Shown: positions 1 through 64,000 of the stretch, piece after piece
How the letters are laid out: each line of letters opens with the position of its first letter
Numbering within the stretch: the first letter of the stretch is position 1
Assembly (NCBI GenBank): GCA_020846935.1
Contig: JADLCY010000015.1
Coordinates: forward strand, 62,001-126,000
Reading direction: 5' to 3'
Origin: Gemmatimonadaceae bacterium
Lineage (GTDB): Bacteria > Gemmatimonadota > Gemmatimonadetes > Gemmatimonadales > Gemmatimonadaceae
DNA: 64,000 bases
Made by a program: the position numbers and the translations under genes
Notes under the pieces: generated by a model
Databases searched by the model: none
The model's input: the letters and a program-made list of their open reading frames with translations, nothing else
What the model was told of the DNA's origin: nothing

Positions 1-1828
1 AGGCGGTGAGCGTATCGAAGTGCGAAGCGTCCATCAGCGACACCTTGGCCCACGGGACCAGCTGCGGCGGCGTGACATCGCGCCAGGTGCGACCGCCGTT
101 GAAGGTCACGTGGATGAGGCCATCGTCGCTTCCCGCCCAGAGGATGTTCTCCCTGAGGTAGCTCGGGGCGATGGTATAGACCACGCCGGGGTGACGGGCG
201 CGCGCCGAACGCTCGTTGGCGTATTTGCCGACGCTGGCCGGGACCACGGAATCCTTGCGCGTGAGGTCCGGCGAGATCTCTCGCCAGCTGTTCGCGCCGT
301 CGATCGTCTCCCAGATGGTATTGGCGCCGAAGTACAACTTGCGCGGGTTGACCGGGGAAAAGAGGATCGGCGCCGTGCGCAACATTCGATAGTTGGGGTC
401 ACGGAACGGCTTTGGCGACACATTCTGCGTTTGACCGGTGCGGTAGTCGAATCGCGTGACCTTGCCGCCGTACATGATGTTCGGGTCCAGCGGGTCCGGA
501 GCTACGTAGCCGTACTCCTCCACGCCAACGGGCCGCCACTCACGGAAGGTGATCTGCCCGTCGTTCCCGCGGCTTTGGACGCACGCCGAGCCCGACTCCT
601 GCTGGCCCCCGCAGACGCGGTAGGGCCACGAGTTGTCGGCCGTGACGTGATAGAACTGTGCGGTCGGTTGGTTGTACCAGCTGCTCCACGTCTTTCCGCC
701 GTTGACCGTCACGATCGCGCCCTGGTCGGCGGCGATCAGCATCACGTCAGGCGTGTCCGGGTTGATCCAGATGCGATGGTAGTCGTCGCCGCCGGGGGCG
801 CCGCGGATCATCTCCCAGGTCACGCCCGCGTCGGTCGACTTCCACGTGACGATGCTGCCCGAGAACACGATGTCCGGATTCTTTGGGTGGACCTTCACCT
901 CGGCGAAGTCAGAACCGCGGTTGTGCACCCGCGCATCGGTCGACGTCTTGTTCCACGAGGCGCCGGCGTCGTCAGAGCGATAGATGCCGCTCTTCTGCCC
1001 GGCGTCGACGGTTACGAACAGGCGTGAGGGGCGACTTGGAGCGACCGCGATGCCGATGCGCCCGAGCCCATCGGCTTCGAACGTCGGCAGGCCATTCATG
1101 ATGCGTTGCCAGGTTTCGCCGCCGTCGGTGCTCTTGAAGAGGCCGGTGCCACTGCCCTGCCAGACGCCGTTCTCCCACGGACCCTGTCGCGCTTCCCACA
1201 GGGCGGCGTAGAGCGTGTTGGGATCGTCCGGCGCCATGACGACATCGATGGCGCCGGTATTCTCGTCTTTGCCGAGGACCTTGCGGAAGGTTCGGCCGCC
1301 ATCGAGGGAGCGGTACAGCCCGCGTTCTTCGTTGGGACCGTACGGGTGACCAAGCACGGCGACGAAGAGACGATCTGGATTGCGCGGGTCGACGACGATT
1401 TGCGGAATCTGTTGCCCGTCGCGCAGGCCGAGGTGCTGCCAGGTGGCGCCGTTGTCGACGCTCTTGTAGATGCCGTTGCCGGTGGAGAGGTCGGGGCGCT
1501 GCAGTCCCTCACCGGATCCGACATAGATGATGTCGGGATTGGATGGCGCCACTGCGATCGCGCCGACCGACCCCGTGGACTGGCCGTCGAAGATGGGATC
1601 CCAGGTGCGGCCGTAGTCCGTGGAGCGCCAGACGCCGCCATTGACCGCGGCAAAGTAGAACGTGTTGGGGCGCTGGGGCACGCCGGTCGCCGCCTTGATG
1701 CGACCGCCGCGGAACGGGCCGATGTGGCGCCAGCGCAGTTCGGCGAACGGCGAGGAGGCACCCTGGGCGGCCGCGTCCAGGGAGACGAGGCTGACGGCGA
1801 GAAGGACGAAGGCAACGCGACGCAGCAT
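1..1828 (-). CDS. Secreted BNR/sortilin-like (WD40/YVTN/BNR-type) repeat protein, 3' end outside window
   Basis: The minus-strand frame opens at an ATG at 1828 and runs off the left edge, giving about 608 N-terminal residues. It begins with a signal peptide (MLRRVAFVLLAVSLVSLDAAAQ), then LRWRHIGPFRGGR. Repeated blades of the type GGVWRSTDYGRTW, YKSVDNGATW, LFKSTDGGETW and YRSDDAGASW carry the BNR/Asp-box motif S-x-D-x-G-x-x-W. The last visible stretch includes TFNGGRTW and MDASHFD, typical of the long (about 1000-residue) secreted VPS10/sortilin-like repeat proteins common in Gemmatimonadota and Bacteroidota. These are predicted beta-propellers outside the cytoplasm; their substrate is unknown. 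A long open frame on the opposite strand here is a high-GC shadow. Confidence 0.88.
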   Translation of the reverse strand, partial: MLRRVAFVLLAVSLVSLDAAAQGASSPFAELRWRHIGPFRGGRIKAATGVPQRPNTFYFAAVNGGVWRSTDYGRTWDPIFDGQSTGSVGAIAVAPSNPDIIYVGSGEGLQRPDLSTGNGIYKSVDNGATWQHLGLRDGQQIPQIVVDPRNPDRLFVAVLGHPYGPNEERGLYRSLDGGRTFRKVLGKDENTGAIDVVMAPDDPNTLYAALWEARQGPWENGVWQGSGTGLFKSTDGGETWQRIMNGLPTFEADGLGRIGIAVAPSRPSRLFVTVDAGQKSGIYRSDDAGASWNKTSTDARVHNRGSDFAEVKVHPKNPDIVFSGSIVTWKSTDAGVTWEMIRGAPGGDDYHRIWINPDTPDVMLIAADQGAIVTVNGGKTWSSWYNQPTAQFYHVTADNSWPYRVCGGQQESGSACVQSRGNDGQITFREWRPVGVEEYGYVAPDPLDPNIMYGGKVTRFDYRTGQTQNVSPKPFRDPNYRMLRTAPILFSPVNPRKLYFGANTIWETIDGANSWREISPDLTRKDSVVPASVGKYANERSARARHPGVVYTIAPSYLRENILWAGSDDGLIHVTFNGGRTWRDVTPPQLVPWAKVSLMDASHFDTLTA

Positions 1829-2037
1829 GATCGTGAGGGAGGAGGCCTCCGGAATATGCAGCCGGTCGCGCGCCAGCGGCATTTCAGGATTCCCTCAGGG
1901 GCGATCCACGGTTCCGCCTATGGTCAGGAGGCGGATCTGACCACGGTGAGCGCCTCGCGGCGCGTGTCTGGCCCGGGGTCGAGCGCGGCCCATGGATTCA
2001 TGCGTGTGCGGCCATCCGCGAGGCCCACGCAGTGGCC

Positions 2038-2140
2038 AGGCGCAGCCGCCCGCGTGGCAGCGGGGCGCACGCGACTGGTAGCGGGGCGCAGGCGCCCGCG
2101 TGGTAGCGGGGCACAGCCGCACGCGACGGCGCACACGACG
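2038..2140. repeat. Degenerate GTGGYAGCGGGGCRCA repeats in the gap between two genes
   Basis: The gap 1829-2146 has no convincing gene. Its right half carries three imperfect copies of GTGGYAGCGGGGCRCA spaced about 21-25 bases, ending next to the permease stop codon in a CGCCTAACG word. This resembles the other locus-specific gene-end repeats in the window. No function is evident. Confidence 0.5.
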
Positions 2141-2146
2141 GCGCGC

Positions 2147-4585
2147 CTAACGCGCGCGAATCGCGACGGCCGGATCGATGCTCGCGGCGCGCAACGCCGG
2201 CAGCCAGCACGCCGCGACGCCCACCGCCAGCATCGTCAGCGCCACACTCCCCAGGGTGATCGGATCGTTCGGCGTCACGCCGAACAACAGGCCGCGGATC
2301 AGCCGCGTCGTGAAGATCGCGCCAATCACGCCGATGACGAGCCCGGCGCCGAGCAGGACGCCACCCTCCTGCAGCACCATCCGCTGCACGCGCCCCCTGT
2401 CCGCGCCAAGGCTCATCCGAATGCCGATCTCGTTGGTACGCGCACTGACCGAGAACGCAAGGACGCCGGCGATTCCGACCGCAGCGATGATCACGGCCAG
2501 CGCGCCGAACGACGACACCAGCGTGGCGTTGAGGCGACGCGGGGCCACACTGCGTTCGTTCAGCTGCGAGATCGACAGGACATTCTCGATCGGGTCGTTC
2601 GGCACGATCTTGCGGACGATGCTGGTCGCCGTGGCCGCCAGCATGGCCGGATCCTGCTCGGCCCGAAGGACCATCGTGCCGCTGAACGCCGGCTCCTGCT
2701 CGAACGGCTGAAACACCGTCGCGGCAGGCGCGGCGTCGAGACCACCGTCCTTCGTGTCACCCACCACGCCGACCACGGTCCGCCAATCACCGCTGATGCC
2801 GATGAAGCGCAACACATCACCGGTCCACGCAACGCGCTGACCGACTGCGTCGCGCCCGGGGAACAGCAGATCGGCCAGCGTCTTGTTGATGATCACGACG
2901 AGCCCCGATCCCTTACGGTCGGTGCTCTGGAACTCGCGGCCGCTGAGCAGCGGGATGCCCGAGGCCCTGAAGTAGTCTGTGCCCGCGGTACGGAAATCAG
3001 CCCGCGGCACGGCCTCGCCCGCGGCGAGTGTGTGCCCTTCCCCCTTCACATCGAGCAGGATGCCCGCGGTACGCAGCGGACCGACCGAACCCATCGCCAC
3101 CTTGCTGACGCCCGGAATGGTCGAGAGCTCCTGCTGCATGCGCGAGTACAGCTGCTTGATGTCGTCATCGGACCGGGCACCGCCGAAGAGCGGGACGTCG
3201 AGCGTGAGCACCTTCTCGGTCGTGAGACCGGTTTTCACTTCGGACAGCTCCAGCATGCTGCGCGTCAGCAGGCCCGCGCCCGCGAGCAGCACGACCGACA
3301 CGGCCACCTGCGCCACCACGAGTACGCGCTGCAGACGCTGGCGACGGCCGTCACCACTGGAGCGGTTGGTGCCCGCCGCGATGAGTCCACCGAGCTTCCC
3401 CTCCCGGGCCAGCCGCGGCGCGTAGGCAAGCAGCACGGCGACGACGAGGGTGAGGGTCAGGGTGAACGCCAGCACCATGCCATCCACCCGAATCTCGTTG
3501 GCACGCGGCGAATAGCGCTCGGCGAATGCAATGAGCAGCTTCACTCCCCCGGCGGCGAGCAGCAGCCCGAGCAGCGCGCCGCCCACGGCCAACACGAGGT
3601 TCTCCACCAACAGCAGTTTGCGGAGCCTCGCCGCGCCAGAGCCCAGGGCGGCGCGCACCACCAGCTCATGTTCGCGGCGCACGCTGCGCATGAGCGTGAG
3701 GTTCGCCACGTTGGCCGCGGAGATGATCATGACGAAGGCGGCAGCGCCCATGAGCAGGTAGAGCGTCAGCCGCGCGCGCTCTCCCAGCACCTCCTGGAAG
3801 GGCGACACCGTCACCCGATAGTTGGAGTTCGGGTCGTAGTCCTGGGTGAACTCCGCCTGCACGCGCTTGCGGATCGTCGCCGCCTCGGTCCTGGCCTGCT
3901 CGATGGTCGCGCCCGGCGCGAGGCGCGCGATCATGTCGGTCATGCGGTGGCTGCGGCCATGCACCATCATCGCGCTCGTGTGGTGCTCGCTGATCACCAT
4001 GTTCATGATCGCGTCCATCCGCTCGGGGAACGTGGGGGCGGGCTGAAGCACTCCCACCACTTCCACCGCACGATTGTCCACGCGGATGGTCTTCCCGACG
4101 ATGCCGCTGTCGCCGCCAAAGCGCCGCAGCCAGTAGTCGTGCGTCAGGACGATCACCGGCGGGACGCCCGTGCCGTCGTCACCGTCGTTGAGGGGCCGAC
4201 CCAGGATCGGCGAGAGCCCCATGACGGAGAAGTAGTTGCCGGTCACGAGTCCCACCTGCATACGTACCGCATCGCGTTCCCCCTGCAGCGTGAGCTGTAC
4301 GCCCGAATACTCGGCGATGCCCTGGAGCGACTTGGCGTTATCTCGGAAGTCGAGGATCTCGGGGACGGAGAACCGGATGTTTTCGCCGCCAGGTCCGCTC
4401 ACCGATTGGCGGAGGTACACGAGCCGATCGCCATCGCGGTGCGGCAGCGGCCGCAGCAACACGCCGCGGACCACGCTGAAGATGGCCGTATTGGCGCCGA
4501 TGCCGAGGCCGAGCGTGAGCACCACGGCCATGGCGAACCCGCGGGCGCGGGACAGGCTGCGGAGTGCGTAGCGGAGATCGAACAT
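2147..4585 (-). CDS. ABC transporter permease, FtsX/MacB type (acidobacterial ADOP family)
   Basis: An 812-residue inner-membrane protein of the duplicated MacB_PCD-FtsX layout. The N-terminus MFDLRYALRSLSRARGF leads into a first membrane segment with GIGANTAIFSVVRGVLLRPLP, a hallmark of ADOP permeases. A periplasmic MacB-like domain follows, then a three-helix FtsX block near residues 310-430, a second periplasmic domain, and a final FtsX block with the SVSARTNEIGIRMSLGA signature. These proteins lack their own ATPase; the substrate is unknown. I chose the ATG at 4585 because it aligns with the family N-terminus. In-frame starts at 4642 and 4690 would add 19 or 35 residues of unlikely sequence. 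The stop codon TAG lies inside a GTTAGGC word. Confidence 0.88.
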   Translation of the reverse strand: MFDLRYALRSLSRARGFAMAVVLTLGLGIGANTAIFSVVRGVLLRPLPHRDGDRLVYLRQSVSGPGGENIRFSVPEILDFRDNAKSLQGIAEYSGVQLTLQGERDAVRMQVGLVTGNYFSVMGLSPILGRPLNDGDDGTGVPPVIVLTHDYWLRRFGGDSGIVGKTIRVDNRAVEVVGVLQPAPTFPERMDAIMNMVISEHHTSAMMVHGRSHRMTDMIARLAPGATIEQARTEAATIRKRVQAEFTQDYDPNSNYRVTVSPFQEVLGERARLTLYLLMGAAAFVMIISAANVANLTLMRSVRREHELVVRAALGSGAARLRKLLLVENLVLAVGGALLGLLLAAGGVKLLIAFAERYSPRANEIRVDGMVLAFTLTLTLVVAVLLAYAPRLAREGKLGGLIAAGTNRSSGDGRRQRLQRVLVVAQVAVSVVLLAGAGLLTRSMLELSEVKTGLTTEKVLTLDVPLFGGARSDDDIKQLYSRMQQELSTIPGVSKVAMGSVGPLRTAGILLDVKGEGHTLAAGEAVPRADFRTAGTDYFRASGIPLLSGREFQSTDRKGSGLVVIINKTLADLLFPGRDAVGQRVAWTGDVLRFIGISGDWRTVVGVVGDTKDGGLDAAPAATVFQPFEQEPAFSGTMVLRAEQDPAMLAATATSIVRKIVPNDPIENVLSISQLNERSVAPRRLNATLVSSFGALAVIIAAVGIAGVLAFSVSARTNEIGIRMSLGADRGRVQRMVLQEGGVLLGAGLVIGVIGAIFTTRLIRGLLFGVTPNDPITLGSVALTMLAVGVAACWLPALRAASIDPAVAIRAR

Positions 4586-4732
4586 TGGGGGTCCGTGGTG
4601 GGTGCCACTGATACGTCGTTTCCGCAGGTCCCGTTTCGACATCGCGGGCGAGTCGACCTGAGCCGTTGGAGCCGCGCGCCAGATGGGCACACCGGGCGCC
4701 GTGGGAATCGGACCCGGGACCGGAGTTCGGAG

Positions 4733-4794
4733 CCCGAGACCGGAACCCGAGACCGGAACCCGAGACGCTGGACCGGAGACCGGAGACCGGAGAC
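4733..4794. repeat. Simple tandem repeats upstream of the permease gene
   Basis: Two full 13-base copies of CCCGAGACCGGAA plus a partial third are followed by 7-base CGGAGAC units. They lie between the permease start and the palindromic site at 4917. The interval 4586-5131 contains no supported gene; besides these repeats it holds the promoter/operator and a C10 tract at 5057-5066. Confidence 0.55.
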
Positions 4795-4906
4795 CGAGAA
4801 TGGAAATCGGGAACTCGAACAGCGGGGGCGCGAGCGTGACCGGGGAGAGGGTGCAGACGCCGCGTCTATCTCCCGTTGGGGCCTCGCAGCGGCACTCTAC
4901 CGCCCT

Positions 4907-4938
4907 TTGACACTAAGGTCAATATCTAAGTATTGACC
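4907..4938 (+). promoter_or_regulatory. Promoter-like element with perfect palindrome (possible operator)
   Basis: GGTCAATA (4917-4924) and TATTGACC (4931-4938) form perfect 8-base arms around TCTAAG. This AT-rich patch stands out in GC-rich surroundings. A TTGACA at 4907-4912 sits 18 bases before TATTGA at 4931-4936, so a plus-strand promoter toward the exonuclease gene would overlap the palindrome. The site could equally control the permease on the other strand. Permeases of this family are often controlled by PadR-type repressors, but no padR gene is visible here and the assignment is inference. Confidence 0.45.
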
Positions 4939-5131
4939 GTTGGAGCGCCTTCACTCCGGGAGCGGAGGAGACGAGCTACCGCGCAGTCCAACAGTTGATG
5001 TTGGCGTCTTCCGTCCGGGACGGGGATCGCACACTACCTTCCCCCTGTGATTGCCGCCCCCCCCCCGCGCTGGTGTTCTGCGCCCGGGTCGCGAAATGCC
5101 TGGCTCCGGCGCCCCTTCCGCACTCGTTGCA

Positions 5132-5953
5132 ATGCTCGTTCACCTGGTCGACGGCACGTACGAGCTCTTCCGGCTCTTCTACGGGCTCAGGAAGGGGAAC
5201 GAGTTTGACGGCTCGATGGCCGCGGCGGCGGGAGTGCTGCGCACCGTCACGAAGATGCTCGAAGACGGCGCCACCCACCTTGGGGTCGCGACGGACCACG
5301 TGATCGAGTCGTTTCGGAACGACCTGTGGCCAGGCTACAAGACCGGCGACGGCATCGATCCGGCGCTCTTTGCGCAGTTCCACCCGCTCGAAGACGCCCT
5401 GAGCGCGATGGGCGTCCTGACATGGCCCATGGTGGAGTTCGAGGCCGACGACGCGCTCGCGGCCGCGGCCCATCGCGCGGCCCTCGACGCTCGCGTCACG
5501 CGCACGTGCATCTGGACCCCGGACAAGGATCTCGCGCAGTGCGTGCTTGGGGATCGCGTCGTGCAAGTGGACCGGCGGAGCGGCGCCATTCGGACGGCCG
5601 ACGGTGTGCGCGAGAAGTTCGGCGTCGACCCGCTGCGCATTCCCGACTACCTCGCGCTGGTTGGCGACTCCGCCGACGGCTACCCCGGGATTGCCGGGAT
5701 CGGCGCCAGGACCGCGGCGCGGCTCATCGCAAGGCATGGCCCGATCGAGGAGTTTCCCGACGACGTCCTCGGCGCTCAGCGGGGAGCGGCCCTGCTCTTC
5801 AAGCGCCTCGCCACGCTGCGCACCGACGTGCCGGTGTTCGATGACGTGGAGGCCATGCGCTGGCGCGGCCCCTCCGCGGACTTCCCCGCCATCGCACGTG
5901 CGTTCGGCAGCGAAGGCCTCATCGGGCGGGTCGACGCCCTCGCGATGCGTTAG
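5132..5953 (+). CDS. 5'-3' exonuclease / flap endonuclease-like protein
   Basis: A 273-residue stand-alone 5'-3' exonuclease domain like the N-terminal domain of DNA polymerase I. MLVHLVDGTYELFRLFYG holds the first metal-binding Asp. EFEADDALAAAA gives the acidic cluster, TPDKDLAQCV the next Asp pair, and DYLALVGDSADGYPGIAGIGARTAARLI the helix-hairpin-helix motif with its acidic residues. It would cleave flap or RNA-DNA junction substrates in the cytoplasm. I start at the ATG at 5132, where homology begins; upstream in-frame starts at 5051 and 5096 give Pro/Arg/Gly-rich sequence after a C10 tract. The stop TAG overlaps the stop TAA of the convergent sigma-factor gene within one GTTAGGC word. 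Confidence 0.88.
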   Translation: MLVHLVDGTYELFRLFYGLRKGNEFDGSMAAAAGVLRTVTKMLEDGATHLGVATDHVIESFRNDLWPGYKTGDGIDPALFAQFHPLEDALSAMGVLTWPMVEFEADDALAAAAHRAALDARVTRTCIWTPDKDLAQCVLGDRVVQVDRRSGAIRTADGVREKFGVDPLRIPDYLALVGDSADGYPGIAGIGARTAARLIARHGPIEEFPDDVLGAQRGAALLFKRLATLRTDVPVFDDVEAMRWRGPSADFPAIARAFGSEGLIGRVDALAMR

Positions 5954-7218
5954 GCTCCGCCGGTGAGGGCGGCCACGCGATCGAGCAGCAGACGTCGCTC
6001 ACGTTCGTTGCGGGCGAGCGAGGCGGCACGCGAGAACTCACCACGGGCTTCGTCGCGACGGCCCAGCTTGAGCAGCAGGTCACCTCGAACGCTGGGCAGC
6101 AGGTGATACCTCGCGAGCGACGGCTCCGCGAGCAGCGCATCGATGATCTCCAGCCCCGCCGCAGGCCCGAACGCCATCGAGACCGCAACAGCACGATTGA
6201 GTTCCACGATGGGTGAGGGCTGCAGCTGCGAGAGCGCGTCATACAGCGCCGTGATCCGGGCCCAGTCCGTGTCGGCGGGAGCGAGCGCGCGGGCATGACA
6301 GGCGGCGATGGCCGCCTGCAAGGCATACGGCCCAAGTGCGCCACCCAGCTTCTCGGCGCGATCGAGGGCCGTCAGACCACGCGTGATGAGCACGCGGTCC
6401 CACTTCGCCCGATCCTGGTCGAGGAGCAGCACCGGATCGCCGCCTGGGCCCACGCGCGCCCGAATGCGCGACGCCTGGATCTCCATGAGCGAGACGAGGC
6501 CGTGGACCTCCGGCTCCGCGGGCATCAGCTCCGCCAGGATGCGTCCCAGCCGCAGCGCATCTTCACACAGCGCCGGCCGCATCCAGTCGTCGCCGGCAGT
6601 CGCGGCGTAGCCCTCATTGAAGATCAGGTAGATCACGCCAAGCACCGCAGCGGTGCGCTCCAGCATCTCGTGCCCGCGCGGCACCTCGAACGGCACGCGC
6701 GCTTCGGATAAGGTGCGCTTGGCGCGCACGATGCGCTGGGCCACGGTGGACTCCGGGACGAGAAACGCGCGTGCGATCTCGTCGGTCGTGAGGCCTCCAA
6801 GCAGGCGCAGGGTCAGAGCGACACGCGCGTCAGGCGACAACACCGGGTGGCACGCCACGAACACGAGGCGCAGGAGGTCGTCACCCACGTGATCGTCGAG
6901 TGCATCGTCAAGCTTCCGCACCACATCGTCCTGGTTCGCATCGAGGTCGCGACCCAGCTCTTCGTGCTTGCGCTCGTGTCGTTGCCCGCGACGCAGGTGG
7001 TCGATCGCGCGATGCTTCGCGCTCGCCATGAGCCAGGCGCCCGGGTTGCGGGGAACGCCCGACTCCGGCCACTGATCGAGCGCGGCAAGCAACGCGTCCT
7101 GAGCGAGATCCTCGGCCACGCCGACATCGCGGACGATGCGGGCGAGCCCGGCGATCAGCCGGGCCGATTCCATGCGCCAGACCGCCTCGATGGTGCGATG
7201 GACCTCGGATCCTTCCAC
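5950..7218 (-). CDS. ECF sigma factor, ECF42-like with C-terminal TPR-like extension (DUF6596 type)
   Basis: A 422-residue sigma factor, much longer than ordinary ECF proteins. Region 2 is near residues 15-85 (RDVGVAEDLAQDALLAAL, then AWLMASAKHRAIDHLRR). Region 4 follows near 120-175 (LRLLGGLTTDEIARAF, STVAQRIVRAKRTL). The remaining 240 residues form the helical, TPR-like extension of ECF42 factors (GYAATAGDDWMRPALCEDALRLGR, AAIAACHARA). ECF42 members lack an anti-sigma factor and work with a DGPF/YciI protein encoded beside them, exactly as here: the DGPF stop lies 3 bases upstream of this GTG start. Homologues act in stress responses, but the signal is unknown. The C-terminus overlaps the exonuclease gene by 4 bases, tail to tail. 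Confidence 0.9.
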   Translation of the reverse strand: MEGSEVHRTIEAVWRMESARLIAGLARIVRDVGVAEDLAQDALLAALDQWPESGVPRNPGAWLMASAKHRAIDHLRRGQRHERKHEELGRDLDANQDDVVRKLDDALDDHVGDDLLRLVFVACHPVLSPDARVALTLRLLGGLTTDEIARAFLVPESTVAQRIVRAKRTLSEARVPFEVPRGHEMLERTAAVLGVIYLIFNEGYAATAGDDWMRPALCEDALRLGRILAELMPAEPEVHGLVSLMEIQASRIRARVGPGGDPVLLLDQDRAKWDRVLITRGLTALDRAEKLGGALGPYALQAAIAACHARALAPADTDWARITALYDALSQLQPSPIVELNRAVAVSMAFGPAAGLEIIDALLAEPSLARYHLLPSVRGDLLLKLGRRDEARGEFSRAASLARNERERRLLLDRVAALTGGA

Positions 7219-7221
7219 GCG

Positions 7222-7599
7222 TCAGGTCACCGCGTCCGACGAATCGTGGACCTGTCGCAGTTCGACCTCATGGTCCTCGTGGTCCGGATTGGGAATGCGC
7301 TTCGCCCACTCGATCGCCTCGGCCTTCGACTTCACCTGAATGATCCAGTAACCGGCAATGATCTCCTTCGCCTCGGTGAACGGACCATCGGTCACGGAGA
7401 TGCGACCGTCACCGTGGAATCGCACCTTGCCTCCACGCGCGGAGGTGTGCAATCCCTCGCCGGCGAGGAGCGCGCCAGCCTGTACCAACTCCGTATTGTA
7501 GCGAGACATCTCGGTGTGGATCGCCTCGTTCATCGGTACGCCGGCATCGATTCGGGCCTCGAAATCAGGAGTGCTCTTGAGGATCATCATGAATCGCAT
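7222..7599 (-). CDS. DGPF/YciI-family protein, partner of ECF42 sigma factor
   Basis: A 125-residue protein beginning MRFMMILKSTPDFEARIDAG with the central VTDGPFTEAKEIIAGYWIIQVKSKAEAIEWAKR. The DGPF tetrad names the family: YCII-related, ferredoxin-like small proteins consistently encoded next to ECF42 sigma genes. The start at 7599 has a GTGAGGCG ribosome site at a proper distance; the frame is open further upstream but without family sequence. It is the first gene of a two-gene operon whose candidate ECF42-type promoter lies about 67 bases upstream. Its biochemical role is not known. Confidence 0.9.
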   Translation of the reverse strand: MRFMMILKSTPDFEARIDAGVPMNEAIHTEMSRYNTELVQAGALLAGEGLHTSARGGKVRFHGDGRISVTDGPFTEAKEIIAGYWIIQVKSKAEAIEWAKRIPNPDHEDHEVELRQVHDSSDAVT

Positions 7600-7665
7600 G
7601 GGACGCCTCACTCGCATTGAATGTTTGACGGGCGACCCGTGAACCGTGTCGCCCTCTGCCTTGGC

Positions 7666-7692
7666 GTCGAACACCTGCGGCTGGAATCGACA
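7666..7692 (-). promoter_or_regulatory. Candidate ECF42-dependent promoter (TGTCGA-N17-CGAC)
   Basis: Read on the minus strand, TGTCGA (7692-7687) is followed after exactly 17 bases by CGAC (7669-7666). As I recall it, the motif described for ECF42 factors is TGTCGA at -35 and CGA/TC at -10. The site faces the DGPF-sigma operon, which fits the autoregulation reported for this group. The pattern is read directly; the functional claim rests on the family. Confidence 0.55.
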
Positions 7693-7723
7693 CGTCCGAA
7701 CAACTCGGCAGGGCGAAGCCGAA

Positions 7724-7752
7724 CGTCCAACGTGGCGCCGACGCGTTGGACG
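7724..7752. promoter_or_regulatory. Inverted repeat with 9-base perfect arms between symporter and DGPF genes
   Basis: CGTCCAACG (7724-7732) and CGTTGGACG (7744-7752) are perfect complements around an 11-base loop. It lies 107 bases past the symporter stop and upstream of the ECF42-type promoter. It could be a terminator-like hairpin for the symporter transcript (no T-run) or an operator. Confidence 0.4.
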
Positions 7753-7858
7753 CCGTTGGGAGCCCGTCGGCGTGCTTGCATGTGATCTGGAGAAGGTGAT
7801 GCGACGCGCGGCGGCTGTTTGCGTGGACGCAGTGCACCTGACATGGCGTACGCGTGTC

Positions 7859-9142
7859 TCAGCCAGACGCAATCGCACCCTTGCCTGACGTGCGGGCCAC
7901 GATGGCCGTGGCCGTCATGTGCCCGGTGACGTTGAGCGTGGTCTTGAGCACGTCCGGCAGTGCGTCGAGCGCGATGAGGATGCCGACGCCCTCGACCGGG
8001 AGTCCGACCTGCGGAAACAAGGGCGCGATGATGAACAGGCTGCCACTCGGGATGCCCGGCACGCTGAAGCTCATGAGCACGGCCGCGACGCCGAAGGTGA
8101 CCACGGACGCGAGCGGAAAGGCCACGTCGTAGAGCCTGGCGACGAAGAGGCCGCCCACGATCCACGACACCGCGAGGTTGAGTCGGAAGATCGACACGGC
8201 GAACGGGATCATGAACCCCGACGTCTCCCTGGGGAATGCGAGTTCGCGCTCGGCGGCATTCAGCATCGCCGGAATCGCGGCGAGGCTCGAGCGTGTGCTC
8301 GCGGCCACGGCCTGCGCCGGGAGAATGGCGCGCGCGAACCGCGCAACCGGCACGTCGCTGAGCAACAGCACGACGAGGTACATCACGGCGATGGCGACGG
8401 CGAGCAGCAGCAGGTGCGTCGCCAGATAGAACCCCACCGCGCCTGCCACACCGGTGCCCAGGCGTGCGCCGAGCGAAAGCGCGAGGGCGCCGATCCCCAC
8501 CGGAGCGAGCCAGAGGATCCAGCGCACGAGCACCAGCATGGCTTCGCTCACGCCGCGGAAGAACCCGGTGATCGTCGTTCGTTCGCGTTCGCCGAGGAAG
8601 CGCACGGCAAAGGCGAACGCGAGCGTGAACACGATGAGCGGCAACATGGCGCCGTCGACCGCGGCCTTCACGGGGTTCACCGGGACGAGCCCGGTGAGCC
8701 ACGCCGCGAACCCTGGCAGCTCCGGCACGGTCGTCACCGCACCGGCCACGGACTCACGAAGCCGCGCGGCGGCGTCGGGCTCGATGCGGAGCAGGCGGTA
8801 CATCGGCGGCGCGAGCAGGCCCGTCAACGCGGAAATGCCGGCCAGCATCGCGACGAACACGGAAATGGCGCGTCCACCGAGGCGCCCGACATCGGCCGAC
8901 GCGCGACTCCGCGTCACCCCAACGATCAGGAGCGACACGACCAGCGGGATGACCGTCATGCGGATGGCGTTCACCCACAGCGTGCCGATCGGGTCGGCCA
9001 GCGCCAACACCACGCCCGCGACCGACGTGCCGAGGGCGTGCAGCGCCGCACCGACGCCGAATCCGATGCCGAGTGACAGCACGGCCCGCAGTCCTTCACG
9101 CCCCGAGCGTGGAGCCTCCGACTGCGGGTTGGGAGTGGTCAC
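7859..9142 (-). CDS. Divergent dicarboxylate/amino-acid:cation symporter (DAACS, GltP-fold) protein
   Basis: A 427-residue polytopic membrane protein with the DAACS order: six N-terminal helices (IRMTVIPLVVSLLIVGV matches the conserved helix-3 region), HP1 with the serine-rich STRSSLAAIP, helix 7, HP2 with SVPGIPSGSL, and helix 8 DALPDVLKTTLNVTGH. Key ligands of the archaeal GltPh archetype are altered. The helix-7 NMDGT motif is replaced by FRLNL, the helix-8 substrate Arg by Lys, and the last sodium-ligand Asp by His, while the Asn (NVTG) and both earlier Asp residues remain. The fold is secure, but substrate and coupling ion probably differ from glutamate/Na+. The start is GTG at 9142 without a clear ribosome site. 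Confidence 0.85.
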   Translation of the reverse strand: MTTPNPQSEAPRSGREGLRAVLSLGIGFGVGAALHALGTSVAGVVLALADPIGTLWVNAIRMTVIPLVVSLLIVGVTRSRASADVGRLGGRAISVFVAMLAGISALTGLLAPPMYRLLRIEPDAAARLRESVAGAVTTVPELPGFAAWLTGLVPVNPVKAAVDGAMLPLIVFTLAFAFAVRFLGERERTTITGFFRGVSEAMLVLVRWILWLAPVGIGALALSLGARLGTGVAGAVGFYLATHLLLLAVAIAVMYLVVLLLSDVPVARFARAILPAQAVAASTRSSLAAIPAMLNAAERELAFPRETSGFMIPFAVSIFRLNLAVSWIVGGLFVARLYDVAFPLASVVTFGVAAVLMSFSVPGIPSGSLFIIAPLFPQVGLPVEGVGILIALDALPDVLKTTLNVTGHMTATAIVARTSGKGAIASG

Positions 9143-9341
9143 GTGCGCCGATGTCCGCGATAAGGGCGCGTGAAGCTAGCGCCGCCGCGCGCCACCGTCG
9201 ACCGTACGTACTGCACCGACGAGCGCCGGCGGACTGAGTTCGATGACGAGGGCGGCGCTCGAGCCCCCGACCGAGCCCCTTCAGCCTGCTCGGCTGTGTC
9301 GCTCGACCGGGCGACACTCGCGCGAGCCTTGTTGTTTCGTG

Positions 9342-10079
9342 CTATCGAAAGCCGGCGACGAAACCGACCCGCCAGGAGTAGAGGCGCGTCTGGCTCTCGA
9401 TGGGCGTGATCAAGGGCGTCTGACCCGGCCGGTCCTGAATGCTGTCTTCGCGCAGGTACTGCCCGCGACCACCGTTGTGGTAGCGAACGCCGATGTCGAG
9501 CCCGGCCTCGCGCCGCGAGCCTAGCGGGATGTAGACCCCGGCGCCTCCGGTCGTCGCGAAGATGAAGTCGTCGAAGTTGTTGGTCTCGGCGAAGCTCTGG
9601 TTGTCGGAACTCGACCCGGAGACGGATGACTCGGTGAAGAAGTACGAGAACCCGACGCTCCCCGCAACGTACGGACGCACCGGCCCGCTGGGCGCGGTGA
9701 GCTGGGGGCCGGCCCCGAGGAAGACGATGTTGTTGGACGTTGTGACGTCGACCATGATGCGGCCGACCGTCGAGCTCAGAGGCGCGCGGATCGTCTCGCG
9801 GCCGTACTGCATCCAGCCGCCTTCGACACCTAACGAGAAAATGCCACGCCGATCGACCTTGTAGCGCGCAAAGCCGTCGAGGCCAAAGCCCTGGTCGACG
9901 TAGGTAGCGAACTCGCCAGTCGGGCGCCCATAGACGACGCTCACGCCACCAAACACCGGCGAACGACGAGGGCCGCCCTGCGCGTCCCGCTCGTCGCCTC
10001 CCACCCGAAATACCTGCGCCAACACGACCTGCGGCAGCGCAAATGCGCCCAGAGCCGCCCACCTGAACCACCGTGACAT
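9342..10079 (-). CDS. Outer-membrane beta-barrel protein (OmpA/OprF-barrel-like), function unknown
   Basis: A 245-residue exported protein. MSRWFRWAALGAFALPQVVLAQ is a clear signal peptide. After it come alternating hydrophobic beta-strands with Gly/aromatic residues (FGGVSVVYGRPTGEF, GIFSLGVEGGWMQYG, VRPYVAGSVGFSYFF, AGLDIGVRYHNGG), ending in YSWRVGFVAGFR, whose terminal residues resemble a barrel-closing strand. The ATG at 10079 follows a GAGGG ribosome site; an upstream in-frame start is not supported. It probably sits in the outer membrane as a small 8-10-strand barrel. No specific transport or binding motif is visible. Confidence 0.75.
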   Translation of the reverse strand: MSRWFRWAALGAFALPQVVLAQVFRVGGDERDAQGGPRRSPVFGGVSVVYGRPTGEFATYVDQGFGLDGFARYKVDRRGIFSLGVEGGWMQYGRETIRAPLSSTVGRIMVDVTTSNNIVFLGAGPQLTAPSGPVRPYVAGSVGFSYFFTESSVSGSSSDNQSFAETNNFDDFIFATTGGAGVYIPLGSRREAGLDIGVRYHNGGRGQYLREDSIQDRPGQTPLITPIESQTRLYSWRVGFVAGFR

Positions 10080-10497
10080 GCGAAACCCTCGAGTGTGTGA
10101 CTGACGCCGAATCGGCGAGCGCCCGCAACGCAGGTTGTCCCGACCCTGGCAACTCTCCCAACGCCCCTGGCGATGTTGTACGCCGCGGAACTGCCCGGGT
10201 TTCACGGCCTGGAATCTGACCGCGCAGACGACTGGAATGGGGAACCAGATCATGTGTCGCCTCCGCGGCGAGCGTGGCCCCCGTTTGGTGCTCGTCGTCG
10301 CTCAGGGCACACGCGGGGCGCAGCAGTTCAACAAGATCCCCGTCGTCGAGAGGCGCGTCCCCCAACCGTGCATGTGCCGGCTGGTGAGCCAGAGGGCGAA
10401 GTTCCACGCCCGAGCCGCAGACGCGGAGAGTCGACGCGGCCTCCATAGATTCCACGAAGATGCGCCCGCCAGGTCAGCGGCACTCACCACGGCCCCC
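10080..10497. other. Divergent intergenic region, 418 bases, no supported gene
   Basis: This gap lies between the start of the outer-membrane protein gene and the dehydratase start on the opposite strand. The dehydratase frame stays open back to 10135, but its translation there is Cys/Arg/Pro-rich and unlike the family. I see no clear promoter, repeat or RNA gene. Confidence 0.5.
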
Positions 10498-11472
10498 GTG
10501 ACCCTCCCCATCTCGATCGCCGATGTTCGCGCCGCCAGTGAACGGCTCGCCCCGTTCCTCGCGCCGACCCCGCTCTACACCTACCCACTGCTCGACGCAT
10601 GGGTCGGGCACGAGGTCCGGGTCTTCGTCAAGCACGAGAACTTCCACCCGACCAATGCCTTCAAGGTGCGGAATGGCCTCGCGTTCATGTCTGCGCTCGC
10701 CGAGCCCCAGCGTGCGTGCGGCGTGGTCGCGGCCACGCGCGGCAACCACGGGCTGGGGATTGCGTGGGCGGCGCGCGCCTTTGGGGCGAAGGCGACGATC
10801 TGCGTGCCGGTCGGGAACAATCCGGACAAGAACGCCGGGATCCGCGCGTTAGGCGCGCGACTCATCGAAGAAGGGCGCGACTACGACGAGTCGGTCGAGG
10901 TCGCCCGCCGCATCATTGACGCCGAGGGCGCAACGCTCGCGCATTCGACGAACAACGCCGACATCGTCGCCGGGGCCGCGACGCTCTCGCTCGAAGTCGT
11001 AGGGCAGCAGCCCGGACTCGACGCCATGGTCATCGCAGTCGGCGGAGGATCGCAGGCCGTCGGCGCCCTCACGGTCGCCGCGGAGCTCGAGCCGGGCATG
11101 CGCGTGTTTGGGGTGCAGGCGCAGGGCGCATCAGCCGCTCACGACTCCTGGCACGCGCGAGAACGCCGCACCACGTCACGGGCGGAGACGATCGCTGACG
11201 GCCTGGCCACACGGACCACCTACGACCTCACCTTTCCCGCCCTGCTCGCGGGGCTCGCCGGGTTCGAGCTGGTGAGCGACGCCGAGATCGCGGACGCCAT
11301 GCGCGCACTCCTCCGCACGACGCATTCCCTGGTCGAACCGGCCGGAGCCGCCGGGCTCGCAGGCCTGCGGCGACTCGCGCCAACGCTCGCGGGGCGCAAG
11401 GTGGCGATCGTGATCAGCGGAGGCAACGTGGACGAGGCGACCCTGCGGCAGGTGCTCGAACGCGCGATCTAA
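10498..11472 (+). CDS. Threonine/serine dehydratase-like PLP enzyme (fold type II)
   Basis: A 324-residue pyridoxal-phosphate enzyme of the threonine dehydratase/serine racemase family without an ACT domain. The PLP lysine is K56 in PTNAFKVRNG. Asn in RGNHGLGIAWAA and the phosphate loop VGGGSQAVG (near 182-188) are present, and the C-terminal SGGNVD matches the family. These enzymes deaminate Thr or Ser to 2-oxoacids in the cytoplasm; substrate choice cannot be read from sequence. I place the start at GTG 10498 (VTLPISIADV), where the family N-terminal helix begins. The gene ends by overlapping the convergent anti-sigma gene by four bases. Confidence 0.83.
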   Translation: MTLPISIADVRAASERLAPFLAPTPLYTYPLLDAWVGHEVRVFVKHENFHPTNAFKVRNGLAFMSALAEPQRACGVVAATRGNHGLGIAWAARAFGAKATICVPVGNNPDKNAGIRALGARLIEEGRDYDESVEVARRIIDAEGATLAHSTNNADIVAGAATLSLEVVGQQPGLDAMVIAVGGGSQAVGALTVAAELEPGMRVFGVQAQGASAAHDSWHARERRTTSRAETIADGLATRTTYDLTFPALLAGLAGFELVSDAEIADAMRALLRTTHSLVEPAGAAGLAGLRRLAPTLAGRKVAIVISGGNVDEATLRQVLERAI

Positions 11473-11696
11473 CCTTCTGCCGCTGCTCCGACGATGCGAC
11501 GCCGCAGGGCATCAGGCGGCGCGCAGGGCGGCGCGGCCAGGGCCAGCATGGCGGCGACCCGAGCATACGCCTGGGCTTCGCGCGCGAGCCCGGGCTCGAG
11601 CGCGAGCCGCGCCTCGAAGGCGGCGCGCTCGCCATCGCTGACCGCCCCCAGCGCCCACGCGGCGGCGACGTCTCCCGCCCATGCGCCGGGCCTCAC
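11469..11696 (-). CDS. Minimal soluble anti-sigma factor (RskA N-terminal-like)
   Basis: A 75-residue protein resembling only the N-terminal sigma-binding domain of RskA-type anti-sigma factors: AAAWALGAVSDGERAAFEARL, then YARVAAMLALAAPPCAPPDALRRRIVG. The usual family member continues with a membrane helix and an extracytoplasmic domain; here the frame stops directly after the first domain, with no membrane segment and no zinc HxxxCxxC motif. Its GTG start overlaps the sigma-factor TGA (GTGA), so the two are translationally coupled. Its stop overlaps the dehydratase stop from the other strand. It would sequester the sigma factor in the cytoplasm; how it is released is unknown. Confidence 0.7.
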   Translation of the reverse strand: MRPGAWAGDVAAAWALGAVSDGERAAFEARLALEPGLAREAQAYARVAAMLALAAPPCAPPDALRRRIVGAAAEG

Positions 11697-12292
11697 GAGC
11701 GGCCCCCCATGAGCGGGCCAAGTGCCACGCGCAGCTTCTCCATGCCACTCCGCATGCGCGTCTTCACGGTGCCTAACGGCTCACCCAGTCGCTCGGCGAT
11801 CTCGCTCTGCGAGAGCCCACCGAAATAGGCCAACTCGAGCACCAGGCGCTGGGCGGCCGGCAGGTCACCCAGCGCCCGCCGCACGATCACCTGCGCCTCC
11901 GACGACTCGACCTCGCGATCCGGAAGCACCGGCGGAGTCGACAATCCCGGCGACGCATCCTCGTCCGACATCGCCGCCGCCTGATCCAGGACGCGTGCCC
12001 GTCGTTTCTGGGAGCGAATCAGGTCCAGCGATCGGGTGCGCACGATCGTCGAGATCCACGCGATCACGCTCCCGCGATTCGCATCGAACGTCGCCGCCGA
12101 GCGCCACACCTGCGCAAACGCGTCGGCCACGACCTCCTCGGCGTCGGCGGGATCCGAGACGATCGCCGAGGCCAGCGACCAGGCCAGCGCCCCGTGCCGA
12201 TCGTACAAGACGCCAAGCGCGCGCTCGTCCCCGGCGATGAGCCGGGACATGACCTGCAGGTCGCTGGCCCCGCTGTCGTTCGGGACCGTCAT
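11693..12292 (-). CDS. ECF RNA polymerase sigma factor (SigK/RpoE-like)
   Basis: A 199-residue ECF sigma factor with region 2 (LIAGDERALGVLYDRHG, DAEEVVADAFAQVWRSA, then AWISTIVRTRSLDLIRSQKRR). An acidic Pro-rich linker follows, then region 4 (LPAAQRLVLELAYFGG, SQSEIAERLGEPLGTVKTRMRSGMEKLR). It directs transcription of an unidentified regulon and is coupled to the small anti-sigma gene. The start is taken as ATG 12292 (MTVPNDSGASDLQ). The frame stays open upstream and an ATG at 12412 would add 40 low-complexity residues, so the start is uncertain. Confidence 0.87.
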   Translation of the reverse strand: MTVPNDSGASDLQVMSRLIAGDERALGVLYDRHGALAWSLASAIVSDPADAEEVVADAFAQVWRSAATFDANRGSVIAWISTIVRTRSLDLIRSQKRRARVLDQAAAMSDEDASPGLSTPPVLPDREVESSEAQVIVRRALGDLPAAQRLVLELAYFGGLSQSEIAERLGEPLGTVKTRMRSGMEKLRVALGPLMGGRS

Positions 12293-12676
12293 CGGGTCGA
12301 TGCGCGGCGGAGGTGGTTCACTGGAGCGGGCAAGCTCGCCTCCCCCGGCCGGTGGCGCAACTCGCGCCGAGCTCCCCGGCCCCGCGCTGAGCGGCTCCTG
12401 GTGCAGTCGCATGGAGGTCGGCCGTGGAAGCGCCAGGGTCAGCACGATACGCAGCGGGTTTGCGGTCCGTCTCGCACAGCATGCGCGCCGGTTGCGGTCA
12501 CGCGTCACGACTGAATACGCCACCCGCCCTTCCATGGATTGCCTGCTCGGCAAACTCGTCCGTGGACCGCGTTACCTTCACGGAACCCCGTGCGCTCGCA
12601 GCGCGGGGCGAGCACCAACAACCCGGCCGGCCCATCGGGCACACAGGGACCGCACACGCTGACGGAGCAGCCACGC
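12293..12676. other. Divergent intergenic region between sigma factor and S4 protein genes
   Basis: 384 bases. The left part may encode an N-terminal extension of the sigma factor if the 12412 start is used. Otherwise I see no gene, repeat or clear promoter; both divergent genes must be driven from here. Confidence 0.45.
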
Positions 12677-13060
12677 ATGGAACAGGTCCGACTCGACAAG
12701 TGGCTTTGGGCAGCGCGCTTTTTCAAGACGCGCGCCCTGGCGGCCGACGCGATCGACATCGGACGCGTCGAGGTGAACGGCGAGCGGGTGAAGCGCGCGA
12801 AACACGTGAAGGTGGCAGACACGATCACGGTGCGGCGCCCCCCGTTTGCCCACGTGATCGTCGTCGACGGGCTGAGCGAACAGCGCGGCCCGGCCAGCGC
12901 GGCGCAGCAGCTCTACACCGAAACCGCGGACAGCGTGGCCGCCCGGGAGCGGCTCGCGGGACAGCTCCGGGCGGCGGGCACGGCGTCACCGGCCGACGCG
13001 GGCCGACCGACGCGGCAGGACCGGCGGGCCATCGACCGCTGGCGGGGACGGGACTCGTAG
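12677..13060 (+). CDS. hslR: S4-domain RNA-binding protein, Hsp15/HslR-like
   Basis: A 127-residue protein starting MEQVRLDKWLWAARFFKTRALA, followed by IGRVEVNGERVKRAKHVKVADTITV. This is a complete S4 domain (residues 1-60) with a basic C-terminal tail, as in the ribosome-associated heat-shock protein Hsp15. That protein binds 50S subunits carrying stalled nascent chains and helps recycle them. ATG 12677 is preceded by GGAG. Downstream the gene runs into a 27-base tandem-repeat array. RluB/RluF-type pseudouridine synthases also have S4 domains, but no catalytic domain follows here. Confidence 0.85.
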   Translation: MEQVRLDKWLWAARFFKTRALAADAIDIGRVEVNGERVKRAKHVKVADTITVRRPPFAHVIVVDGLSEQRGPASAAQQLYTETADSVAARERLAGQLRAAGTASPADAGRPTRQDRRAIDRWRGRDS

Positions 13061-13063
13061 CGA

Positions 13064-13198
13064 TCGACGGTGAGGCGGACGCCTGACGCTGGACGATGAG
13101 GCGGAACGCCTGACGCCGGACGATGAGGCGATAGCCCGGACGCCGGACGATGGCGCGTGACGCCTAACGATCGACGATGGCGCGGAGCGTCGCGTCGT
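13064..13198. repeat. 27-base tandem array overlapping the 3' end of the esterase gene
   Basis: Copies begin near 13064, 13091, 13118, 13145 and 13172, exactly 27 bases apart, with core GGACGATGAGGCG...ACGCCTGACGC. The last copy lies inside the esterase coding sequence and the copy before it holds the esterase stop codon (CGCCTAACG). The array therefore looks like repeated duplication of the gene's own 3' terminus outward into the spacer. Confidence 0.75.
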
Positions 13199-13814
13199 CG
13201 AGTCGATGGCCGCCCTCGAACCCGAACCGGCGCACGGGGACGCCGGCGGCGTTCAGCTGCGCTTCCTGTTCCTCGAGCGCCGCCCAACCACCGTATGCAT
13301 CGCGCGTCCCGCTCACGAGTTCGATCCCGTTCGCCGGGAGCCGGGGCGCGAGGTCACGCACGTCGAGATCGTGCGGGAACCGGCCGGCCCAGACGACCAC
13401 CCGCTCAGCGCGCGCGGCGCCGAGCGCAAGCCAGCGGATCATGGTCGCCACCCCCTGCGAGAAGGCCAGCGTGCAGAGCCGGGCGCGCGGCGCCCTCGTG
13501 GCGTTCGTGACCGCGTCGAGGTACGCAACCGCATCGGCGATCTCGGCCTCGCGGTCCTCTCGCGTCATCCACGTGGCCCCGACGGCAGCGTCCTGATGCG
13601 AACCGGACGCGCCACTGGTCAGGTAGAATCGGTTGAGGGCCTCGGGCGCGACAAACGCGCGGCCCGCGGCCACGAGCGGCGTGAAGGTCGCGAGGAATTC
13701 GCGTGCCAACTGACCGTACCCGTGCAACACGACCCACACGTCCGACGCGGTCGTCAGGTCGCCGACGGAGTAGAAGCGCGCGCGGCGTTCGACCACGATC
13801 CGGTGTTCGTTCAC
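13164..13814 (-). CDS. Alpha/beta-hydrolase, carboxylesterase/phospholipase type
   Basis: A 216-residue serine hydrolase. VWVVLHGYGQLAREF supplies the HGxG oxyanion region, CTLAFSQGVATMIRW the nucleophile elbow (AFSQG in place of GFSQG), SGTRDAY the acid and FEGGHRLDD the catalytic His. It has no signal peptide, so it is probably cytoplasmic; the substrate is unknown. The start is GTG 13814 (VNEHRIVVERRARFY), overlapping the TGA of the LysM gene, which marks it as the last gene of a coupled operon. Its final codons and stop lie in the 27-base repeat array. Confidence 0.83.
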   Translation of the reverse strand: MNEHRIVVERRARFYSVGDLTTASDVWVVLHGYGQLAREFLATFTPLVAAGRAFVAPEALNRFYLTSGASGSHQDAAVGATWMTREDREAEIADAVAYLDAVTNATRAPRARLCTLAFSQGVATMIRWLALGAARAERVVVWAGRFPHDLDVRDLAPRLPANGIELVSGTRDAYGGWAALEEQEAQLNAAGVPVRRFGFEGGHRLDDATLRAIVDR

Positions 13815-14563
13815 GGCGTACGTCCCGGTCGCACGAGCAGGCGGCGCCCGCTGGTGATGCGCGAATTCGTGAGGCCGTTCCACACGCTGAGGGACTCGAC
13901 ACTCACTCCGTAGCGCCTGGCGATGAACTCCAGCGCCTCGCCACGCTGGACGAGGTGATAGATCGGCCGACGCGCCGCGGCTTCTGCGGCCTCGGTGGCA
14001 CGACGCTCGGCGTCCGCGGCAGACCGGAGGGCGGCCTGCACGCGGTCCGCCACCGCGATCACCGCCTCGAGGCGCGGGACGTCGCGAGACGTGACGGCAA
14101 ACTGCGACGTGCCGGTGCTCGCCGTCACCCGGACCGTCGGACCCTGCCGGCGGAATCGCGAGCCGCGCTGGACGGCGAGCCCGCGCGCATACGCGAACGC
14201 CTGGGTCACCAGCTCGGGAGGGCCGTTGTCCCGATGGAGAAACGGTTCGGGAGGCACGCCCACGTAAAGCAGGCGTCGATCCGTGGCGGCCAGCACCCCG
14301 TAGGTGTGGCGGAAGTAGTCCCACCAGAGCCGCTGCGATACGACGACGCGCGCCTCCACACGCTCACCGGGCTCGAGCCCCGCCTCGATCTCGGCATTGG
14401 CGAGACGGGCCGCGCCCTCCGGATCTCCGCGATGCAAGCCGGCGCCAAGCGTGCCGATCACGGCCACGAGCGCGAGAACGAGACCCCAGACCGAGGCGCT
14501 GAGCCACAGACTCGCCCGCGCCCGCGTCCTGGTGCCTGGGTGTGGCAGCGTGGCCCCGGTCAT
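13811..14563 (-). CDS. Membrane-anchored LysM-domain protein
   Basis: A 250-residue protein with a basic N-terminus and one transmembrane helix (about residues 18-42, SASVWGLVLALVAVIGTLGAG). An Ala/Glu-rich extracytoplasmic region follows, then a C-terminal LysM domain starting YHLVQRGEALEFIARRYGVS with SLSVWNGL. LysM binds peptidoglycan glycan strands. The middle segment (RLLYVGVPPEPFLHRDNGPPE) is unassigned. ATG 14563 overlaps the upstream gene's TGA, and its own TGA overlaps the esterase GTG, so three genes are co-translated. A role in envelope attachment is likely; nothing catalytic is visible. Confidence 0.78.
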   Translation of the reverse strand: MTGATLPHPGTRTRARASLWLSASVWGLVLALVAVIGTLGAGLHRGDPEGAARLANAEIEAGLEPGERVEARVVVSQRLWWDYFRHTYGVLAATDRRLLYVGVPPEPFLHRDNGPPELVTQAFAYARGLAVQRGSRFRRQGPTVRVTASTGTSQFAVTSRDVPRLEAVIAVADRVQAALRSAADAERRATEAAEAAARRPIYHLVQRGEALEFIARRYGVSVESLSVWNGLTNSRITSGRRLLVRPGRTP

Positions 14564-15075
14564 CGTGGGCGTCGATCCCGGACCCGATCCGTGCGCGCAG
14601 AGCGCATGCGCGTGGCGTCGTCGAGGGCGATCGAATCGAGGCGCCGTTGCTGGTCGGCATCCAGAAGCGAACGTGCCTCCACCCGCGCGATATCGATGTT
14701 CACTCGCATCGAATCCATCGTTGGCCGCGCCCATGACTCGAAGCGCGCAATCGCCTCGCGCTCCTTGCCGCTGATGCCGTTGGCGTCGCCGAGGTCGATG
14801 CCGGCCAGGTCGCGGAGCGAGTCGAGACGGGCCACATACGACTTGTTCGTCACGCGCAATCGCCGGCGGATGTCCATGAGCCGTGAGCGCTGGACGTCGG
14901 TGAGCGTCAACCGTCGCGCGTTCTCGAGGAAATACGAGATGGGCTCACCGTCGGCGAAGTCGAAGGTGTATCCACGGCCTCCCTCAGGCGCGGGCTGGCG
15001 ACCACGTTGAGCGCACACGGTCGCGGGAAGCGCAAGTCCGAGGAACGCCAGCCACACCACGCGACGACGCAACAT
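14560..15075 (-). CDS. Periplasmic LTxxQ-motif (Spy/CpxP-like) protein
   Basis: A 171-residue exported protein: signal peptide MLRRRVVWLAFLGLALPATVCAQ, then a helical body with RRLTLTDVQRSRLMDIRRRL and LLDADQQRRLDSI. The paired LTxxQ-like elements are typical of Spy/CpxP periplasmic chaperone-like proteins. ATG 15075 has a GAGGTC ribosome site. It is the first gene of the coupled operon with the LysM protein and esterase. The body is long and charged, and the Spy assignment rests on the motif rather than on full-length similarity. Confidence 0.7.
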   Translation of the reverse strand: MLRRRVVWLAFLGLALPATVCAQRGRQPAPEGGRGYTFDFADGEPISYFLENARRLTLTDVQRSRLMDIRRRLRVTNKSYVARLDSLRDLAGIDLGDANGISGKEREAIARFESWARPTMDSMRVNIDIARVEARSLLDADQQRRLDSIALDDATRMRSARTDRVRDRRPR

Positions 15076-15147
15076 GGGAGACCTCACGCACGATGGCGGG
15101 GCGACCACGCATCGCCCCCACCCGCGACACGCCCGCGCTGCGCTTCC

Positions 15148-15354
15148 CTAGTGCTTTGCTTCGGGCGCCGCGGCGTCCGCCGGTGCCGGGGCATGGGACG
15201 CGCCGCCCGATGGCGCCGTGGGATCGTTCGGCGAGTGGAACGTGGAACTCTTGATGTAGCCGGCGAGCAGGAAGGCGCCCACGGCGAGCGCCGTGATCAG
15301 TCCGGCAATGCCCCATCCCTGCGAGAAGTTCGGCTGGTTCGAGTGCGTGGCCAT
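15148..15354 (-). CDS. Small single-pass membrane protein
   Basis: 68 residues: a short polar N-terminus, one hydrophobic helix (WGIAGLITALAVGAFLLAGYI) and an Ala/Pro/His-rich tail ending PEAKH. Codon composition is consistent with coding and the frame is cleanly bounded. It lies between the thioredoxin-fold gene and the LTxxQ operon on the same strand. Function unknown. Confidence 0.55.
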   Translation of the reverse strand: MATHSNQPNFSQGWGIAGLITALAVGAFLLAGYIKSSTFHSPNDPTAPSGGASHAPAPADAAAPEAKH

Positions 15355-15402
15355 GTCGTCCGGTCGGTGGCGCGCCCCGAGCGGGGCGCAGACGCACCCA
15401 AT

Positions 15403-15984
15403 CTAGCCTCCGGTCGCGTCGGGCGACGAGCCCCCCGAAACTCCGGCCGCGGTCTCGAGCAGTTCCAGCACCTCCCGTGCGATGGAGACGCCACGGTCGC
15501 GGGCGTACCACTCGCGCTTGTAGCGCAACCGCTCCGCGGGCTCGACCTTCGGCCCCTGCTCGTAGTGCCAGGCCTGCAACACCGAGGGACGCGGCCCCCA
15601 CCAGCCGCATTCGCGAAACCCGCCATCGAGCAGAATGACCACGGGAATCGATCGCGTGCCGCGTGTGAGGTGCGCCTGCATGAGGTCCTCATTGAGGTCG
15701 CGGCCTACGACACGGAGGTCGATTGCCGGCGCGTCCTCGATGAGCCTCGCGATCACCGGCAGCGCCTGCACGGCGTCGCTGCACCAGTCCTCGGCCAGGC
15801 ACAGCAGATGCCATGCACCGGGGACGTCGCGCGCCCGCGCACGCAGCAGTGCATCGACACGCGCCAACCGCCGAACGCCGCGCCAGAACTCCTGGTTCGT
15901 TTCTGCGGCGTCGATGAAGGCATCGAGGCTCGCCGCCACAAACCATCGGCGGGCCATTGACTCTGAGCTATCGGGACGGGCCAT
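15403..15984 (-). CDS. Thioredoxin-fold protein (Thioredoxin_9-like), single active-site Cys
   Basis: A 193-residue protein with a thioredoxin-like core: LLCLAEDWCSDAVQALPVIARL, the partner strand RSIPVVILLDGGFRECGWWGPRP (cis-Pro in SIPVV), and a C-terminal helix. The active-site position reads W-C-S-D, one Cys rather than CxxC, as in the Thioredoxin_9 family (usual motif EDWCGDA). No signal peptide is seen from ATG 15984, so it is probably cytoplasmic. A second protein of this family is encoded at 47219-47830. A dithiol redox reaction is unlikely with one Cys unless the conserved ECGW Cys participates. Confidence 0.75.
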   Translation of the reverse strand: MARPDSSESMARRWFVAASLDAFIDAAETNQEFWRGVRRLARVDALLRARARDVPGAWHLLCLAEDWCSDAVQALPVIARLIEDAPAIDLRVVGRDLNEDLMQAHLTRGTRSIPVVILLDGGFRECGWWGPRPSVLQAWHYEQGPKVEPAERLRYKREWYARDRGVSIAREVLELLETAAGVSGGSSPDATGG

Positions 15985-16020
15985 GCGGGTAGACAGGGTA
16001 CTCGTGCGCGAGAGCACCCG

Positions 16021-16097
16021 TCTCGGCAGTGCGTCGACGCAATCTCGGCGATGCGTCGGGCGCAATCTCGGCGGTGCGTCGGGCACACTCTCGGCGC
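16021..16097. repeat. 22-23-base tandem repeat upstream of prolyl oligopeptidase gene
   Basis: Three adjacent copies of TCTCGGCRRTGCGTCGGGCGCAA (16021, 16043, 16066) and a partial fourth lie in the divergent spacer 15985-16262. No gene is supported in this spacer. Confidence 0.6.
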
Positions 16098-16262
16098 AGG
16101 GTACGCGCGCGCGAGGGGCGCCCGGTGTGATTGTAGTCACTGTCGCAGGCCACTGCCTCATGCCGCTCTACGGTCGGGTTGGCTCCGCGTGATCGCCGAG
16201 GCTAGTTTCGCAGACCCTGATGTCCGGCGCGACGCCCGCAGCGCCATGGAGCATATGCATTG

Positions 16263-18395
16263 ATGGCACGTCTCCTCTCGGGCTCGCTGTTCCTGGCCGC
16301 GACCCTCGTCCCACTCATGTCCCACGCCCAACGCGTCGCGTATCCGCCGACCCGCACGGTCGACGTATCCGATGACTTTCATGGCACGCGCGTCGCCGAT
16401 CCATATCGCTGGCTCGAGGACCTCGGCAGCGACTCGACCAGGGCATGGGTGGCAGCGCAGAACGCCGTGACCATGCGCTGGCTGGCGGCCGCGCCCGACC
16501 GCGAGCGCATCCGCGCGCGCCTGACGACGCTCTGGAACTATCCACGCGTCGGTGTGCCGGTGCGGCTGCCGAACGGTGTGCTGTTTCATCAGCGCAACTC
16601 GGGCCTGCAAAAGCAGGCGGAGATCGTCGCGCGCTCGGCGCCGGGCACCGCGGCACGCCTGGTCCTCGACCCCAACGCGCTGAGTCCCGACGGCACCGTT
16701 GCCGTCTCGCAGTATTCGCCTTCACCCGATGGGCGGCACCTGGCCTACGCGCTGTCAGAAGGCGGCGCCGACTGGCAGGACGTGAAGGTCCGGCAGGTGC
16801 GCACGGGCACCGACCTGCCCGACGTGCTGCGGTGGGTGCGGTTCTCCGGGCTCTCGTGGACCCGTGATGGCAAGGGGTTCTTCTATTCGCGCTACCCGGC
16901 GCGCAACGAGGCGGACAAGCTCAGCGCGTCGCTCGAGCATCACGCGCTGTACTACCACCGGATCGGCACGCCGCAGGCGGAGGACGTCCTCGTGTTCGAG
17001 CGACGCGACCTTCCGACCTGGTTTGTCGTGGGCGCGACCAGCGACGACGGGCGCTACGCGTTCGTATACCTCAGCAAGGGCGCCGACGCACGCAACCGGC
17101 TGTACGTCATCCCGTTAGGCAACCCGATGGCGCCGACCATCGGCGCCACGCCGATCCCGCTCGTCGACACCGACGACGGCGAGTTCACCGTCGTCGGCTC
17201 ACTCGGCAGCCGACTCTTTCTCCGCACCGACCTCGACGCGCCCCGGCGTCGGGTGGTCGCCGTCGATCTCACCGCGCCGGCGCGCACGTCCTGGCGGACG
17301 GTCGTTCCGGAGGGTCCGGCCGCGATCGCCGACGTCGCGCTGACCTCATCGGCCCTTGTCGTCCACCGCCTCGTCGACGTGACGAGCGAGCTGACGCTGT
17401 ACACGCCCGCGGGAAAGCGGCTCGGTGAGGTCACCTTGCCTTCCGCCGGCACGGTCGCCGCGGTCAGCGCCTCGACCGAGGTCTCGACGTTCTACTACGC
17501 GTTCACGTCGCACCTCGCGCCGACCACCGTGTTCCGCTACGACGCCCGGGCGAAAATGAGCATCGCGTTCGACCCGCCGACCCTGGCGTTCGATCCGGCG
17601 GCCTACGAGACGCGCCGGGTGTTCGCGACCTCGAAGGACGGGACGCGTGTACCGCTTTTCGTCTCGTCGCGCCGCGGCCTCGCGCTCGACGGCGCCAATC
17701 CAACCCTGCTCTACGCCTACGGCGGCTTTGGCGTGAACCTGCAGCCAACGTTTTCGCCGGCGACCCTCGGGTGGATGGACATGGGCGGCGTCTATGTCAC
17801 GGCGGCGCTCCGGGGCGGGAGTGAATACGGCGAAGCGTGGCACCACGCAGGCATGCTTGACCACAAGCAGAACGTGTTCGACGACTTTATCGCGGCCGCC
17901 GAATACCTCATCGCCGAGCGGATCACCTCGCCCGCAAAGCTCGTGATCAACGGAGGGTCCAACGGTGGACTGCTGGTGGGCGCCGTGATGACGCAGCGGC
18001 CGGACCTGTTTGCGGTGGCGATTCCCCAGGTCGGTGTGCTCGACATGCTCCGCTACCATCGATTCACCGGCGGTGCGGCGTGGGCCACGGAATACGGCTC
18101 GGCGGACGACGCCGAGGCCTTCGCGTGGCTCTACCGGTATTCGCCGCTGCATCGCGTGGTGCCGGGAACGTGTTATCCAGCCACGCTCATCACCACCGCG
18201 GACCACGACGATCGCGTGGTCCCCAGCCACTCCTACAAGTTCGCAGCGGCCCTGCAGGCCGCGCAGGGCTGCGACCGGCCGGTGCTGATCCGCGTGGAAA
18301 CGCAAGGCTCGCACGGGTACCGCCCCACCGACCGCATGATCGAGGAGTACGCCGACCTCTGGGCCTTTGCCTGGAGCGTGGTCGGAGCGCGATAA
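16263..18395 (+). CDS. Prolyl oligopeptidase family serine peptidase (S9A), exported
   Basis: A 710-residue enzyme with a signal peptide (MARLLSGSLFLAATLVPLMSHAQ). The N-terminal helical cap and YPPTRTVDVSDDFHGTRVADPYRWLED opening are typical of S9A. A seven-bladed propeller fills the middle and the C-terminal third is the hydrolase domain. The nucleophile Ser is in NGGSNGGLLVG, the Asp in DHDDRVVPSHSYKF and the His in QGSHGYRP. It cleaves short proline-containing peptides, here in the periplasm. ATG 16263 follows GGAG; a TTG two codons further back is less likely. The tsaC-type gene begins 3 bases after its stop. Confidence 0.92.
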   Translation: MARLLSGSLFLAATLVPLMSHAQRVAYPPTRTVDVSDDFHGTRVADPYRWLEDLGSDSTRAWVAAQNAVTMRWLAAAPDRERIRARLTTLWNYPRVGVPVRLPNGVLFHQRNSGLQKQAEIVARSAPGTAARLVLDPNALSPDGTVAVSQYSPSPDGRHLAYALSEGGADWQDVKVRQVRTGTDLPDVLRWVRFSGLSWTRDGKGFFYSRYPARNEADKLSASLEHHALYYHRIGTPQAEDVLVFERRDLPTWFVVGATSDDGRYAFVYLSKGADARNRLYVIPLGNPMAPTIGATPIPLVDTDDGEFTVVGSLGSRLFLRTDLDAPRRRVVAVDLTAPARTSWRTVVPEGPAAIADVALTSSALVVHRLVDVTSELTLYTPAGKRLGEVTLPSAGTVAAVSASTEVSTFYYAFTSHLAPTTVFRYDARAKMSIAFDPPTLAFDPAAYETRRVFATSKDGTRVPLFVSSRRGLALDGANPTLLYAYGGFGVNLQPTFSPATLGWMDMGGVYVTAALRGGSEYGEAWHHAGMLDHKQNVFDDFIAAAEYLIAERITSPAKLVINGGSNGGLLVGAVMTQRPDLFAVAIPQVGVLDMLRYHRFTGGAAWATEYGSADDAEAFAWLYRYSPLHRVVPGTCYPATLITTADHDDRVVPSHSYKFAAALQAAQGCDRPVLIRVETQGSHGYRPTDRMIEEYADLWAFAWSVVGAR

Positions 18396-18398
18396 GTC

Positions 18399-19406
18399 AT
18401 GACGGCCGAGATCGTCGCCGTCGACGCGGCGTCTCCGGATCCCGAGGTGATCGCCAGGGCCGCGGCGACGCTGCGCCGCGGCGAACTCGTCGCCATTCCC
18501 ACGGAAACGGTGTACGGCCTCGCGGCAAACGCCCTGGACGCCGACGCTGTCGCGCGCATCTACGCCGCCAAGGAGCGGCCAGCGTTCAATCCGGTCATCG
18601 TGCACCTCGCCGACACAAGCGACTTGCCGCGAGTGGCGCGGGAGGTACCGTCGATCGCGCACGACCTCATGCGCCGCTTCTGGCCCGGCCCGCTCACGCT
18701 CGTCCTGCATCGGCAGCCCGCGGTCCCGGACATTGTCACCGCCGGCCTCGATACGGTGGGGGTGCGCATTCCGGCCTCCGAGGTCACGCGCGCCCTGATC
18801 CGGACCGCGGGCGTTCCGCTCGCGGCGCCGAGCGCCAATCTCTTTACGCGCGTCTCCCCGACCACGGCCGCTCACGTGGCGCGGCAGCTCGGTGATCGCC
18901 TGTCGATGATCCTCGACGCCGGCCCGGCGCGCGTTGGCATCGAGTCGACCGTGCTCGACCTCACGAGGACGCCCCCGCGGCTCCTGAGACCGGGCGGAAC
19001 GCCGCAGTCCGACATCGAATCGGTCATCGGGCCGGTCGAACGATCCATGGCCGCCTCCGGCGATGCACCGCGTCCGTCGCCAGGCATGGTCGAGCGCCAC
19101 TACGCGCCGCGCACGACGCTCCGTCTCTTCGAGTCTGCGCGGCTGGATGAAGTGCTTGGAGTCGCCGAACGAATGCGCGGGCACGGCACGCGGGTGGTCG
19201 TCGTGACTCGGCAGGGAGCGAACGCGCATGGCGCGGGCATTCGCTTCATGCCCGATACCGTCGACGCCTACGCGGGCGCGCTGTACAGCATGTTGCACGA
19301 ACTCGAGGAGCACGACGTCGAGGTCGCGTTCGTGGAGCAACCGCCGTCGGAGTCAGCGTGGGACGCGATCCGGGATCGATTACGGCGCGCGTCGACTTCG
19401 GACTGA
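18399..19406 (+). CDS. tsaC: L-threonylcarbamoyladenylate synthase, Sua5 type
   Basis: 335 residues: a YrdC/TsaC domain (residues 1-205) with the GELVAIPTETVYGLAANA substrate loop, KERPAFNPVIVH, FWPGPLTLVL, AAPSANLFTRVSPT and STVLDLT, followed by a linker with PSPGMVERHYAP and a C-terminal Sua5 domain. It makes threonylcarbamoyl-AMP from Thr, bicarbonate and ATP, the first step of t6A tRNA modification. It begins 3 bases after the peptidase stop, so the two are probably co-transcribed although unrelated in function. Confidence 0.95.
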   Translation: MTAEIVAVDAASPDPEVIARAAATLRRGELVAIPTETVYGLAANALDADAVARIYAAKERPAFNPVIVHLADTSDLPRVAREVPSIAHDLMRRFWPGPLTLVLHRQPAVPDIVTAGLDTVGVRIPASEVTRALIRTAGVPLAAPSANLFTRVSPTTAAHVARQLGDRLSMILDAGPARVGIESTVLDLTRTPPRLLRPGGTPQSDIESVIGPVERSMAASGDAPRPSPGMVERHYAPRTTLRLFESARLDEVLGVAERMRGHGTRVVVVTRQGANAHGAGIRFMPDTVDAYAGALYSMLHELEEHDVEVAFVEQPPSESAWDAIRDRLRRASTSD

Positions 19407-19476
19407 CGGTTGCGTGAGGGCGGTCCATCCGGGAACATGTCGTGCTCGGCGCTGTCGCCCCTGACGCCCCCTTCGC

Positions 19477-20376
19477 ATGGCCTGGCTCAACTACCATCAC
19501 CTGCTCTACTTCTGGACCGTGGCCCGAACGGGCAGCGTGACCAAGGCGTGCCAGGAACTGCACCTGACGCAGCCTGCCGTGAGCGCGCAGATCCGCATGC
19601 TCGAACGGTCGCTCGGCGAGAAGTTGTTCGTGAAGCGGGGTCGAAACCTTGCCCTCACCGACGTCGGGCGGCTCGTATACCGCTACGCCGACGAGATTTT
19701 CGTGCTCGGTCGCGAGATGCAGGAGACGCTCGCCGGTCGCAGCCCCGGTCGCCCTCAGCGACTGGTGGTGGGCGTTGCGGATCAGGTGCACAAGATCGCC
19801 GTGTTCCGGCTGCTCGAACCGGCGATTCGTGGCGAAGTGCCGGTGCATCTGGTGATCCGCGAAGACAAACTCGACCGCCTGCTTGGCGAGTTGGCGCTGC
19901 ACAGCATCGACCTCGTCATTTCCGACGCGCCGGTGGGGACGGGCACGCACGTGAAGGCGTTCAATCACCTGCTCGGCGAGACGGACGTAACGATCTACGG
20001 CGCCCCGGCGATGGCGGCGCACTATCGCCGGAAGTTCCCGCAGTCCCTTGACGGCGCGCCGTTCATCCTGCCCACCGACGGCTCGCAGCTGCACCGCTCG
20101 ATGGTGGCATGGTTCGACAGCCAGGGGATCAAGCCGAACGTCGTCGCCGAAATCGAGGACAGCTCGGTGCTCAAGATCTTTGGCCAGGGCGGGATTGGCC
20201 TGTTCCCCGGGCCGACGGCGCTGGACGCGGACATCACGCGCCGCTATCAGGTGAAGGCGGTGGGCCGCATCGAGAGCGTGCGCGAACGCTTCTACGCGAT
20301 TTCGGTGGAGCGACGCATCACGCACCCGATCGTGAAGCAGATCACGGCGATCGCGCAGGACGACGTGTTCGGCTGA
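19477..20376 (+). CDS. nhaR: LysR-family transcriptional regulator, NhaR-like
   Basis: 299 residues. The N-terminal winged helix (MAWLNYHHLLYFWTVARTGSVTKACQEL, LTQPAVSAQIRMLERSLGEKLF) has the NYHHLLYFW signature of NhaR. NhaR activates Na+/H+ antiporter and osmotic genes in enterobacteria. The effector domain (GVADQVHKIAVFRLLEPA, DLVISDAPVGTG) is full length. No nhaA gene lies in the window, so its targets are unknown. The gene is convergent with the DUF2490 gene, leaving 3 bases between their stop codons. Confidence 0.85.
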   Translation: MAWLNYHHLLYFWTVARTGSVTKACQELHLTQPAVSAQIRMLERSLGEKLFVKRGRNLALTDVGRLVYRYADEIFVLGREMQETLAGRSPGRPQRLVVGVADQVHKIAVFRLLEPAIRGEVPVHLVIREDKLDRLLGELALHSIDLVISDAPVGTGTHVKAFNHLLGETDVTIYGAPAMAAHYRRKFPQSLDGAPFILPTDGSQLHRSMVAWFDSQGIKPNVVAEIEDSSVLKIFGQGGIGLFPGPTALDADITRRYQVKAVGRIESVRERFYAISVERRITHPIVKQITAIAQDDVFG

Positions 20377-20379
20377 GCG

Positions 20380-21132
20380 TCAGTGGGCACTGCGCCGCAG
20401 CCGGAACGACGTGGACACGTTGGTGACGATGGTGTGGTTGCGCTCCAACTGCCGACCGTTTGGCCGCAGGACCAGGTGGTCCAGGTACTGCAGCTCGAGA
20501 CGATAGTCGCGACCGAGGCGCCGGCCGATGCCGAGCTGCATGCGGTTCTGGTCGAACGTGTTGTTGGCGATGTTCGCGCCGAAGTTGAGCATCACTTCGT
20601 CGGCCACGTTCACGAACCACTCGTTGGCGTCGAGCGTCGCGCCCTGCAGCGGGATGGTTGCCCGGGCGAGGTAGCGGAGCCGACTCGTGCGGACCCAGTT
20701 TCGCACCGACGTATCGGTTCCGACGACCGCGACCCGGCCCGACCATCGCTGTTCAAAGCGATAGCGGTGGGTGAACTGCACGCGGCCCGCCGGGTGCGTG
20801 AGCTGCAGTTGCTGGAAGAGGCGGTGCTCGGGGGCGCGGAAGGCGACGGGGAGCTTGCCATAGGGGTGCGTGTCGCTCCCGGCGTAGCCCACCGAGGCGC
20901 GCACGTTCGCGCTCAGGTTACGCCGTACCGATGCCCGCCAGAGCACCTGCCCGAGCTGATCCACCGGTCCGCTTGCGCGAAGCGAACCGTCGAAGTCGAT
21001 AGCCCAGCGCGGATCGAGCTCGATGTCGCCGATCCACGACAGCCAGGCGTTGACGTTTTCGAACGTCTCGCGCTGCGCGTGGACGAGCGCGGGGACGACC
21101 AGCAGCGAGACGGCGAGGCAGGCGCGGAACAT
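20380..21132 (-). CDS. DUF2490 outer-membrane protein
   Basis: A 250-residue exported protein: signal peptide MFRACLAVSLLVVPALVHAQ, then VNAWLSWIGDIELDPRWAIDFDGSLR. The following strand-rich region (HRLFQQLQLTHPAGRVQFTHRYRFEQRW, RTSRLRYLARATIPL, NEWFVNVADEVMLNFG) is diagnostic of DUF2490, a predicted outer-membrane barrel family of unknown function. Start ATG 21132. It stands alone, downstream of a divergent spacer with a 114-base repeat. Confidence 0.82.
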   Translation of the reverse strand: MFRACLAVSLLVVPALVHAQRETFENVNAWLSWIGDIELDPRWAIDFDGSLRASGPVDQLGQVLWRASVRRNLSANVRASVGYAGSDTHPYGKLPVAFRAPEHRLFQQLQLTHPAGRVQFTHRYRFEQRWSGRVAVVGTDTSVRNWVRTSRLRYLARATIPLQGATLDANEWFVNVADEVMLNFGANIANNTFDQNRMQLGIGRRLGRDYRLELQYLDHLVLRPNGRQLERNHTIVTNVSTSFRLRRSAH

Positions 21133-21251
21133 CGCGGGAAGGTAACGGGCAGCAGGCTACCCGACGGCCAGGCGGGAAGAAGGCCTGCGGCTGCCTCTCC
21201 CCGGCCGTGCCCCTGCTTCGCCTGCGATCAGCGCGACCGGCGAGCTCGCCC

Positions 21252-21450
21252 GCCCTCACGCCGCGCGGGACGCGGACCCTGGGCGTCCCTCGACGGAAGG
21301 AAGCGCGGCCTGTCGGGTCAGGAGACGGCGCGCTCACTCGGTCCGTGAACCCGGCCATCGCACCGGCCCTCACGCCGCGCGGGGCGTGGACCCGGGCGCC
21401 GCTCGACGGACGGAACCTGCTGCACCCGTCAGGTCAGGAGGCGGCGCGCG
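21252..21450. repeat. 114-base-spaced direct repeat in divergent promoter region; carries the caspase gene ribosome site
   Basis: Two imperfect copies starting GCCCTCACGCCGCGCGGG (21252 and 21366) share GACGGA, GTCAGG and the ending GTCAGGAGRCGGCGCG. The second copy ends with AGGAGG at 21436-21441, the ribosome site of the caspase-like gene. The spacer 21133-21450 contains no gene. Confidence 0.6.
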
Positions 21451-23247
21451 GTGCCGATACTCCCTCTCATGGTGTTGCCGACAGCGTCGTTCGATCCGGC
21501 CGTGGCCGGCCGGCTGATCGCGCGCGCGGCGTCGTTCCTGCTGCTGGCAGGGGCGGCGCTGGCGGCGCAGGTGCCGTCGGGCTTCTCGTTAGGTGACGGC
21601 CGTGAGCGGGTGCGGCAGGTGCAGGGCTCGGCAGACCTGGTCGAGCGCCTCGCCTCGCAGGGCGTGGAACACTGGAGCTTTGACGGCGCCACGGTGACGT
21701 TCGACCTCGCCACCGGACGCGTCATCGAATGGAACGACCCGCGACGCGTCCTGCGCGTCGCACTGCGCTCGACCCCCGGGACCCGTGATTCCGTGCTCGC
21801 GCTCGGCGCCGGGATCGGCGACATCGCTCGGCTCTTCGGAACCCCGTGGGCCGTCACCCGCGACGGCACGCGCCGACAGATGTACCTCGCCTTTGGCCGG
21901 AGCGTCATCCGTGTCGACATCGCGTCCGGGCGGGTAACGGGTTGGGTACGCCGCGACGCCGCCATGCGCGTGCGCGCGAGCGACGACTCGCTGGCGCACG
22001 CGGCGCTTGCGGCGCGCGCTCCGGCTTCGCTCGCGATCGCCGCCGACCGCACGACCGCCCGCGCGTTACCCGCCCGCTTCGCCCTGGCCTCGGTCACCGT
22101 GCGCGATGCCACCGGCGACCAGCGACTCGCTCCTCGCGAGTTCGCCGACATCACCCTGCGTGTGCGCAATGTCGGTGCATCGGTCTCGCCTGCTGTGCCG
22201 GCGCACGTCGTCCGCTCCGCCGGCCTCGTGCTCATCGCTGGTGCGCCGGATACCGTCTGGCTGCCCGCGCTCGCGCCGGGCGATTCCACGGATGTCGTCG
22301 TAACCGCGTATGCCACGGGGGCGGTCGCGTCACCCGAGATCGCACTCGTGATCCTGGCCCCGGGTTCCGCGGTGCGGCTTGCGGCGCGCGTGCAGACCGT
22401 ACCGCCGGAGGCGGCAGGCGGCGCGACCTCCACGCGTGACGACCTCGCGTCCGGAATCCCGGCGGCCGCCACGCGCAACGGCGACGCGCTCGCCGTCATC
22501 ATCGGCATCGGATCGTACCAACGCCTGCCGGACGCACGATTCGCGGACGACGACGCCGCGCTCATGCGCGCGTACGCCGTCCAGGCCCTCGGCGTGCCCG
22601 ACGACGGCGCGCACCTCATGTATCGTCGCGGCGCGGACGCATCAGGGAGCGAGTTGCGGCGCCTGCTCGGCGATCGGGGCTGGCTTGCTCGGCGCACCAC
22701 CGACAACACCGACATCCTGGTCTACTTCGCCGGGCACGGCGCGATGGACGACGCCGAGCGCCGGCCGCACCTGCTGCCCGCTGACGGCGACGCGAACTAT
22801 GTCGGAGAGACCGGCCTCGACCTCTACGCGCTGCTCGACCGACTGGCCCGACTCCCCGCCCGCTCCATCACCGTCCTGCTCGACGCCTGCTTTTCAGGGT
22901 TGGGGCGCTCGGGTCGCCCGCTGGTGCAAGGGACGCGCGCCTCGGTCGTTTCCATCGAGCACCCGGCACTTGTCAGGCGCAACATGGCCGTGCTGGTGGC
23001 CTCCCGGGGCGCGCAGGTGGCGGGCGACCTGCCGGCCGAGCGGCACGGCGCGTTTACGTGGTTCGTCGCGCGCGGACTTCGGGGCGCGGCCGACGACGAT
23101 GGCGACCGCACGATCACCGTGGCCGAGCTCGGGCGGTACGTGGAGCGCGAGGTCACCCGCAGCGCGGCGGCGCTGGACCGGGAGCAGCAGCCCCTGACCA
23201 TCGCCCGCGACTCGCTCCGGGCGGTGGCCCGCCTGGCGCCACGTTAG
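21451..23247 (+). CDS. Secreted caspase-like (peptidase C14) protein
   Basis: 598 residues. A signal-like hydrophobic segment (residues 22-40, LIARAASFLLLAGAALAAQ) precedes a beta-rich region. A CARDB/Ig-like domain (about 205-315: FADITLRVRNVG, LAPGDSTDVVV) follows. The C-terminal caspase fold starts ALAVIIGIGSYQRLPDARFADDDA; the catalytic dyad is His429 (YFAGHGAMDD) and Cys480 (VLLDACFSG). Such orthocaspases cleave after basic residues; here the enzyme would act outside the cytoplasm. GTG 21451 is supported by AGGAGG with a 9-base gap; ATG 21469 is an alternative. The stop TAG lies in GTTAGGC and the next gene starts 2 bases later. Confidence 0.88.
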   Translation: MPILPLMVLPTASFDPAVAGRLIARAASFLLLAGAALAAQVPSGFSLGDGRERVRQVQGSADLVERLASQGVEHWSFDGATVTFDLATGRVIEWNDPRRVLRVALRSTPGTRDSVLALGAGIGDIARLFGTPWAVTRDGTRRQMYLAFGRSVIRVDIASGRVTGWVRRDAAMRVRASDDSLAHAALAARAPASLAIAADRTTARALPARFALASVTVRDATGDQRLAPREFADITLRVRNVGASVSPAVPAHVVRSAGLVLIAGAPDTVWLPALAPGDSTDVVVTAYATGAVASPEIALVILAPGSAVRLAARVQTVPPEAAGGATSTRDDLASGIPAAATRNGDALAVIIGIGSYQRLPDARFADDDAALMRAYAVQALGVPDDGAHLMYRRGADASGSELRRLLGDRGWLARRTTDNTDILVYFAGHGAMDDAERRPHLLPADGDANYVGETGLDLYALLDRLARLPARSITVLLDACFSGLGRSGRPLVQGTRASVVSIEHPALVRRNMAVLVASRGAQVAGDLPAERHGAFTWFVARGLRGAADDDGDRTITVAELGRYVEREVTRSAAALDREQQPLTIARDSLRAVARLAPR

Positions 23248-23249
23248 GC

Positions 23250-24122
23250 ATGCGCCGACGCACCCAGGCGCTCATCGCTGTCTGCGGCTTCGCGTTCGCG
23301 GGTCGGTTGCGGGCGCAGGGCGAGACGATCGTCGTGGAACAGCGGGTGCTGCTGCACGACCGCGCCACACCGGCGGCGGTCAAGCGGCGCGCGCTCGAGG
23401 AAGCGATGGCCGAGGCCGTGCGTCGCGTCGCCGGCGTGCGGGTGCAGTCGTCGGCGGTGAGCACCACCACGGAGGATCGCACGGGCGTGCGCGGGGAATA
23501 TCGGAGCGTAGTCCAACTCGACGCTGCTGGCCGCGCGACCGATGCGCGCCTGGTCGGTGAGGCATGGGAGTCCACCCAGGCGCCGGGCCTCGGCGCTCAG
23601 GTGTACTACCGCGCCTCGTGGGCGATTACCGTGGAGCGCGAGACGGGAACCCCCGACCCTGCCTTCACGCTCGACGTTTCGCTCCCGACAGAGGTGTATC
23701 TGGTGCGCGGCCATGACCCGCCGCGCAACGACGAACTCGTTGCCGTGGTGAAGAGCAGTGCTTCCGCGCGGATCTACGCGTTCTCCATCGTGGGCGACTC
23801 GGTGCATGCGCTGGTGCCCAATGCGTTCGTGCCGCCGGTGGAGGCCACGGCAGGCGCGCGCCTGGAACTTCCGGACGCGACCTGGCGCGCGCGTGGGCTG
23901 CACTGGCGCGTGACGCTCCCCGACGGCGAGGATGCGCGGGAAGAGCTGCTGGCCGTCGTTGCCGTACGGGGCGCGGGCCCCCCGCTCCCCTCGGCGGCGA
24001 TGACCGTCATGGAGTTCCAGCGCTGGCTCGTGCGCATCCCGGCGGGCGACCGGGCGACGGGGTTCGTGCCGTATGACGTGCGGCGAGCCTCGGCGCGTGC
24101 AGTACCGCGCATGCTTCGGTAG
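23250..24122 (+). CDS. Exported DUF4384-like protein, partner of caspase-like protein
   Basis: 290 residues with a signal peptide (MRRRTQALIAVCGFAFAGRLRAQ). The first half (EQRVLLHDRATPAAVKRRALEEAMAEAVRRVAGV) resembles the N-terminal repeat of FlgT/DUF2066-like proteins that process preprotein motifs. The second half (SASARIYAFSIVGDSVHALVPNAFVPP) has the pattern of DUF4384, where a strand-turn-strand ends in L-x-PN. Genes of this kind often neighbour caspase and LPP20 genes. ATG 23250 follows the caspase stop by 2 bases, so the two form an operon. Confidence 0.72.
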   Translation: MRRRTQALIAVCGFAFAGRLRAQGETIVVEQRVLLHDRATPAAVKRRALEEAMAEAVRRVAGVRVQSSAVSTTTEDRTGVRGEYRSVVQLDAAGRATDARLVGEAWESTQAPGLGAQVYYRASWAITVERETGTPDPAFTLDVSLPTEVYLVRGHDPPRNDELVAVVKSSASARIYAFSIVGDSVHALVPNAFVPPVEATAGARLELPDATWRARGLHWRVTLPDGEDAREELLAVVAVRGAGPPLPSAAMTVMEFQRWLVRIPAGDRATGFVPYDVRRASARAVPRMLR

Positions 24123-24338
24123 CCGGGAACAGGCGTCCAGGCGGCCTCATACGGGGCACGTGTTCGGTGGACGCAGGACGCTTCCTTGGCTGTGGACCGC
24201 CAAGCTGCCACGCGCGACCTCTGCACGAGGTAGAACGAGCGTCAATCTTCCCTCCACCGCCTCGAGACCTCATCGCGCGGGTTCACGGGTTGCCGGCAAG
24301 GGCCGAACCCGCGTGGGCCCGCGGGAACATTCTCCGCG

Positions 24339-24434
24339 ATGGAGCTACACGACATCATCGAAAATGTGGCAGCAGCGGCCGCACCAATGGCCAGCCAGGG
24401 TGGAAGCATACCTCCTATCCCTATCGGCGGGTGA
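24339..24434 (+). CDS. Possible small ORF, 31 residues
   Basis: ATG 24339 to TGA 24432-24434 reads MELHDIIENVAAAAAPMASQ and ends SIPPIPIGG. It is protein-like in composition and less GC-biased than shadow frames, in the otherwise empty gap 24123-24420. There is no good ribosome site, and it overlaps the 3' end of the convergent lipoprotein gene by 14 bases. I see nothing else in this gap. Confidence 0.22.
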   Translation: MELHDIIENVAAAAAPMASQGGSIPPIPIGG

Positions 24435-25326
24435 CGGGACGTACCTCGACCAAGCTTCGCGCCGCAGTGTCCCGGTAGCGCAGAAGGGCGCCCCCGCTCC
24501 CTGTCTCCTGCCTGCTCTGGACGCCAGCGCTCATGTCAGCGTTCGAAGCGATCGCGAACGTCGCTGCGTCCACGACATAGACCACGCGCGTGCGAACGGG
24601 GCTGACACCACGCACCGGGCGAACTTCGACCGCACCAGCGAGTTCCAGGCGCCACGCGCCCTCCTGCGGAAGGAACTCCAAGCCCTTTCGTTCGTAGATG
24701 GGGAGCGCGTCGACTGGCTGCCCGAACGACCGATACGAGATGCTCATGGCCTCTTCGGCTGTCAGCGCCGGCATGGGGGCAGACCGTTCTGGCACCGGCC
24801 ACACGAGAAAGTCATTGCCTCTGATCTCCGCGCTCGTTCGAACCCCCATCGAGTCCACGACGATGTCTGAGGAAAGGGCGGACACCGCAACAGTGACGAT
24901 GGGCTGGCCGTCGGTGCGCAATGTCACGATGTAGTATGGCCCTGCTCGCTTCCGCTCGGGCGGCGAGGTGCCCTCGTCAGGCACCTCGAAGGGACTCTCG
25001 GAGAGCAGCACGTACGGATCGGCGTGAAGTCGCCTGAAGTCGACGGGTTCCCCGCGCAGCCCCTCGATCCAGGTGCGCGCCTGCGGGCCAAACAGTCGGA
25101 TGTAGGCCTCGGCAAGCTGAGCGGCTCTCGCGGGTGCAATGGCGCCAGCGACCGTGGCATGTCTCGATGGAACCCGCCCAGCGGAGTCCAGGAGTCTGCT
25201 CACCGCCGCGGTGACCATGACGGTTCGGTCAAACGGCTCGGCGGCGCTTCCGGTGGCCGACAGCCACTCGCGACTGCATCCCGGGAGAGTGAGCACAGCG
25301 AGAAGGATCAGTCCGTGACTGCGCAC
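24421..25326 (-). CDS. Lipoprotein of unknown function
   Basis: 301 residues with a lipoprotein signal peptide (MRSHGLILLAVLTLPGCSRE; lipobox LPGC, Cys17). The mature part is mixed alpha/beta: PARAAQLAEAYIRLFGPQARTWIE, GPYYIVTLRTDGQPIVTVAVSALSS, PALTAEEAMSISYRSFG and RTRVVYVVDAATFAIAS. I recognise no family. The start is GTG 25326 with a weak GAGG upstream. It sits on the opposite strand between the DUF4384 and LPP20 genes, breaking up what is often one cluster. Confidence 0.68.
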   Translation of the reverse strand: MRSHGLILLAVLTLPGCSREWLSATGSAAEPFDRTVMVTAAVSRLLDSAGRVPSRHATVAGAIAPARAAQLAEAYIRLFGPQARTWIEGLRGEPVDFRRLHADPYVLLSESPFEVPDEGTSPPERKRAGPYYIVTLRTDGQPIVTVAVSALSSDIVVDSMGVRTSAEIRGNDFLVWPVPERSAPMPALTAEEAMSISYRSFGQPVDALPIYERKGLEFLPQEGAWRLELAGAVEVRPVRGVSPVRTRVVYVVDAATFAIASNADMSAGVQSRQETGSGGALLRYRDTAARSLVEVRPVTRR

Positions 25327-25642
25327 AATGCGGTGCCTCGCGTTCGTGGGACAAGCGGTTATGTGCGGTACACGTTGGGTGGGCGAACGTTCAGTCAGGA
25401 GAGAGGTCGCAGCTTCGAGTCAATTCGAGTGCGGGTGGAGTGGCCACTCACCGTTTGTTCCCGTGCGCGGGGCGTGCCCCGAATCCTCGTCCCCCAGCCA
25501 CGATCGGGCTGCCGCATTCGTGCCATCCGAGTTGCGTCGCAACCGCTCCACCGTGCGCGGTCGGTCGTTCTGACTGCGGTGCAAGGTGCGACCGGCGCGG
25601 CCGATACTCCCGGGGAAGAACCGGACTCCAGCGCTTCCGCCC
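25327..25642. other. Divergent promoter region between two lipoprotein genes
   Basis: 316 bases with no supported gene. It contains a perfect 12-base palindrome GAGTGGCCACTC at 25438-25449 and a direct repeat TTCGAGT-CAA-TTCGAGT just before it; either could be a regulator site. No clear -35/-10 pair was found. Confidence 0.4.
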
Positions 25643-26221
25643 ATGCGTCTCATTCGCCTGACCCTCGCTTCGTTGGTTGCCGCCGCGGCCTGCTCCGGTG
25701 GCCCCAGGCCTGCTACCGACCTGTTGCCTCCGGCAAACCGCGAGACGATCCGCAACCTGCCGTCGTGGTACCTCAAGCCACCGACGGAAGAGCACTTTCT
25801 GCTGGCGCCGGCCACGTCGGTGTCGCGGGACGTGCAGGTGGCGATCAACAAGGCGCAGGCCGATGCGCGCAACGCGATCGCCCAGCAGCTCGAGGTCAAG
25901 TACGGCGCGCTCAACAAGCGCTTCGTCGAAGAAGTCGGCCGCGAAGGTTCGCAGTTGCTCGACCAGTACACGCAGGTCTACAAGGCGGTCGTCTCTACCA
26001 CACTCTACGGCAGTCGCCCCCGTCAGCAGATACTGCGGACGGAAGGCAGCGTGTATCGCGCGATCGTACTGATGGAGCTTCCGGTGGGCGAGATGTCCAA
26101 GCGACTGCTGGAACAGCTCCGTGCCCAGGAGCAGCTGTACACGCGCTTCCGCGCAGGCGAAGCGTTCAAGGAGCTTGACGCCGAGGTGCAGCGCTACGAG
26201 CAGTGGAAGCGGGAACGTTAG
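25643..26221 (+). CDS. LPP20-family lipoprotein
   Basis: 192 residues: lipoprotein signal MRLIRLTLASLVAAAACSGG (Cys17). Then comes the LPP20 pattern LPSWYLKPPTEEHFLLAPATSVSRD, followed by AINKAQADARNAIAQQLEVKYGAL, where repeated Ala-Asn-Ile blocks form the helix, and EGSVYRAIVLMELPVGEMSKRLLEQL. LPP20 proteins are membrane lipoproteins of unknown role, frequently encoded with caspase-like and DUF4384 proteins. ATG 25643 is chosen because it begins the signal peptide. The stop TAG falls in GTTAGG. Confidence 0.83.
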   Translation: MRLIRLTLASLVAAAACSGGPRPATDLLPPANRETIRNLPSWYLKPPTEEHFLLAPATSVSRDVQVAINKAQADARNAIAQQLEVKYGALNKRFVEEVGREGSQLLDQYTQVYKAVVSTTLYGSRPRQQILRTEGSVYRAIVLMELPVGEMSKRLLEQLRAQEQLYTRFRAGEAFKELDAEVQRYEQWKRER

Positions 26222-26375
26222 GTCGATGAGCGACGGGAGGAGCGCCCACCGGGCGATCGTACTCCGCGGACCTTCATGACCCCTTCACAGCTGCTCGACA
26301 GAGGCAACGTTCTGCCGTGCGCGCGTGATCCAACGGCGGTAGTCTCCAGACTCCACCACGCGCACCCTGTCGAAC

Positions 26376-27539
26376 ATGCATCGCTCTTTCCTGCTCCTCG
26401 CCGGGCTCGTCGCCGCGGGCGACCTCGCAGCCCAGGCCACCCGCGCCCTTGGCCGGCCAAATGCCGAGTTCGCGGAGCCCTTCTCCAACATCGCCGGTGT
26501 CCGTGAACTCAGGGACGGGCGCGTGCTGATCATCGACCCGCGGGACAAGGTGGTCCAGCTGATCGACTTCAAGGCGGGGGTGCGACAGGTCGGCCGCGAA
26601 GGATCCGGTCCCAAGGAGTACGCGCTCCCGATGGGGATCGTCGGACTCCCCGGGGATACCTCACTCGTCTACGATCCGCTCAACAGCCGCGCACTGGCCA
26701 TACTGCCCGACGGCGAACCTGGGGCGTTCGTGACGATGGAGACCCGTCAGGCGGGCCCCGGTGGCGCCCCGATGATCTCGATGTCGCCCCCGCGCTATGC
26801 AGACGCACGCGGGCGTTTGTATTGGGCGGGGAACGGCGTGCGCATGGGCCCGGACGGCCCGATCAGCGCAGATTCGGCGCCCGTCCTGCGTCACGATCGT
26901 CGATTGAAGCAGACGGACACCGTCGCGTGGGTGCGGGTGCCCAGGGGCAACGTGCAATCGACCGGTTCCAGCGGCGGTGGACGCATGACCATGCGGGTGG
27001 GCGGTGCGAATCCCTTCACGCCGCGCGATGAGTGGTTCGTGTTGCCCGATGGTCGCGTAGGAATCGTTCGCTCGCCCGAATATCGTGTGGACTGGGCCGA
27101 CACCAGGACGGCGGGCGCGCCCATCGCCTACGCGAAGATCAAGGTCACCGAAGAGCACAAGCAGGAGTGGCGTGACTCACGAAAGAACGCCACGGCGGTC
27201 GCCGTTTCGATGAACAACGGTCAGCGGTCGGTCCGCACCGGGCCCGGCGTGCTCGGCACCCTTCCCGAGCCCACGGACTGGCCGGAAGTCCTCCCGCCCT
27301 TCCTGGTCACCACCGGCAGCGTGCTGGCGGCACCCAACGGTCAGGTGTGGATCGCGCGCACGCGTGAGGCGAGCGATCGCACGCCAAACTACGACGTGCT
27401 GGACGCCACCGGGAAGCTCGCATTTCGCGTCGAGCTGCCGGAGCGTTCCCGCGTGGTCGGGTTCGGCAGCGGCACGCTGTACGTCGTCCGCACGGACGCC
27501 GATGACCTGCAGTATCTGCAGCGCTACCAGCTGCCGTAG
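26376..27539 (+). CDS. Secreted 6-bladed beta-propeller protein (1 of 3)
   Basis: 387 residues. A signal peptide (MHRSFLLLAGLVAAGDLAAQ) precedes repeated blades such as GVRELRDGRVLIIDPRDKVV and ADARGRLYWAGN, ending VGFGSGTLYVVRTDADDLQYLQRYQL. The short motif GREGSGPKEY marks the 6-bladed (NHL/TolB-like) propeller family also seen at 28018 and 62277. It is probably a periplasmic or surface scaffold; no catalytic residues are recognisable. Confidence 0.75.
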   Translation: MHRSFLLLAGLVAAGDLAAQATRALGRPNAEFAEPFSNIAGVRELRDGRVLIIDPRDKVVQLIDFKAGVRQVGREGSGPKEYALPMGIVGLPGDTSLVYDPLNSRALAILPDGEPGAFVTMETRQAGPGGAPMISMSPPRYADARGRLYWAGNGVRMGPDGPISADSAPVLRHDRRLKQTDTVAWVRVPRGNVQSTGSSGGGRMTMRVGGANPFTPRDEWFVLPDGRVGIVRSPEYRVDWADTRTAGAPIAYAKIKVTEEHKQEWRDSRKNATAVAVSMNNGQRSVRTGPGVLGTLPEPTDWPEVLPPFLVTTGSVLAAPNGQVWIARTREASDRTPNYDVLDATGKLAFRVELPERSRVVGFGSGTLYVVRTDADDLQYLQRYQLP

Positions 27540-28017
27540 AGTCGGGGGTTCGCCTTCGCTGTCGCACCCGGTAGATAGACCGACCCGAGAGTGCCTCCCT
27601 TCAAGACAAGACGACGGCTGGCCCATACCAACCTCCCTGCGTGCGCATGCCCGGGTCATGCGTTTGCATGGTGCGTGGCACCTGTCCGGCTACAGATGAC
27701 TTGCGGCAAGGCTCCTGTGGGTCTCATTTCTCGCCACGACACCGTGAACGGAGTTGCGATGCGAGCATGGGGGAGGGGAAGAGGCGTAACGTTCAGCTGG
27801 CTGGGTAGAGTTGGCCGCCTGGCGTGGAGAGCTTCGATTGGGGGGGGGCAGGAATGAAGCCTGATGGTCGTGACTGCGGCAACTGTACGGCTCGCCACGA
27901 GCGCGATGTGGCTGCCGGAAGCGTCGCTGACGGCGAACGCGCGGTGACTCTGCGGTCGGGAAGCATGATCGCAACGGACCTTCTTACGTTGGGCGATGTC
28001 GGGGCGTCGCGTCGACC
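27540..28017. other. Intergenic region, 478 bases, with G9 tract and a doubtful small ORF
   Basis: No convincing gene. A run of nine G at 27840-27848 is followed by CAGGA and ATG 27854, which opens a 55-residue frame (MKPDGRDCGNCTARHERD...) ending at 28021. Its TGA overlaps the next gene's ATG (ATGA). The overlap and ribosome-site-like CAGGA favour translation, but the protein looks unlike any family. Confidence 0.35.
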
Positions 28018-29100
28018 ATGACGCCACCACTGGTGCCCGCGTGCCTGACGATGCTGGTGCTGGCGGTCATCGCCGCGGGTCGCTCGCCCCTGGACGCCCG
28101 GCGCGCTGAGCACTCGCACAGGGTTCCGCAGCCCCAGGCATTGGCGAGCCCCCGCACGACCGCTCAGGTGACCCTGCGCCCGCTCTGGCGCTCCGCACCC
28201 GACGAGCTGCTCTATCCCATCGACATTCAGTTCTCCGCAGCAGGACTGCTCGTTTTCGATCAGGGTGCACACGGCCTTCACGCGCTCGATAGCCGAACAG
28301 GGAGAATCCTCCGCTCGTTTGGCCGGCAGGGCACCGGCCCCGGTGAGTACACGCAACCCGCGCAACTCTTCGGGACCCGGAGGGAGCCGCACACGGTGCA
28401 GTTCAGCATTGGACGCGTCGCCGACGTGTCGAGCCTCGCGGTCACGCCGCGACGCACGCCTTCGGGCGGACGCTGGTCCTCGGCCTGTTCGTGGCGCGAC
28501 CGATCGGTCCTGCTGCAGACTGCGGGCCACGCGACGCACGACGTTTTCATCGTCGCATTGGGTGACTCCGCGCGGCTCCTGGACTCCATCCCGGTCCCCT
28601 TCCCTCGCCTCTCGGGCCGCCCGTTCATGGAGCGACAGGCGCAACTGCGCCAGGTAGACGACAGCACGTGTGCGATCGTTCCGCTGTACCAACCGGAGTT
28701 TGCGCTGCTGAGTCCTGGTCGGCCGACACGCTCCGGCTCCAGTGTCGAGGTGCTTCCCGAGGCGAGACTGCAGGTGATCAAGACAGAAGGAGGACGCATC
28801 GAGCGCCTCCAGAGCGGAGCCCGCGCCGGCGCCATCGACGTTCGCGGGTGGCGGGATCTCGTACTCGTGCTGTTCAGTGGGACCACGCACCACAAGCGTC
28901 GGGTGATCGACGCGTACTCTCGGAGCAACCTCGGGTACGTGGGCAGCATACTCTTGCCACTCGAGTCCACGCGGATGGCGATCTCTGGCGACACGCTCGC
29001 GGTGGTCGGGGACGATCAAGGCGTCCCGGCGGTTGCGGCATTCCTGCTCTCGCGGACAAGGAATGGACGGCCGCGGGCACGCAAGGCCCCCGGAGGCTGA
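28018..29100 (+). CDS. Secreted 6-bladed beta-propeller protein (2 of 3)
   Basis: 360 residues, signal-like N-terminus MTPPLVPACLTMLVLAVIAAG, then IDIQFSAAGLLVFDQGAHGLHALDSRTGRILRSF and the family motif GRQGTGPGEYTQPAQLF. Later blades include MAISGDTLAVVGDDQGVPAVAAFLL. The ATG at 28018 lacks a strong ribosome site; it overlaps the stop of a possible upstream small frame. Function unknown; it resembles the flanking propeller gene and the one at 62277. Confidence 0.68.
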   Translation: MTPPLVPACLTMLVLAVIAAGRSPLDARRAEHSHRVPQPQALASPRTTAQVTLRPLWRSAPDELLYPIDIQFSAAGLLVFDQGAHGLHALDSRTGRILRSFGRQGTGPGEYTQPAQLFGTRREPHTVQFSIGRVADVSSLAVTPRRTPSGGRWSSACSWRDRSVLLQTAGHATHDVFIVALGDSARLLDSIPVPFPRLSGRPFMERQAQLRQVDDSTCAIVPLYQPEFALLSPGRPTRSGSSVEVLPEARLQVIKTEGGRIERLQSGARAGAIDVRGWRDLVLVLFSGTTHHKRRVIDAYSRSNLGYVGSILLPLESTRMAISGDTLAVVGDDQGVPAVAAFLLSRTRNGRPRARKAPGG

Positions 29101-29322
29101 CCGGACACGCGGACCTGCTGTGACCGGCCCGCGTCCGCTCCTTCACGACTCGTTCACAGGAAGCGCTCGCGAGGCAACCTTCAACCGCTTCGCGCTGCCG
29201 AACCCGTCGCCGCTCGCCACGCGAGTCCCGGTCCCATAGTCTCGAGCCGCTGGCCTCGGCAACTTGTGTGGTCCACGCGTCCGCGGTTCGATTCCAGCAA
29301 CTCGACATCCCAAACGTCCACC

Positions 29323-30498
29323 ATGCCCCTCGTCGCACTGCGCGTTGCTGCCTGCCGCGCTCCCCTGCTGGCGTGCGCCCTCCTGCTCGCGTGCGACCGG
29401 GTTGGGGAGACCACCACGGCTGACTCCACGCAGGCGACCGCCAGCGGCAGCGCTGACTCTGCGGCGAGCGATGCCCCGCGTGCGGCCACGGTCTCGCTGC
29501 CCGTGACCGTGAGCGAGGTGCGCCAGGGCGACCTCGTGCTGAGCGTGAGCACGACAGGCACCGTGCGCTCCGACGGCGAGGCCACGCTCAAGGCCGAAGT
29601 GGCCGGAACGATCACCGCCGTGCTGGTCCGCCCCGGTGACCGGGTGCGTCGGGGCCAGCCTCTGCTCCGCCTCGACGCGCGCCCCTTCGACCTGGCCGTC
29701 CAGGAAGCCGAGGCCGCCGTGGCTGAGGCCGAAGTGCGCTACCAGGACGCCATCGCACCGGATTCCATCGTGCTCGGCCGCGCCCCTTCACCCGAACAGC
29801 GACGCATTGCGCTCACGCGTTCCGGGCTGCAAGGCGCGCGCGTCCGCCTCGATCGCGCCAGGCTCGAGCGCGAGCGCGCGACGATCACCGCGCCGTTCGA
29901 CGGCATGGTCGATCGCGTGGATCGCTCCACGGGCGAACGCGTGGGCGCGGGTGAGACGCTCACGCGCGTCGTGAACCTCGCGGCGCTGCGTATCGAAGCG
30001 TCGGTCCTCGAGCACGACCTGCCGCTCATTCGCGAGGGCGGCGTGGCGACGGTCAGCAGCGCGTCCGCACCGGGTCGCCAGGTCGCGGGTCGCGTCACCG
30101 CCGTGCTGCCGCTCATCGACTCCACCACACGCGCGGGACGCGTGTTCGTGCGCCTGACGAACCCCGGCCCGCTGCGGCCCGGCATGTACGCCGATGTGCG
30201 TCTCGAGTCGCAGCGACTCTCGAAGCGCCGCCTGGTACCGAGCCGTGCCGTGATCGAACGCGACGGCCGGCCGCTCGTCTTCGTGGTCAAGGACGGTCGT
30301 GCACAATGGGTGTACATCACGCCCGGTCGTTCCAACGGTGTCGACACCGAAGTGCTCCCGGACTCCTCGACCGGCACGATCCCCGTTGAGGTGGGCGACC
30401 ATGTGATCGTCGCCGGCCACCTCACGCTGACGCACGACGCTCCGGTGCGGGAGGTCGTCGCCGACACCGCGCGCGGTGCACGCACGGTTCGCCAATAG
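29323..30498 (+). CDS. RND efflux periplasmic adaptor (membrane fusion protein), lipoprotein
   Basis: 391 residues. Lipoprotein signal MPLVALRVAACRAPLLACALLLACDR (lipobox LLAC). The barrel-sandwich (lipoyl) halves are LKAEVAGTITAVLVRPGDRVRRGQPLLRLDAR and ATITAPFDGMVDRVDRSTGERVGAGETL, around a short helical hairpin. A beta-barrel domain (ALRIEASVLEHDLPLIREG...) and a membrane-proximal domain (VPSRAVIERDGRPLVFVV) follow. It links an inner-membrane RND pump to an outer-membrane channel; no TolC-like gene lies in the window. The two permease genes follow directly. Confidence 0.9.
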   Translation: MPLVALRVAACRAPLLACALLLACDRVGETTTADSTQATASGSADSAASDAPRAATVSLPVTVSEVRQGDLVLSVSTTGTVRSDGEATLKAEVAGTITAVLVRPGDRVRRGQPLLRLDARPFDLAVQEAEAAVAEAEVRYQDAIAPDSIVLGRAPSPEQRRIALTRSGLQGARVRLDRARLERERATITAPFDGMVDRVDRSTGERVGAGETLTRVVNLAALRIEASVLEHDLPLIREGGVATVSSASAPGRQVAGRVTAVLPLIDSTTRAGRVFVRLTNPGPLRPGMYADVRLESQRLSKRRLVPSRAVIERDGRPLVFVVKDGRAQWVYITPGRSNGVDTEVLPDSSTGTIPVEVGDHVIVAGHLTLTHDAPVREVVADTARGARTVRQ

Positions 30499-30527
30499 GG
30501 CACGTCAAACTCTCCAAAGCCGAACCC

Positions 30528-33500
30528 GTGTCCCTCGTTTCCGCCGCCGTCAGGCGCCCGGTGTCCACGATCGCTTCGGTGTTCGCGATCGTGCTGCTCG
30601 GCTCCGTGTCGCTGAGTCGGCTTCCGGTGTCTCTGCTGCCCGACGTCACGCTGCCGGTCCTCACGATCCGCACGCTGTACCCGGGCTCGGCGGCCACCGA
30701 GGTCTCACGCTTCATTGCCGAGCCCATCGAGGAGGCAATCGCGGCCACGCCGGGGCTCGTGGAACTGCGATCGATCAGTCGAACGGGCGAGGCGACCACG
30801 ATCGTGCGCTTTGCCTGGGGCACCGACATGCAGACGACGGTGCTCAACGTGCGCGAGCGACTCGACAACGCGCGCGCGCGGCTCCCGGAGCGCGCCGAGC
30901 GTCCGACGCTGCTGACGAGCGACCCCGGCGAACGACCGATCGCGGTGCTCGCGCTCGGCACCGACGGCGATCTGCGGACCTTGTCGCGCGCCGCCGAAGA
31001 GGTTTTTGCGCGACGCCTGGAACAGATCGCCGGCGTCGCCAGCGTGGCGGTCGTCGGCGCGCCCGAAGACGAGATTCGCGTCGAGGCTGACCCGGCGCGA
31101 CTGCGCGCGCTGGGGCTCACGCCCAACGATCTCTCCACCGCTATCGCCGCGGCCAACCCGACCGGATCGAGCGGCACCATTCGACGCGGGCAATTTCGAT
31201 TTGCCGTCCGCACGCTCACCGAGTTCAGGGACCCGTCGGACGTGCTCGAGGTGCCGATCGGGCCGGTGGGCGCTGGCATCAGGGTGCGCGACGTCGCCAC
31301 GGTGTCGGTGACGACGGCCGACCCCAAGACGCTGACGAGACTCGACGGGCGAGGCGCGGTCGGCCTCGTCGTGTACAAGGACGCCGGGTCCAACACGGTC
31401 GCCGTCACGAAGGAGCTCCGAACGAGCGTCGAGGCGCTCACGAAGGAGTTCCCGGCGGTGAAGCTCACGCTCGTCGCCGCGCAGGCCGATTTCGTGGTCG
31501 ACGCGCTGTCGAACCTCGGCCAGGAGATCGTGGCCGGCGGCATCATCTCCCTGCTCCTCATCCTGGTCTTCCTGCGCGACTGGCGGATGTCGCTGGCCAT
31601 CGGCCTCATGGTGCCGCTGTCGGTGCTCGTCGCGCTGGTGCTGCTGCAGCTGCTCGACGTGTCGATCAACGTGCTGTCGCTGGGCGGGCTCGCGCTGGGG
31701 GTCGGGCTGCTGGTGGACAATGCCATCGTCGTCGCCGAAGCGTCGGCGCGAAAGCGCGAAGAAGGCTTGCCGTTGCTGCAGGCCACGATCGAGGCGACCG
31801 AGGAAGTGTCGGGCCCGCTGCTCGCCGGCACGCTCACCACCCTGCTCGTCTTTGGTCCGATCATCTTCGTGCGCGGGCTGGCGGCCGCGCTCTTTCGGGA
31901 CCTGTCGCTGTCCGTGGTCACGTCAGTGGGCGCGTCGCTCGTGCTCGCCCTCACGCTGATGCCGGTGCTCATCGCCGGCCGTCGTCGGCCAGGCGCTACG
32001 GGGAGGGTCGCACCCCGCGCGCCCTCGCGGCTCACGGCCGTGGGCAATGTGCTCGTGCGCTGGTACGATCGCGGGATGCGCTGGTCGCTCGCTCATCCCG
32101 CGATGGTGTTCGGGATCTCGATCGCGGCGACCGTGGCCACGGCGTGGATTGGCATGCGCCTGCCGCGCGAGATCCTCCCGGCGGTCGACGAGCGGGTCGC
32201 GGTGGCGCAGCTGCATCTCGCGGAAGGCACCGCGATCGAGGAGACCACGCGCCAGGTGGCTCGCCTGGAGGAGAGCGCACGCGCGTTAGGCGCGCGCGGG
32301 ATCTACGCGCGAGTCGGCGTCGCCACCGACGAGGAGGTGCTGGCGGGCGCGGAGCCCGGGTCGGCGGCCACGGCGCAGCTGCTGGTCCCCGTGCCCCCGT
32401 CGGTGGACGCAGCACGGTTCGCCCAACAGCTGCGGGCCGCCGTGCCCGACCTGGCATCGGGATCGCTCGCCATCGACCTCGCCGGCCAGTCGGAGTTCGG
32501 TTCCCTGATCGGCCGTGAGGGCCGCACGGTGCGCGTGGAGATCTCGGCGAGCAACCTCGAAGAGGCGGCCCGCTGGGCCGACACGACGCGCGCACGCCTG
32601 GGTTCGATCACCGCACTCACCGATATCCGATCGGCTCAGCAGGGCTCGCAACCGGTCGTCGAAGTGGGACTCGAGCGCGCCCGTATGGCCGAACGAGGCG
32701 TCTCGGTCGATGCCGTGGCCAATGCCCTCGCCGGTGGACTCGGCGGCGTCGAAGCCACCGAACTCCGCGAGACCGACCGCCGCACCCCAATCACCGTCCG
32801 GTACTCCGGGGCCGCCAACGAGGACCTCGGCGCCGCGTTAGGCACGGTGGTGGACGGCACGCCGGTCGAGGAGTACGTGCAGCCCCGCGAGACGCGCTCG
32901 CCGGTGGAGGTCGTCCGCGTGGGCCAGCGCCCGGTGGTCGCCGTCGAAGGACTCGTCGCGGACGGAGGAACCTCGGGCGCCACGGCCGCAGTCACCGACC
33001 TGATGAACACCCTCCGCCTGCCGGGTGGGGTGACGTGGAGTGTCACCGGCGCCGACGCCGAGCAGCGGCGGACGACGAGTGAACTGACGCTGGTGGCGCT
33101 GCTCTCGGTGGCGCTCGTCTTTCTCGTCCTGGCCGGTGAGTTCGGGTCGTTCCGCATCCCGCTGGTCGTGATGCTCACGGTGCCGCTCGCCGCGGCGGGC
33201 GGCATCGTGTTCCTGTGGCTGACCGGGCAGAGCATAAACGCGGTGTCCCTCATCGGCATCGTCGTGATGATCGGCATGGCCGACAACGAGGCCGTCGTCA
33301 AACTCGACGCGATCCGCCGGTTCCGCGAGCTGGGCCACCCGATCGACGAGGCCATCGTCCTCGGTGGGCACCAGCGGCTCCGCGCGATCGCTCTGACGAA
33401 CCTGACGACGATCACCGGCGTGCTCCCGCTCGTGTTCGGCTGGGGCAGCGGCGGCACACTCTACCAACCGTTGGCAGCTGGCGTGATCGGCGGGTCGATC

Positions 33501-33575
33501 TCCGCGCTCCTGGTGACCTTCTTCCTGCTGCCGACCGCGTATGCGGTGCTGGAGCGGCGCGGCGCAGCGCGATGA
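30528..33575 (+). CDS. RND efflux permease subunit A
   Basis: 1015 residues, 12 membrane helices in two repeats with large periplasmic porter loops (HAE-1-like). N-terminus MSLVSAAVRRPVSTIASVFAIVLLG; conserved SRLPVSLLPDVTLPVLTI and GAPEDEIRVEADPARLRALGLTPNDL. In helix 4, GLLVDNAIVVAEAS keeps one Asp (D397) of the AcrB D407/D408 pair. Helix 10 reads GMADNEAVVKLD, not the usual SAKNAI or VNNAIV. Starts at GTG 30528, 29 bases after the adaptor, and overlaps the second permease gene by ATGA. Drives proton-coupled export; substrate unknown. Confidence 0.9.
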   Translation: MSLVSAAVRRPVSTIASVFAIVLLGSVSLSRLPVSLLPDVTLPVLTIRTLYPGSAATEVSRFIAEPIEEAIAATPGLVELRSISRTGEATTIVRFAWGTDMQTTVLNVRERLDNARARLPERAERPTLLTSDPGERPIAVLALGTDGDLRTLSRAAEEVFARRLEQIAGVASVAVVGAPEDEIRVEADPARLRALGLTPNDLSTAIAAANPTGSSGTIRRGQFRFAVRTLTEFRDPSDVLEVPIGPVGAGIRVRDVATVSVTTADPKTLTRLDGRGAVGLVVYKDAGSNTVAVTKELRTSVEALTKEFPAVKLTLVAAQADFVVDALSNLGQEIVAGGIISLLLILVFLRDWRMSLAIGLMVPLSVLVALVLLQLLDVSINVLSLGGLALGVGLLVDNAIVVAEASARKREEGLPLLQATIEATEEVSGPLLAGTLTTLLVFGPIIFVRGLAAALFRDLSLSVVTSVGASLVLALTLMPVLIAGRRRPGATGRVAPRAPSRLTAVGNVLVRWYDRGMRWSLAHPAMVFGISIAATVATAWIGMRLPREILPAVDERVAVAQLHLAEGTAIEETTRQVARLEESARALGARGIYARVGVATDEEVLAGAEPGSAATAQLLVPVPPSVDAARFAQQLRAAVPDLASGSLAIDLAGQSEFGSLIGREGRTVRVEISASNLEEAARWADTTRARLGSITALTDIRSAQQGSQPVVEVGLERARMAERGVSVDAVANALAGGLGGVEATELRETDRRTPITVRYSGAANEDLGAALGTVVDGTPVEEYVQPRETRSPVEVVRVGQRPVVAVEGLVADGGTSGATAAVTDLMNTLRLPGGVTWSVTGADAEQRRTTSELTLVALLSVALVFLVLAGEFGSFRIPLVVMLTVPLAAAGGIVFLWLTGQSINAVSLIGIVVMIGMADNEAVVKLDAIRRFRELGHPIDEAIVLGGHQRLRAIALTNLTTITGVLPLVFGWGSGGTLYQPLAAGVIGGSISALLVTFFLLPTAYAVLERRGAAR

Positions 33576-36500
33576 TCGCCTGGGGCATCCGCCGGCCGGC
33601 CGTGATCTGGGCAGCGAGCGCCGCCTTGCTCCTCGCCGGCCTCATGGCCTTCACGCGGCTGGCGCTCGCGACGCGCACGACCGTGGAACTCCCGACGCTG
33701 TCCGTCTCGGTGTCGTGGCCGGGCGCGTCCGCGGAGCTGAACGAGATGTACGTCGCCTCGCCGGTCGAGGCCGCGATCCAGGGCGTCCGCGGCATCCGGA
33801 AGACGCGCTCGGAGTCGACCGATGAAGGCGTGTCGCTCACCGTTGAGCTGCAGCCCGGTACGGACGTGCAGCTGGCGCGGCTGGGGATCCTGGAGCGCCT
33901 CGAGCTGCTGCGGCGCGAGTTTCCGCCGGGCGTGACACCGCCACGCGTGTCCAACTTCGTGCCCACCGAGCTGCAGGAGGAACCGCTGCTGCTCGTGACC
34001 ATGGGCGGCCCCTACACACCGGGAGCGCTCCAGAAACTCGCCGACGAAGTGCTCGAGCCGCGCCTCTCGGCGATCCCGGGCGTGGCCGGCCTCACGGTGA
34101 GCGGCGGCGCCGAGTTCGGCGTGTCGGTGTCATACAACGCCCGGTTGCTGCGGCAGCTCGGCATCGAAGGCAGCGACATTGCGCGCGCCGTGAGCCAGGC
34201 GCGATCCGTGGCGGCGCTGGGCCGGGACGCGCGCGGGGCGACCGAGCGACCCGTGTCGCTGCGCGACCAGCCGGGCGCGATCGCCGCGCTGGAAGCGCTG
34301 CCGGTGCGCGGCCCCGGGGGACGCGTCTTTCGCGTGGGCGAACTGGCCTCGGTGCGACCACAGGAAGACCAGCGCGGACGCTTCTTCAGGATCAACGGCC
34401 AGCCCGCGATTGCCCTGCGCATCGCGCGGCTGCCTGACGCCGACGCGATCCGGACGGCGCGCAGCGTGCGCGCGACGCTCGACGACATTCGCCGCGGCCT
34501 CCCGACCGGCGTGACGCTCACCGTCGTGAACGACGACTCCGTGGAGCTCAGGGAACAGCTCACGGACCTCCTCATTCGCGGCGGCATCGCGTTCGCGGCG
34601 GTGATCCTCGTGCTGCTGTTCTTCCTGCGCGACGTGCGCGCGACGGGACTCGTGATGTTCAGCGCCGCGCTCGCCGTGGCGGGCACGGCGCTCGGCCTCT
34701 TCCTGTTTCGTATTCCGGCCAACCTGCTCACGCTCGCCGGTCTGGCGATGGGGATCGGCATCCTGGTGCAGAACGGGCTGATCGTGGCCGAGCGTCTCGG
34801 GACGACGCCCGATACGGAGGAGGGCCGCGCCAACGCGGCACGGCGCATCGCACCGGCGGTCGTGGGCGCCAGCCTGACCACGGCGGTCGTGCTCTTTCCG
34901 TTCCTGTACCTGCAGGGCGACGCGCGCGCGGCGTTCATGCCGTTCGCCTCGGCGTTCGTGCTGGGCCTTGGCTGGTCGATCGTGACCGCGGTGGTGATGA
35001 TCCCCGCGCTCGCCGCGGGGCATCGCGTCCACGAGGCCGGATGGCCGCGCGCCCGACGCGTGTACCTGCGCACGTTGCGCCCGCTGGTGCGCTTCCGCCG
35101 GACGACGCTCCTGCTCACTCTGGCCGCGTTAGGCGGCCTCACCTGGGTCTTCGTGAAGAAGGTCCCGCGCTTTGCCTTTGGCGGCTTTGGCAGCGGGCAG
35201 CGCACGGTCATCCAGGCGTTCATTTCGTTTCCCCGCGGCTCCGACCCCGCGTCGCTCGACGCCGCGATGCGGGAACTCGAGCACGTCGCCGTCGGTCAGC
35301 CGGGTGTCGAGCGCGTCTCGGCCCAGAGCTACGGCGCGTTCGGCGCGGGCATGCAGGTGCTCTATCGGCGCGAAGACGAGCTGAGCGCGCTGCCCCTGCA
35401 ACTCGAAGAAGCGCTCACGCAGCGCGCTGTCTTCATCGGCGGTGCGTCCGTGTCGGTGCGCGGGCAGGGGCCCGGGTTCGCCTCGGGGCTCGGCGGCGCG
35501 AGCATCGCCACGTTCCGCATCCGCGTACTCGGCTATTCGTTCTCCGGCGTCGAACGGCTCGCGCTCGACCTCAAGGAGCGGCTCGAGGGCATCCCCCGCG
35601 TGCGCGACGTCGACATCAACAGCTCGTCGTTCTTTGGCAACGACAAGGCGAGCACGGTGACGGTCACGCCCGATCGCGCGGCCCTGGCGCGCTTCGGCCT
35701 CACGGCGCGGGACTTTGCTCTCGCGGCCGCGCGGGAGATGCGCAGCCAGTCGGGCGCGATTCGCCTCGAGATCGGCGACGAAGAGTTGCCGGTCACCGTG
35801 CAGGTCGAAGGCTCGAACGACCGCTCGCTCGATGAGCTGAGCGACGCGCTCGTGTCCACGCCGACCGGTGCGCCGGTGCGCCTGAGTGCTCTCGCCGCGG
35901 TGAGCGAAGCCGAAGGATTGAGCGCGATCAGTCGGGAGGATCAGCAATACGTGCGATTCGTCGCCTACGAGTTTCGCGGCCCCAACAAGCTTGCGCAGCG
36001 CACGCACGACGCCTTCATGGCTTCGGTCACCCTGCCGCCCGGCTATTCGGTGGCCGATGCCGGCTTCGGACGCTTCGAGCCTGACGAGAGCGAGAAGGGA
36101 CTCTGGCTCGTGTTTGCCATCGGGATCGCGCTCGTGGTCCTGAGCGTCGCGATCGTGTTCGACTCCGTCTGGGGCGCGGCCGCCGTCTTCCTCTCGCTGC
36201 CGGTCTCGCTGGGCGGTGTGATGGCGGCGTTCTGGCTCTTCGACGCCGCGTTCACCCGTGAGGCGGCCGTGGGCGTGATCCTCGTGATCGGCCTCGCCGT
36301 GAACCAGTCGATTCTCGTCGTCGATGCCGCGCTCGAGCGTCGGCGGCGCCTGCAGGCTGCGGGACGCGACCGGCGGCTCGACGGCGGCATGGTCTTGCGT
36401 GCGGCCCTCGATCGATCGGGCATGGTCGTGCTCGTGACCCTGACGTCGCTCGCGTCACTCGTGCCGCTCGCGGTCGGCGTCAAGACGACGTCGCTCTTTG

Positions 36501-36664
36501 GCGCGATCGCACTCGCCACCGCCGGAGGAACGGTGGCCGGGACGCTGGGGGCGATGTTCATCGTGCCGCCGATGCTCGCCGGCCGTCCGCGTCGCCGATC
36601 GCAGCGTCGCATTCCTCCGACCGCCGACGCACCGCCATCGGCGCCGGACGTCGGCAGCACATAG
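33572..36664 (+). CDS. RND efflux permease subunit B, lacking the helix-4 aspartate
   Basis: 1030 residues of full RND architecture: MIAWGIRRPAVIWAASAALLLAGLMAF, LPTLSVSVSWPGASAELNEMYVASPVEAAIQ, porter domains, and a second half with GLWLVFAIGIALVVLSVAIVFDSVW. Helix 4 reads GIGILVQNGLIVAERLG, so the AcrB D407-D408 position is Q400-N401; helix 10 reads GLAVNQSILVVDAAL. With no acidic residue in helix 4, proton relay through this subunit is doubtful. It overlaps the first permease (ATGA) and probably forms a heterotrimer with it, as MdtB and MdtC do in E. coli. Confidence 0.88.
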   Translation: MIAWGIRRPAVIWAASAALLLAGLMAFTRLALATRTTVELPTLSVSVSWPGASAELNEMYVASPVEAAIQGVRGIRKTRSESTDEGVSLTVELQPGTDVQLARLGILERLELLRREFPPGVTPPRVSNFVPTELQEEPLLLVTMGGPYTPGALQKLADEVLEPRLSAIPGVAGLTVSGGAEFGVSVSYNARLLRQLGIEGSDIARAVSQARSVAALGRDARGATERPVSLRDQPGAIAALEALPVRGPGGRVFRVGELASVRPQEDQRGRFFRINGQPAIALRIARLPDADAIRTARSVRATLDDIRRGLPTGVTLTVVNDDSVELREQLTDLLIRGGIAFAAVILVLLFFLRDVRATGLVMFSAALAVAGTALGLFLFRIPANLLTLAGLAMGIGILVQNGLIVAERLGTTPDTEEGRANAARRIAPAVVGASLTTAVVLFPFLYLQGDARAAFMPFASAFVLGLGWSIVTAVVMIPALAAGHRVHEAGWPRARRVYLRTLRPLVRFRRTTLLLTLAALGGLTWVFVKKVPRFAFGGFGSGQRTVIQAFISFPRGSDPASLDAAMRELEHVAVGQPGVERVSAQSYGAFGAGMQVLYRREDELSALPLQLEEALTQRAVFIGGASVSVRGQGPGFASGLGGASIATFRIRVLGYSFSGVERLALDLKERLEGIPRVRDVDINSSSFFGNDKASTVTVTPDRAALARFGLTARDFALAAAREMRSQSGAIRLEIGDEELPVTVQVEGSNDRSLDELSDALVSTPTGAPVRLSALAAVSEAEGLSAISREDQQYVRFVAYEFRGPNKLAQRTHDAFMASVTLPPGYSVADAGFGRFEPDESEKGLWLVFAIGIALVVLSVAIVFDSVWGAAAVFLSLPVSLGGVMAAFWLFDAAFTREAAVGVILVIGLAVNQSILVVDAALERRRRLQAAGRDRRLDGGMVLRAALDRSGMVVLVTLTSLASLVPLAVGVKTTSLFGAIALATAGGTVAGTLGAMFIVPPMLAGRPRRRSQRRIPPTADAPPSAPDVGST

Positions 36665-36689
36665 CGCACACCGAGCCCGTCACCCACAG

Positions 36690-36800
36690 CGCCTAACGCA
36701 CGATCGTCGCTCATGCGCGCAGATCCTGGCGCGCGCAACCGCCTGACGCACACCGCGACCGATGAGCGCAGAATGTGGCGGGCGCGGTCGCCTAACGCCG
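36690..36800. repeat. About 50-base tandem repeat between convergent gene ends
   Basis: Units beginning CGCCTAACGCAC (36690) and CGCCTGACGCAC (about 36741), then CGCCTAACGCC at 36790, share GATGAGCGC/CTCATGCGC and TGGCGSGCGC segments. The last copy contains the diguanylate cyclase stop codon (TAG inside GTTAGGC). The array fills the short spacer after the permease gene. Confidence 0.55.
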
Positions 36801-38036
36801 GCCGCGCCCGCGCTTGCCGGCCAGCAGGCGTCCGTCGGCCTCCTCCAGCAGTTGCGCGAGCGTGCGAGGGTGCTCGGCACTGTGCCAGGCCACGCCCCGC
36901 CCAATCGAGAGCGCGTACGGTCGCCCCGCGGCCGCGTTACGCTGCGCGAGTTGCCGGTCGAGTCGGGACAGAAGCACCTCGCCCGTCGCGTCCTGGGTAT
37001 TCACCGCGAGCACTACAAACTCGTCGCCGCCGAGACGGCCAATCAGGTCCGCCTCGCGGAACGTCTCCCGCAGCAAGTCGGCCACGTCCACCAGCGCCTG
37101 ATCGCCCACATGGTGCCCAAACTCGTCGTTGATCGCCTTGAAACGATCCAGATCGAGATAGAGCAGGACCGCCGGATGCGGCTGACGCGCGGCGACGGTA
37201 AGAAGCTGCTGCGCCAGCAGCGTAAAGCCGCGTCGGTTGTAGAGCCCGGTCAGCGAATCCGTGAGCGACAGACGGTGGAGCGCCTCTTCGTGAGCGGAAC
37301 GTTCGGTGATGTCCCGAACGACCATCGCCATGCCACCCGAGATCAGCGAGACCGTGAGTTCCTGCGGATACGTCGTGCCGTCGGCGCGTCGGCCGGTCAC
37401 CTCGCCATGCCAGTGCTCCTGCATGACGAGTTCCTGCAGGATCGACCGATCAAAGACGTCCAGTTGCTCCGGCGAATAGAACTCGCGCCAGCTCCGCCCC
37501 TGCAGTTCGGCGCCGGTCGCATGACCGTGCATGCGGGCGAACGCACCGTTGGCCATGCGAACGCGCTGCGTGTCGTCGAGCACCAGGATGCCGTCGATCG
37601 AGAGTTCCATCACGGACGACAGCTCAACGAAGCGTCGGGCCAGTGTGCGTCGCTCGGACACGTCGCGGCCGCTCCAGAGCCGGTGGGATGCCGCAGCCGC
37701 GCTCCCGCCGAGCGGTGCGATCGAGACCTCGTGCCAGAACGGTGTTCCATCCCGGCGGTGGTGCTGCACCTCGACGCGTCCCCTCGATCCCGTGCGAAGC
37801 AGGCCCGCCAGGCGCGCCGAAGCGAGCCGATCGGTCTCCGGACCTGCGAGCAGGTCGAGCGGCACGGCACCCAGCGACTCGTCAGGCCGAAACCCTGTCA
37901 CCTGCTCGAACGCCGCGTTGGCCCACACGACGCGACCCGCACCGTCGATGACAAGCATGGCGTCGGTGGCGTGGTGCGCCGCGGCGGCGACCACCTCGTC
38001 GAGGGTGGCCCGGGCGGAATCGGTGGCGTGCGACAT
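36792..38036 (-). CDS. PAS-PAS-GGDEF diguanylate cyclase
   Basis: 414 residues from ATG 38036. PAS 1 (about 20-125) has AMLVIDGAGRVVWANAAFEQVTG; PAS 2 (about 140-250) has DGILVLDDTQRVRMANGAFARMHG and the coupling DITERSAHEEALHRLSLTDSLTGLYNRRGF. The GGDEF domain has the intact active site GGDEF at about 336-340, preceded by the inhibitory-site motif READ five residues before it, so it should make c-di-GMP and be product-inhibited. It is soluble with no membrane helix; PAS ligands are unknown. A start at 38126 would add 30 residues. Confidence 0.9.
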   Translation of the reverse strand: MSHATDSARATLDEVVAAAAHHATDAMLVIDGAGRVVWANAAFEQVTGFRPDESLGAVPLDLLAGPETDRLASARLAGLLRTGSRGRVEVQHHRRDGTPFWHEVSIAPLGGSAAAASHRLWSGRDVSERRTLARRFVELSSVMELSIDGILVLDDTQRVRMANGAFARMHGHATGAELQGRSWREFYSPEQLDVFDRSILQELVMQEHWHGEVTGRRADGTTYPQELTVSLISGGMAMVVRDITERSAHEEALHRLSLTDSLTGLYNRRGFTLLAQQLLTVAARQPHPAVLLYLDLDRFKAINDEFGHHVGDQALVDVADLLRETFREADLIGRLGGDEFVVLAVNTQDATGEVLLSRLDRQLAQRNAAAGRPYALSIGRGVAWHSAEHPRTLAQLLEEADGRLLAGKRGRGRR

Positions 38037-38205
38037 GGGCAGGTGGGTCCTGCTGCGAGTATCGGCAGCGATATCGTCCGGTTGACCTGTTTCCGCTCTG
38101 GAGGCACCACTGGGGGCGTGGCTCATGCAGCCGGCCTGTACGTCGGGCGTGCCATGGAGCAACGTTGAGCGCGCGATCTGCTCACCCTCGCTGCCCCGAA
38201 CCCAC

Positions 38206-39522
38206 GTGCCCGCCTACTTCCGCTCCCTGCCCTTCCTCGCCGCCGTGCTCGGTGCAGCTCCGTTGGCCGCTCAGGCCCCGGCTCCCCTCGTCGCCGACAT
38301 GGAGCGCAGGATCGCGGCCGCTTCGCCCGCGGTCGTGGCGTGGCGTCGCGACTTCCACCAGAACCCCGAGCTATCCAACCAGGAAGTGCGCACGTCGGCC
38401 AAGATCGCCGAGCAGCTCAAGCGCATGGGGCTCGAGGTGAAGACCGGCGTGGCCAAACACGGCGTGGTCGGCATCCTGCGCGGCGGCAAGCCGGGGCCGG
38501 TCGTCGCACTGCGCGCTGACATGGACGCCCTCCCTGTGGTGGAAGAGGTCGACCTTCCGTTCAAGTCCACCGTCCGCTCGACGTACAACGGGCAGTCGGT
38601 CGGCGTGATGCACGCCTGCGGTCACGACAATCACATGGCGATCCTGCTGGGCATCGCCGAAGTCTTCGCCGGCATGAAGGCCGATCTCCCGGGAACGGTG
38701 AAGTTCGTGTTCCAGCCCGCCGAAGAGGGCGTGCCGATCGGTGAAACCGGTGGTGCGAGCGAAATGGTCGCGGAAGGCGTGCTCGAGAACCCCCGAGTCG
38801 ACGCGATCTTTGGCCTCCACGTGTTCCCGTTCCCCGCGGGCAAGGTGGTCTATCGCTCGGGCGGGCTCATGGCGAGCGCCGACACGTGGCGCATGGTGGT
38901 TCGCGGCCGGCAGACGCATGGCGCGCTGCCCTGGAACGGCGTCGACCCCATCGTGATCGCGGCCCAGATCGTCACCAACATGCAATCGATCGTGAGTCGT
39001 CAGACCGACCTCACGCTCACGCCCGCGATCCTGACGACGGGGTTCATTCGCGGCGGCATCCGGACGAACATCATCCCGGACTCGGTGGAACTCGGCGGCA
39101 CGATCCGCACCTTCGACGAGGCGACGCGGGACTCGATCCACGCGCGCTTTACGCGGCTCGCGACGTCACTGGCCGCGGCCGCCGGCGGATCGGCGACGCT
39201 GGAGATCGACAAGGCCTACGCCGTGACGTACAACGATCCCGCGCTGACGGCTCGCATGGTGCCGTCGCTGCAGCGCGCGGTTGGTGCCGCCAATGTCTCG
39301 GAAGGACGGCCGACGACCACCGCCGAAGATTTTTCGGCGTACCAGAAGAAGGTGCCGGGGCTGTTCTTTTTTCTCGGCGTCAACCCACCGGGCGCCGACG
39401 AGTCCATGGCGGCGCCTAACCATTCGCCGAAGTTCTTTGCCGACGAATCGGCGCTGGTGCCGGGCATGAAGGCGCTGGGGCGCCTGGCGCTGGATTACTT
39501 GTCCGGGACGAAGGCGATGTAG
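38206..39522 (+). CDS. M20-family amidohydrolase / peptidase, exported
   Basis: 438 residues. A signal peptide (from GTG 38206, AYFRSLPFLAAVLGAAPLAAQ) precedes WRRDFHQNPELSNQEVRT. Metal-site residues are in RADMDALPV, HACGHDNHMAILLG, QPAEEG and FGLHVFP, with a dimerisation domain (TWRMVVRGRQTHGALPWNGVDPI) between. The pattern matches M20D N-acyl-amino-acid amidohydrolases (hippurate hydrolase/AbgB-like), which release amino acids from acylated substrates with two divalent metals. Location is probably periplasmic; the substrate is unknown. It is divergent from the diguanylate cyclase gene. Confidence 0.88.
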   Translation: MPAYFRSLPFLAAVLGAAPLAAQAPAPLVADMERRIAAASPAVVAWRRDFHQNPELSNQEVRTSAKIAEQLKRMGLEVKTGVAKHGVVGILRGGKPGPVVALRADMDALPVVEEVDLPFKSTVRSTYNGQSVGVMHACGHDNHMAILLGIAEVFAGMKADLPGTVKFVFQPAEEGVPIGETGGASEMVAEGVLENPRVDAIFGLHVFPFPAGKVVYRSGGLMASADTWRMVVRGRQTHGALPWNGVDPIVIAAQIVTNMQSIVSRQTDLTLTPAILTTGFIRGGIRTNIIPDSVELGGTIRTFDEATRDSIHARFTRLATSLAAAAGGSATLEIDKAYAVTYNDPALTARMVPSLQRAVGAANVSEGRPTTTAEDFSAYQKKVPGLFFFLGVNPPGADESMAAPNHSPKFFADESALVPGMKALGRLALDYLSGTKAM

Positions 39523-39602
39523 ACAGGCATCGCGACGTGATGCGGCGGTGCGCTCACGCGCGGCCGCCCGCGGCAGCCGAGGGTATCGCGCGTGCGGCGC
39601 AA

Positions 39603-41144
39603 TCAGTCTCCGTCGTGGCCGCCCCCCCCGCTCGGGCCGACCTGCAGCCTCTGCTCCAGATCCCCGAGCACGTCTTCGATCTGCGCGAGCGCCGAGCGTA
39701 GGTCGTCGGCGATCTCCTGCGCAAGCAGGTGCGGCTCGGGAAGACTCGCCGAATCCTCCAGGCTCTCGTCCCGCAGCCAGAAGAGGTCCAGGCTCACCTT
39801 GTCGCGGGCGAGGATCTCGTCGTAGGTGTACGGCCGCCAGCGGCCCTCGGGCGTCGCGTCGGACCAAGTCGCCTGTCGATTGTTCCGATCGCCGGGGCGG
39901 TAACACGCGACAAACTCGTCGAGGTCCGCGCGTGCCATGCGTTTGGTCTTGAGCGTGAAGTGCCTGTTGGTGCGCAGGTCGTAGACCCACACCGTTTTCG
40001 TCCACGGATCCTTCGCGCCGGGCCGGCGGTCGAAAAAGAGCACGTTGGCCTTCACGCCCTGCGCGTAGAAGATGCCGGTCGGCAGCCGCAGCAGCGTGTG
40101 CACCTCGCACTCCTGAAGCAGGTTCCGGCGCACCGTCTCGCCCGCTCCACCCTCGAACAGCACGTTGTCCGGCACGACGACGGCGGCCCTGCCGTGGACC
40201 TTGAGCAGCGACTTCACGTGCTGGACGAAGTTGAGCTGCTTGTTCGAGGTCGTCGTCCAGAAGTCGGGGCGGTTGTAGGTGAGCGATTGGCGGTCGGTGT
40301 CGCCTTCTTCGTTCACGATCGTGATCGACGACTTCTTGCCGAAGGGCGGATTGGTGACGACCACGTCCGCGTGCGTGCCCGGTTCGTCGCGCAGCGCATC
40401 GTCGGTGCGGATTGGCGGCTCGTGGTCGTCGCCGGCGTTGGGGCCGATGCCGTGCAGGTAGAGGTTCATCCCGCAGAGGCGTGCGACGTTAGGTACCAGC
40501 TCCGTGCCGCGCAGCGCCTCGAAGCGCAGGTGGCGCTTCTGGTCGCGGTCCAGCTCAGAGTGGTTCTTCACGTACTCGTGCGCCGAGAGCAGGAACCCGC
40601 CCGTGCCGCACGCAGGGTCGGCGACGATCTCGCCCGGTTGCGGGCGCACGCAGTCCACGATGGCGTCAATGAGCACGCGGGGCGTGAAGTACTGCCCGGC
40701 GCCGCCCTTCACGTCCTGCGCGTTCCGCTCGAGCAGCCCTTCGTACGCGTCGCCCTTCACGTCGGCCGACATCGCCGACCAGTTCTCCTTGCCGATCAGC
40801 TCCACCACGAGCTGCCGCAGCTTGGCCGGGTCCTGAATCTTGTTCTGCGCCTTCTCGAAGATCAGGCCGAGCATCCCGCCCTCCTGGCCGAGCACGCGCA
40901 GCGTCTCGCGGTAGTGCTGTTCCAGCTCTACGCCCTCCATCTGCGGCGACGCGAGGTCGGCCCAGCGATGGCCCTCCGGGATCGGCTGCGGTTCGCCGGT
41001 GAGCTGTGCGCGCTCGTCGGCCATCTTGAGGAACAGCAGGAAGGTGAGCTGCTCCAGGTAGTCCTGATACGACAGCCCGTCGTCGCGCAGGACGTTGCAG
41101 TAGGACCAGAGCTTCTGGACGATGCGATTGGCGGCGTCGCTCAT
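39603..41144 (-). CDS. hsdM: Type I restriction-modification DNA methyltransferase subunit
   Basis: 513 residues. The N-terminal HsdM helical domain (MSDAANRIVQKLWSYCNVLRD, YLEQLTFLLFLKMADE) precedes the N6-adenine methyltransferase core: SAM motif I ADPACGTGGFL (about 175-185) and catalytic VVTNPPFGKK (NPPF 265-268). It methylates adenine in the target set by HsdS and is required for cleavage too. Its ATG overlaps the TGA of the ATPase gene (ATGA), so its translation depends on that gene. A run of eight C near 39621-39628 gives a Gly-rich C-terminal tail and is slip-prone. Confidence 0.95.
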   Translation of the reverse strand: MSDAANRIVQKLWSYCNVLRDDGLSYQDYLEQLTFLLFLKMADERAQLTGEPQPIPEGHRWADLASPQMEGVELEQHYRETLRVLGQEGGMLGLIFEKAQNKIQDPAKLRQLVVELIGKENWSAMSADVKGDAYEGLLERNAQDVKGGAGQYFTPRVLIDAIVDCVRPQPGEIVADPACGTGGFLLSAHEYVKNHSELDRDQKRHLRFEALRGTELVPNVARLCGMNLYLHGIGPNAGDDHEPPIRTDDALRDEPGTHADVVVTNPPFGKKSSITIVNEEGDTDRQSLTYNRPDFWTTTSNKQLNFVQHVKSLLKVHGRAAVVVPDNVLFEGGAGETVRRNLLQECEVHTLLRLPTGIFYAQGVKANVLFFDRRPGAKDPWTKTVWVYDLRTNRHFTLKTKRMARADLDEFVACYRPGDRNNRQATWSDATPEGRWRPYTYDEILARDKVSLDLFWLRDESLEDSASLPEPHLLAQEIADDLRSALAQIEDVLGDLEQRLQVGPSGGGGHDGD

Positions 41145-42610
41145 AGATCCTTGATCAGCTCCTCGATGTCCTGATGCATGTACCCCGCGCGCTCGGCGTC
41201 CCGACGGGAATCCGCCGTGTGTCGTGTGGTGATCGCGACCTTCTCGATGCGCCAGCCGCTCACGGCGTCATGGCGACCAAGAAACCGCGCGACGTGCTCG
41301 TCGAAGCGCGCGTAGTCCGGTGCCAGACGCTCGGCGGCCCGCTTGCATGTCCCGACTCGAACGATGCGATCCTCCTCGTTCAGGGCCACCAGGTCCAGTT
41401 CGGTGTCGCCGCGATCCCAGTAGCCGTGAATTCGCGCCGTCAGACGGAATCCGTCGAGCCCCTTGCGGCTGCGTTCCTCGTACAGTGCGCCAACCAGCTT
41501 CTCCAGTCCGTACCCCTCGGTGTCGGCCAGGCGACGGTCCGCCTCGCCGACGAGCTCGCCGAGTGGACGGAAATGCACCGATGCCGCAGGGGTCGCGAGC
41601 GCCGCGAGCCACGACCGCAGGAAGTTGTCAGCGATGTAATACCGCCCATTGCGGGCCGACGCCTTGGCGAACACGGGCTGGCGCTGCTCGATCATGCGAT
41701 ACCGGTCGCGCAGCACCTGCAGGTAGCCGCCCACCTGCTTCTCGCGTTCCGCGTCCACCTGACGCGCATGCGCCAGGATCTCGCCATTGGAACAGCCGGG
41801 ATTCCGGGCGACGTACTTCAGCACGAGGTCGTAGCGTCCGCTCAGTTCGCGCAGGAACCAGTTCTCCGCCTCCGTGCGCAATGGAGAGGAGCTGGAGAAG
41901 AACAGTTCGCGCACGAGATCACCGCGGTCGGCGCCGATGACGCCCTCCTCGTACGCGTCGCGATAGAACTTCGGCACGCCCTCGAAGAGGTTCCACAAGA
42001 AGAGCAGACGACTCGCCGACGGCTCCGCGTGCACCCGGATGATTTCGAGGACCGAGGCGATGTCGAGGTGCTGCACGTCCAGCGTGTCCGTGACACGCGC
42101 GAAGAGCGGTGCGCTGCGCTCTTCGAGCAGTGCCGCCATCTCGGTGTGGATGGAGCCGAGGACGATCAGTCCCCCCTGCACATCGGCGGCGTCGCGTGCC
42201 AACTGGTCCACCTCGTACTGCAGATGTGAGGTGAACTCGTACAGCACCTTGCGGTGGAAGTACTGGAACTCGTCGAGTGCGACGACGAATCCCCGGCGGA
42301 CCAGCGCGCCGATCGCCGCCGCAAGGGTGCGCAGGTCGGTCGGCGGTGACACTTCGACGCCGAACAGTTCGAAGAAGTCGCGCGCGGCAGAGACGACGCC
42401 CGCCGGGTCGGAGTCCGGCACCTGCAGGTAGAGGACGCGATCGCGCCCTTCGGCCTGTAGGGCCTGATGCACGAGGCTGGTCTTCCCGATCCGGCGGCGC
42501 CCCGAGACTTTGAGGAAGAACCAGCGCCGACGGCGCAGGATATCCCGCAGCGTTTCCAGTTCGTGGCGTCGGCCGTAAAATGTCCATGGGGAACGACTTA
42601 CGGCGCTCAT
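41141..42610 (-). CDS. AAA ATPase with C-terminal DUF234-like region, inserted in the type I RM operon
   Basis: 489 residues. The N-terminal archaeal-ATPase-type domain starts FYGRRHELETLRDIL, with Walker A SGRRRIGKTSL (about 36-46) and Walker B FVVALDEFQYF (108-118). A winged-helix segment (about 255-315: ELSGRYDLVLKYVARNPGCSNGEIL) follows. The C-terminal region matches DUF234 in layout, with YGLEKLVGALYEE, then TELDLVAL and VGTCKRA: a PD-(D/E)XK-like E...D...xCK pattern with Thr where the family usually has Glu. It lies between hsdS and hsdM, 19 bases after hsdS and overlapping hsdM by ATGA. The position recalls RM-linked guard genes such as prrC, but its role is unknown. Confidence 0.85.
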   Translation of the reverse strand: MSAVSRSPWTFYGRRHELETLRDILRRRRWFFLKVSGRRRIGKTSLVHQALQAEGRDRVLYLQVPDSDPAGVVSAARDFFELFGVEVSPPTDLRTLAAAIGALVRRGFVVALDEFQYFHRKVLYEFTSHLQYEVDQLARDAADVQGGLIVLGSIHTEMAALLEERSAPLFARVTDTLDVQHLDIASVLEIIRVHAEPSASRLLFLWNLFEGVPKFYRDAYEEGVIGADRGDLVRELFFSSSSPLRTEAENWFLRELSGRYDLVLKYVARNPGCSNGEILAHARQVDAEREKQVGGYLQVLRDRYRMIEQRQPVFAKASARNGRYYIADNFLRSWLAALATPAASVHFRPLGELVGEADRRLADTEGYGLEKLVGALYEERSRKGLDGFRLTARIHGYWDRGDTELDLVALNEEDRIVRVGTCKRAAERLAPDYARFDEHVARFLGRHDAVSGWRIEKVAITTRHTADSRRDAERAGYMHQDIEELIKDL

Positions 42611-42611
42611 G

Positions 42612-42636
42612 AAGGTAAGGTAATAGTTTCTACCTT
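42612..42636. promoter_or_regulatory. AT-rich inverted repeat at the hsdS/ATPase junction
   Basis: AAGGTA at 42612-42617 and 42617-42622 (overlapping direct copies) faces TACCTT at 42631-42636. It contains the hsdS stop codon and lies immediately upstream of the ATPase ATG (42610). Its AT-richness suits an internal promoter, operator or ribosome-site hairpin that could adjust expression of the ATPase and hsdM separately from hsdR and hsdS. Confidence 0.45.
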
Positions 42637-44213
42637 AGGCGCCAAGTGCTTCGGGTCGCGTCACGCCGGTCGCGACTTTTGCCGCCCGCCCGAGGAGTGC
42701 GAGGCGATTCGGCGCGCTCGGCGCGGATGCGTTCGAGGAGGACGGAGGCCGGCTCGTCGGACGGGTCTTGGTCCACGAGTCGGCCGTCGAAGGCCCACTT
42801 GAGGATGGATTGGCGGAGACGAACGGCCCTGAGCCGATTCGCTGACGTTACCGAGAGAGCATTCTCCGCGAGCGACAGCAGTGCGTTCACATTCTCCACG
42901 ATCCGGGCTTGCTCGACCTGCGGCGGCAGTCGAATGGCGAGGGGAGCTATATCACCATGATTGATCTGTGGCACGTTCGAGCCATCAGCGAGTGAGCCAA
43001 GGTCCAGATCACTGAACCAGAGCCACAAATAGCTCCCAACCCCTCCGACGGGGACCACACCCATTGTGTTCAAATCGTATGTACTCGGGCATGCTAATAG
43101 CCGCTTCTTGTTGGTGCCGATAGCGCCACCTCGCTTCGGGAAAATGATCGTTCCAGCCGGACGAACGTGAAGGCCCAATGCAGCGACCTGCTCAGCCGTC
43201 AACCACTCCTTGGCGACATTCATCCGCAACTCGTTATTAGGAGTGTTCATATCGCCGATGCGAAACCACGGAATAGCGCCCTCTGCCGCCCCAGCCGATG
43301 TAACGCCACTTGGCGTTTGCCCTGAAGCGATGAAGCCGAGCTGCTCAACGGATGCCCAGCACCACCCCTCCGGCAGCTCGGGCAGCCCGCTCGTATCCGG
43401 CGCGGCCGGCTCCACGTACTTCGCTTTCCACTCGTTGTCCTTCGGCGCCTTGCCCTTGGCCGTCATCTTCGCCAGCTCGGATTCCTCCCACCGACGACGG
43501 CGTTCGGCGAGGATGCGCGTGAGGAGCACCGAGGCCGGCTCGTAGCTGCGGCCCTCGGCGCGGGCCAGCTCCGCCTCGGTCGGCACCAGTCGCCCTTCGA
43601 CGGCAGCCTTGAGCACCGAGGCCCGGTAGCGCTTCAGGTTGCGCTGCACCCGCTCCAGCGTCGCCGCCGCGTCGTCGAGCCGGGTGAAGTAGGACTCGAG
43701 GGCGGAGACGATGCGACGCTGCTCGGAAAGCCCCGGGAGTGGTATCGAGAGTGATTCGACATCACCCTTACGAAGCGAAGGCACTGTCGTTGCACGCGCG
43801 AGATCGCCAAGACGTAGTGTGCAGGTGAAGTAGAACAGGTACTCGGGGTCAAGGACGTCGACGTCCGGTGCCATCCCGAAAACGTTGTTGTCAACCAATG
43901 ACGGCCGGCCGAGCATCGCTCGACGGTTCAGAGCGATTGCCGCGCCGATCTTTGCGAAAACAGTGGTTTGGGCAGGCAGCGGACGCGCACCAAGCCCGTT
44001 CGCTACTTCATCGGTGACGTAGTGTTGTGCGGCTGACAGAACCTTGTGTCCTTGCCGCCACGCCTCGGAGATGTCTCCAACCTTGTAGAACGGGATCGCA
44101 CCACTCGTCTGACCTTGGAGATGAACAGGGAAACCAACCCCTGCGAGTAAACGACCCAAGTCTCTAAGTAGTGCTGTTGTCCACCCGGTAGGCATAGCGA
44201 CCTCGCCGCTCAT
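42630..44213 (-). CDS. hsdS: Type I restriction-modification specificity subunit
   Basis: 527 residues with two target-recognition domains (about 5-160 and 255-415), each followed by a conserved helical spacer. The matching spacer motifs YEPASVLLTRILAERRRR and DEPASVLLERIRAER show the tandem half-subunit design that recognises a bipartite site. LSIPLPGLSEQRRIVSALES and IRLPPQVEQARIVENVNALL are the usual TRD-helix junctions. ATG 44213 overlaps the hsdR TGA. The second TRD is less GC-rich than the flanks (about 57% GC over 43021-43140), as expected if TRDs are exchanged. Confidence 0.94.
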   Translation of the reverse strand: MSGEVAMPTGWTTALLRDLGRLLAGVGFPVHLQGQTSGAIPFYKVGDISEAWRQGHKVLSAAQHYVTDEVANGLGARPLPAQTTVFAKIGAAIALNRRAMLGRPSLVDNNVFGMAPDVDVLDPEYLFYFTCTLRLGDLARATTVPSLRKGDVESLSIPLPGLSEQRRIVSALESYFTRLDDAAATLERVQRNLKRYRASVLKAAVEGRLVPTEAELARAEGRSYEPASVLLTRILAERRRRWEESELAKMTAKGKAPKDNEWKAKYVEPAAPDTSGLPELPEGWCWASVEQLGFIASGQTPSGVTSAGAAEGAIPWFRIGDMNTPNNELRMNVAKEWLTAEQVAALGLHVRPAGTIIFPKRGGAIGTNKKRLLACPSTYDLNTMGVVPVGGVGSYLWLWFSDLDLGSLADGSNVPQINHGDIAPLAIRLPPQVEQARIVENVNALLSLAENALSVTSANRLRAVRLRQSILKWAFDGRLVDQDPSDEPASVLLERIRAERAESPRTPRAGGKSRDRRDATRSTWRLR

Positions 44214-47080
44214 GCCGCCAGCGCCCCATTCAATTCATCCAGCATCTCGCGCAGCTTCCCCCCAAACACCTGCGCCGCCCTCCCCCGCCCGCCGGCCTCC
44301 GCGAACGGTGCGTAATCCAGATCCTCCACCGTCATCTCCACGCTGGTCGCAATGTGGTCGCGCATCATCTCGAGCCAGCGGCGCTGCTCGGCGGTGAACG
44401 CCCGCCCGCGGTTCTCCTGCTGCGCCATCCATTCATCGAACCTCGCACGCACCTGCTCGCCGAACGGCACCAGCTCGTCGTCCCGGTGCGTCGCGAAGCG
44501 CACCAGCGAGACGATGTCCGTCAGCAGCTTCCCCGACCCACCACGCACTCGGTCCTTCCGTAAGGTCTCATAGGCGCGCCAGAGTTTGTCCGGCGTCCAC
44601 GCGCGCGGCGGTGCCTTGATCGCCTCGGCCAGCGCCTTGATGTCATTGAACGAGAGACGCTTTGAATACGGCTGCGCATAGAAGAACTGGAGCGCGTCGA
44701 TCTCGTCCTTGTGCTCACCAATGAAGCGCTCGAAGTCGGCCACGAGCGACTGCGCCTTCTCCCTGGCCTCGGGGCTCGCGCCCGCTTCGAGTAGCTCGTC
44801 CTGCGATACTTCGTCGATCACCTGCTCCAGCTCGCGCTTGAGATCGACGAGCAGCGTACGCAACGAGGGGTTAGTGGCCAGCGGCTCGGTAGCACGCTTG
44901 AGCAGGGTCTCGGCGGCCTGCCTTATCTGCAGATCGGTCGGCTCCGCATCCGCCGGCACCGCGAAGACGCGGCGCGCTTCGACAATCTGCCGGTCGGGGT
45001 CGAGGCCCTCAACGACAGCGCCACAGATCGCAGCGAGTGTCACTCCGCCCGACGCTTCCGCGATGCGCGCCCGCTCCGCAGGTCCGCACTGCTTGTCGAG
45101 CCGCGCGAGGCGGCTCGCGAGCGACGAGAGCGCCTCCGGGTCGGTGCCGCCCATCGCCACGTGCTCCAGCAGCGCCTTGAGGCTCACCGTACGTTGCCGG
45201 TCGAGCGGCTGCGTGTCGGCGAGCTGCGCCTCGGTCATCCCCACGCAATCCACGATCACGAAGTGCGTCTTGGCGACGGCGTCCTCGCCGCTCACAGCAC
45301 GCAGGTCGTTCGGGTCGATGATGCGCACGCCGCGCCCCTTCATCTGCTCGAAGAGCACGCGACTCCTCACCGCGCGCATGAACATCACGATCTCGATCGG
45401 CTTGATGTCCGTGCCGGTGGCCACCATGTCCACGGTCACGGCGATGCGCGGCTCGTACTGGTTGCGGAATGCCTGGATCAGGTCCCGCGGATTCGACTCC
45501 GTCACCTTGTAGGTGATCTTCTGGCAGAAGGCATTGCCACGGCCGAACTCGTCGCGCACGATCTCGACGATGTCCTCGGCGTGGCTGTCGTCCTTGGCGA
45601 AGATCAGCGTCTTGGGGACTTCCTTGCGGCCGGGGAAGATGTCCACCGGCAACCGGTCGCGGAACGTGCGGATGATGGTGCGGATCTGATCCCTCGCCAC
45701 CACGCGGCGATCCAACTCGTTAGGGTCATACGAGAGGTCCTCGTCGGGCGCCTCCCAACGCATCGCGCGGGTGCGGCGGTCCCGGTAGCCGAGCATCGTG
45801 TCGGGCTTTGCCTCCACCGTGGAGCCCTGCGCGGTGATCTTTGTGCGGATGTTGTAGACCTCGAAGTCCACGTTGACGCCGTCGGCCACCGCCCTCGCGT
45901 GGTCGTACTCCATCACGAGGTTCTTGTTGAAGAAGCCGAGTGTCTGCTTGCTCGGCGTGGCGGTGAGGCCCACGAGGAAGGCGTCGAAGTACTCCACCAC
46001 CTGACGCCACAGGGTGTAGATCGAGCGGTGCACCTCGTCGATCACCACCACGTCGAAATACTCGGGCGGGTACGCGGCGTTGTACACCACCGGCAGCGGC
46101 TCCTTCATGGCGGCGCCGCTGCTCTCGAACTGCGAACCTTCTTCCAGCGAGGGATCGAGATCGGCCTCCCCCTTGAGCATGGAGTACACGCGCTGGATCG
46201 TCGAGATGACGACCCGGCTCGAGTCCATGATCGTGTTGGAGGAGAGGCGCTGGACGTTGTACAGCTCAGTGAAGAGCCGGTGGCTGTCGGGGGCTCGATA
46301 TCCCTGGAACTCCGTCTCGGCTTGTTGCCCGAGGTTGCTCCGGTCCACGAGGAAGAGCACGCGGCGCGCGCCGCCGTACTTGATGAGCCGGTAGATGGCG
46401 GTGATGGCGGCGATCGTCTTGCCCGAGCCGGTCGCCATCTGGATCAGCGCGCGGGGACGGTTCTTTTTGAACGAATGATCGAGCTTCGTCACCGCCTCGA
46501 TCTGGTTCGGATAGAGCGAACCCGGTTCGAGCGGCGGCATCGTGCTGATTCGCGCCCGGAAGGAGGCCGGCCTGGTGTCGTCTGCCGCCGTGTAGAGACC
46601 GCCGCCGTCGGCGTGCAGTCGCTTCACCCAGGTATCGAGCGTTTCGGCCTGGATCCACTCGGCGAGGGTTTCCGGGCGATGGATCTCCGACAGATTGCCT
46701 GAGATGGCGCGCGTCTTGGGGTCTGGATCGAGGTCGTTGATGAAGCGGGTCTCGACGCCGGTGCTCAAATAGAGGAACGGAAGCGGCTGTACGGGTGGGT
46801 TGAGCCCGGCGGGGAGGCCGGTCGCGTACTTGTCGACCTGCAGCTCCACGTTGGTCAGTGCGAATCCGGCCGGCTTGGCCTCGAGCACGCCAACCGCCTT
46901 GCCGTTCACGAAGAGCAGGTAGTCGGCGAAGCCGTGTCCCGGCGCCATCCTGAACTCGCGGACGGCCACGCCGGTGCCGGCGGAGAGGTTCATCGCAACA
47001 CGGTCCTGGACGATCCACCCCGCGGCCTCCAGGGCCGCGTCGATTTCAACGCGGGCCTCTTGCTCGGGCGTCGGACTCAT
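44210..47080 (-). CDS. hsdR: Type I restriction endonuclease subunit (translocase/nuclease)
   Basis: 956 residues. The N-terminal nuclease domain has D53 in GFADYLLFVNG and E67-x-K69 in GVLEAKPAG (PD-(D/E)XK). The SF2 motor has Walker A QMATGSGKT (about 214-222), VVIDEVHRSIY (DEVH 348-351), LVGLTATPSKQT and the helicase C-terminal motif MKGRGVRIID. An EcoEI-type C-terminal domain binds HsdM/HsdS. It translocates and cuts unmodified DNA. It is the first gene of the operon, with a 12-base palindrome directly before its ATG. Confidence 0.95.
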   Translation of the reverse strand: MSPTPEQEARVEIDAALEAAGWIVQDRVAMNLSAGTGVAVREFRMAPGHGFADYLLFVNGKAVGVLEAKPAGFALTNVELQVDKYATGLPAGLNPPVQPLPFLYLSTGVETRFINDLDPDPKTRAISGNLSEIHRPETLAEWIQAETLDTWVKRLHADGGGLYTAADDTRPASFRARISTMPPLEPGSLYPNQIEAVTKLDHSFKKNRPRALIQMATGSGKTIAAITAIYRLIKYGGARRVLFLVDRSNLGQQAETEFQGYRAPDSHRLFTELYNVQRLSSNTIMDSSRVVISTIQRVYSMLKGEADLDPSLEEGSQFESSGAAMKEPLPVVYNAAYPPEYFDVVVIDEVHRSIYTLWRQVVEYFDAFLVGLTATPSKQTLGFFNKNLVMEYDHARAVADGVNVDFEVYNIRTKITAQGSTVEAKPDTMLGYRDRRTRAMRWEAPDEDLSYDPNELDRRVVARDQIRTIIRTFRDRLPVDIFPGRKEVPKTLIFAKDDSHAEDIVEIVRDEFGRGNAFCQKITYKVTESNPRDLIQAFRNQYEPRIAVTVDMVATGTDIKPIEIVMFMRAVRSRVLFEQMKGRGVRIIDPNDLRAVSGEDAVAKTHFVIVDCVGMTEAQLADTQPLDRQRTVSLKALLEHVAMGGTDPEALSSLASRLARLDKQCGPAERARIAEASGGVTLAAICGAVVEGLDPDRQIVEARRVFAVPADAEPTDLQIRQAAETLLKRATEPLATNPSLRTLLVDLKRELEQVIDEVSQDELLEAGASPEAREKAQSLVADFERFIGEHKDEIDALQFFYAQPYSKRLSFNDIKALAEAIKAPPRAWTPDKLWRAYETLRKDRVRGGSGKLLTDIVSLVRFATHRDDELVPFGEQVRARFDEWMAQQENRGRAFTAEQRRWLEMMRDHIATSVEMTVEDLDYAPFAEAGGRGRAAQVFGGKLREMLDELNGALAA

Positions 47081-47092
47081 GCGAGGCCTCGC
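47081..47092. promoter_or_regulatory. 12-base perfect palindrome directly upstream of hsdR
   Basis: GCGAGGCCTCGC abuts the hsdR start codon. It could occlude the ribosome site in mRNA or bind a regulator. Confidence 0.3.
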
Positions 47093-47151
47093 TCGGTCAG
47101 GACGTAGCGTCGCCGCGCGACACGATCAGGTCCAGGATGCTCGGCACCGCG

Positions 47152-47184
47152 CTCGGAAGTCACCGGTCGCTTCAAGCTTCCGAG
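47152..47184 (-). terminator. Stem-loop after the thioredoxin-fold gene, before hsdR
   Basis: CTCGGAAG (47152-47159) and CTTCCGAG (47177-47184) are perfect 8-base arms around 17 bases. It lies 35 bases past the thioredoxin-fold stop on the minus strand, with no T-run. It probably separates lspA transcription from the hsd operon. Confidence 0.4.
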
Positions 47185-47218
47185 TCGCCTGGTCGAGGTG
47201 CAGGGTCGGTCGGTGCGC

Positions 47219-47830
47219 TCAACTCGCGGCAGCGCAGGCGCGCTCGCCCTTCGCGGCGCGTTCCATGACGGAGACGATGTCCGACAGCGTCTTCTGCCCC
47301 TTGTCCTCGTCGTACCACTTCATCTTGCCGTCGAAAGACCCGGAGCCCTTGCTCATCCACTCCTGCAGCTCGGCCGGCCGTTCGATCCAGCACCCGCGCT
47401 CCTCGTAGTTGCCGTCGAGCAGGATCACCGTCGGCGTCGCCGCGCGACCGTCCGGTGTGCGATGCGACTCCATCACGTGGCGCCCGGTGTCGCTGCCGAT
47501 GATCTGCAGCTCGACGCCCATGAGCTGCTGTACGAGCTTCGCGAGATACGGAATGGTGTTCACCGAGTCGGAGCACCCATCGACGGCGACCACCAGGAAC
47601 TTCCACGGCCCGCCGGCGGCGCGGGCGCGCGTCAGCAGCGCGTCGGGAACTGCTGCATCACGAAAGTTTCCCTCCCACTGCTGCTTGCGCTGCTGGGCGG
47701 CGGCGAGGAAGGACGCGAAGTTCTTCCCGCCTTCGAACAGCGCGCGATAGGTGGAGTTGGCGTTGACGGCAGCGACGGGTTCCTGGCACGCCAGCGCGGC
47801 GCCGAGGACTGCGGAGAGAAGGGCGCTCAT
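47219..47830 (-). CDS. Exported thioredoxin-fold protein (Thioredoxin_9-like)
   Basis: 203 residues with a hydrophobic, possibly lipoprotein-type N-terminus (MSALLSAVLGAALACQEP). The fold carries KFLVVAVDGCSDSVNTIPYLAKLV (C-S-D-S at the active site) and the cis-Pro strand AATPTVILLDGNYEERGCWIERP. It resembles the protein at 15403-15984 in both segments, with one active-site Cys and a second Cys after the cis-Pro strand. Its ATG overlaps the lspA TGA, so it is made with signal peptidase II, whose product may process it if it is a lipoprotein. Confidence 0.75.
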   Translation of the reverse strand: MSALLSAVLGAALACQEPVAAVNANSTYRALFEGGKNFASFLAAAQQRKQQWEGNFRDAAVPDALLTRARAAGGPWKFLVVAVDGCSDSVNTIPYLAKLVQQLMGVELQIIGSDTGRHVMESHRTPDGRAATPTVILLDGNYEERGCWIERPAELQEWMSKGSGSFDGKMKWYDEDKGQKTLSDIVSVMERAAKGERACAAAS

Positions 47831-48324
47831 TTCAGGTGCGGCTCGGTGGAGTGGGAGCGGCGGAGCATGAGATACAATAGCAGTGCCGCGCCGGTCGTGA
47901 CGCCGACGTCGGCGATGTTGAACACCCAGAATCGCGCATCGCCGATGCCCACGTCGATGAAGTCGACGACGCCCCGCGGAGAGCGGAGGCGATCGACCAG
48001 GTTGCCGACCGCGCCGCCGACGATGAGGCCAAGGGCCGCGCCCAGGGCGCGGTCGTGGGCGTCGGCGTCCCGGTACATGCGATAGAGCACCGCGACGATC
48101 ACCATCGCGAGCGCCGAGAAGACCACGCGCGAGTAGTCGCCTAACGACGTGGAGAACGCGGCCCCGGTATTGTAGATGAGCGTGAGGCGCAGCGTGTTGC
48201 CGATCACCTCGTGCGGGAGGTGCTCCACGGTCAGCTGCTCTTCGACCAGTTGTTTCGTGCCGCAGTCGGCCAGGAGCAGCAATGCAGCGAGGGGCCAGAA
48301 CCAGCGGGCCTTGGGAGCGGTCAT
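47827..48324 (-). CDS. lspA: Lipoprotein signal peptidase (signal peptidase II)
   Basis: 165 residues, four membrane helices. LLLLADCGTKQLVEEQL holds the first conserved Asp-Lys region, LIYNTGAAFS the NTGAAFS box, GGAVGNLVDRLRSPRGVVDFIDV the first catalytic Asp, and FNIADVGVTTGA the second. It cleaves prolipoproteins before the lipidated Cys at the inner membrane, in keeping with the many lipoproteins in this window. The start is ATG 48324. Confidence 0.95.
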   Translation of the reverse strand: MTAPKARWFWPLAALLLLADCGTKQLVEEQLTVEHLPHEVIGNTLRLTLIYNTGAAFSTSLGDYSRVVFSALAMVIVAVLYRMYRDADAHDRALGAALGLIVGGAVGNLVDRLRSPRGVVDFIDVGIGDARFWVFNIADVGVTTGAALLLYLMLRRSHSTEPHLK

Positions 48325-48456
48325 GCGAAGGAGGCGTGGCTTTGGTGAGCTAGTCTGCCGCGATGTCCGGCGCCAGTACCGATGCGCCGAGGGCGGAGCG
48401 CGATCGACTCGCCCTCCGCCCTCGTATGGGACACTGCGACGATGGTCCGCGTTTCC

Positions 48457-49206
48457 CTACGGCTTCTTCACCAGCGCCTTTACCTCGGGGGGCAGCTCGA
48501 ACTCCTTGACGTTCACCGTGTCCCACTCCCAGCCCTGGAGCGTGATGATGAACTGCTGCCCGGCCTGTTCGACCGTTGTGGTCGTGGCGCGCTTGACGCC
48601 CCCGAAATCCTTGTAGGCCCCAAAGGTCGTCACCACTTCCATCTCACCCATCGGGGTCGCGGTCTTGGTTTGCGACCAGACGATCATGCCGTCGGCAACC
48701 GAAAAACAGTCATGGCTGACACGCCCGCTCTTCCAGGTGTGCTTGACCTTGTAGCAATCCTGGTCGTTGAGCTTGGTCTTCTCCACGGTCTCGGAGCTCA
48801 CGATGGCCGGCGAGAGGCGGGAGTAGTTGCCCGGGTCGCCGTCTTCGCGCTGGGCCGCCGCCATCTCCTCGGGCAGGACCTGTGCGCCCTGCATCGGGTT
48901 CAGCGACCACGAGGTCGTTCCGTCAAAGCCCTGACGCATCTCGCCCATGCCCGGGAGGTCGATCTTGGTCACCGTCATCGGCGGATCGAAGGACTGCGCG
49001 AGCTCCATCTTGGCGCTCATGCCCATCGCCGGCATGTCGAACGCCGCCGTCGACCGCGCCGACTTGTGACCCTTCCAGCCGTCGGCATTCACCGCCTTGG
49101 CCCACGCCTGGACCAGATCCTTTGCGGCCGGCAGCGCCTGGGCGTGGACATACCCGGGCAGGACCGATGCGAGGGCCGCGGTTGCCAATACCCGACGAAC
49201 GTTCAT
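48457..49206 (-). CDS. Exported LolA-like / outer-membrane lipoprotein-sorting-like protein
   Basis: 249 residues. Signal peptide MNVRRVLATAALASVLPGYVHAQ, then KDLVQAWAKAVNADGWKGHKSARSTAAFDMPAMGM, FDGTTSWSLNPMQGAQVLP, DQDCYKVKHTWKSGRVSHDCF and VVTTFGAYKDFGGVKRATTTTVEQAGQQF. The order (W-x-M/G-G-W, substrate strand, K-V-x-x-T, F-x-Y-x-D-x-x-G-V) is that of LolA-fold half-barrel proteins related to DUF620/LolB-like families. It probably binds a hydrophobic ligand in the periplasm; the ligand is unknown. Confidence 0.68.
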   Translation of the reverse strand: MNVRRVLATAALASVLPGYVHAQALPAAKDLVQAWAKAVNADGWKGHKSARSTAAFDMPAMGMSAKMELAQSFDPPMTVTKIDLPGMGEMRQGFDGTTSWSLNPMQGAQVLPEEMAAAQREDGDPGNYSRLSPAIVSSETVEKTKLNDQDCYKVKHTWKSGRVSHDCFSVADGMIVWSQTKTATPMGEMEVVTTFGAYKDFGGVKRATTTTVEQAGQQFIITLQGWEWDTVNVKEFELPPEVKALVKKP

Positions 49207-49296
49207 GACTGATGTTCTCCGAATGAGGGGAGGTCGGAACTCACCGACCCGAGGACAGGAATCTAGTGCGGAAAGGCCGCGAGGGTTCCGGTCGCT

Positions 49297-50679
49297 TTAC
49301 GGACGTATGGTGCGCTGGGTTACACGCGCTCCGGCCTCGACGCGTGCCCCGCCGACCCATGTGAGGGCGGCCGTGAGCGCGACATCGCGGCCCTTGAGCA
49401 GGTCCCGGCGCGTCATCGGCACCACGACGTCCGGCGCGACTCCGCTCGCCTCGATGCGAGCCCCGTTCGCCGAGTGAAAGTCGGCAATCGCGTGGATCAG
49501 CAGATCGCCGTTGGGCAGCTTCTGGAGCGTGGCGGGCAGCGCCTCACCCGCGGTCGTGTCGCCAAAGACCTTCACCCGCCCGATGTCGCGCATCCCCTCG
49601 GCGAAGATCTCGGATGTGCTCGCCGAGAGCCCGTCGACGAGGATCGCCAGCGCACCGCTGTAGGGTTCGACCGATTCACCGCGTCGGTTGCTGCGCCGCG
49701 GGTTCACGAGGTAGCGGAGCGTCGTCCCGCGCGCCTGCAAGGTGCCTAACGCCACCGGTCGGTCCACGAAGAAGCCGGACACGCCCATCACCAGCGCCGC
49801 CACACCGCCGGTGTTGCCCCGCAGGTCGAGCACGATGCCGCGACAGCTCGCCAGCTCGTCCATCGCGCCTTCGAGCGCTGGCAGCAGCGGAAGCATCCAC
49901 ACCGAAAACCGGATCACGCCAACGCACCCGCGATCGTCCGCATGGCGCGAGTGACTGAACGCGAAGTACTGCGGCGGCAGCGGCCCGTAGCGCACCACCT
50001 GGCCGTCGAACGCCGCGCGCGCCACGTCGAGCTGCACCTCGCGGCCATCGTCACGCCTGAATCGCATGTGCACGATACCACCCGGTGCGCCATGGGTCGC
50101 GGACTCGGCGCGCAGCGGAATCTGCAGTCCGGCCCGGCGCACGTCGCGCGCATGATCCAGTCGGCGCCGCGCGGCGAGCATGGCGATCAGGTCCACGCCT
50201 TCGATCGCGCGCACTTCCCATCCCGCGCGCACTCCGGCCTGCTCCGCCGGCGAGCCCGGCACGACGCGGGAAACCAGGAGCCGCTCGTCGATGAGCCGGA
50301 ACTCGAGCCCAGTGGTGCCCGGACGATCGCTCTCTTCGTCCGAACTGGCGCGCATTGCCTGCGCCACGTCTCCGGGGACGATGTAGAAATGTGAATCACC
50401 CAGTCTCACGAACAGCGACTCGATGGCCTGGCGAACCTCGATGGGTGAGGTCGCACGTTCGGCCAGGGGGCGGAACGTGGCGCGCAACTCGCGCCAGTCG
50501 TGTCCACGGAACGTCGTGTCGTAGTACGTCGCGCCGATGCGGGACCACGCGGTGTCGAACGAGGCCACGGCCGTGGCGGCGTCCATGCGCGCGGGCGCGG
50601 GGACCGTCGCCGGTCCGCGGCCGCAGGCCGCCGAGATCAGCGCCGTGGCGAGAAGGGAGGGTGGGAAACGCCGAGGCAT
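49297..50679 (-). CDS. S41-family (C-terminal-processing-like) peptidase, lipoprotein
   Basis: 460 residues. A lipoprotein-type signal peptide (MPRRFPPSLLATALISAACGRG) leads to a helical N-terminal domain, a PDZ domain (about 125-215: LLVSRVVPGSPAEQAGVRAGWEVRAIEG) and the S41 protease core: GCVGVIRFSVWML, SCRGIVLDLRGNTGG and the Ser in DGLSASTSEIFAEG, followed by GDTTAGEALP. It is a periplasmic serine protease with substrate recruitment by PDZ. ATG 50679 is chosen because the signal peptide begins there; 50721 would add 14 residues. Confidence 0.88.
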   Translation of the reverse strand: MPRRFPPSLLATALISAACGRGPATVPAPARMDAATAVASFDTAWSRIGATYYDTTFRGHDWRELRATFRPLAERATSPIEVRQAIESLFVRLGDSHFYIVPGDVAQAMRASSDEESDRPGTTGLEFRLIDERLLVSRVVPGSPAEQAGVRAGWEVRAIEGVDLIAMLAARRRLDHARDVRRAGLQIPLRAESATHGAPGGIVHMRFRRDDGREVQLDVARAAFDGQVVRYGPLPPQYFAFSHSRHADDRGCVGVIRFSVWMLPLLPALEGAMDELASCRGIVLDLRGNTGGVAALVMGVSGFFVDRPVALGTLQARGTTLRYLVNPRRSNRRGESVEPYSGALAILVDGLSASTSEIFAEGMRDIGRVKVFGDTTAGEALPATLQKLPNGDLLIHAIADFHSANGARIEASGVAPDVVVPMTRRDLLKGRDVALTAALTWVGGARVEAGARVTQRTIRP

Positions 50680-50864
50680 CAGGGAATGGACGATCAGCGG
50701 GCTCGACCGGTCATTCCTCACATTCCCCGCGCCGTCACGCCGGCGTCACGGAGGTGCGGCGGGGCCATGAGCGGAGACAGCGAGCGGGCTCCACCGTGAC
50801 GCGTGGCCCACCGACGCAGCCGCGGCCCCTGGGAATTGCGCCGGTCCGCCTGGTGGGGCAGCCG

Positions 50865-51163
50865 GCGTGACGGCGCGGTAACGTCTGCCGCCGAGGCCGT
50901 CGCGGCGCGGGCAGATGGCGTGACGGCGCGGTAACGTCTGCCGCCGAGGCCGTCGCGGCGCGGGCAGATGGCGTGACGGCGAGGTGACGTCCGCCGCCCA
51001 AGCCGTTTCGGCGCGGGCAGCCGCCCGACGGCGAGGTGACCTCGGGCGCCGAATCCGTAGCAGAGCGGGTAAGCCGCTCGACGGTGAGGCGACAGTCGGG
51101 CGCCCGATCCGTAGCGGCGCCGGCAGCCCGCCTGACGCGGAGGTGACGGCCGGCCCCGCGATC
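50865..51163. repeat. 53-base tandem repeat array, about six copies
   Basis: Units start near 50865, 50918, 50971, 51023, 51076 and 51130, with period 52-54. The first two copies are identical over 53 bases; the rest decay towards the glycosyltransferase stop. Each begins GCGTGACGGCGMGGTRACGTC and carries CTGCC/GGGCAG arms able to fold. The preceding bases back to about 50798 look like a further decayed copy. Because 53 is not a multiple of 3, the frame rotates, so it is unlikely to be coding. The gap 50680-51163 has no gene. Confidence 0.85.
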
Positions 51164-52177
51164 CTACGGCGCGCGGTCGCGCCCGCCGGTGCCTGCGCCG
51201 GCCTTGGCGGCCCGGCGCGACCACTTCTTTCGGGCCTCCTGGATTGCCCGGGCGAGTTCCACGCGGAAGCGTCCCGGCGAATAGCTCCGTTGGACGAACT
51301 CTCGGGCGCGTTCTCCCATCGAGTGGGCGAGGTCCGCGTCATCCAGCAGGCGACGCGCGTATTCGCGCATGTCGAGGGGCGTGGTGGCGATGAAACCGGT
51401 GACTCCGTGCTCCACGATCGTGCTCGGGTGCTGGTTGGTCACCACCGGCAGCCCGGCGGCCATGGCCTCGAGCACGGCCATGTTGTAGCCGTCTTCGTAG
51501 CGCGGGTCGGCCGTGTGGACGAGAAACCGATGTGACGCCAGCATCCGCTTGAGGTGCTCCCAGTCGTCCGCGGCGCTCACGCCCGGCATGTCCGGATTGT
51601 GGCCAACAAGCCGGATCGGCATGTCGGCGAGGGCCGCCTCGTGGAAGTCCCAGGCGAGAAACACGCGCTTGGACGTGACGTGGTTGGCCACGCGAATGCC
51701 GGAGTCCACGTCGCCGATGTGCGGCGGGTACGCATCCACGTCGACGGAGTTGTGCACGACGGTGTGCGTGACGCCCCAGCTCTTGGCCTTCATGCGCGAG
51801 ATGGCGATGGCGTGGCCACCCACCGACGCGAGGTAGGTGTTGAGCAGCGCGCGCATGTCGCGGGCATCGAACTCGGCGGCCTGCTGCTGCATGCGACCCT
51901 CGAGCGTCTCATGCAGCACCAGAAGCTTGGGTGCCGCAATGGCGCGCGTGTCGAGCAGATCCGTGATGTTGTGATTGATGACGCAGTCGTACGCCTGACC
52001 TGAGGCGATGGCTTCCTCGAGCGTCAGTGTGCGGGCGCCAGCCGGCAGCGGGCGCATGCGTGTGTCCCACGCCGAGGTGTAGCGGCCGGGAAGACCGATG
52101 ACGATGTCCAGCTCGGCGTTGAGTACACCCAGCTGGTGCACCCATGCCTCATGACAGTTCAGGACGAGCAGCTTCAC
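51164..52177 (-). CDS. GT4-family glycosyltransferase
   Basis: 337 residues, GT-B fold. The N-terminal half (MKLLVLNCHEAWVHQLGVLNAELDIVIGLPG) has the nucleotide-independent Rossmann start, and the C-terminal half holds the donor-site motif EDGYNMAVLEAMAAGLPVVTNQHPSTIVEHGVTGFIA (E-x7-E of retaining GT4 enzymes). Acceptor and product are unknown. GTG 52177 is the start. The C-terminus is basic (ARKKWSRRAAK). The following spacer carries the 53-base repeat array. Confidence 0.85.
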   Translation of the reverse strand: MKLLVLNCHEAWVHQLGVLNAELDIVIGLPGRYTSAWDTRMRPLPAGARTLTLEEAIASGQAYDCVINHNITDLLDTRAIAAPKLLVLHETLEGRMQQQAAEFDARDMRALLNTYLASVGGHAIAISRMKAKSWGVTHTVVHNSVDVDAYPPHIGDVDSGIRVANHVTSKRVFLAWDFHEAALADMPIRLVGHNPDMPGVSAADDWEHLKRMLASHRFLVHTADPRYEDGYNMAVLEAMAAGLPVVTNQHPSTIVEHGVTGFIATTPLDMREYARRLLDDADLAHSMGERAREFVQRSYSPGRFRVELARAIQEARKKWSRRAAKAGAGTGGRDRAP

Positions 52178-52487
52178 GGCGACAAGACGCGCGACGGACC
52201 CGTCTGGTATCGAAATCGGAGACTCCTCATGAATGCGGGGTACGAGGGAGATGTACGTCGATCCGGATCGTCCATTGAAGGGCCGTCACAGATCATGGTG
52301 GTGGCCCCACGCCCGGCGATTGCGCGAATCGCAGCGTCTGCGCCGTGACGTCGCGATCGACCGGGACGAACGTGCTCTGCCAGCGGAGCATGGCGACGGC
52401 GAGGGCCAGCCGATTTCGCGCGCGTTCGACTGTTCCCGGCGGCAGGACTCGATTAGCCTGCCCTCCAACCGCTCAGAGGTTTCTGTC
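52178..52487. other. Divergent intergenic region, 310 bases
   Basis: No supported gene. A 39-codon ATG frame at 52230 (MNAGYEGDVRRSGSS) has no supporting feature. No clear promoter was found; the last bases hold AGAGG before the GTG at 52488. Confidence 0.4.
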
Positions 52488-53507
52488 GTGATCCAACGTT
52501 CGCTCCTGCTCCTCGCGCTCTCTGTCGCAGCCCCCGTCGTACCGGAGGTCGTGGGTCCGGATCCGATCGCCGCGCAGAGCACCAAGGCGAAGTCACCGCC
52601 GCGGAGTGGTGCGCGCCCGAAAGCGAAGACAGGCAACGGCTCGGGCACGGCGAACGCCAAGCCAGCTCGGCCAGCGCGTCCGGCGCCGGAGTGGCCCGTG
52701 AAGGGACCTGCACCGCTGCCCGGTAGCATCCTCCCGGCGCGGCGCATCGTGGCGTATTACGGAAACCCCCGTTCGACGCGCATGGGCATCCTGGGCGAGG
52801 TGCGCCCCGAAGAAATGCTCCGCCGCCTGGACCGTGAAGTAGCCGCATGGACCAAGGCGGATACCACGACGCCGGCCATCCCCGCGCTCCATCTGATCGC
52901 CGTGGTGGCGCAGGGGTCGCCTGGCGCCGACGGCATGTGGCGCGCCCGCATGGGCGATTCGCTGATCGCCGAGGTGGCGGAGTGGGCGCAGCGCCGGAAC
53001 GCGCTCCTGTTCCTCGATATCCAGGTGGGCAAGAGCAACCTGCGGTCCGAACTCCCGCGCCTCGCCCACTGGTTCGCGAAGCCAAACGTGCACCTCGGCA
53101 TCGACCCCGAGTTCTCCATGAAATCCGGGCACGCGCCGGGCAAGCGCATCGGGACCATGGACGCGAGCGACGTGAACTACGCGAGCGAGTTTCTGCAGGA
53201 ACTGGTCACGAAGCACGACCTTCCGCCAAAGGTGCTCGTGGTCCATCGCTTCACGCGCGCCATGCTCACGAACTATCGAAACATCCGCCTCGATCCGCGG
53301 GTGCAGGTGGTGGTGCAGATGGACGGCTGGGGGAACGCGGAGCTCAAGCGTGGCAGCTACGTGAACTTCGTCTACAGCGAGCCGGTGCAGTTCACGGGCT
53401 TCAAGATTTTCTACAAGAACGACGTCCGGAAGAAGGGCTGGGTGCTGATGGGCCCCGCGGACGTGCTCGCCCTGAACCCGAAGCCACTCTACATCCAGTA
53501 CCAGTAG
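52488..53507 (+). CDS. Conserved exported protein of unknown function (probable TIM-barrel-like)
   Basis: 339 residues from GTG 52488, supported by AGAGGT eight bases upstream. Signal peptide IQRSLLLLALSVAAPVVPEVV, then a Lys/Ala/Pro-rich linker (about 30-75) and a compact domain: ARRIVAYYGNPRSTRMGILG, ALHLIAVVAQGSPGADGMWR, NALLFLDIQVGKSNL, NVHLGIDPEFSMKSGHAPGKR, VLVVHRFTRAML, VQVVVQMDGWG and FTGFKIFYKND. Regularly spaced hydrophobic strands ending in acidic or His residues suggest a TIM-barrel-like hydrolase fold, but I cannot name the family or its activity. It directly precedes the nos cluster on the same strand. Confidence 0.8.
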   Translation: MIQRSLLLLALSVAAPVVPEVVGPDPIAAQSTKAKSPPRSGARPKAKTGNGSGTANAKPARPARPAPEWPVKGPAPLPGSILPARRIVAYYGNPRSTRMGILGEVRPEEMLRRLDREVAAWTKADTTTPAIPALHLIAVVAQGSPGADGMWRARMGDSLIAEVAEWAQRRNALLFLDIQVGKSNLRSELPRLAHWFAKPNVHLGIDPEFSMKSGHAPGKRIGTMDASDVNYASEFLQELVTKHDLPPKVLVVHRFTRAMLTNYRNIRLDPRVQVVVQMDGWGNAELKRGSYVNFVYSEPVQFTGFKIFYKNDVRKKGWVLMGPADVLALNPKPLYIQYQ

Positions 53508-53601
53508 CTCCGGGGGATTTCGGCGCGCGCAGGACCTGGCTCACCCGCGCCCGTTGGTGGCCGACTTTCCGGCGGCTCGGCGTCATCGGAGCGCGCCACC
53601 T

Positions 53602-53615
53602 CACTGGCGCCAGTG
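53602..53615. promoter_or_regulatory. 14-base perfect palindrome upstream of nosZ
   Basis: CACTGGCGCCAGTG lies between the 52488 gene and nosZ (spacer 53508-53787). It could be a regulator site or hairpin core; no T-run follows. No clear FNR-type TTGAT-N4-ATCAA box was found in this spacer. Confidence 0.35.
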
Positions 53616-53787
53616 GTATGTCGCGCAGGTGATCGGAGGGCTGTCGGGTAATCCCTGAGGCGGTCGTGCGGAGTCCTGCTGCCGGGTTCGGGGATTCTCC
53701 CATGCTGGCGCAGGCCATTGGAAATGATCCTTGAGGTGCAGCCGGACGTCCGGGCCTGCAGAACCCCGAGATCGAGGATCACACTCC

Positions 53788-55785
53788 ATGACATCGTCAC
53801 GCCGAACCAGGTGGCATGCCTGCGCGCTGGCGGGGCTGCTCGTCGCCGCGGCTGCCTGCGGGCCCGCGCGACCCAACACTTCCATGGCCGGCGCGAGCGA
53901 CGCCGCGAACCGCGTCTACGTCGCCCCGGGCGCGAAGGACGAGTTCTACGCCTTCATGTCCGGCGGCTTCTCCGGGCAGGTGAGCGTGTACGGCCTGCCC
54001 TCAGGTCGCCTGCTCAAGGTCATCCCCGTGTTCGCCCAGAACCCGGAGAACGGCTACGGCTACAACGTGGAGACCAAGGCGCTGCTGAACTCGTCGTTCG
54101 GCAACATTCCGTGGGACGATACGCACCACCCGTCGCTGTCGCAGACCGACGGCGCACATGACGGCCGCTGGCTGTTCATCAATGCGAACAACACGCCGCG
54201 CTTTGCCCGCATCGATCTCGCGACCTTCGAGACGGTCGAGACGATCGAGGTGCCGAACACCGGCGGCAACCATGGCGCGCCGTTCGTGACCGAGAACAGC
54301 GAATACCTCATCGGCGCGACGCGATTCTCGGTCCCGATTCCGCAGGCGGACGTCGCCATCAGCGACCGCGCCTCGAAGTTCAAGGGTACGATCTCCTTCG
54401 TGAAGGCGAATGAGGCGGGCAAGATGGACATCGCGTTCCAGCTGCTCGTCCCCGGCATCGACTACGATCTCGGTCGCCCCGGCAAGGGCCCATCGCACGG
54501 CTGGGCGTTCTTCACTTCGTACAACACCGAGCAGGCCTTCACCAAGCTCGAGGTGAACGCGTCGAAGAACGACTACGACTACATCGCCGCCGTGAACTGG
54601 AAGGCGCTGGAAGCGTGCGCGGCGGGTGGCAAGGCCAGGTCCTGGCCGGCGCGGTATGCGCACAACGTGATGAGCCACACGACGCACCAGGCGACCACCG
54701 AGTTCAAGACCGCGGTGAACGTGATCGACCCGAAGGACTGCGCGGGCAGCATCTACTACCTGCCGACGCCCAAGTCCCCGCACGGCGTGGACATCGATCC
54801 GACCGGTGAATACATCGTCGGCGGCGGCAAGCTGGCCACGGTGATCCCGGTCCACTCGTTCTCGAAGATGATGAAGGCCATCGAGGAGAAGGCCTTCGAG
54901 AAGGACGTGGAGGGCATCCCGGTGCTCGCCTACGCCAAGGTCATGGCCGGCGAGGTCCAGAACCCCGGGCTCGGCCCCCTGCATAACGAGTTCGACGACA
55001 AGGGCTGCGCCTACACCTCGGTCTTCATCTCGTCGGAGATCGTGAAGTGGTGCTTCAGCGACTTCAAGGTCGTCGATCGCGTCCCGACGTACTACTCGAT
55101 CGGTCACCTCATGGTGCCTGGCGGCGACACAAAGAAGCCCTACGGCAAGTACGTGGTCGCCATGAACAAGATCACCAAGGATCGTTACCTCGGCACGGGT
55201 CCCGAACTGACCCAGGCCGGGCAGCTGTACGACATCAGCGGCGCCAAGATGAAGCTCCTGCTCGACTTCCCGCTGATCGGCGAGCCGCACTACGCGCAGG
55301 CGATCGACGCGAACCTGCTGAAGGACAAGGAGACCAAGTTCTTCACGCTGGCCGACAACGCGCACCCGTGGGCCACGAAGCGTGAACAGGACGCCGGGAT
55401 CTCGCGCCAGGGCAAGACCGTGCACGTGAAAATGACCGCGATCCGCTCGCACTTCGCGCCGGACAACATCGAAGGCGTCCAGGTTGGTGATACGGTGCTC
55501 TTCCACGTCACGAACCTCGAACAGGACTGGGACGTGCCCCACGGCTTCGCGGCCATGGGCAACTGGAGCGACGCCGAGCTGCTGGTGATGCCCGGCCAGA
55601 CCAGAACGTTGACGTGGATCCCGAAGTATCCGGGCGTCTACCCCTTCTACTGCACCGATTTCTGCAGTGCGCTGCACCAGGAGATGATGGGCTACGTCCG
55701 GGTCTCACCAGCCGGACGCGCGGTCGCCCTCCAGGCGAACGTGCCACGTCCCGCGGCGGCTCCACCCGCTGCCGGAAAACGCTAG
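53788..55785 (+). CDS. nosZ: Nitrous-oxide reductase, Sec-dependent (clade II)
   Basis: 665 residues. The N-terminus (MTSSRRTRWHACALAGLLVAAAAC) is a Sec/lipoprotein-type signal without a Tat RRxFLK motif, the mark of clade II enzymes. The CuZ His set is complete: H113/H114 (DDTHHP), H162 (NHGAP), H332 (SPHGVD), H399 (PLHNEFD), H440 (SIGHLM) and H501 (EPHYAQ). The C-terminal CuA cupredoxin domain has H585 and C622-x3-C626-x3-H630-x2-M633. It reduces N2O to N2 in the periplasm. The ATG follows GAGGA by 9 bases. It is the first gene of the nos cluster; a strong hairpin follows. Confidence 0.97.
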   Translation: MTSSRRTRWHACALAGLLVAAAACGPARPNTSMAGASDAANRVYVAPGAKDEFYAFMSGGFSGQVSVYGLPSGRLLKVIPVFAQNPENGYGYNVETKALLNSSFGNIPWDDTHHPSLSQTDGAHDGRWLFINANNTPRFARIDLATFETVETIEVPNTGGNHGAPFVTENSEYLIGATRFSVPIPQADVAISDRASKFKGTISFVKANEAGKMDIAFQLLVPGIDYDLGRPGKGPSHGWAFFTSYNTEQAFTKLEVNASKNDYDYIAAVNWKALEACAAGGKARSWPARYAHNVMSHTTHQATTEFKTAVNVIDPKDCAGSIYYLPTPKSPHGVDIDPTGEYIVGGGKLATVIPVHSFSKMMKAIEEKAFEKDVEGIPVLAYAKVMAGEVQNPGLGPLHNEFDDKGCAYTSVFISSEIVKWCFSDFKVVDRVPTYYSIGHLMVPGGDTKKPYGKYVVAMNKITKDRYLGTGPELTQAGQLYDISGAKMKLLLDFPLIGEPHYAQAIDANLLKDKETKFFTLADNAHPWATKREQDAGISRQGKTVHVKMTAIRSHFAPDNIEGVQVGDTVLFHVTNLEQDWDVPHGFAAMGNWSDAELLVMPGQTRTLTWIPKYPGVYPFYCTDFCSALHQEMMGYVRVSPAGRAVALQANVPRPAAAPPAAGKR

Positions 55786-55791
55786 CTCACC

Positions 55792-55824
55792 GCATGGGGG
55801 TGGTCCGAACGACCACCCCCGTGC
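55792..55824 (+). terminator. Strong hairpin between nosZ and the downstream nos genes
   Basis: Arms GCATGGGGGTGGTC and GACCACCCCCGTGC pair over 14 positions (one G-T) around the loop CGAAC, starting 6 bases after the nosZ stop codon. There is no T-run, so it may act as a partial terminator or an mRNA 3' stabiliser. Either would make nosZ more abundant than the accessory genes. Confidence 0.75.
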
Positions 55825-55840
55825 ACTCACCCGCTGGACC

Positions 55841-56479
55841 ATGCTTCCCCTGCGTTCCCGGATCCTGCTCGCTGCCGCTGCCATCCTGATGGCCGGCATG
55901 TTTGTTTTCCCCATCTGGTCCGTGGCCCTGTCGGCACCGCAGTATCCTGAGGGCCTCGCGATGGACATCCGCATCAACACCATCACGGGCCGCACGCCGA
56001 ACGACCTCGGCAACATCAACAACCTGAACCACTACATCGGCATGAAACGGATCGAGCCGGATACGATCCGCGAACTCCGACTGATGCCATACGTAGTCGC
56101 CGCACTGGCCGGCCTCGCGCTGCTCGCGGCCGCCACCGGACGACGCAGCTTGGCGTGGGTCTTTGCCGGTTGCCTGGCGGTGTTCGCCGTCGCCGGCCTG
56201 GCCGATTTCTGGTGGTGGACGTGGGACTACGGCCACAACCTCGACGTGGAGAATGCCATCATTCGTGTTCCCGGGATGTCGTATCAGCCGCCCCTCATCG
56301 GGACGAAGCAACTGCTGAACTTCACGGCCACGTCGTGGCCGGCGGCGGGCGGCCTGTTCGCCTTTGCCGCCGCGGGGCTCACGGGACTCGCTATCTGGTT
56401 CGCGCGCACCGACGCCTTGCGCCAGCGCCATGCGGCCGCGGCAGTTGCCGCGGTGACGGGCGCGGAACGAGTCGCCTGA
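55841..56479 (+). CDS. NosB-like integral membrane protein of clade II nos cluster
   Basis: 212 residues with about five hydrophobic segments (residues 7-29, 81-100, 103-125, 150-175). A conserved extracytoplasmic stretch reads LSAPQYPEGLAMDIRINTITG and INNLNHYIGMKRIEPDTIREL; a second is FWWWTWDYGHNLD. Proteins of this layout sit directly after nosZ in Sec-type nos clusters (nosB in Wolinella-like operons). His/Met-containing loops may handle copper or electrons, but the role is unproven. It starts 55 bases after nosZ, past the hairpin. Confidence 0.65.
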   Translation: MLPLRSRILLAAAAILMAGMFVFPIWSVALSAPQYPEGLAMDIRINTITGRTPNDLGNINNLNHYIGMKRIEPDTIRELRLMPYVVAALAGLALLAAATGRRSLAWVFAGCLAVFAVAGLADFWWWTWDYGHNLDVENAIIRVPGMSYQPPLIGTKQLLNFTATSWPAAGGLFAFAAAGLTGLAIWFARTDALRQRHAAAAVAAVTGAERVA

Positions 56480-56481
56480 GC

Positions 56482-57738
56482 GTGCACACCCCTCGGGCGG
56501 CCGGACTCGTCCTGCTCCTCGCCAGTGCCGCGCCCGTGGTCGCCCAGGAGGGCGCGGTGGTGCGCGTGGGCCCGGGCTCGCGCTACGCGCGCATCGGAGA
56601 GGCCGTTGCTGCCGCGCCGCACGGCGCCCGCATCGTCATCGGCGCGGCCACCTACCGCGAACCAATGATCGTGGTGCGTCGACCGATGACGCTCGTGGGT
56701 GAACCCGGCGCCCGCCTCGATGGCGAAGGCGCCCGAACCATTCTGCTCATCGAGGCCGACGACGTGACCGTCGAGGGTCTCACGTTCGTGAACACCGGCT
56801 CTTCGCAGGTCGATGAACGCGCCGGGATCCGCGCGCGCAATGCCAGGGCATGCACGATCCGCGGCAACCGCCTCGAGGCCACGGCCTTCGCGATCTCGCT
56901 CGAGCGCACGGTCGGCTGCCGGGTGTCCGACAACACGATCCGCGGCACGGGCGGCGGTCAGATGGAGACCGGCAACGGCATCCACGCCTGGTACAGCGAC
57001 AGCCTCACGATCACCGGCAATGCCGTCAGCGGCCACCGCGACGGTATCTACTTCGAGTTTGTCACCGCGGGCCAGATCCACCGAAATGTCGCCGAGCGCA
57101 ATGCGCGCTACGGGCTGCATTTCATGTTCTCCCACGACTGCACCTACGACACCAACACGTTCCGCGCCAACGGCAACGGGGTCGCCGTGATGTATTCGCA
57201 CACGGTGACCATGACGGCCAACACCTTCGAGAAGAACATCGGGAGCGCCGCCTACGGGCTCCTCCTCAAGGACATCGACGAGTCACAGGTCCGGGGCAAC
57301 CGCTTTCTCGGCAATTCGGTCGGACTCTACCTCGAGGATGCCGGTCGCAACCAGGTGATCGGCAATCGTTTCGCCGCGAACGGCTGGGGCCTCAAGGTGC
57401 TGGCCAGCGCCCAGGGCAACGTGTTCAGCGACAATGTTTTCGAGGGCAACGCCTTCGACGTGGGCACGAACAGCCGCTCCAACTACTCGACGTTCCGCGG
57501 CAACTACTGGGACCGCTACACGGGTTACGACCTGGATCGCGACGGCATCGGCGACGTCCCGTTCGCGCCGGTGCGCCTCTTCGCACTCGTCGTCGAGCAG
57601 AGCCCGGCCAGCCTCGTGCTGCTCCGCAGCATGCTGGTCGACCTTCTCGATCTCGCGGAGCGCGCCCTGCCGGCGATCGCGCCGGACGTGCGTGACGAAG
57701 CGCCCCGGACCCGCGCGCCGCAGGAGGCCGCGAGATGA
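56482..57738 (+). CDS. nosD: Nitrous oxide reductase maturation protein NosD
   Basis: 418 residues. Signal peptide (AAGLVLLLASAAPVVAQ), then a right-handed parallel beta-helix of NosD/CASH repeats: GITFVNTGSS-like turns, NRLEATAFAISLERTVGCRVSDN, GNAVSGHRDGIYFEF, NVAERNARYGLHFMFSHDCTYD and GNYWDRYTGYDLDRDGIGDVPFAP, the last highly characteristic of NosD. It supports CuZ cluster assembly with NosF and NosY in the periplasm. GTG 56482 begins two bases after the NosB-like stop; the end overlaps nosF by ATGA. Confidence 0.93.
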   Translation: MHTPRAAGLVLLLASAAPVVAQEGAVVRVGPGSRYARIGEAVAAAPHGARIVIGAATYREPMIVVRRPMTLVGEPGARLDGEGARTILLIEADDVTVEGLTFVNTGSSQVDERAGIRARNARACTIRGNRLEATAFAISLERTVGCRVSDNTIRGTGGGQMETGNGIHAWYSDSLTITGNAVSGHRDGIYFEFVTAGQIHRNVAERNARYGLHFMFSHDCTYDTNTFRANGNGVAVMYSHTVTMTANTFEKNIGSAAYGLLLKDIDESQVRGNRFLGNSVGLYLEDAGRNQVIGNRFAANGWGLKVLASAQGNVFSDNVFEGNAFDVGTNSRSNYSTFRGNYWDRYTGYDLDRDGIGDVPFAPVRLFALVVEQSPASLVLLRSMLVDLLDLAERALPAIAPDVRDEAPRTRAPQEAAR

Positions 57739-58466
57739 TCGAGGCCCGCAACCTGCACAAGTCGTTTGGCCGGCTGTCCGTGCTGCGCGGGGTCGACATC
57801 GACATTCCGCGCGGCGAGGTCACCGCGATCATCGGCCCCAACGCGTCCGGAAAGACCACGTTCAACAAGATGGTGCTCGGCCTCGTCCGGCCGGATGCCG
57901 GTGAACTGCGGCTCGACGGACGCCGCATCGAAGGCGACGCCGGATATCGGGCGCGCGTCGGCTACATGCCACAGGCGGCCCGCTACCCCGACAACCTGAC
58001 CGCGGCGAACGTGTTCGCGATGCTGACCGATCTGCGCGGCGGACGCGTAGAGCGGGACGATGAACTGATCGACACCCTGGCGCTCGCGCCGGTGCTGCAC
58101 GCGCCGATGCGCCACCTGTCGGGCGGGACGCGCCAGCGCATCAACGCGGCACTCGCGTTCCTGTTCTCGCCGGACGTACTGATCCTGGACGAACCCACCG
58201 CCGCGCTCGACCCGGTCTCCAGCTCAACACTCAAGGACAAGATCCGGCGCGTGCGCGACCAGGGCCGCACGGTCCTCGTGACTTCACATGTCCTGAGCGA
58301 GGTCGAGGAGCTGGCCGACCACGTCGTCTTCCTCCTCGACGGCGGCGTGCGCTTCAGCGGACGCCCGCGCGCGCTGATGGCCGAGGCCGGTGAACCGACG
58401 CTCGAACGCGCCGCCGCGCGGTTGATGCGCGACCACCGTCCCGTCATGCGCGTGGAGGCCCCATGA
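57735..58466 (+). CDS. nosF: NosF copper-site maturation ABC ATPase
   Basis: 243 residues: MIEARNLHKSFGRLSVLRGVDIDIPRGEV, Walker A IIGPNASGKTTF, signature HLSGGTRQRINAALAF, Walker B VLILDEPTAALDP and H-loop VTSHVLSEVEEL. It drives the NosY permease for CuZ assembly or sulfur-species export. Overlaps nosD and nosY by ATGA on both sides, so D, F and Y are translated as a unit. Confidence 0.93.
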   Translation: MIEARNLHKSFGRLSVLRGVDIDIPRGEVTAIIGPNASGKTTFNKMVLGLVRPDAGELRLDGRRIEGDAGYRARVGYMPQAARYPDNLTAANVFAMLTDLRGGRVERDDELIDTLALAPVLHAPMRHLSGGTRQRINAALAFLFSPDVLILDEPTAALDPVSSSTLKDKIRRVRDQGRTVLVTSHVLSEVEELADHVVFLLDGGVRFSGRPRALMAEAGEPTLERAAARLMRDHRPVMRVEAP

Positions 58467-59254
58467 CCATGATCCTGAGGATCGGCCGCTACGTGCTGAT
58501 CGACGTGCTCCGCAATCGGTGGATCCTCGCGTACCTGGGCTTCTTTCTCCTCGCCACCGATCTGCTCCTCCGGCTCGCCGGCTCGGGTCCGCGCGCGCTG
58601 GTGAGCCTGCTCAATCTGGTGCTCCTCCTCGTACCGCTGGTCACGATCGTGTTCGGCACGATCTACTGGCACGGTGCCCGGGAGTTCAACACGCTGCTCC
58701 TGACGCAGCCGGTGGACCGCGGACGGCTCTTCCACGGGCTGTTCGCCGGGCTCGTCCTCCCGCTCTCCATGGCGTTCGTTGGCGGCGTGACGGTCCCGCT
58801 GCTGCTGCACCGCGCGATTGGCCCCGAGGCGGTGCCGTTGCTGGTGCTCATGCTCGTGGCCGGGGTCGCGCTGACCGCCGTGTTCGCGGCCATCGCGGTC
58901 CTCATCGGCGGCCTGGTCGAAGATCGCCTTCGAGGCCTTGCCGCTGCACTCGGCGTGTGGATCCTGCTCACCGTTGCTTACGACGCGGTCGTGCTCTGGA
59001 TCGCGGTCGCGTGGCGTGATGCCGCGCTGGAAGGTCCGCTGCTCGCGCTGACCTTCCTCAACCCGGTTGACCTCGCGCGTGTGCTCCTCGTGTCGCGCCT
59101 CGATGTGGCTGCCCTGCTCGGTTACACCGGGGCGGTCTTCACCCGTGCCTTCGGCGGTGCCACTGGTGTGACACTCGCCGTCGCCGGCCTTGCGATGTGG
59201 GCGCTCGTCCCCGGGCTGCTGGCCCTGCGGGCGTTTCGACGTCGCGATTTCTGA
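58463..59254 (+). CDS. nosY: NosY ABC permease
   Basis: 263 residues with six hydrophobic segments (LAYLGFFLLATDLLLRLAG, LLNLVLLLVPLVTIVFGTIYW, LFAGLVLPLSMAFVGGVTVPLLL, LVLMLVAGVALTAVFAAIAVLIGG, LGVWILLTVAYDAVVLWIAV, GVTLAVAGLAMWALVPGLLAL). REFNTLLLTQPVDRGRLFHG is the cytoplasmic coupling stretch typical of NosY-type ABC-2 permeases. Partner of NosF; coupled by ATGA. Confidence 0.9.
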   Translation: MTMILRIGRYVLIDVLRNRWILAYLGFFLLATDLLLRLAGSGPRALVSLLNLVLLLVPLVTIVFGTIYWHGAREFNTLLLTQPVDRGRLFHGLFAGLVLPLSMAFVGGVTVPLLLHRAIGPEAVPLLVLMLVAGVALTAVFAAIAVLIGGLVEDRLRGLAAALGVWILLTVAYDAVVLWIAVAWRDAALEGPLLALTFLNPVDLARVLLVSRLDVAALLGYTGAVFTRAFGGATGVTLAVAGLAMWALVPGLLALRAFRRRDF

Positions 59255-59284
59255 AGTCTGAACTCACTACCCGTACTCGACACC

Positions 59285-59725
59285 ATGACCACGAACCGAC
59301 TGCTCACCATTGCCCTCGCCTCGATCACGCTCGCTGCCTGCGGAGGAGGTACGGAACAGGCCGCGGACACCGCCACGACGCCGGCGGCGGCGCCTGCCGC
59401 CACCGGCCAGACCCCTGATCCCGGCGGCACGATCATCCCGGTCGACATGATCACCGACGATCAGGGCAACAACCGGTTCGAGCCCGCGACGTTCGAGGCA
59501 AAGCGTGGAGACGTGATCCGGTTCAAGCTGGTGGTTGGCGTGCACAACGTGCACTTCCTGCCGGACTCAAACCCCGGCGTGCAGGGGCTGCCCCCGGCCG
59601 GCCAGATGCTCCAGGCCCCCGGTCAGGTGGAAGACGTGAAGGTCACGTGGGGCCCGGGCTCCTACTACTTCCAGTGCGACCCCCATGCGCTGCTCGGCAT
59701 GGTCGGCCGCGTGACCGTGAAGTAA
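59285..59725 (+). CDS. Lipoprotein cupredoxin (plastocyanin/azurin-like)
   Basis: 146 residues. Lipoprotein signal MTTNRLLTIALASITLAACGGG (Cys19), an Ala/Thr/Pro-rich tether (20-50), then a cupredoxin: RFEPATFEAKRGDVIRFKLVVGVHNVHFL, with a His ligand in VHNVHF, and SYYFQCDPHALLGMVGRV, where C-x2-H-x4-M supplies the remaining type-1 copper ligands. It lies 30 bases after nosY and is the last gene of the operon. By position it may be an electron donor to NosZ; that is inference. Confidence 0.85.
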   Translation: MTTNRLLTIALASITLAACGGGTEQAADTATTPAAAPAATGQTPDPGGTIIPVDMITDDQGNNRFEPATFEAKRGDVIRFKLVVGVHNVHFLPDSNPGVQGLPPAGQMLQAPGQVEDVKVTWGPGSYYFQCDPHALLGMVGRVTVK

Positions 59726-59734
59726 CTGAGACGT

Positions 59735-59770
59735 GGAAGGGGAGCGGCGCACCGAGGCCGCCCCCCTTCC
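59735..59770 (+). terminator. Hairpin closing the nos operon
   Basis: GGAAGGGG (59735-59742) pairs with CCCCTTCC (59763-59770) and GCGGC with GCCGC inside, separated by one mismatch and an 8-base loop. It starts 10 bases after the cupredoxin stop. Two copies of CCGGCCGG nearby (about 59778-59799) could form another stem. The rest of the spacer 59726-59982 lies between convergent gene ends and has no gene. Confidence 0.7.
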
Positions 59771-59982
59771 CTGTGATCCGGCCGGTGAATCCGGCCGGGA
59801 CCGGCCCCCTGCATCTGCGTCGACGTGTCGATCACCGCAGTCCGCAAGATCACCACGTGCGACGACGTCTCACTGCCGGCGACGGCCGCGTTGTGGCCCG
59901 AGGTCCGATAGCCGGAGGTGACGCGGATCGGTCGGTTGGCAAACGCCGTTCCCGCAGTTGGCGATCGCGCCCGGTCGCGGAC

Positions 59983-60762
59983 CTACGCCTCGCTGCCGCG
60001 AACGAGCAGCGAACAGCACGTCACACCACCCTCGGCTTTTGCGAGTTCCGAGGCGTCGACCGTGACAACCTCGATGCCGGCGGCACGCAACCGCTGATGC
60101 GTGCGTGGAAACGCGGTGGAGTGAATCACCCGGTCACCGATCAGCATCGCGTTCGCGGCGAACGGTTCGGTCGGGTCGACCTCGATGAGCGATACACCGC
60201 CGAATACCGAGGCGTCGACCCAGTCGCGATTCACGAGCAGATGACGGGGACCAACACGCGTCACCGCCGTCTTGAGGTGCAAGGCGCCGGCCACGCCGAT
60301 TGAACGCACGACATAGCCCGCGCCCTCCACGCAGCGCGTGAGTTGGGAGATTCCCTCGGCGTTGGTTCGCGACGTGCGCCCGACCCAGAGCGTCCGGTCG
60401 ACCACCAGAACATCACCCCCATCGAGCGTCGCAGGTGCTTCGAGCGCGGCGAGCCGTCGATACGGTCTCAACGCCTCCGCCATCGGCGGCACCTCGTCGC
60501 GCCTTGACGGTGCGCCGGGTCGTGTGAGGACGGCCAGATCATCGAGCACGATCGCGACGTCTTCGACAAACACCGAGTCCGGGCTCGCGCGCAGTTCGGG
60601 GAGCTGCACGACCGTACAACCGCAGGTGCGCAGCGCGTCCTCGTACTCCGCGTGTTGCGCCCGCGCACGCTCCACATCGATCGGCGTGCGCGAGATGTGC
60701 GTCAGTTGGCAGTCGACGATGCTCTGCGGCACTGGCCGCGTGAGCGCCACCCAGCCAGACAC
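59983..60762 (-). CDS. Dimethylargininase (DDAH)-like guanidine hydrolase
   Basis: 259 residues of the amidinotransferase/deiminase fold. Conserved blocks: PDSVFVEDVAIVLDD (substrate-binding Glu-Asp), RPGAPSRRDEV, PATLDGGDVLVVDRTLWVGRTSRTN, GALHLKTAVTRVG (catalytic His about 163) and AEGGVTCCSLLV (nucleophile Cys about 249/250). DDAH cleaves methylated arginine to citrulline and methylamine. Length and LHLKT match DDAH better than arginine deiminase. GTG 60762 starts 4 bases after the ilvE stop. Confidence 0.85.
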   Translation of the reverse strand: MSGWVALTRPVPQSIVDCQLTHISRTPIDVERARAQHAEYEDALRTCGCTVVQLPELRASPDSVFVEDVAIVLDDLAVLTRPGAPSRRDEVPPMAEALRPYRRLAALEAPATLDGGDVLVVDRTLWVGRTSRTNAEGISQLTRCVEGAGYVVRSIGVAGALHLKTAVTRVGPRHLLVNRDWVDASVFGGVSLIEVDPTEPFAANAMLIGDRVIHSTAFPRTHQRLRAAGIEVVTVDASELAKAEGGVTCCSLLVRGSEA

Positions 60763-60766
60763 GCGT

Positions 60767-61696
60767 TCAGTCGTTGACGTGCGTGAGCCAGCCGTGCGCG
60801 TCAGGAATCTCGCCGGTCACCGTCTGCCGGAAGCGCTCCTGCAACGCGCGCGTCACGGGGCCCGGCTTCCCCGTCCCCACCGGCAGCTTGTCCACCGAGC
60901 GCACCGGCGTGATCTCGGCGGCCGTACCGCAGAAGAAGACCTCGTCGGCGAGGTAGAGCGACTCACGCGGCATGTCCTGCACGTTCACCTGCACCCCGAC
61001 GTCGCCCGCGAGAGAGAGGACCGTGTCGCGGGTGATCCCCGGCAAGAGCGTGCCGTCGACCGGTGCGGTGAAGATGCGACCACCCTTCACCAGGAAGAGG
61101 TTTGCGCCCGACGCCTCGGACAGCAGACCGTCGGGGCCGAGCGAGATCCCCTCGGCGTAGCCGTCGGCCAGCGCCTGCATCTTCACGAGCATTCCCGAGA
61201 GGTAGTTGCCCGCGATCTTTGCCATCGTGGGGATCGTGTTCGGCGCGACGCGATTCCACGACGACACCTGCGCATCCACACCATCTTCGAGCGCACTGGC
61301 GCCGAGGTAGGCGCCCCATGGCCAGCACGGCAGGAAGACTTCGACCGGCGACGCGAAGGGCACCATCGACGACGCGCCGTATCCGCGGATGACCATGGGT
61401 CGGATGTAGCACGCGTCGAGCGCGTTCTTGCGCACGAGCGCGCGACAGGCGTCCACGAGTTCGTCCAGGGCATAGGGAGGGTCCATGCGGTAGACCCTAC
61501 AGCTCCCGAGCAGCCGCTCGAGGTGCGCCTGCAGCCGGAAGATCGCCGGGCCCTTCGGCGTGGAGTAGCAGCGTATGCCCTCGAACACCGCGGAGCCGTA
61601 CTGGACGGAGTGACTCAGGACGTGAATCGTGGCATCCGCCCAGCGGATGAAGGTGCCATCGCGCCAGATCCACTCGGTTGCGGTCAGTTGGGACAT
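60767..61696 (-). CDS. ilvE: Branched-chain amino-acid aminotransferase
   Basis: 309 residues of fold-type IV PLP transaminase. SVQYGSAVFEGIRCY is the N-terminal signature. The Schiff-base Lys is K160 in TIPTMAKIAGNYL; SEASGANLFLV, LLPGITRDTVL and DEVFFCGTAAEITPV complete the pattern of BCAT rather than D-amino-acid transaminase. It transfers amino groups between glutamate and branched-chain oxoacids. Middle gene of a tightly packed operon (1 base after YciI, 4 before DDAH). Confidence 0.92.
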   Translation of the reverse strand: MSQLTATEWIWRDGTFIRWADATIHVLSHSVQYGSAVFEGIRCYSTPKGPAIFRLQAHLERLLGSCRVYRMDPPYALDELVDACRALVRKNALDACYIRPMVIRGYGASSMVPFASPVEVFLPCWPWGAYLGASALEDGVDAQVSSWNRVAPNTIPTMAKIAGNYLSGMLVKMQALADGYAEGISLGPDGLLSEASGANLFLVKGGRIFTAPVDGTLLPGITRDTVLSLAGDVGVQVNVQDMPRESLYLADEVFFCGTAAEITPVRSVDKLPVGTGKPGPVTRALQERFRQTVTGEIPDAHGWLTHVND

Positions 61697-61697
61697 G

Positions 61698-62000
61698 TCA
61701 GGTTCCTATGGTGGGCACGGTGGCATCGGCGCCGACGATGGTGGTCCATTCGCGCACCGTCCATCGTTTGACCACGCCGTTCAGCACGAACGGGTCGGTG
61801 GCCGCAAAGCGCTTGGCGACCTCGGATGAATCGCCGCGGAAGACCAGGACGGAGCCGTCGGTGGGGTGCATGAGTGCGCCGGCCTGCACCAGCTCCCCGC
61901 GTGCATACGCGTCTCTTGCGTGCTGGAGATGCGCGGGCCGGAACGGCGCGCGCACCTCGGCGTATGAGTCGACGCCTTCGTAGGTGAGGATGTAGTACAT
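61698..62000 (-). CDS. YciI-family protein
   Basis: 100 residues: MYYILTYEGVDSYAEVRAPFRPAHLQHARDAYARGELVQAGAL, then GSVLVFRG and SSEVAKRFAATDPFVLNGVVKRWTVREWTTIVG. It keeps the YciI His (PAHLQHA) and the DPFV element of this ferredoxin-like family. First gene of the YciI-ilvE-DDAH operon. Activity unknown; some relatives are dehalogenase-like. Confidence 0.87.
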   Translation of the reverse strand: MYYILTYEGVDSYAEVRAPFRPAHLQHARDAYARGELVQAGALMHPTDGSVLVFRGDSSEVAKRFAATDPFVLNGVVKRWTVREWTTIVGADATVPTIGT

Positions 62001-62139
62001 AGCCGAGGAATCTAGGCGGCGGCGAGAATGCCCGCCCTGTGATCAGCGCGACCAGAGCGCGCGGATGTCAGGCCATCCCGTCGCCGCTTCCGGTCCGACC
62101 AACCGTTTCCCTGCATCCGGCGGGCCACGTGCCTGGCTC

Positions 62140-62171
62140 TTGACAAACGCGCCCCCCCCCCCGCGCATAGT
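62140..62171 (+). promoter_or_regulatory. Promoter-like element with C11 tract in the -35/-10 spacer
   Basis: TTGACA (62140-62145) is followed by a spacer containing eleven consecutive C (62152-62162) and then CATAGT (62166-62171), a spacing of 20. It faces the propeller gene 106 bases downstream. Loss of two to three C would bring the spacing to the optimal 17-18. Confidence 0.5.
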
Positions 62172-62276
62172 GGCGACGGTTGATGGAACGCTTGCCGGGG
62201 TTCGTGCGCGATGAACCACGCCGGGGAGATGATGCCGACTGGCCATTGGGGCGCGGGACTGCGAGGGAGGGTCGCC

Positions 62277-63341
62277 ATGGTGCGGAGGTCGATCGTCGCG
62301 TTTCTGGCGCTCATGGTGGCGCCGGGCGGGATTGCGGGGGCGCAGGATGTCGATCTTGCACCGAGCCTTGATCTGCGCGGCGTGGCCGGGCGCTTCGACC
62401 TGCTGGCTGGCAGCGTCATCGTGGCAGAGGGTAAGACGCGAATCGCGATCTCACAGGTCTCCGAACGCGGCGCCATCGCCCTGTACGACATCTCCGGTGC
62501 ATTCATTGCCTTGCTCGGCAGACGTGGCAAGGGGCCCGGAGAGTTCCTGCAGCACGATGGGCTGGCTTTCGGGGACGGGGATTCCCTGTTCGTCCTCGAC
62601 GGCCTGAACCTGCGCGCCACGGTGTTTGCTCCGGATGGCCGCCTCGCTCGAACCTTCCCCCTCGAAGCGCACGCGCTGAATCCGGCCCGCGTGGGGCATC
62701 AGTTCTTCGTAAGTGTGCCGAACGCATCGACAAAGGGACGGCAGGGGCTGGTGTTTCCGCTCCTCGTCAAAGGGGGCTTCGGGCCAAGCGTGCAGCCCGG
62801 GGACAACGACGGAGAGGAGGACTTTGATCGTATCCGTCTCCTTGCCGGCGCGGGCGACTCCGGCGTGGTGATCAGCAAGGTGTATGCATACCACGTCACG
62901 CTCGCTTCGTCCTCTGGACACCAGCTCGCTGAGGTACGGCCGCGCGTCGACTGGTTTCCTGCGGGTCGAGTGGCCATGCGAGAACCGCCATGGCTCGTGA
63001 GGCCCATGCCGATGATTCTTGGCGCACGCGTACTTGGGTCCGATCTGTTCGTCCTCATTCAGCGGGCGAAGGCGCGATGGAAGCCGTTGACGATGGGCGG
63101 GTCGCTCGTCAGCCCGAAGGGGCCCAACCTTGCACGCGAGAACTTCTTCGAGATCGTGCTGGAGAGGCGTTCGATCCCTGAGGGGAAGCTAAAGGCTCAG
63201 CAGATCCTGAGCCCCTTTGTCGTCGCCATGGCTGGCGCGGACAAACTCGTCAGCGTAGTGGATGCGCCAGATGGCACGAACATCGTACGGCTCTCGCGCA
63301 TCAGACTAGCGACCAGGAACAACCCACCGAGGAGAGATTGA
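62277..63341 (+). CDS. Secreted 6-bladed beta-propeller protein (3 of 3)
   Basis: 354 residues from ATG 62277, supported by GGGAGGG eight bases upstream (a frame start at 62211 is not needed). Signal peptide MVRRSIVAFLALMVAPGGIAGAQ, then blades including GAIALYDISGAFIALL with the family motif GRRGKGPGEFLQHDGLAFGDGDSLFVLD, and AGADKLVSVVDAPDGTN near the end. Same family as the genes at 26376 and 28018. It runs into the next gene with 2 bases between. Confidence 0.75.
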   Translation: MVRRSIVAFLALMVAPGGIAGAQDVDLAPSLDLRGVAGRFDLLAGSVIVAEGKTRIAISQVSERGAIALYDISGAFIALLGRRGKGPGEFLQHDGLAFGDGDSLFVLDGLNLRATVFAPDGRLARTFPLEAHALNPARVGHQFFVSVPNASTKGRQGLVFPLLVKGGFGPSVQPGDNDGEEDFDRIRLLAGAGDSGVVISKVYAYHVTLASSSGHQLAEVRPRVDWFPAGRVAMREPPWLVRPMPMILGARVLGSDLFVLIQRAKARWKPLTMGGSLVSPKGPNLARENFFEIVLERRSIPEGKLKAQQILSPFVVAMAGADKLVSVVDAPDGTNIVRLSRIRLATRNNPPRRD

Positions 63342-63343
63342 CC

Positions 63344-63889
63344 ATGCGACTGCCATCCCTCTTGGCCATGTCCCTCGTTGTCACGAGTTACGGCAACTCC
63401 GATGCGAGTGTCAGTGTCGCTCGCACCTCTCCTGTCGAACTCGGCGCCGCCATTCCAGTTGATGACTGCGCCGCGTGCTACAACGGGATCAATGTCACGT
63501 TTGCCTACTCCTTTCACGCACACTACGAATGCCCGGAACAGCCCGCCGGACAGATCATCATCTGTCTTTATGATGGCTACCGGTTTCAGCCCTGGGGCGG
63601 CCACCAGTACGGCACGGGCAACTGCAGCCAGCATACCGCGTGCTACCTGGTGCGTGGTGCAGAGCACCGTGGGAGAGAGGTCCTGGCCATGCTGAGTCGG
63701 GGTGAGGGAACCGTCGATGACCTGCGCGGCGCGTTTCGCATCGTCGATGTTCTCGCCCCGAAGCGCCCGCGTACGAGACTGTCCTGGCAACGTGCTCGCG
63801 GACATCACCCTGACCGCCCCGGCGGATGGGACCAGCCAGTAGGCCGTGGACGCGGGCAGCCAGCGAGCCCGGACTTGTGCGTGTGCTGA
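63344..63889 (+). CDS. Small exported Cys-rich protein, probably frameshifted near its 3' end
   Basis: 181 residues as read, with GAGGAGAG before ATG 63344. Signal-like N-terminus MRLPSLLAMSLVVTSYGNSD, then DDCAACYNGINVTFAYSFHA, CPEQPAGQIIICLYDGYRFQPWGGHQYGTGNC and LSRGEGTVDDLRGAFRIVDVLAP. After about 63775 this frame turns Arg/Gly/Pro-rich. The frame one base on reads DCPGNVLADITLTAPADGTS and stops at 63840-63842, which looks like the true C-terminus. So a one-base shift, natural or from sequencing, is likely. No family recognised. Confidence 0.6.
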   Translation: MRLPSLLAMSLVVTSYGNSDASVSVARTSPVELGAAIPVDDCAACYNGINVTFAYSFHAHYECPEQPAGQIIICLYDGYRFQPWGGHQYGTGNCSQHTACYLVRGAEHRGREVLAMLSRGEGTVDDLRGAFRIVDVLAPKRPRTRLSWQRARGHHPDRPGGWDQPVGRGRGQPASPDLCVC

Positions 63890-63908
63890 CTCACCGGCCT
63901 GCGCCAGC

Positions 63909-64000
63909 CTATCGCCCCAGCCAGTAGCTCACCTTCACGAGGAACACGTTGCGCGCCGGATCGCGGAAGGCGCTCGACAAATCGCGTGACGCAGCAAGGT
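63909..64000 (-). CDS. C-terminal end of an outer-membrane protein (5' part outside window)
   Basis: The minus strand ends with about 30 codons reading DLSSAFRDPARNVFLVKVSYWLGR then TAG (63909-63911). The alternating hydrophobic/aromatic C-terminus is that of a final outer-membrane beta-strand. The family cannot be fixed from this much. Confidence 0.5.
   Translation of the reverse strand, partial: LAASRDLSSAFRDPARNVFLVKVSYWLGR

Follow-up and report, generated by a model that had tools for sequence, protein, structure and literature searches.

An RND Permease Lacking the Proton-Relay Aspartate Is Conserved Beside a Relay-Bearing Partner in One Clade of Gemmatimonadota

Introduction

Models of RND pumps assume three equivalent protomers, each of which spends protons in its turn. 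A periplasmic adaptor gene followed by two tandem permease genes, the arrangement described here, is likewise found in MdtABC of Escherichia coli and MuxABC of Pseudomonas aeruginosa. For MdtBC, a review states that relay mutations in MdtB harm the pump more than those in MdtC, and that MdtC is the main substrate binder (PMC4338810); MdtB alone can form a homotrimer, which is reported to be inactive (PMC12802153). MdtBC hinted at subunit specialisation in this way, but MdtB and MdtC both keep the relay with its full Asp-Asp-Lys set, unlike permease B of the present locus.

The AcrB mutants D407N and D407A carry a neutral residue at the very site considered here, and two papers describe their trimer fold and their contacts with AcrA and TolC as kept (PMC3925222, PMC4359379). 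In D407N transport is blocked and the T state is distorted while the O state is largely unchanged (PMC4359379), and in a covalently linked AcrB trimer a single dead protomer abolishes activity (PMC8277102, PMC3925222). These mutants lack a working protomer altogether and are inactive as pumps, whereas B has an Asp-bearing partner encoded next door, and its neutral residue is conserved across genera, unlike that of the laboratory mutants. A natural RND permease pair with an Asp-less member was not found among the titles and beginnings of abstracts covered, a body of literature outside most subscription journals.

Results

The window is 64,000 nucleotides long and belongs to contig 15 of a genome of 4.5 Mb; it holds a unit of three plus-strand genes encoding a periplasmic adaptor and the RND permeases A and B. 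The adaptor, a membrane fusion protein (29323..30498), scores above the cut-off of NCBIfam TIGR01730 (RND_mfp) and matches Pfam HlyD_D23 and HlyD_3; its open frame extends from GTG 29266, the likely start being ATG 29323, and the N-terminus carries LLAC, which we take to be lipobox-like. Permease A (30528..33575; 1015 aa, GTG start) and permease B (33572..36664; 1030 aa from ATG 33572) are only 24% identical, as compared to 50% between MdtB and MdtC. Both match the AcrB/AcrD/AcrF family PF00873 over its full length, A with 663 bits and B with 409 bits at a cut-off of 28, the match of B covering positions 1-1016 of 1021. In the profile search both were far under all curated NCBIfam RND subfamily cut-offs, and the cut-off of the heavy-metal CusA/CzcA family (TIGR00914, 701.45) was not reached by A (367.5 bits) or B (197.3 bits). 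The solved structure nearest to B by sequence is MdtB (9lyq, E 4e-47).

The absence of the proton-relay aspartate from B, claimed in a sequence-only reading of the locus, was borne out by alignment to AcrB, with the numbering of D407 and D408 verified on the E. coli K-12 sequence. Residues 399-401 of B read V-Q-N and residues 396-398 of A read V-D-N: D397-N398 in helix 4 of A (31716..31721) places D397 at AcrB D407, and Q400-N401 in helix 4 of B (34769..34774) occupies the positions of D407-D408. The RND motif that contains the relay Asp, GX3DX6E (PMC5719797), is met by A and reads G396-x3-Q400-x6-E407 in B, so that the Asp is gone while Gly and Glu are intact. Beyond helix 4, K940 and N941 of AcrB are replaced in B by N911 and Q912 (helix 10, 36302..36307) and T978 by V955 (helix 11, 36434..36436); the equivalent of R971, R948, is the sole relay residue left in B of the window. 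Asn at the K940 position is common to B of the window, to A and to the pairs of the Asp type described below, and is therefore no part of the relay loss, whereas the T978 equivalent is gone in 59/59 Gln-type B (Val or Ile) and is Thr in 37/37 Asp-type B. The Asp pair of AcrB, to which the same reading had compared the two subunits, is not a suitable baseline for A, since in this branch of the RND permeases a single Asp, as VDN or MDN, is normal and occurs in all 35 readable A proteins of the Asp system, in all 40 Asp-type B and in Acetoanaerobium; VDN in A is thus ruled out as a defect.

The pair occurs in soil bacteria belonging to the phylum Gemmatimonadota. Within the genomes of this phylum, to which the pair search was limited, 105 B and 93 A proteins were read. 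The earlier reading had called for a survey of homologous pairs for the same asymmetry; it proved to be fixed in a single clade, which comprises two families, and the sister pairs do not show it. Gln-type B proteins, listed at 50% identity or more, carry Gln in 61/61 sequences covering the site (55 CAG and 6 CAA codons); these come from 60 genomes and 20 genera, which belong to two families within one order. Three fragments that do not reach the site are not part of the set, and four Gln-like B fragments lacking it were excluded from the Gln count. The sister group, referred to as Asp-type B, carries Asp in 40/40 sequences from six families, five of the loci lying in one of the two families of the Gln group; these 40 were hand-picked, from the top and lower down, among 85 matches listed at 31-36% identity. 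All 82 A proteins covering the site have the relay Asp, as do the other six RND permeases of the window's genome (6/6, from seven matches of which two are one gene). Among 41 paralogs, comprising 40 hand-picked and mostly best-scoring matches and one neighbour gene in locus L098, the site is Asp in 40 and Thr in one. One RND permease within the family that has no paired partner (L205, genome G050) carries VTN, and loss of the Asp therefore requires no partner, a point against the mixed-trimer reading proposed below. A cross-phylum scan returned close relatives only, namely four loci, all titled Gemmatimonadetes or Gemmatimonadaceae. These counts confirm that the Asp-less B is a fixed, clade-wide trait and no isolated oddity.

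The residue loss itself would be the only point in favor of regarding B as a decaying copy or as the product of a sequencing or assembly error. However, a change from Asp to Gln (GAC in A D397, CAG at 34769-34771 in B Q400) needs two base changes, which excludes a one-base error, the 61 sequences from 60 genomes agree, and B is full length. B is under strong purifying selection, with dN/dS of 0.03-0.26 among the 40 closest pairs listed and similar values for A. The mean identity of the transmembrane part is 0.69 in Gln-type B (41 loci in which A and B are both complete) and 0.69 in Asp-type B (35 loci), which shows that the membrane domain of B is not decaying; identity in the periplasmic domains of B is 0.54-0.63. 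Decay or sequencing error is refuted by this conservation, and we assign it a negligible probability.

The overlap of the two genes noted before was likewise found, as an ATGA at 33572..33575 in which the stop of A and the start of B coincide; it is present in 43/54 Gln-type and 29/38 Asp-type loci (72/92 overall). Among 395 genomes, at the thresholds used and with the lists compared by eye, the Gln-system A was present in 57, Gln-type B in 61 and both in 55, and shorter pieces add three genomes with both (G313, G335, and G382). A and B thus occur together in 58 of the 63 genomes with either, and in the remaining five the gene that was found runs off the contig end. These observations bear on the alternative that A and B form separate homotrimers, A being an ordinary proton pump and B a passive or regulatory protein that would serve as a substrate reservoir or compete for adaptor docking. 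The homotrimer reported for MdtB, although inactive, lends it some support (PMC12802153). Nevertheless, there is a single adaptor gene, the adjacency with the ATGA overlap is near-invariant, and no genome among the 63 has one gene with its partner demonstrably absent; we consider separate homotrimers unlikely.

The neighborhood of the pair differs between the two systems. Gln-system loci have the adaptor gene directly next to A; a membrane fusion protein gene lies upstream of A on the same strand in 38/53 of them, the other 15 reaching a contig edge. The Asp system has the order adaptor, outer-membrane factor, A, B, with the outer-membrane factor confirmed by PF02321 in three loci. An outer-membrane factor gene lies immediately upstream of A in 32/38 Asp-system and 1/53 Gln-system loci; five further Gln-system loci have one elsewhere in the fetched stretch (six of 53 in total). 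With a home-made profile built from the Asp-system genes, which could miss distant members, none was found in the fetched stretch of the other 47/53 Gln-system loci, and in 16/53 the sequence available ahead of A is shorter than 1400 bases. In the genome of the window, outer-membrane factor genes are present on other contigs only.

A phylogeny of 235 proteins resolved four clean clades, namely the Gln-type B, the Asp-type B and the A partners of each, and parsimony requires one Asp-to-Gln change at the relay site in the A and B clade (183 tips). A and B were sisters in this first tree, with a support of 0.956 for the Gln-type B clade. When single permeases of other phyla were added and the TM4, TM10 and TM11 columns removed, the four clades remained intact and A and B were each monophyletic (1.0), but they were no longer sisters, and support was 0.648 for the Gln-type B clade and 0.997 for the Asp-type clade. 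This result weakens the idea that a single local duplication gave rise to A and B as sisters; that the pair is older than the split between the Gln and Asp types stands. The Asp-type pairs from other Gemmatimonadota families share the order A-B, and their A and B each form one clade with the Gln counterparts; Asp-type B retains the Asp, Asn941 and Thr978, which B of the Gln system does not. MdtB groups with MdtC in both trees, apart from A and B, which are moreover far below the MdtB and MdtC equivalog cut-offs (NF007798 and NF007905). Orthology to MdtBC is ruled out by these scores and trees, and the pair is best read as MdtBC-like.

Whether an acidic residue in helix 10 or 11 compensates for the loss in B received a divided answer. 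In the membrane helix comparison no acidic residue was found to be gained in B relative to Asp-type B. There is, however, an old one, D947 at the start of helix 11 beside R948 (36410..36415; AcrB M970-R971), which is acidic in 58/59 Gln-type and 36/37 Asp-type B, while the R948 equivalent is retained in 59/59 Gln-type B. As D947 is also present in Asp-type B, it is older than the loss and was not gained as compensation, but it could still have a role in B. In addition, the AcrB-408 position is Asp in 6/61 Gln-type B, with His at 940 in all five of these that are testable (5/5), and by parsimony position 408 underwent four or more Asn/Asp switches within the Gln clade. The joint variation of 408 and 940 fits a contact between TM4 and TM10, and species with Asp-408 and His-940 may have regained a titratable pair; judged from these sequences, B may not be proton-silent in every species. 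On these grounds, B might still conduct protons, or some other ion, along an alternative path, through Asp-408 and His-940 in some species or through D947-R948 and water in B of the window, and the strong conservation of its membrane domain would agree with this. Conversely, 47 of the 60 Gln-type B in which all three positions are readable, including that of the window, have N/N/Q at 408/940/941, without Asp or His, D947 is no compensation, and T978 is lost throughout. Such an alternative route has, in our estimation, a low probability.

The unusual helix 10 of A, also pointed out by the sequence-only reading, proved real: D919-N920-E921-A-V-V-K925 (33282..33302) places D919, E921, and K925 where AcrB has A939, N941, and I945. 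The position of AcrB 939 is Asp in 54/54 Gln-system and 8/38 Asp-system A, while 941 is acidic and 945 is Lys in 54/54 and 36/38 each; since the latter two are shared by both systems, the odd helix 10 is mostly an old trait of A that was sharpened in the Gln system. In helix 2, E333 (31524..31526) occupies the position of AcrB T343, which is Glu in 45/45 Gln-system and 6/35 Asp-system A. E333 in helix 2 and D919 in helix 10 are the acidic gains of A in the Gln system. E346 on TM2 of AcrB is a proposed periplasmic proton site (PMC4359379). E333 of A is one helical turn away from it and is, by analogy, a candidate proton entry site.

Discussion

We propose that A and B probably form one RND pump, an obligate mixed trimer working with the upstream adaptor in the manner of MdtBC, in which A is proton-coupled and B is driven by its neighbors. 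Protons would enter A probably via E333 and pass through D397 together with the lineage-specific D919, E921, and K925 and with R950 and T957, and A would be the sole motor. The core of B, consisting of Q400, N401, N911, Q912, and V955, is neutral and would resemble a permanently proton-loaded site, so that a complete proton cycle by the AcrB route would not be expected. The porter and docking domains are retained in B, which probably binds substrate and would be moved through its cycle by the neighboring A protomers. Given that AcrB D407N distorts the T state but hardly alters the O state, a neutral-core B should lean towards an O-like state and need its neighbors to be reset. AlphaFold models of the two subunits, built on shallow alignments (8 and 6 sequences), did not reach the quality needed to interpret single residues (pLDDT 59 and pTM 0.37 for B, 65.6 and 0.50 for A).

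In both systems the adaptor-side permease is the one whose relay matters more, namely MdtB according to the review (PMC4338810) and, by sequence, A here. The analogy to MdtB2C suggests that an A2B stoichiometry is the likelier one. An obligate division of labor, with proton translocation restricted to the A protomers and B proton-silent, handling substrate and cycled by its neighbors, is put forward tentatively, as a reading somewhat short of evenly balanced. The arrest of the linked AcrB trimer by one dead protomer implies in this context either that the rule does not hold for RND heteromers or that B is in fact not a dead subunit.

The retention of a relay-less B across 20 genera next to a relay-bearing partner offers a natural system in which it can be tested how many protomers must carry protons, with the Asp-type sister pairs as controls. 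If B is indeed proton-silent, functional rotation would be possible without a proton step in each protomer.

Downstream of the second permease of the tandem RND pair (B, 33572-36664, forward strand), Pfam searches recognized a convergent gene for a PAS-GGDEF diguanylate cyclase (36792-38162, reverse strand), the type I restriction-modification genes for HsdM, HsdS and HsdR (39603-47080, reverse strand) with an AAA-ATPase gene between those for HsdM and HsdS (41141-42610, reverse strand), and a gene resembling that of nitrous-oxide reductase (nos_propeller) with a NosD gene behind it (53731-57738, forward strand).

Among the Gemmatimonadota relatives compared, one genome (G305) carries the whole A/B pair of the Gln-type, i.e., with Gln in B at the site of AcrB Asp407, twice (L144 and L145), and the L144 copy lacks a start codon of B that overlaps with the stop codon of A. 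A single RND permease adjoining an adaptor gene, with the second permease absent, was observed in genome G050 (L205:6953-10249, contig C24), and its helix 4 reads VTN in place of VD[D/N]. No relatives of this permease above 40% identity were found among 148 family genomes, and all 19 of its nearest relatives fetched have kept Asp at the helix-4 site.

Asp was found at the position of AcrB-408 in helix 4 of Gln-type B from six loci (L066, L067, L095, L155, L156 and L158), and AcrB-940 in helix 10 was His in all five of these proteins in which it was readable. Asp-408 together with His-940 is a recurrent paired change between helices 4 and 10 in Gln-type B.
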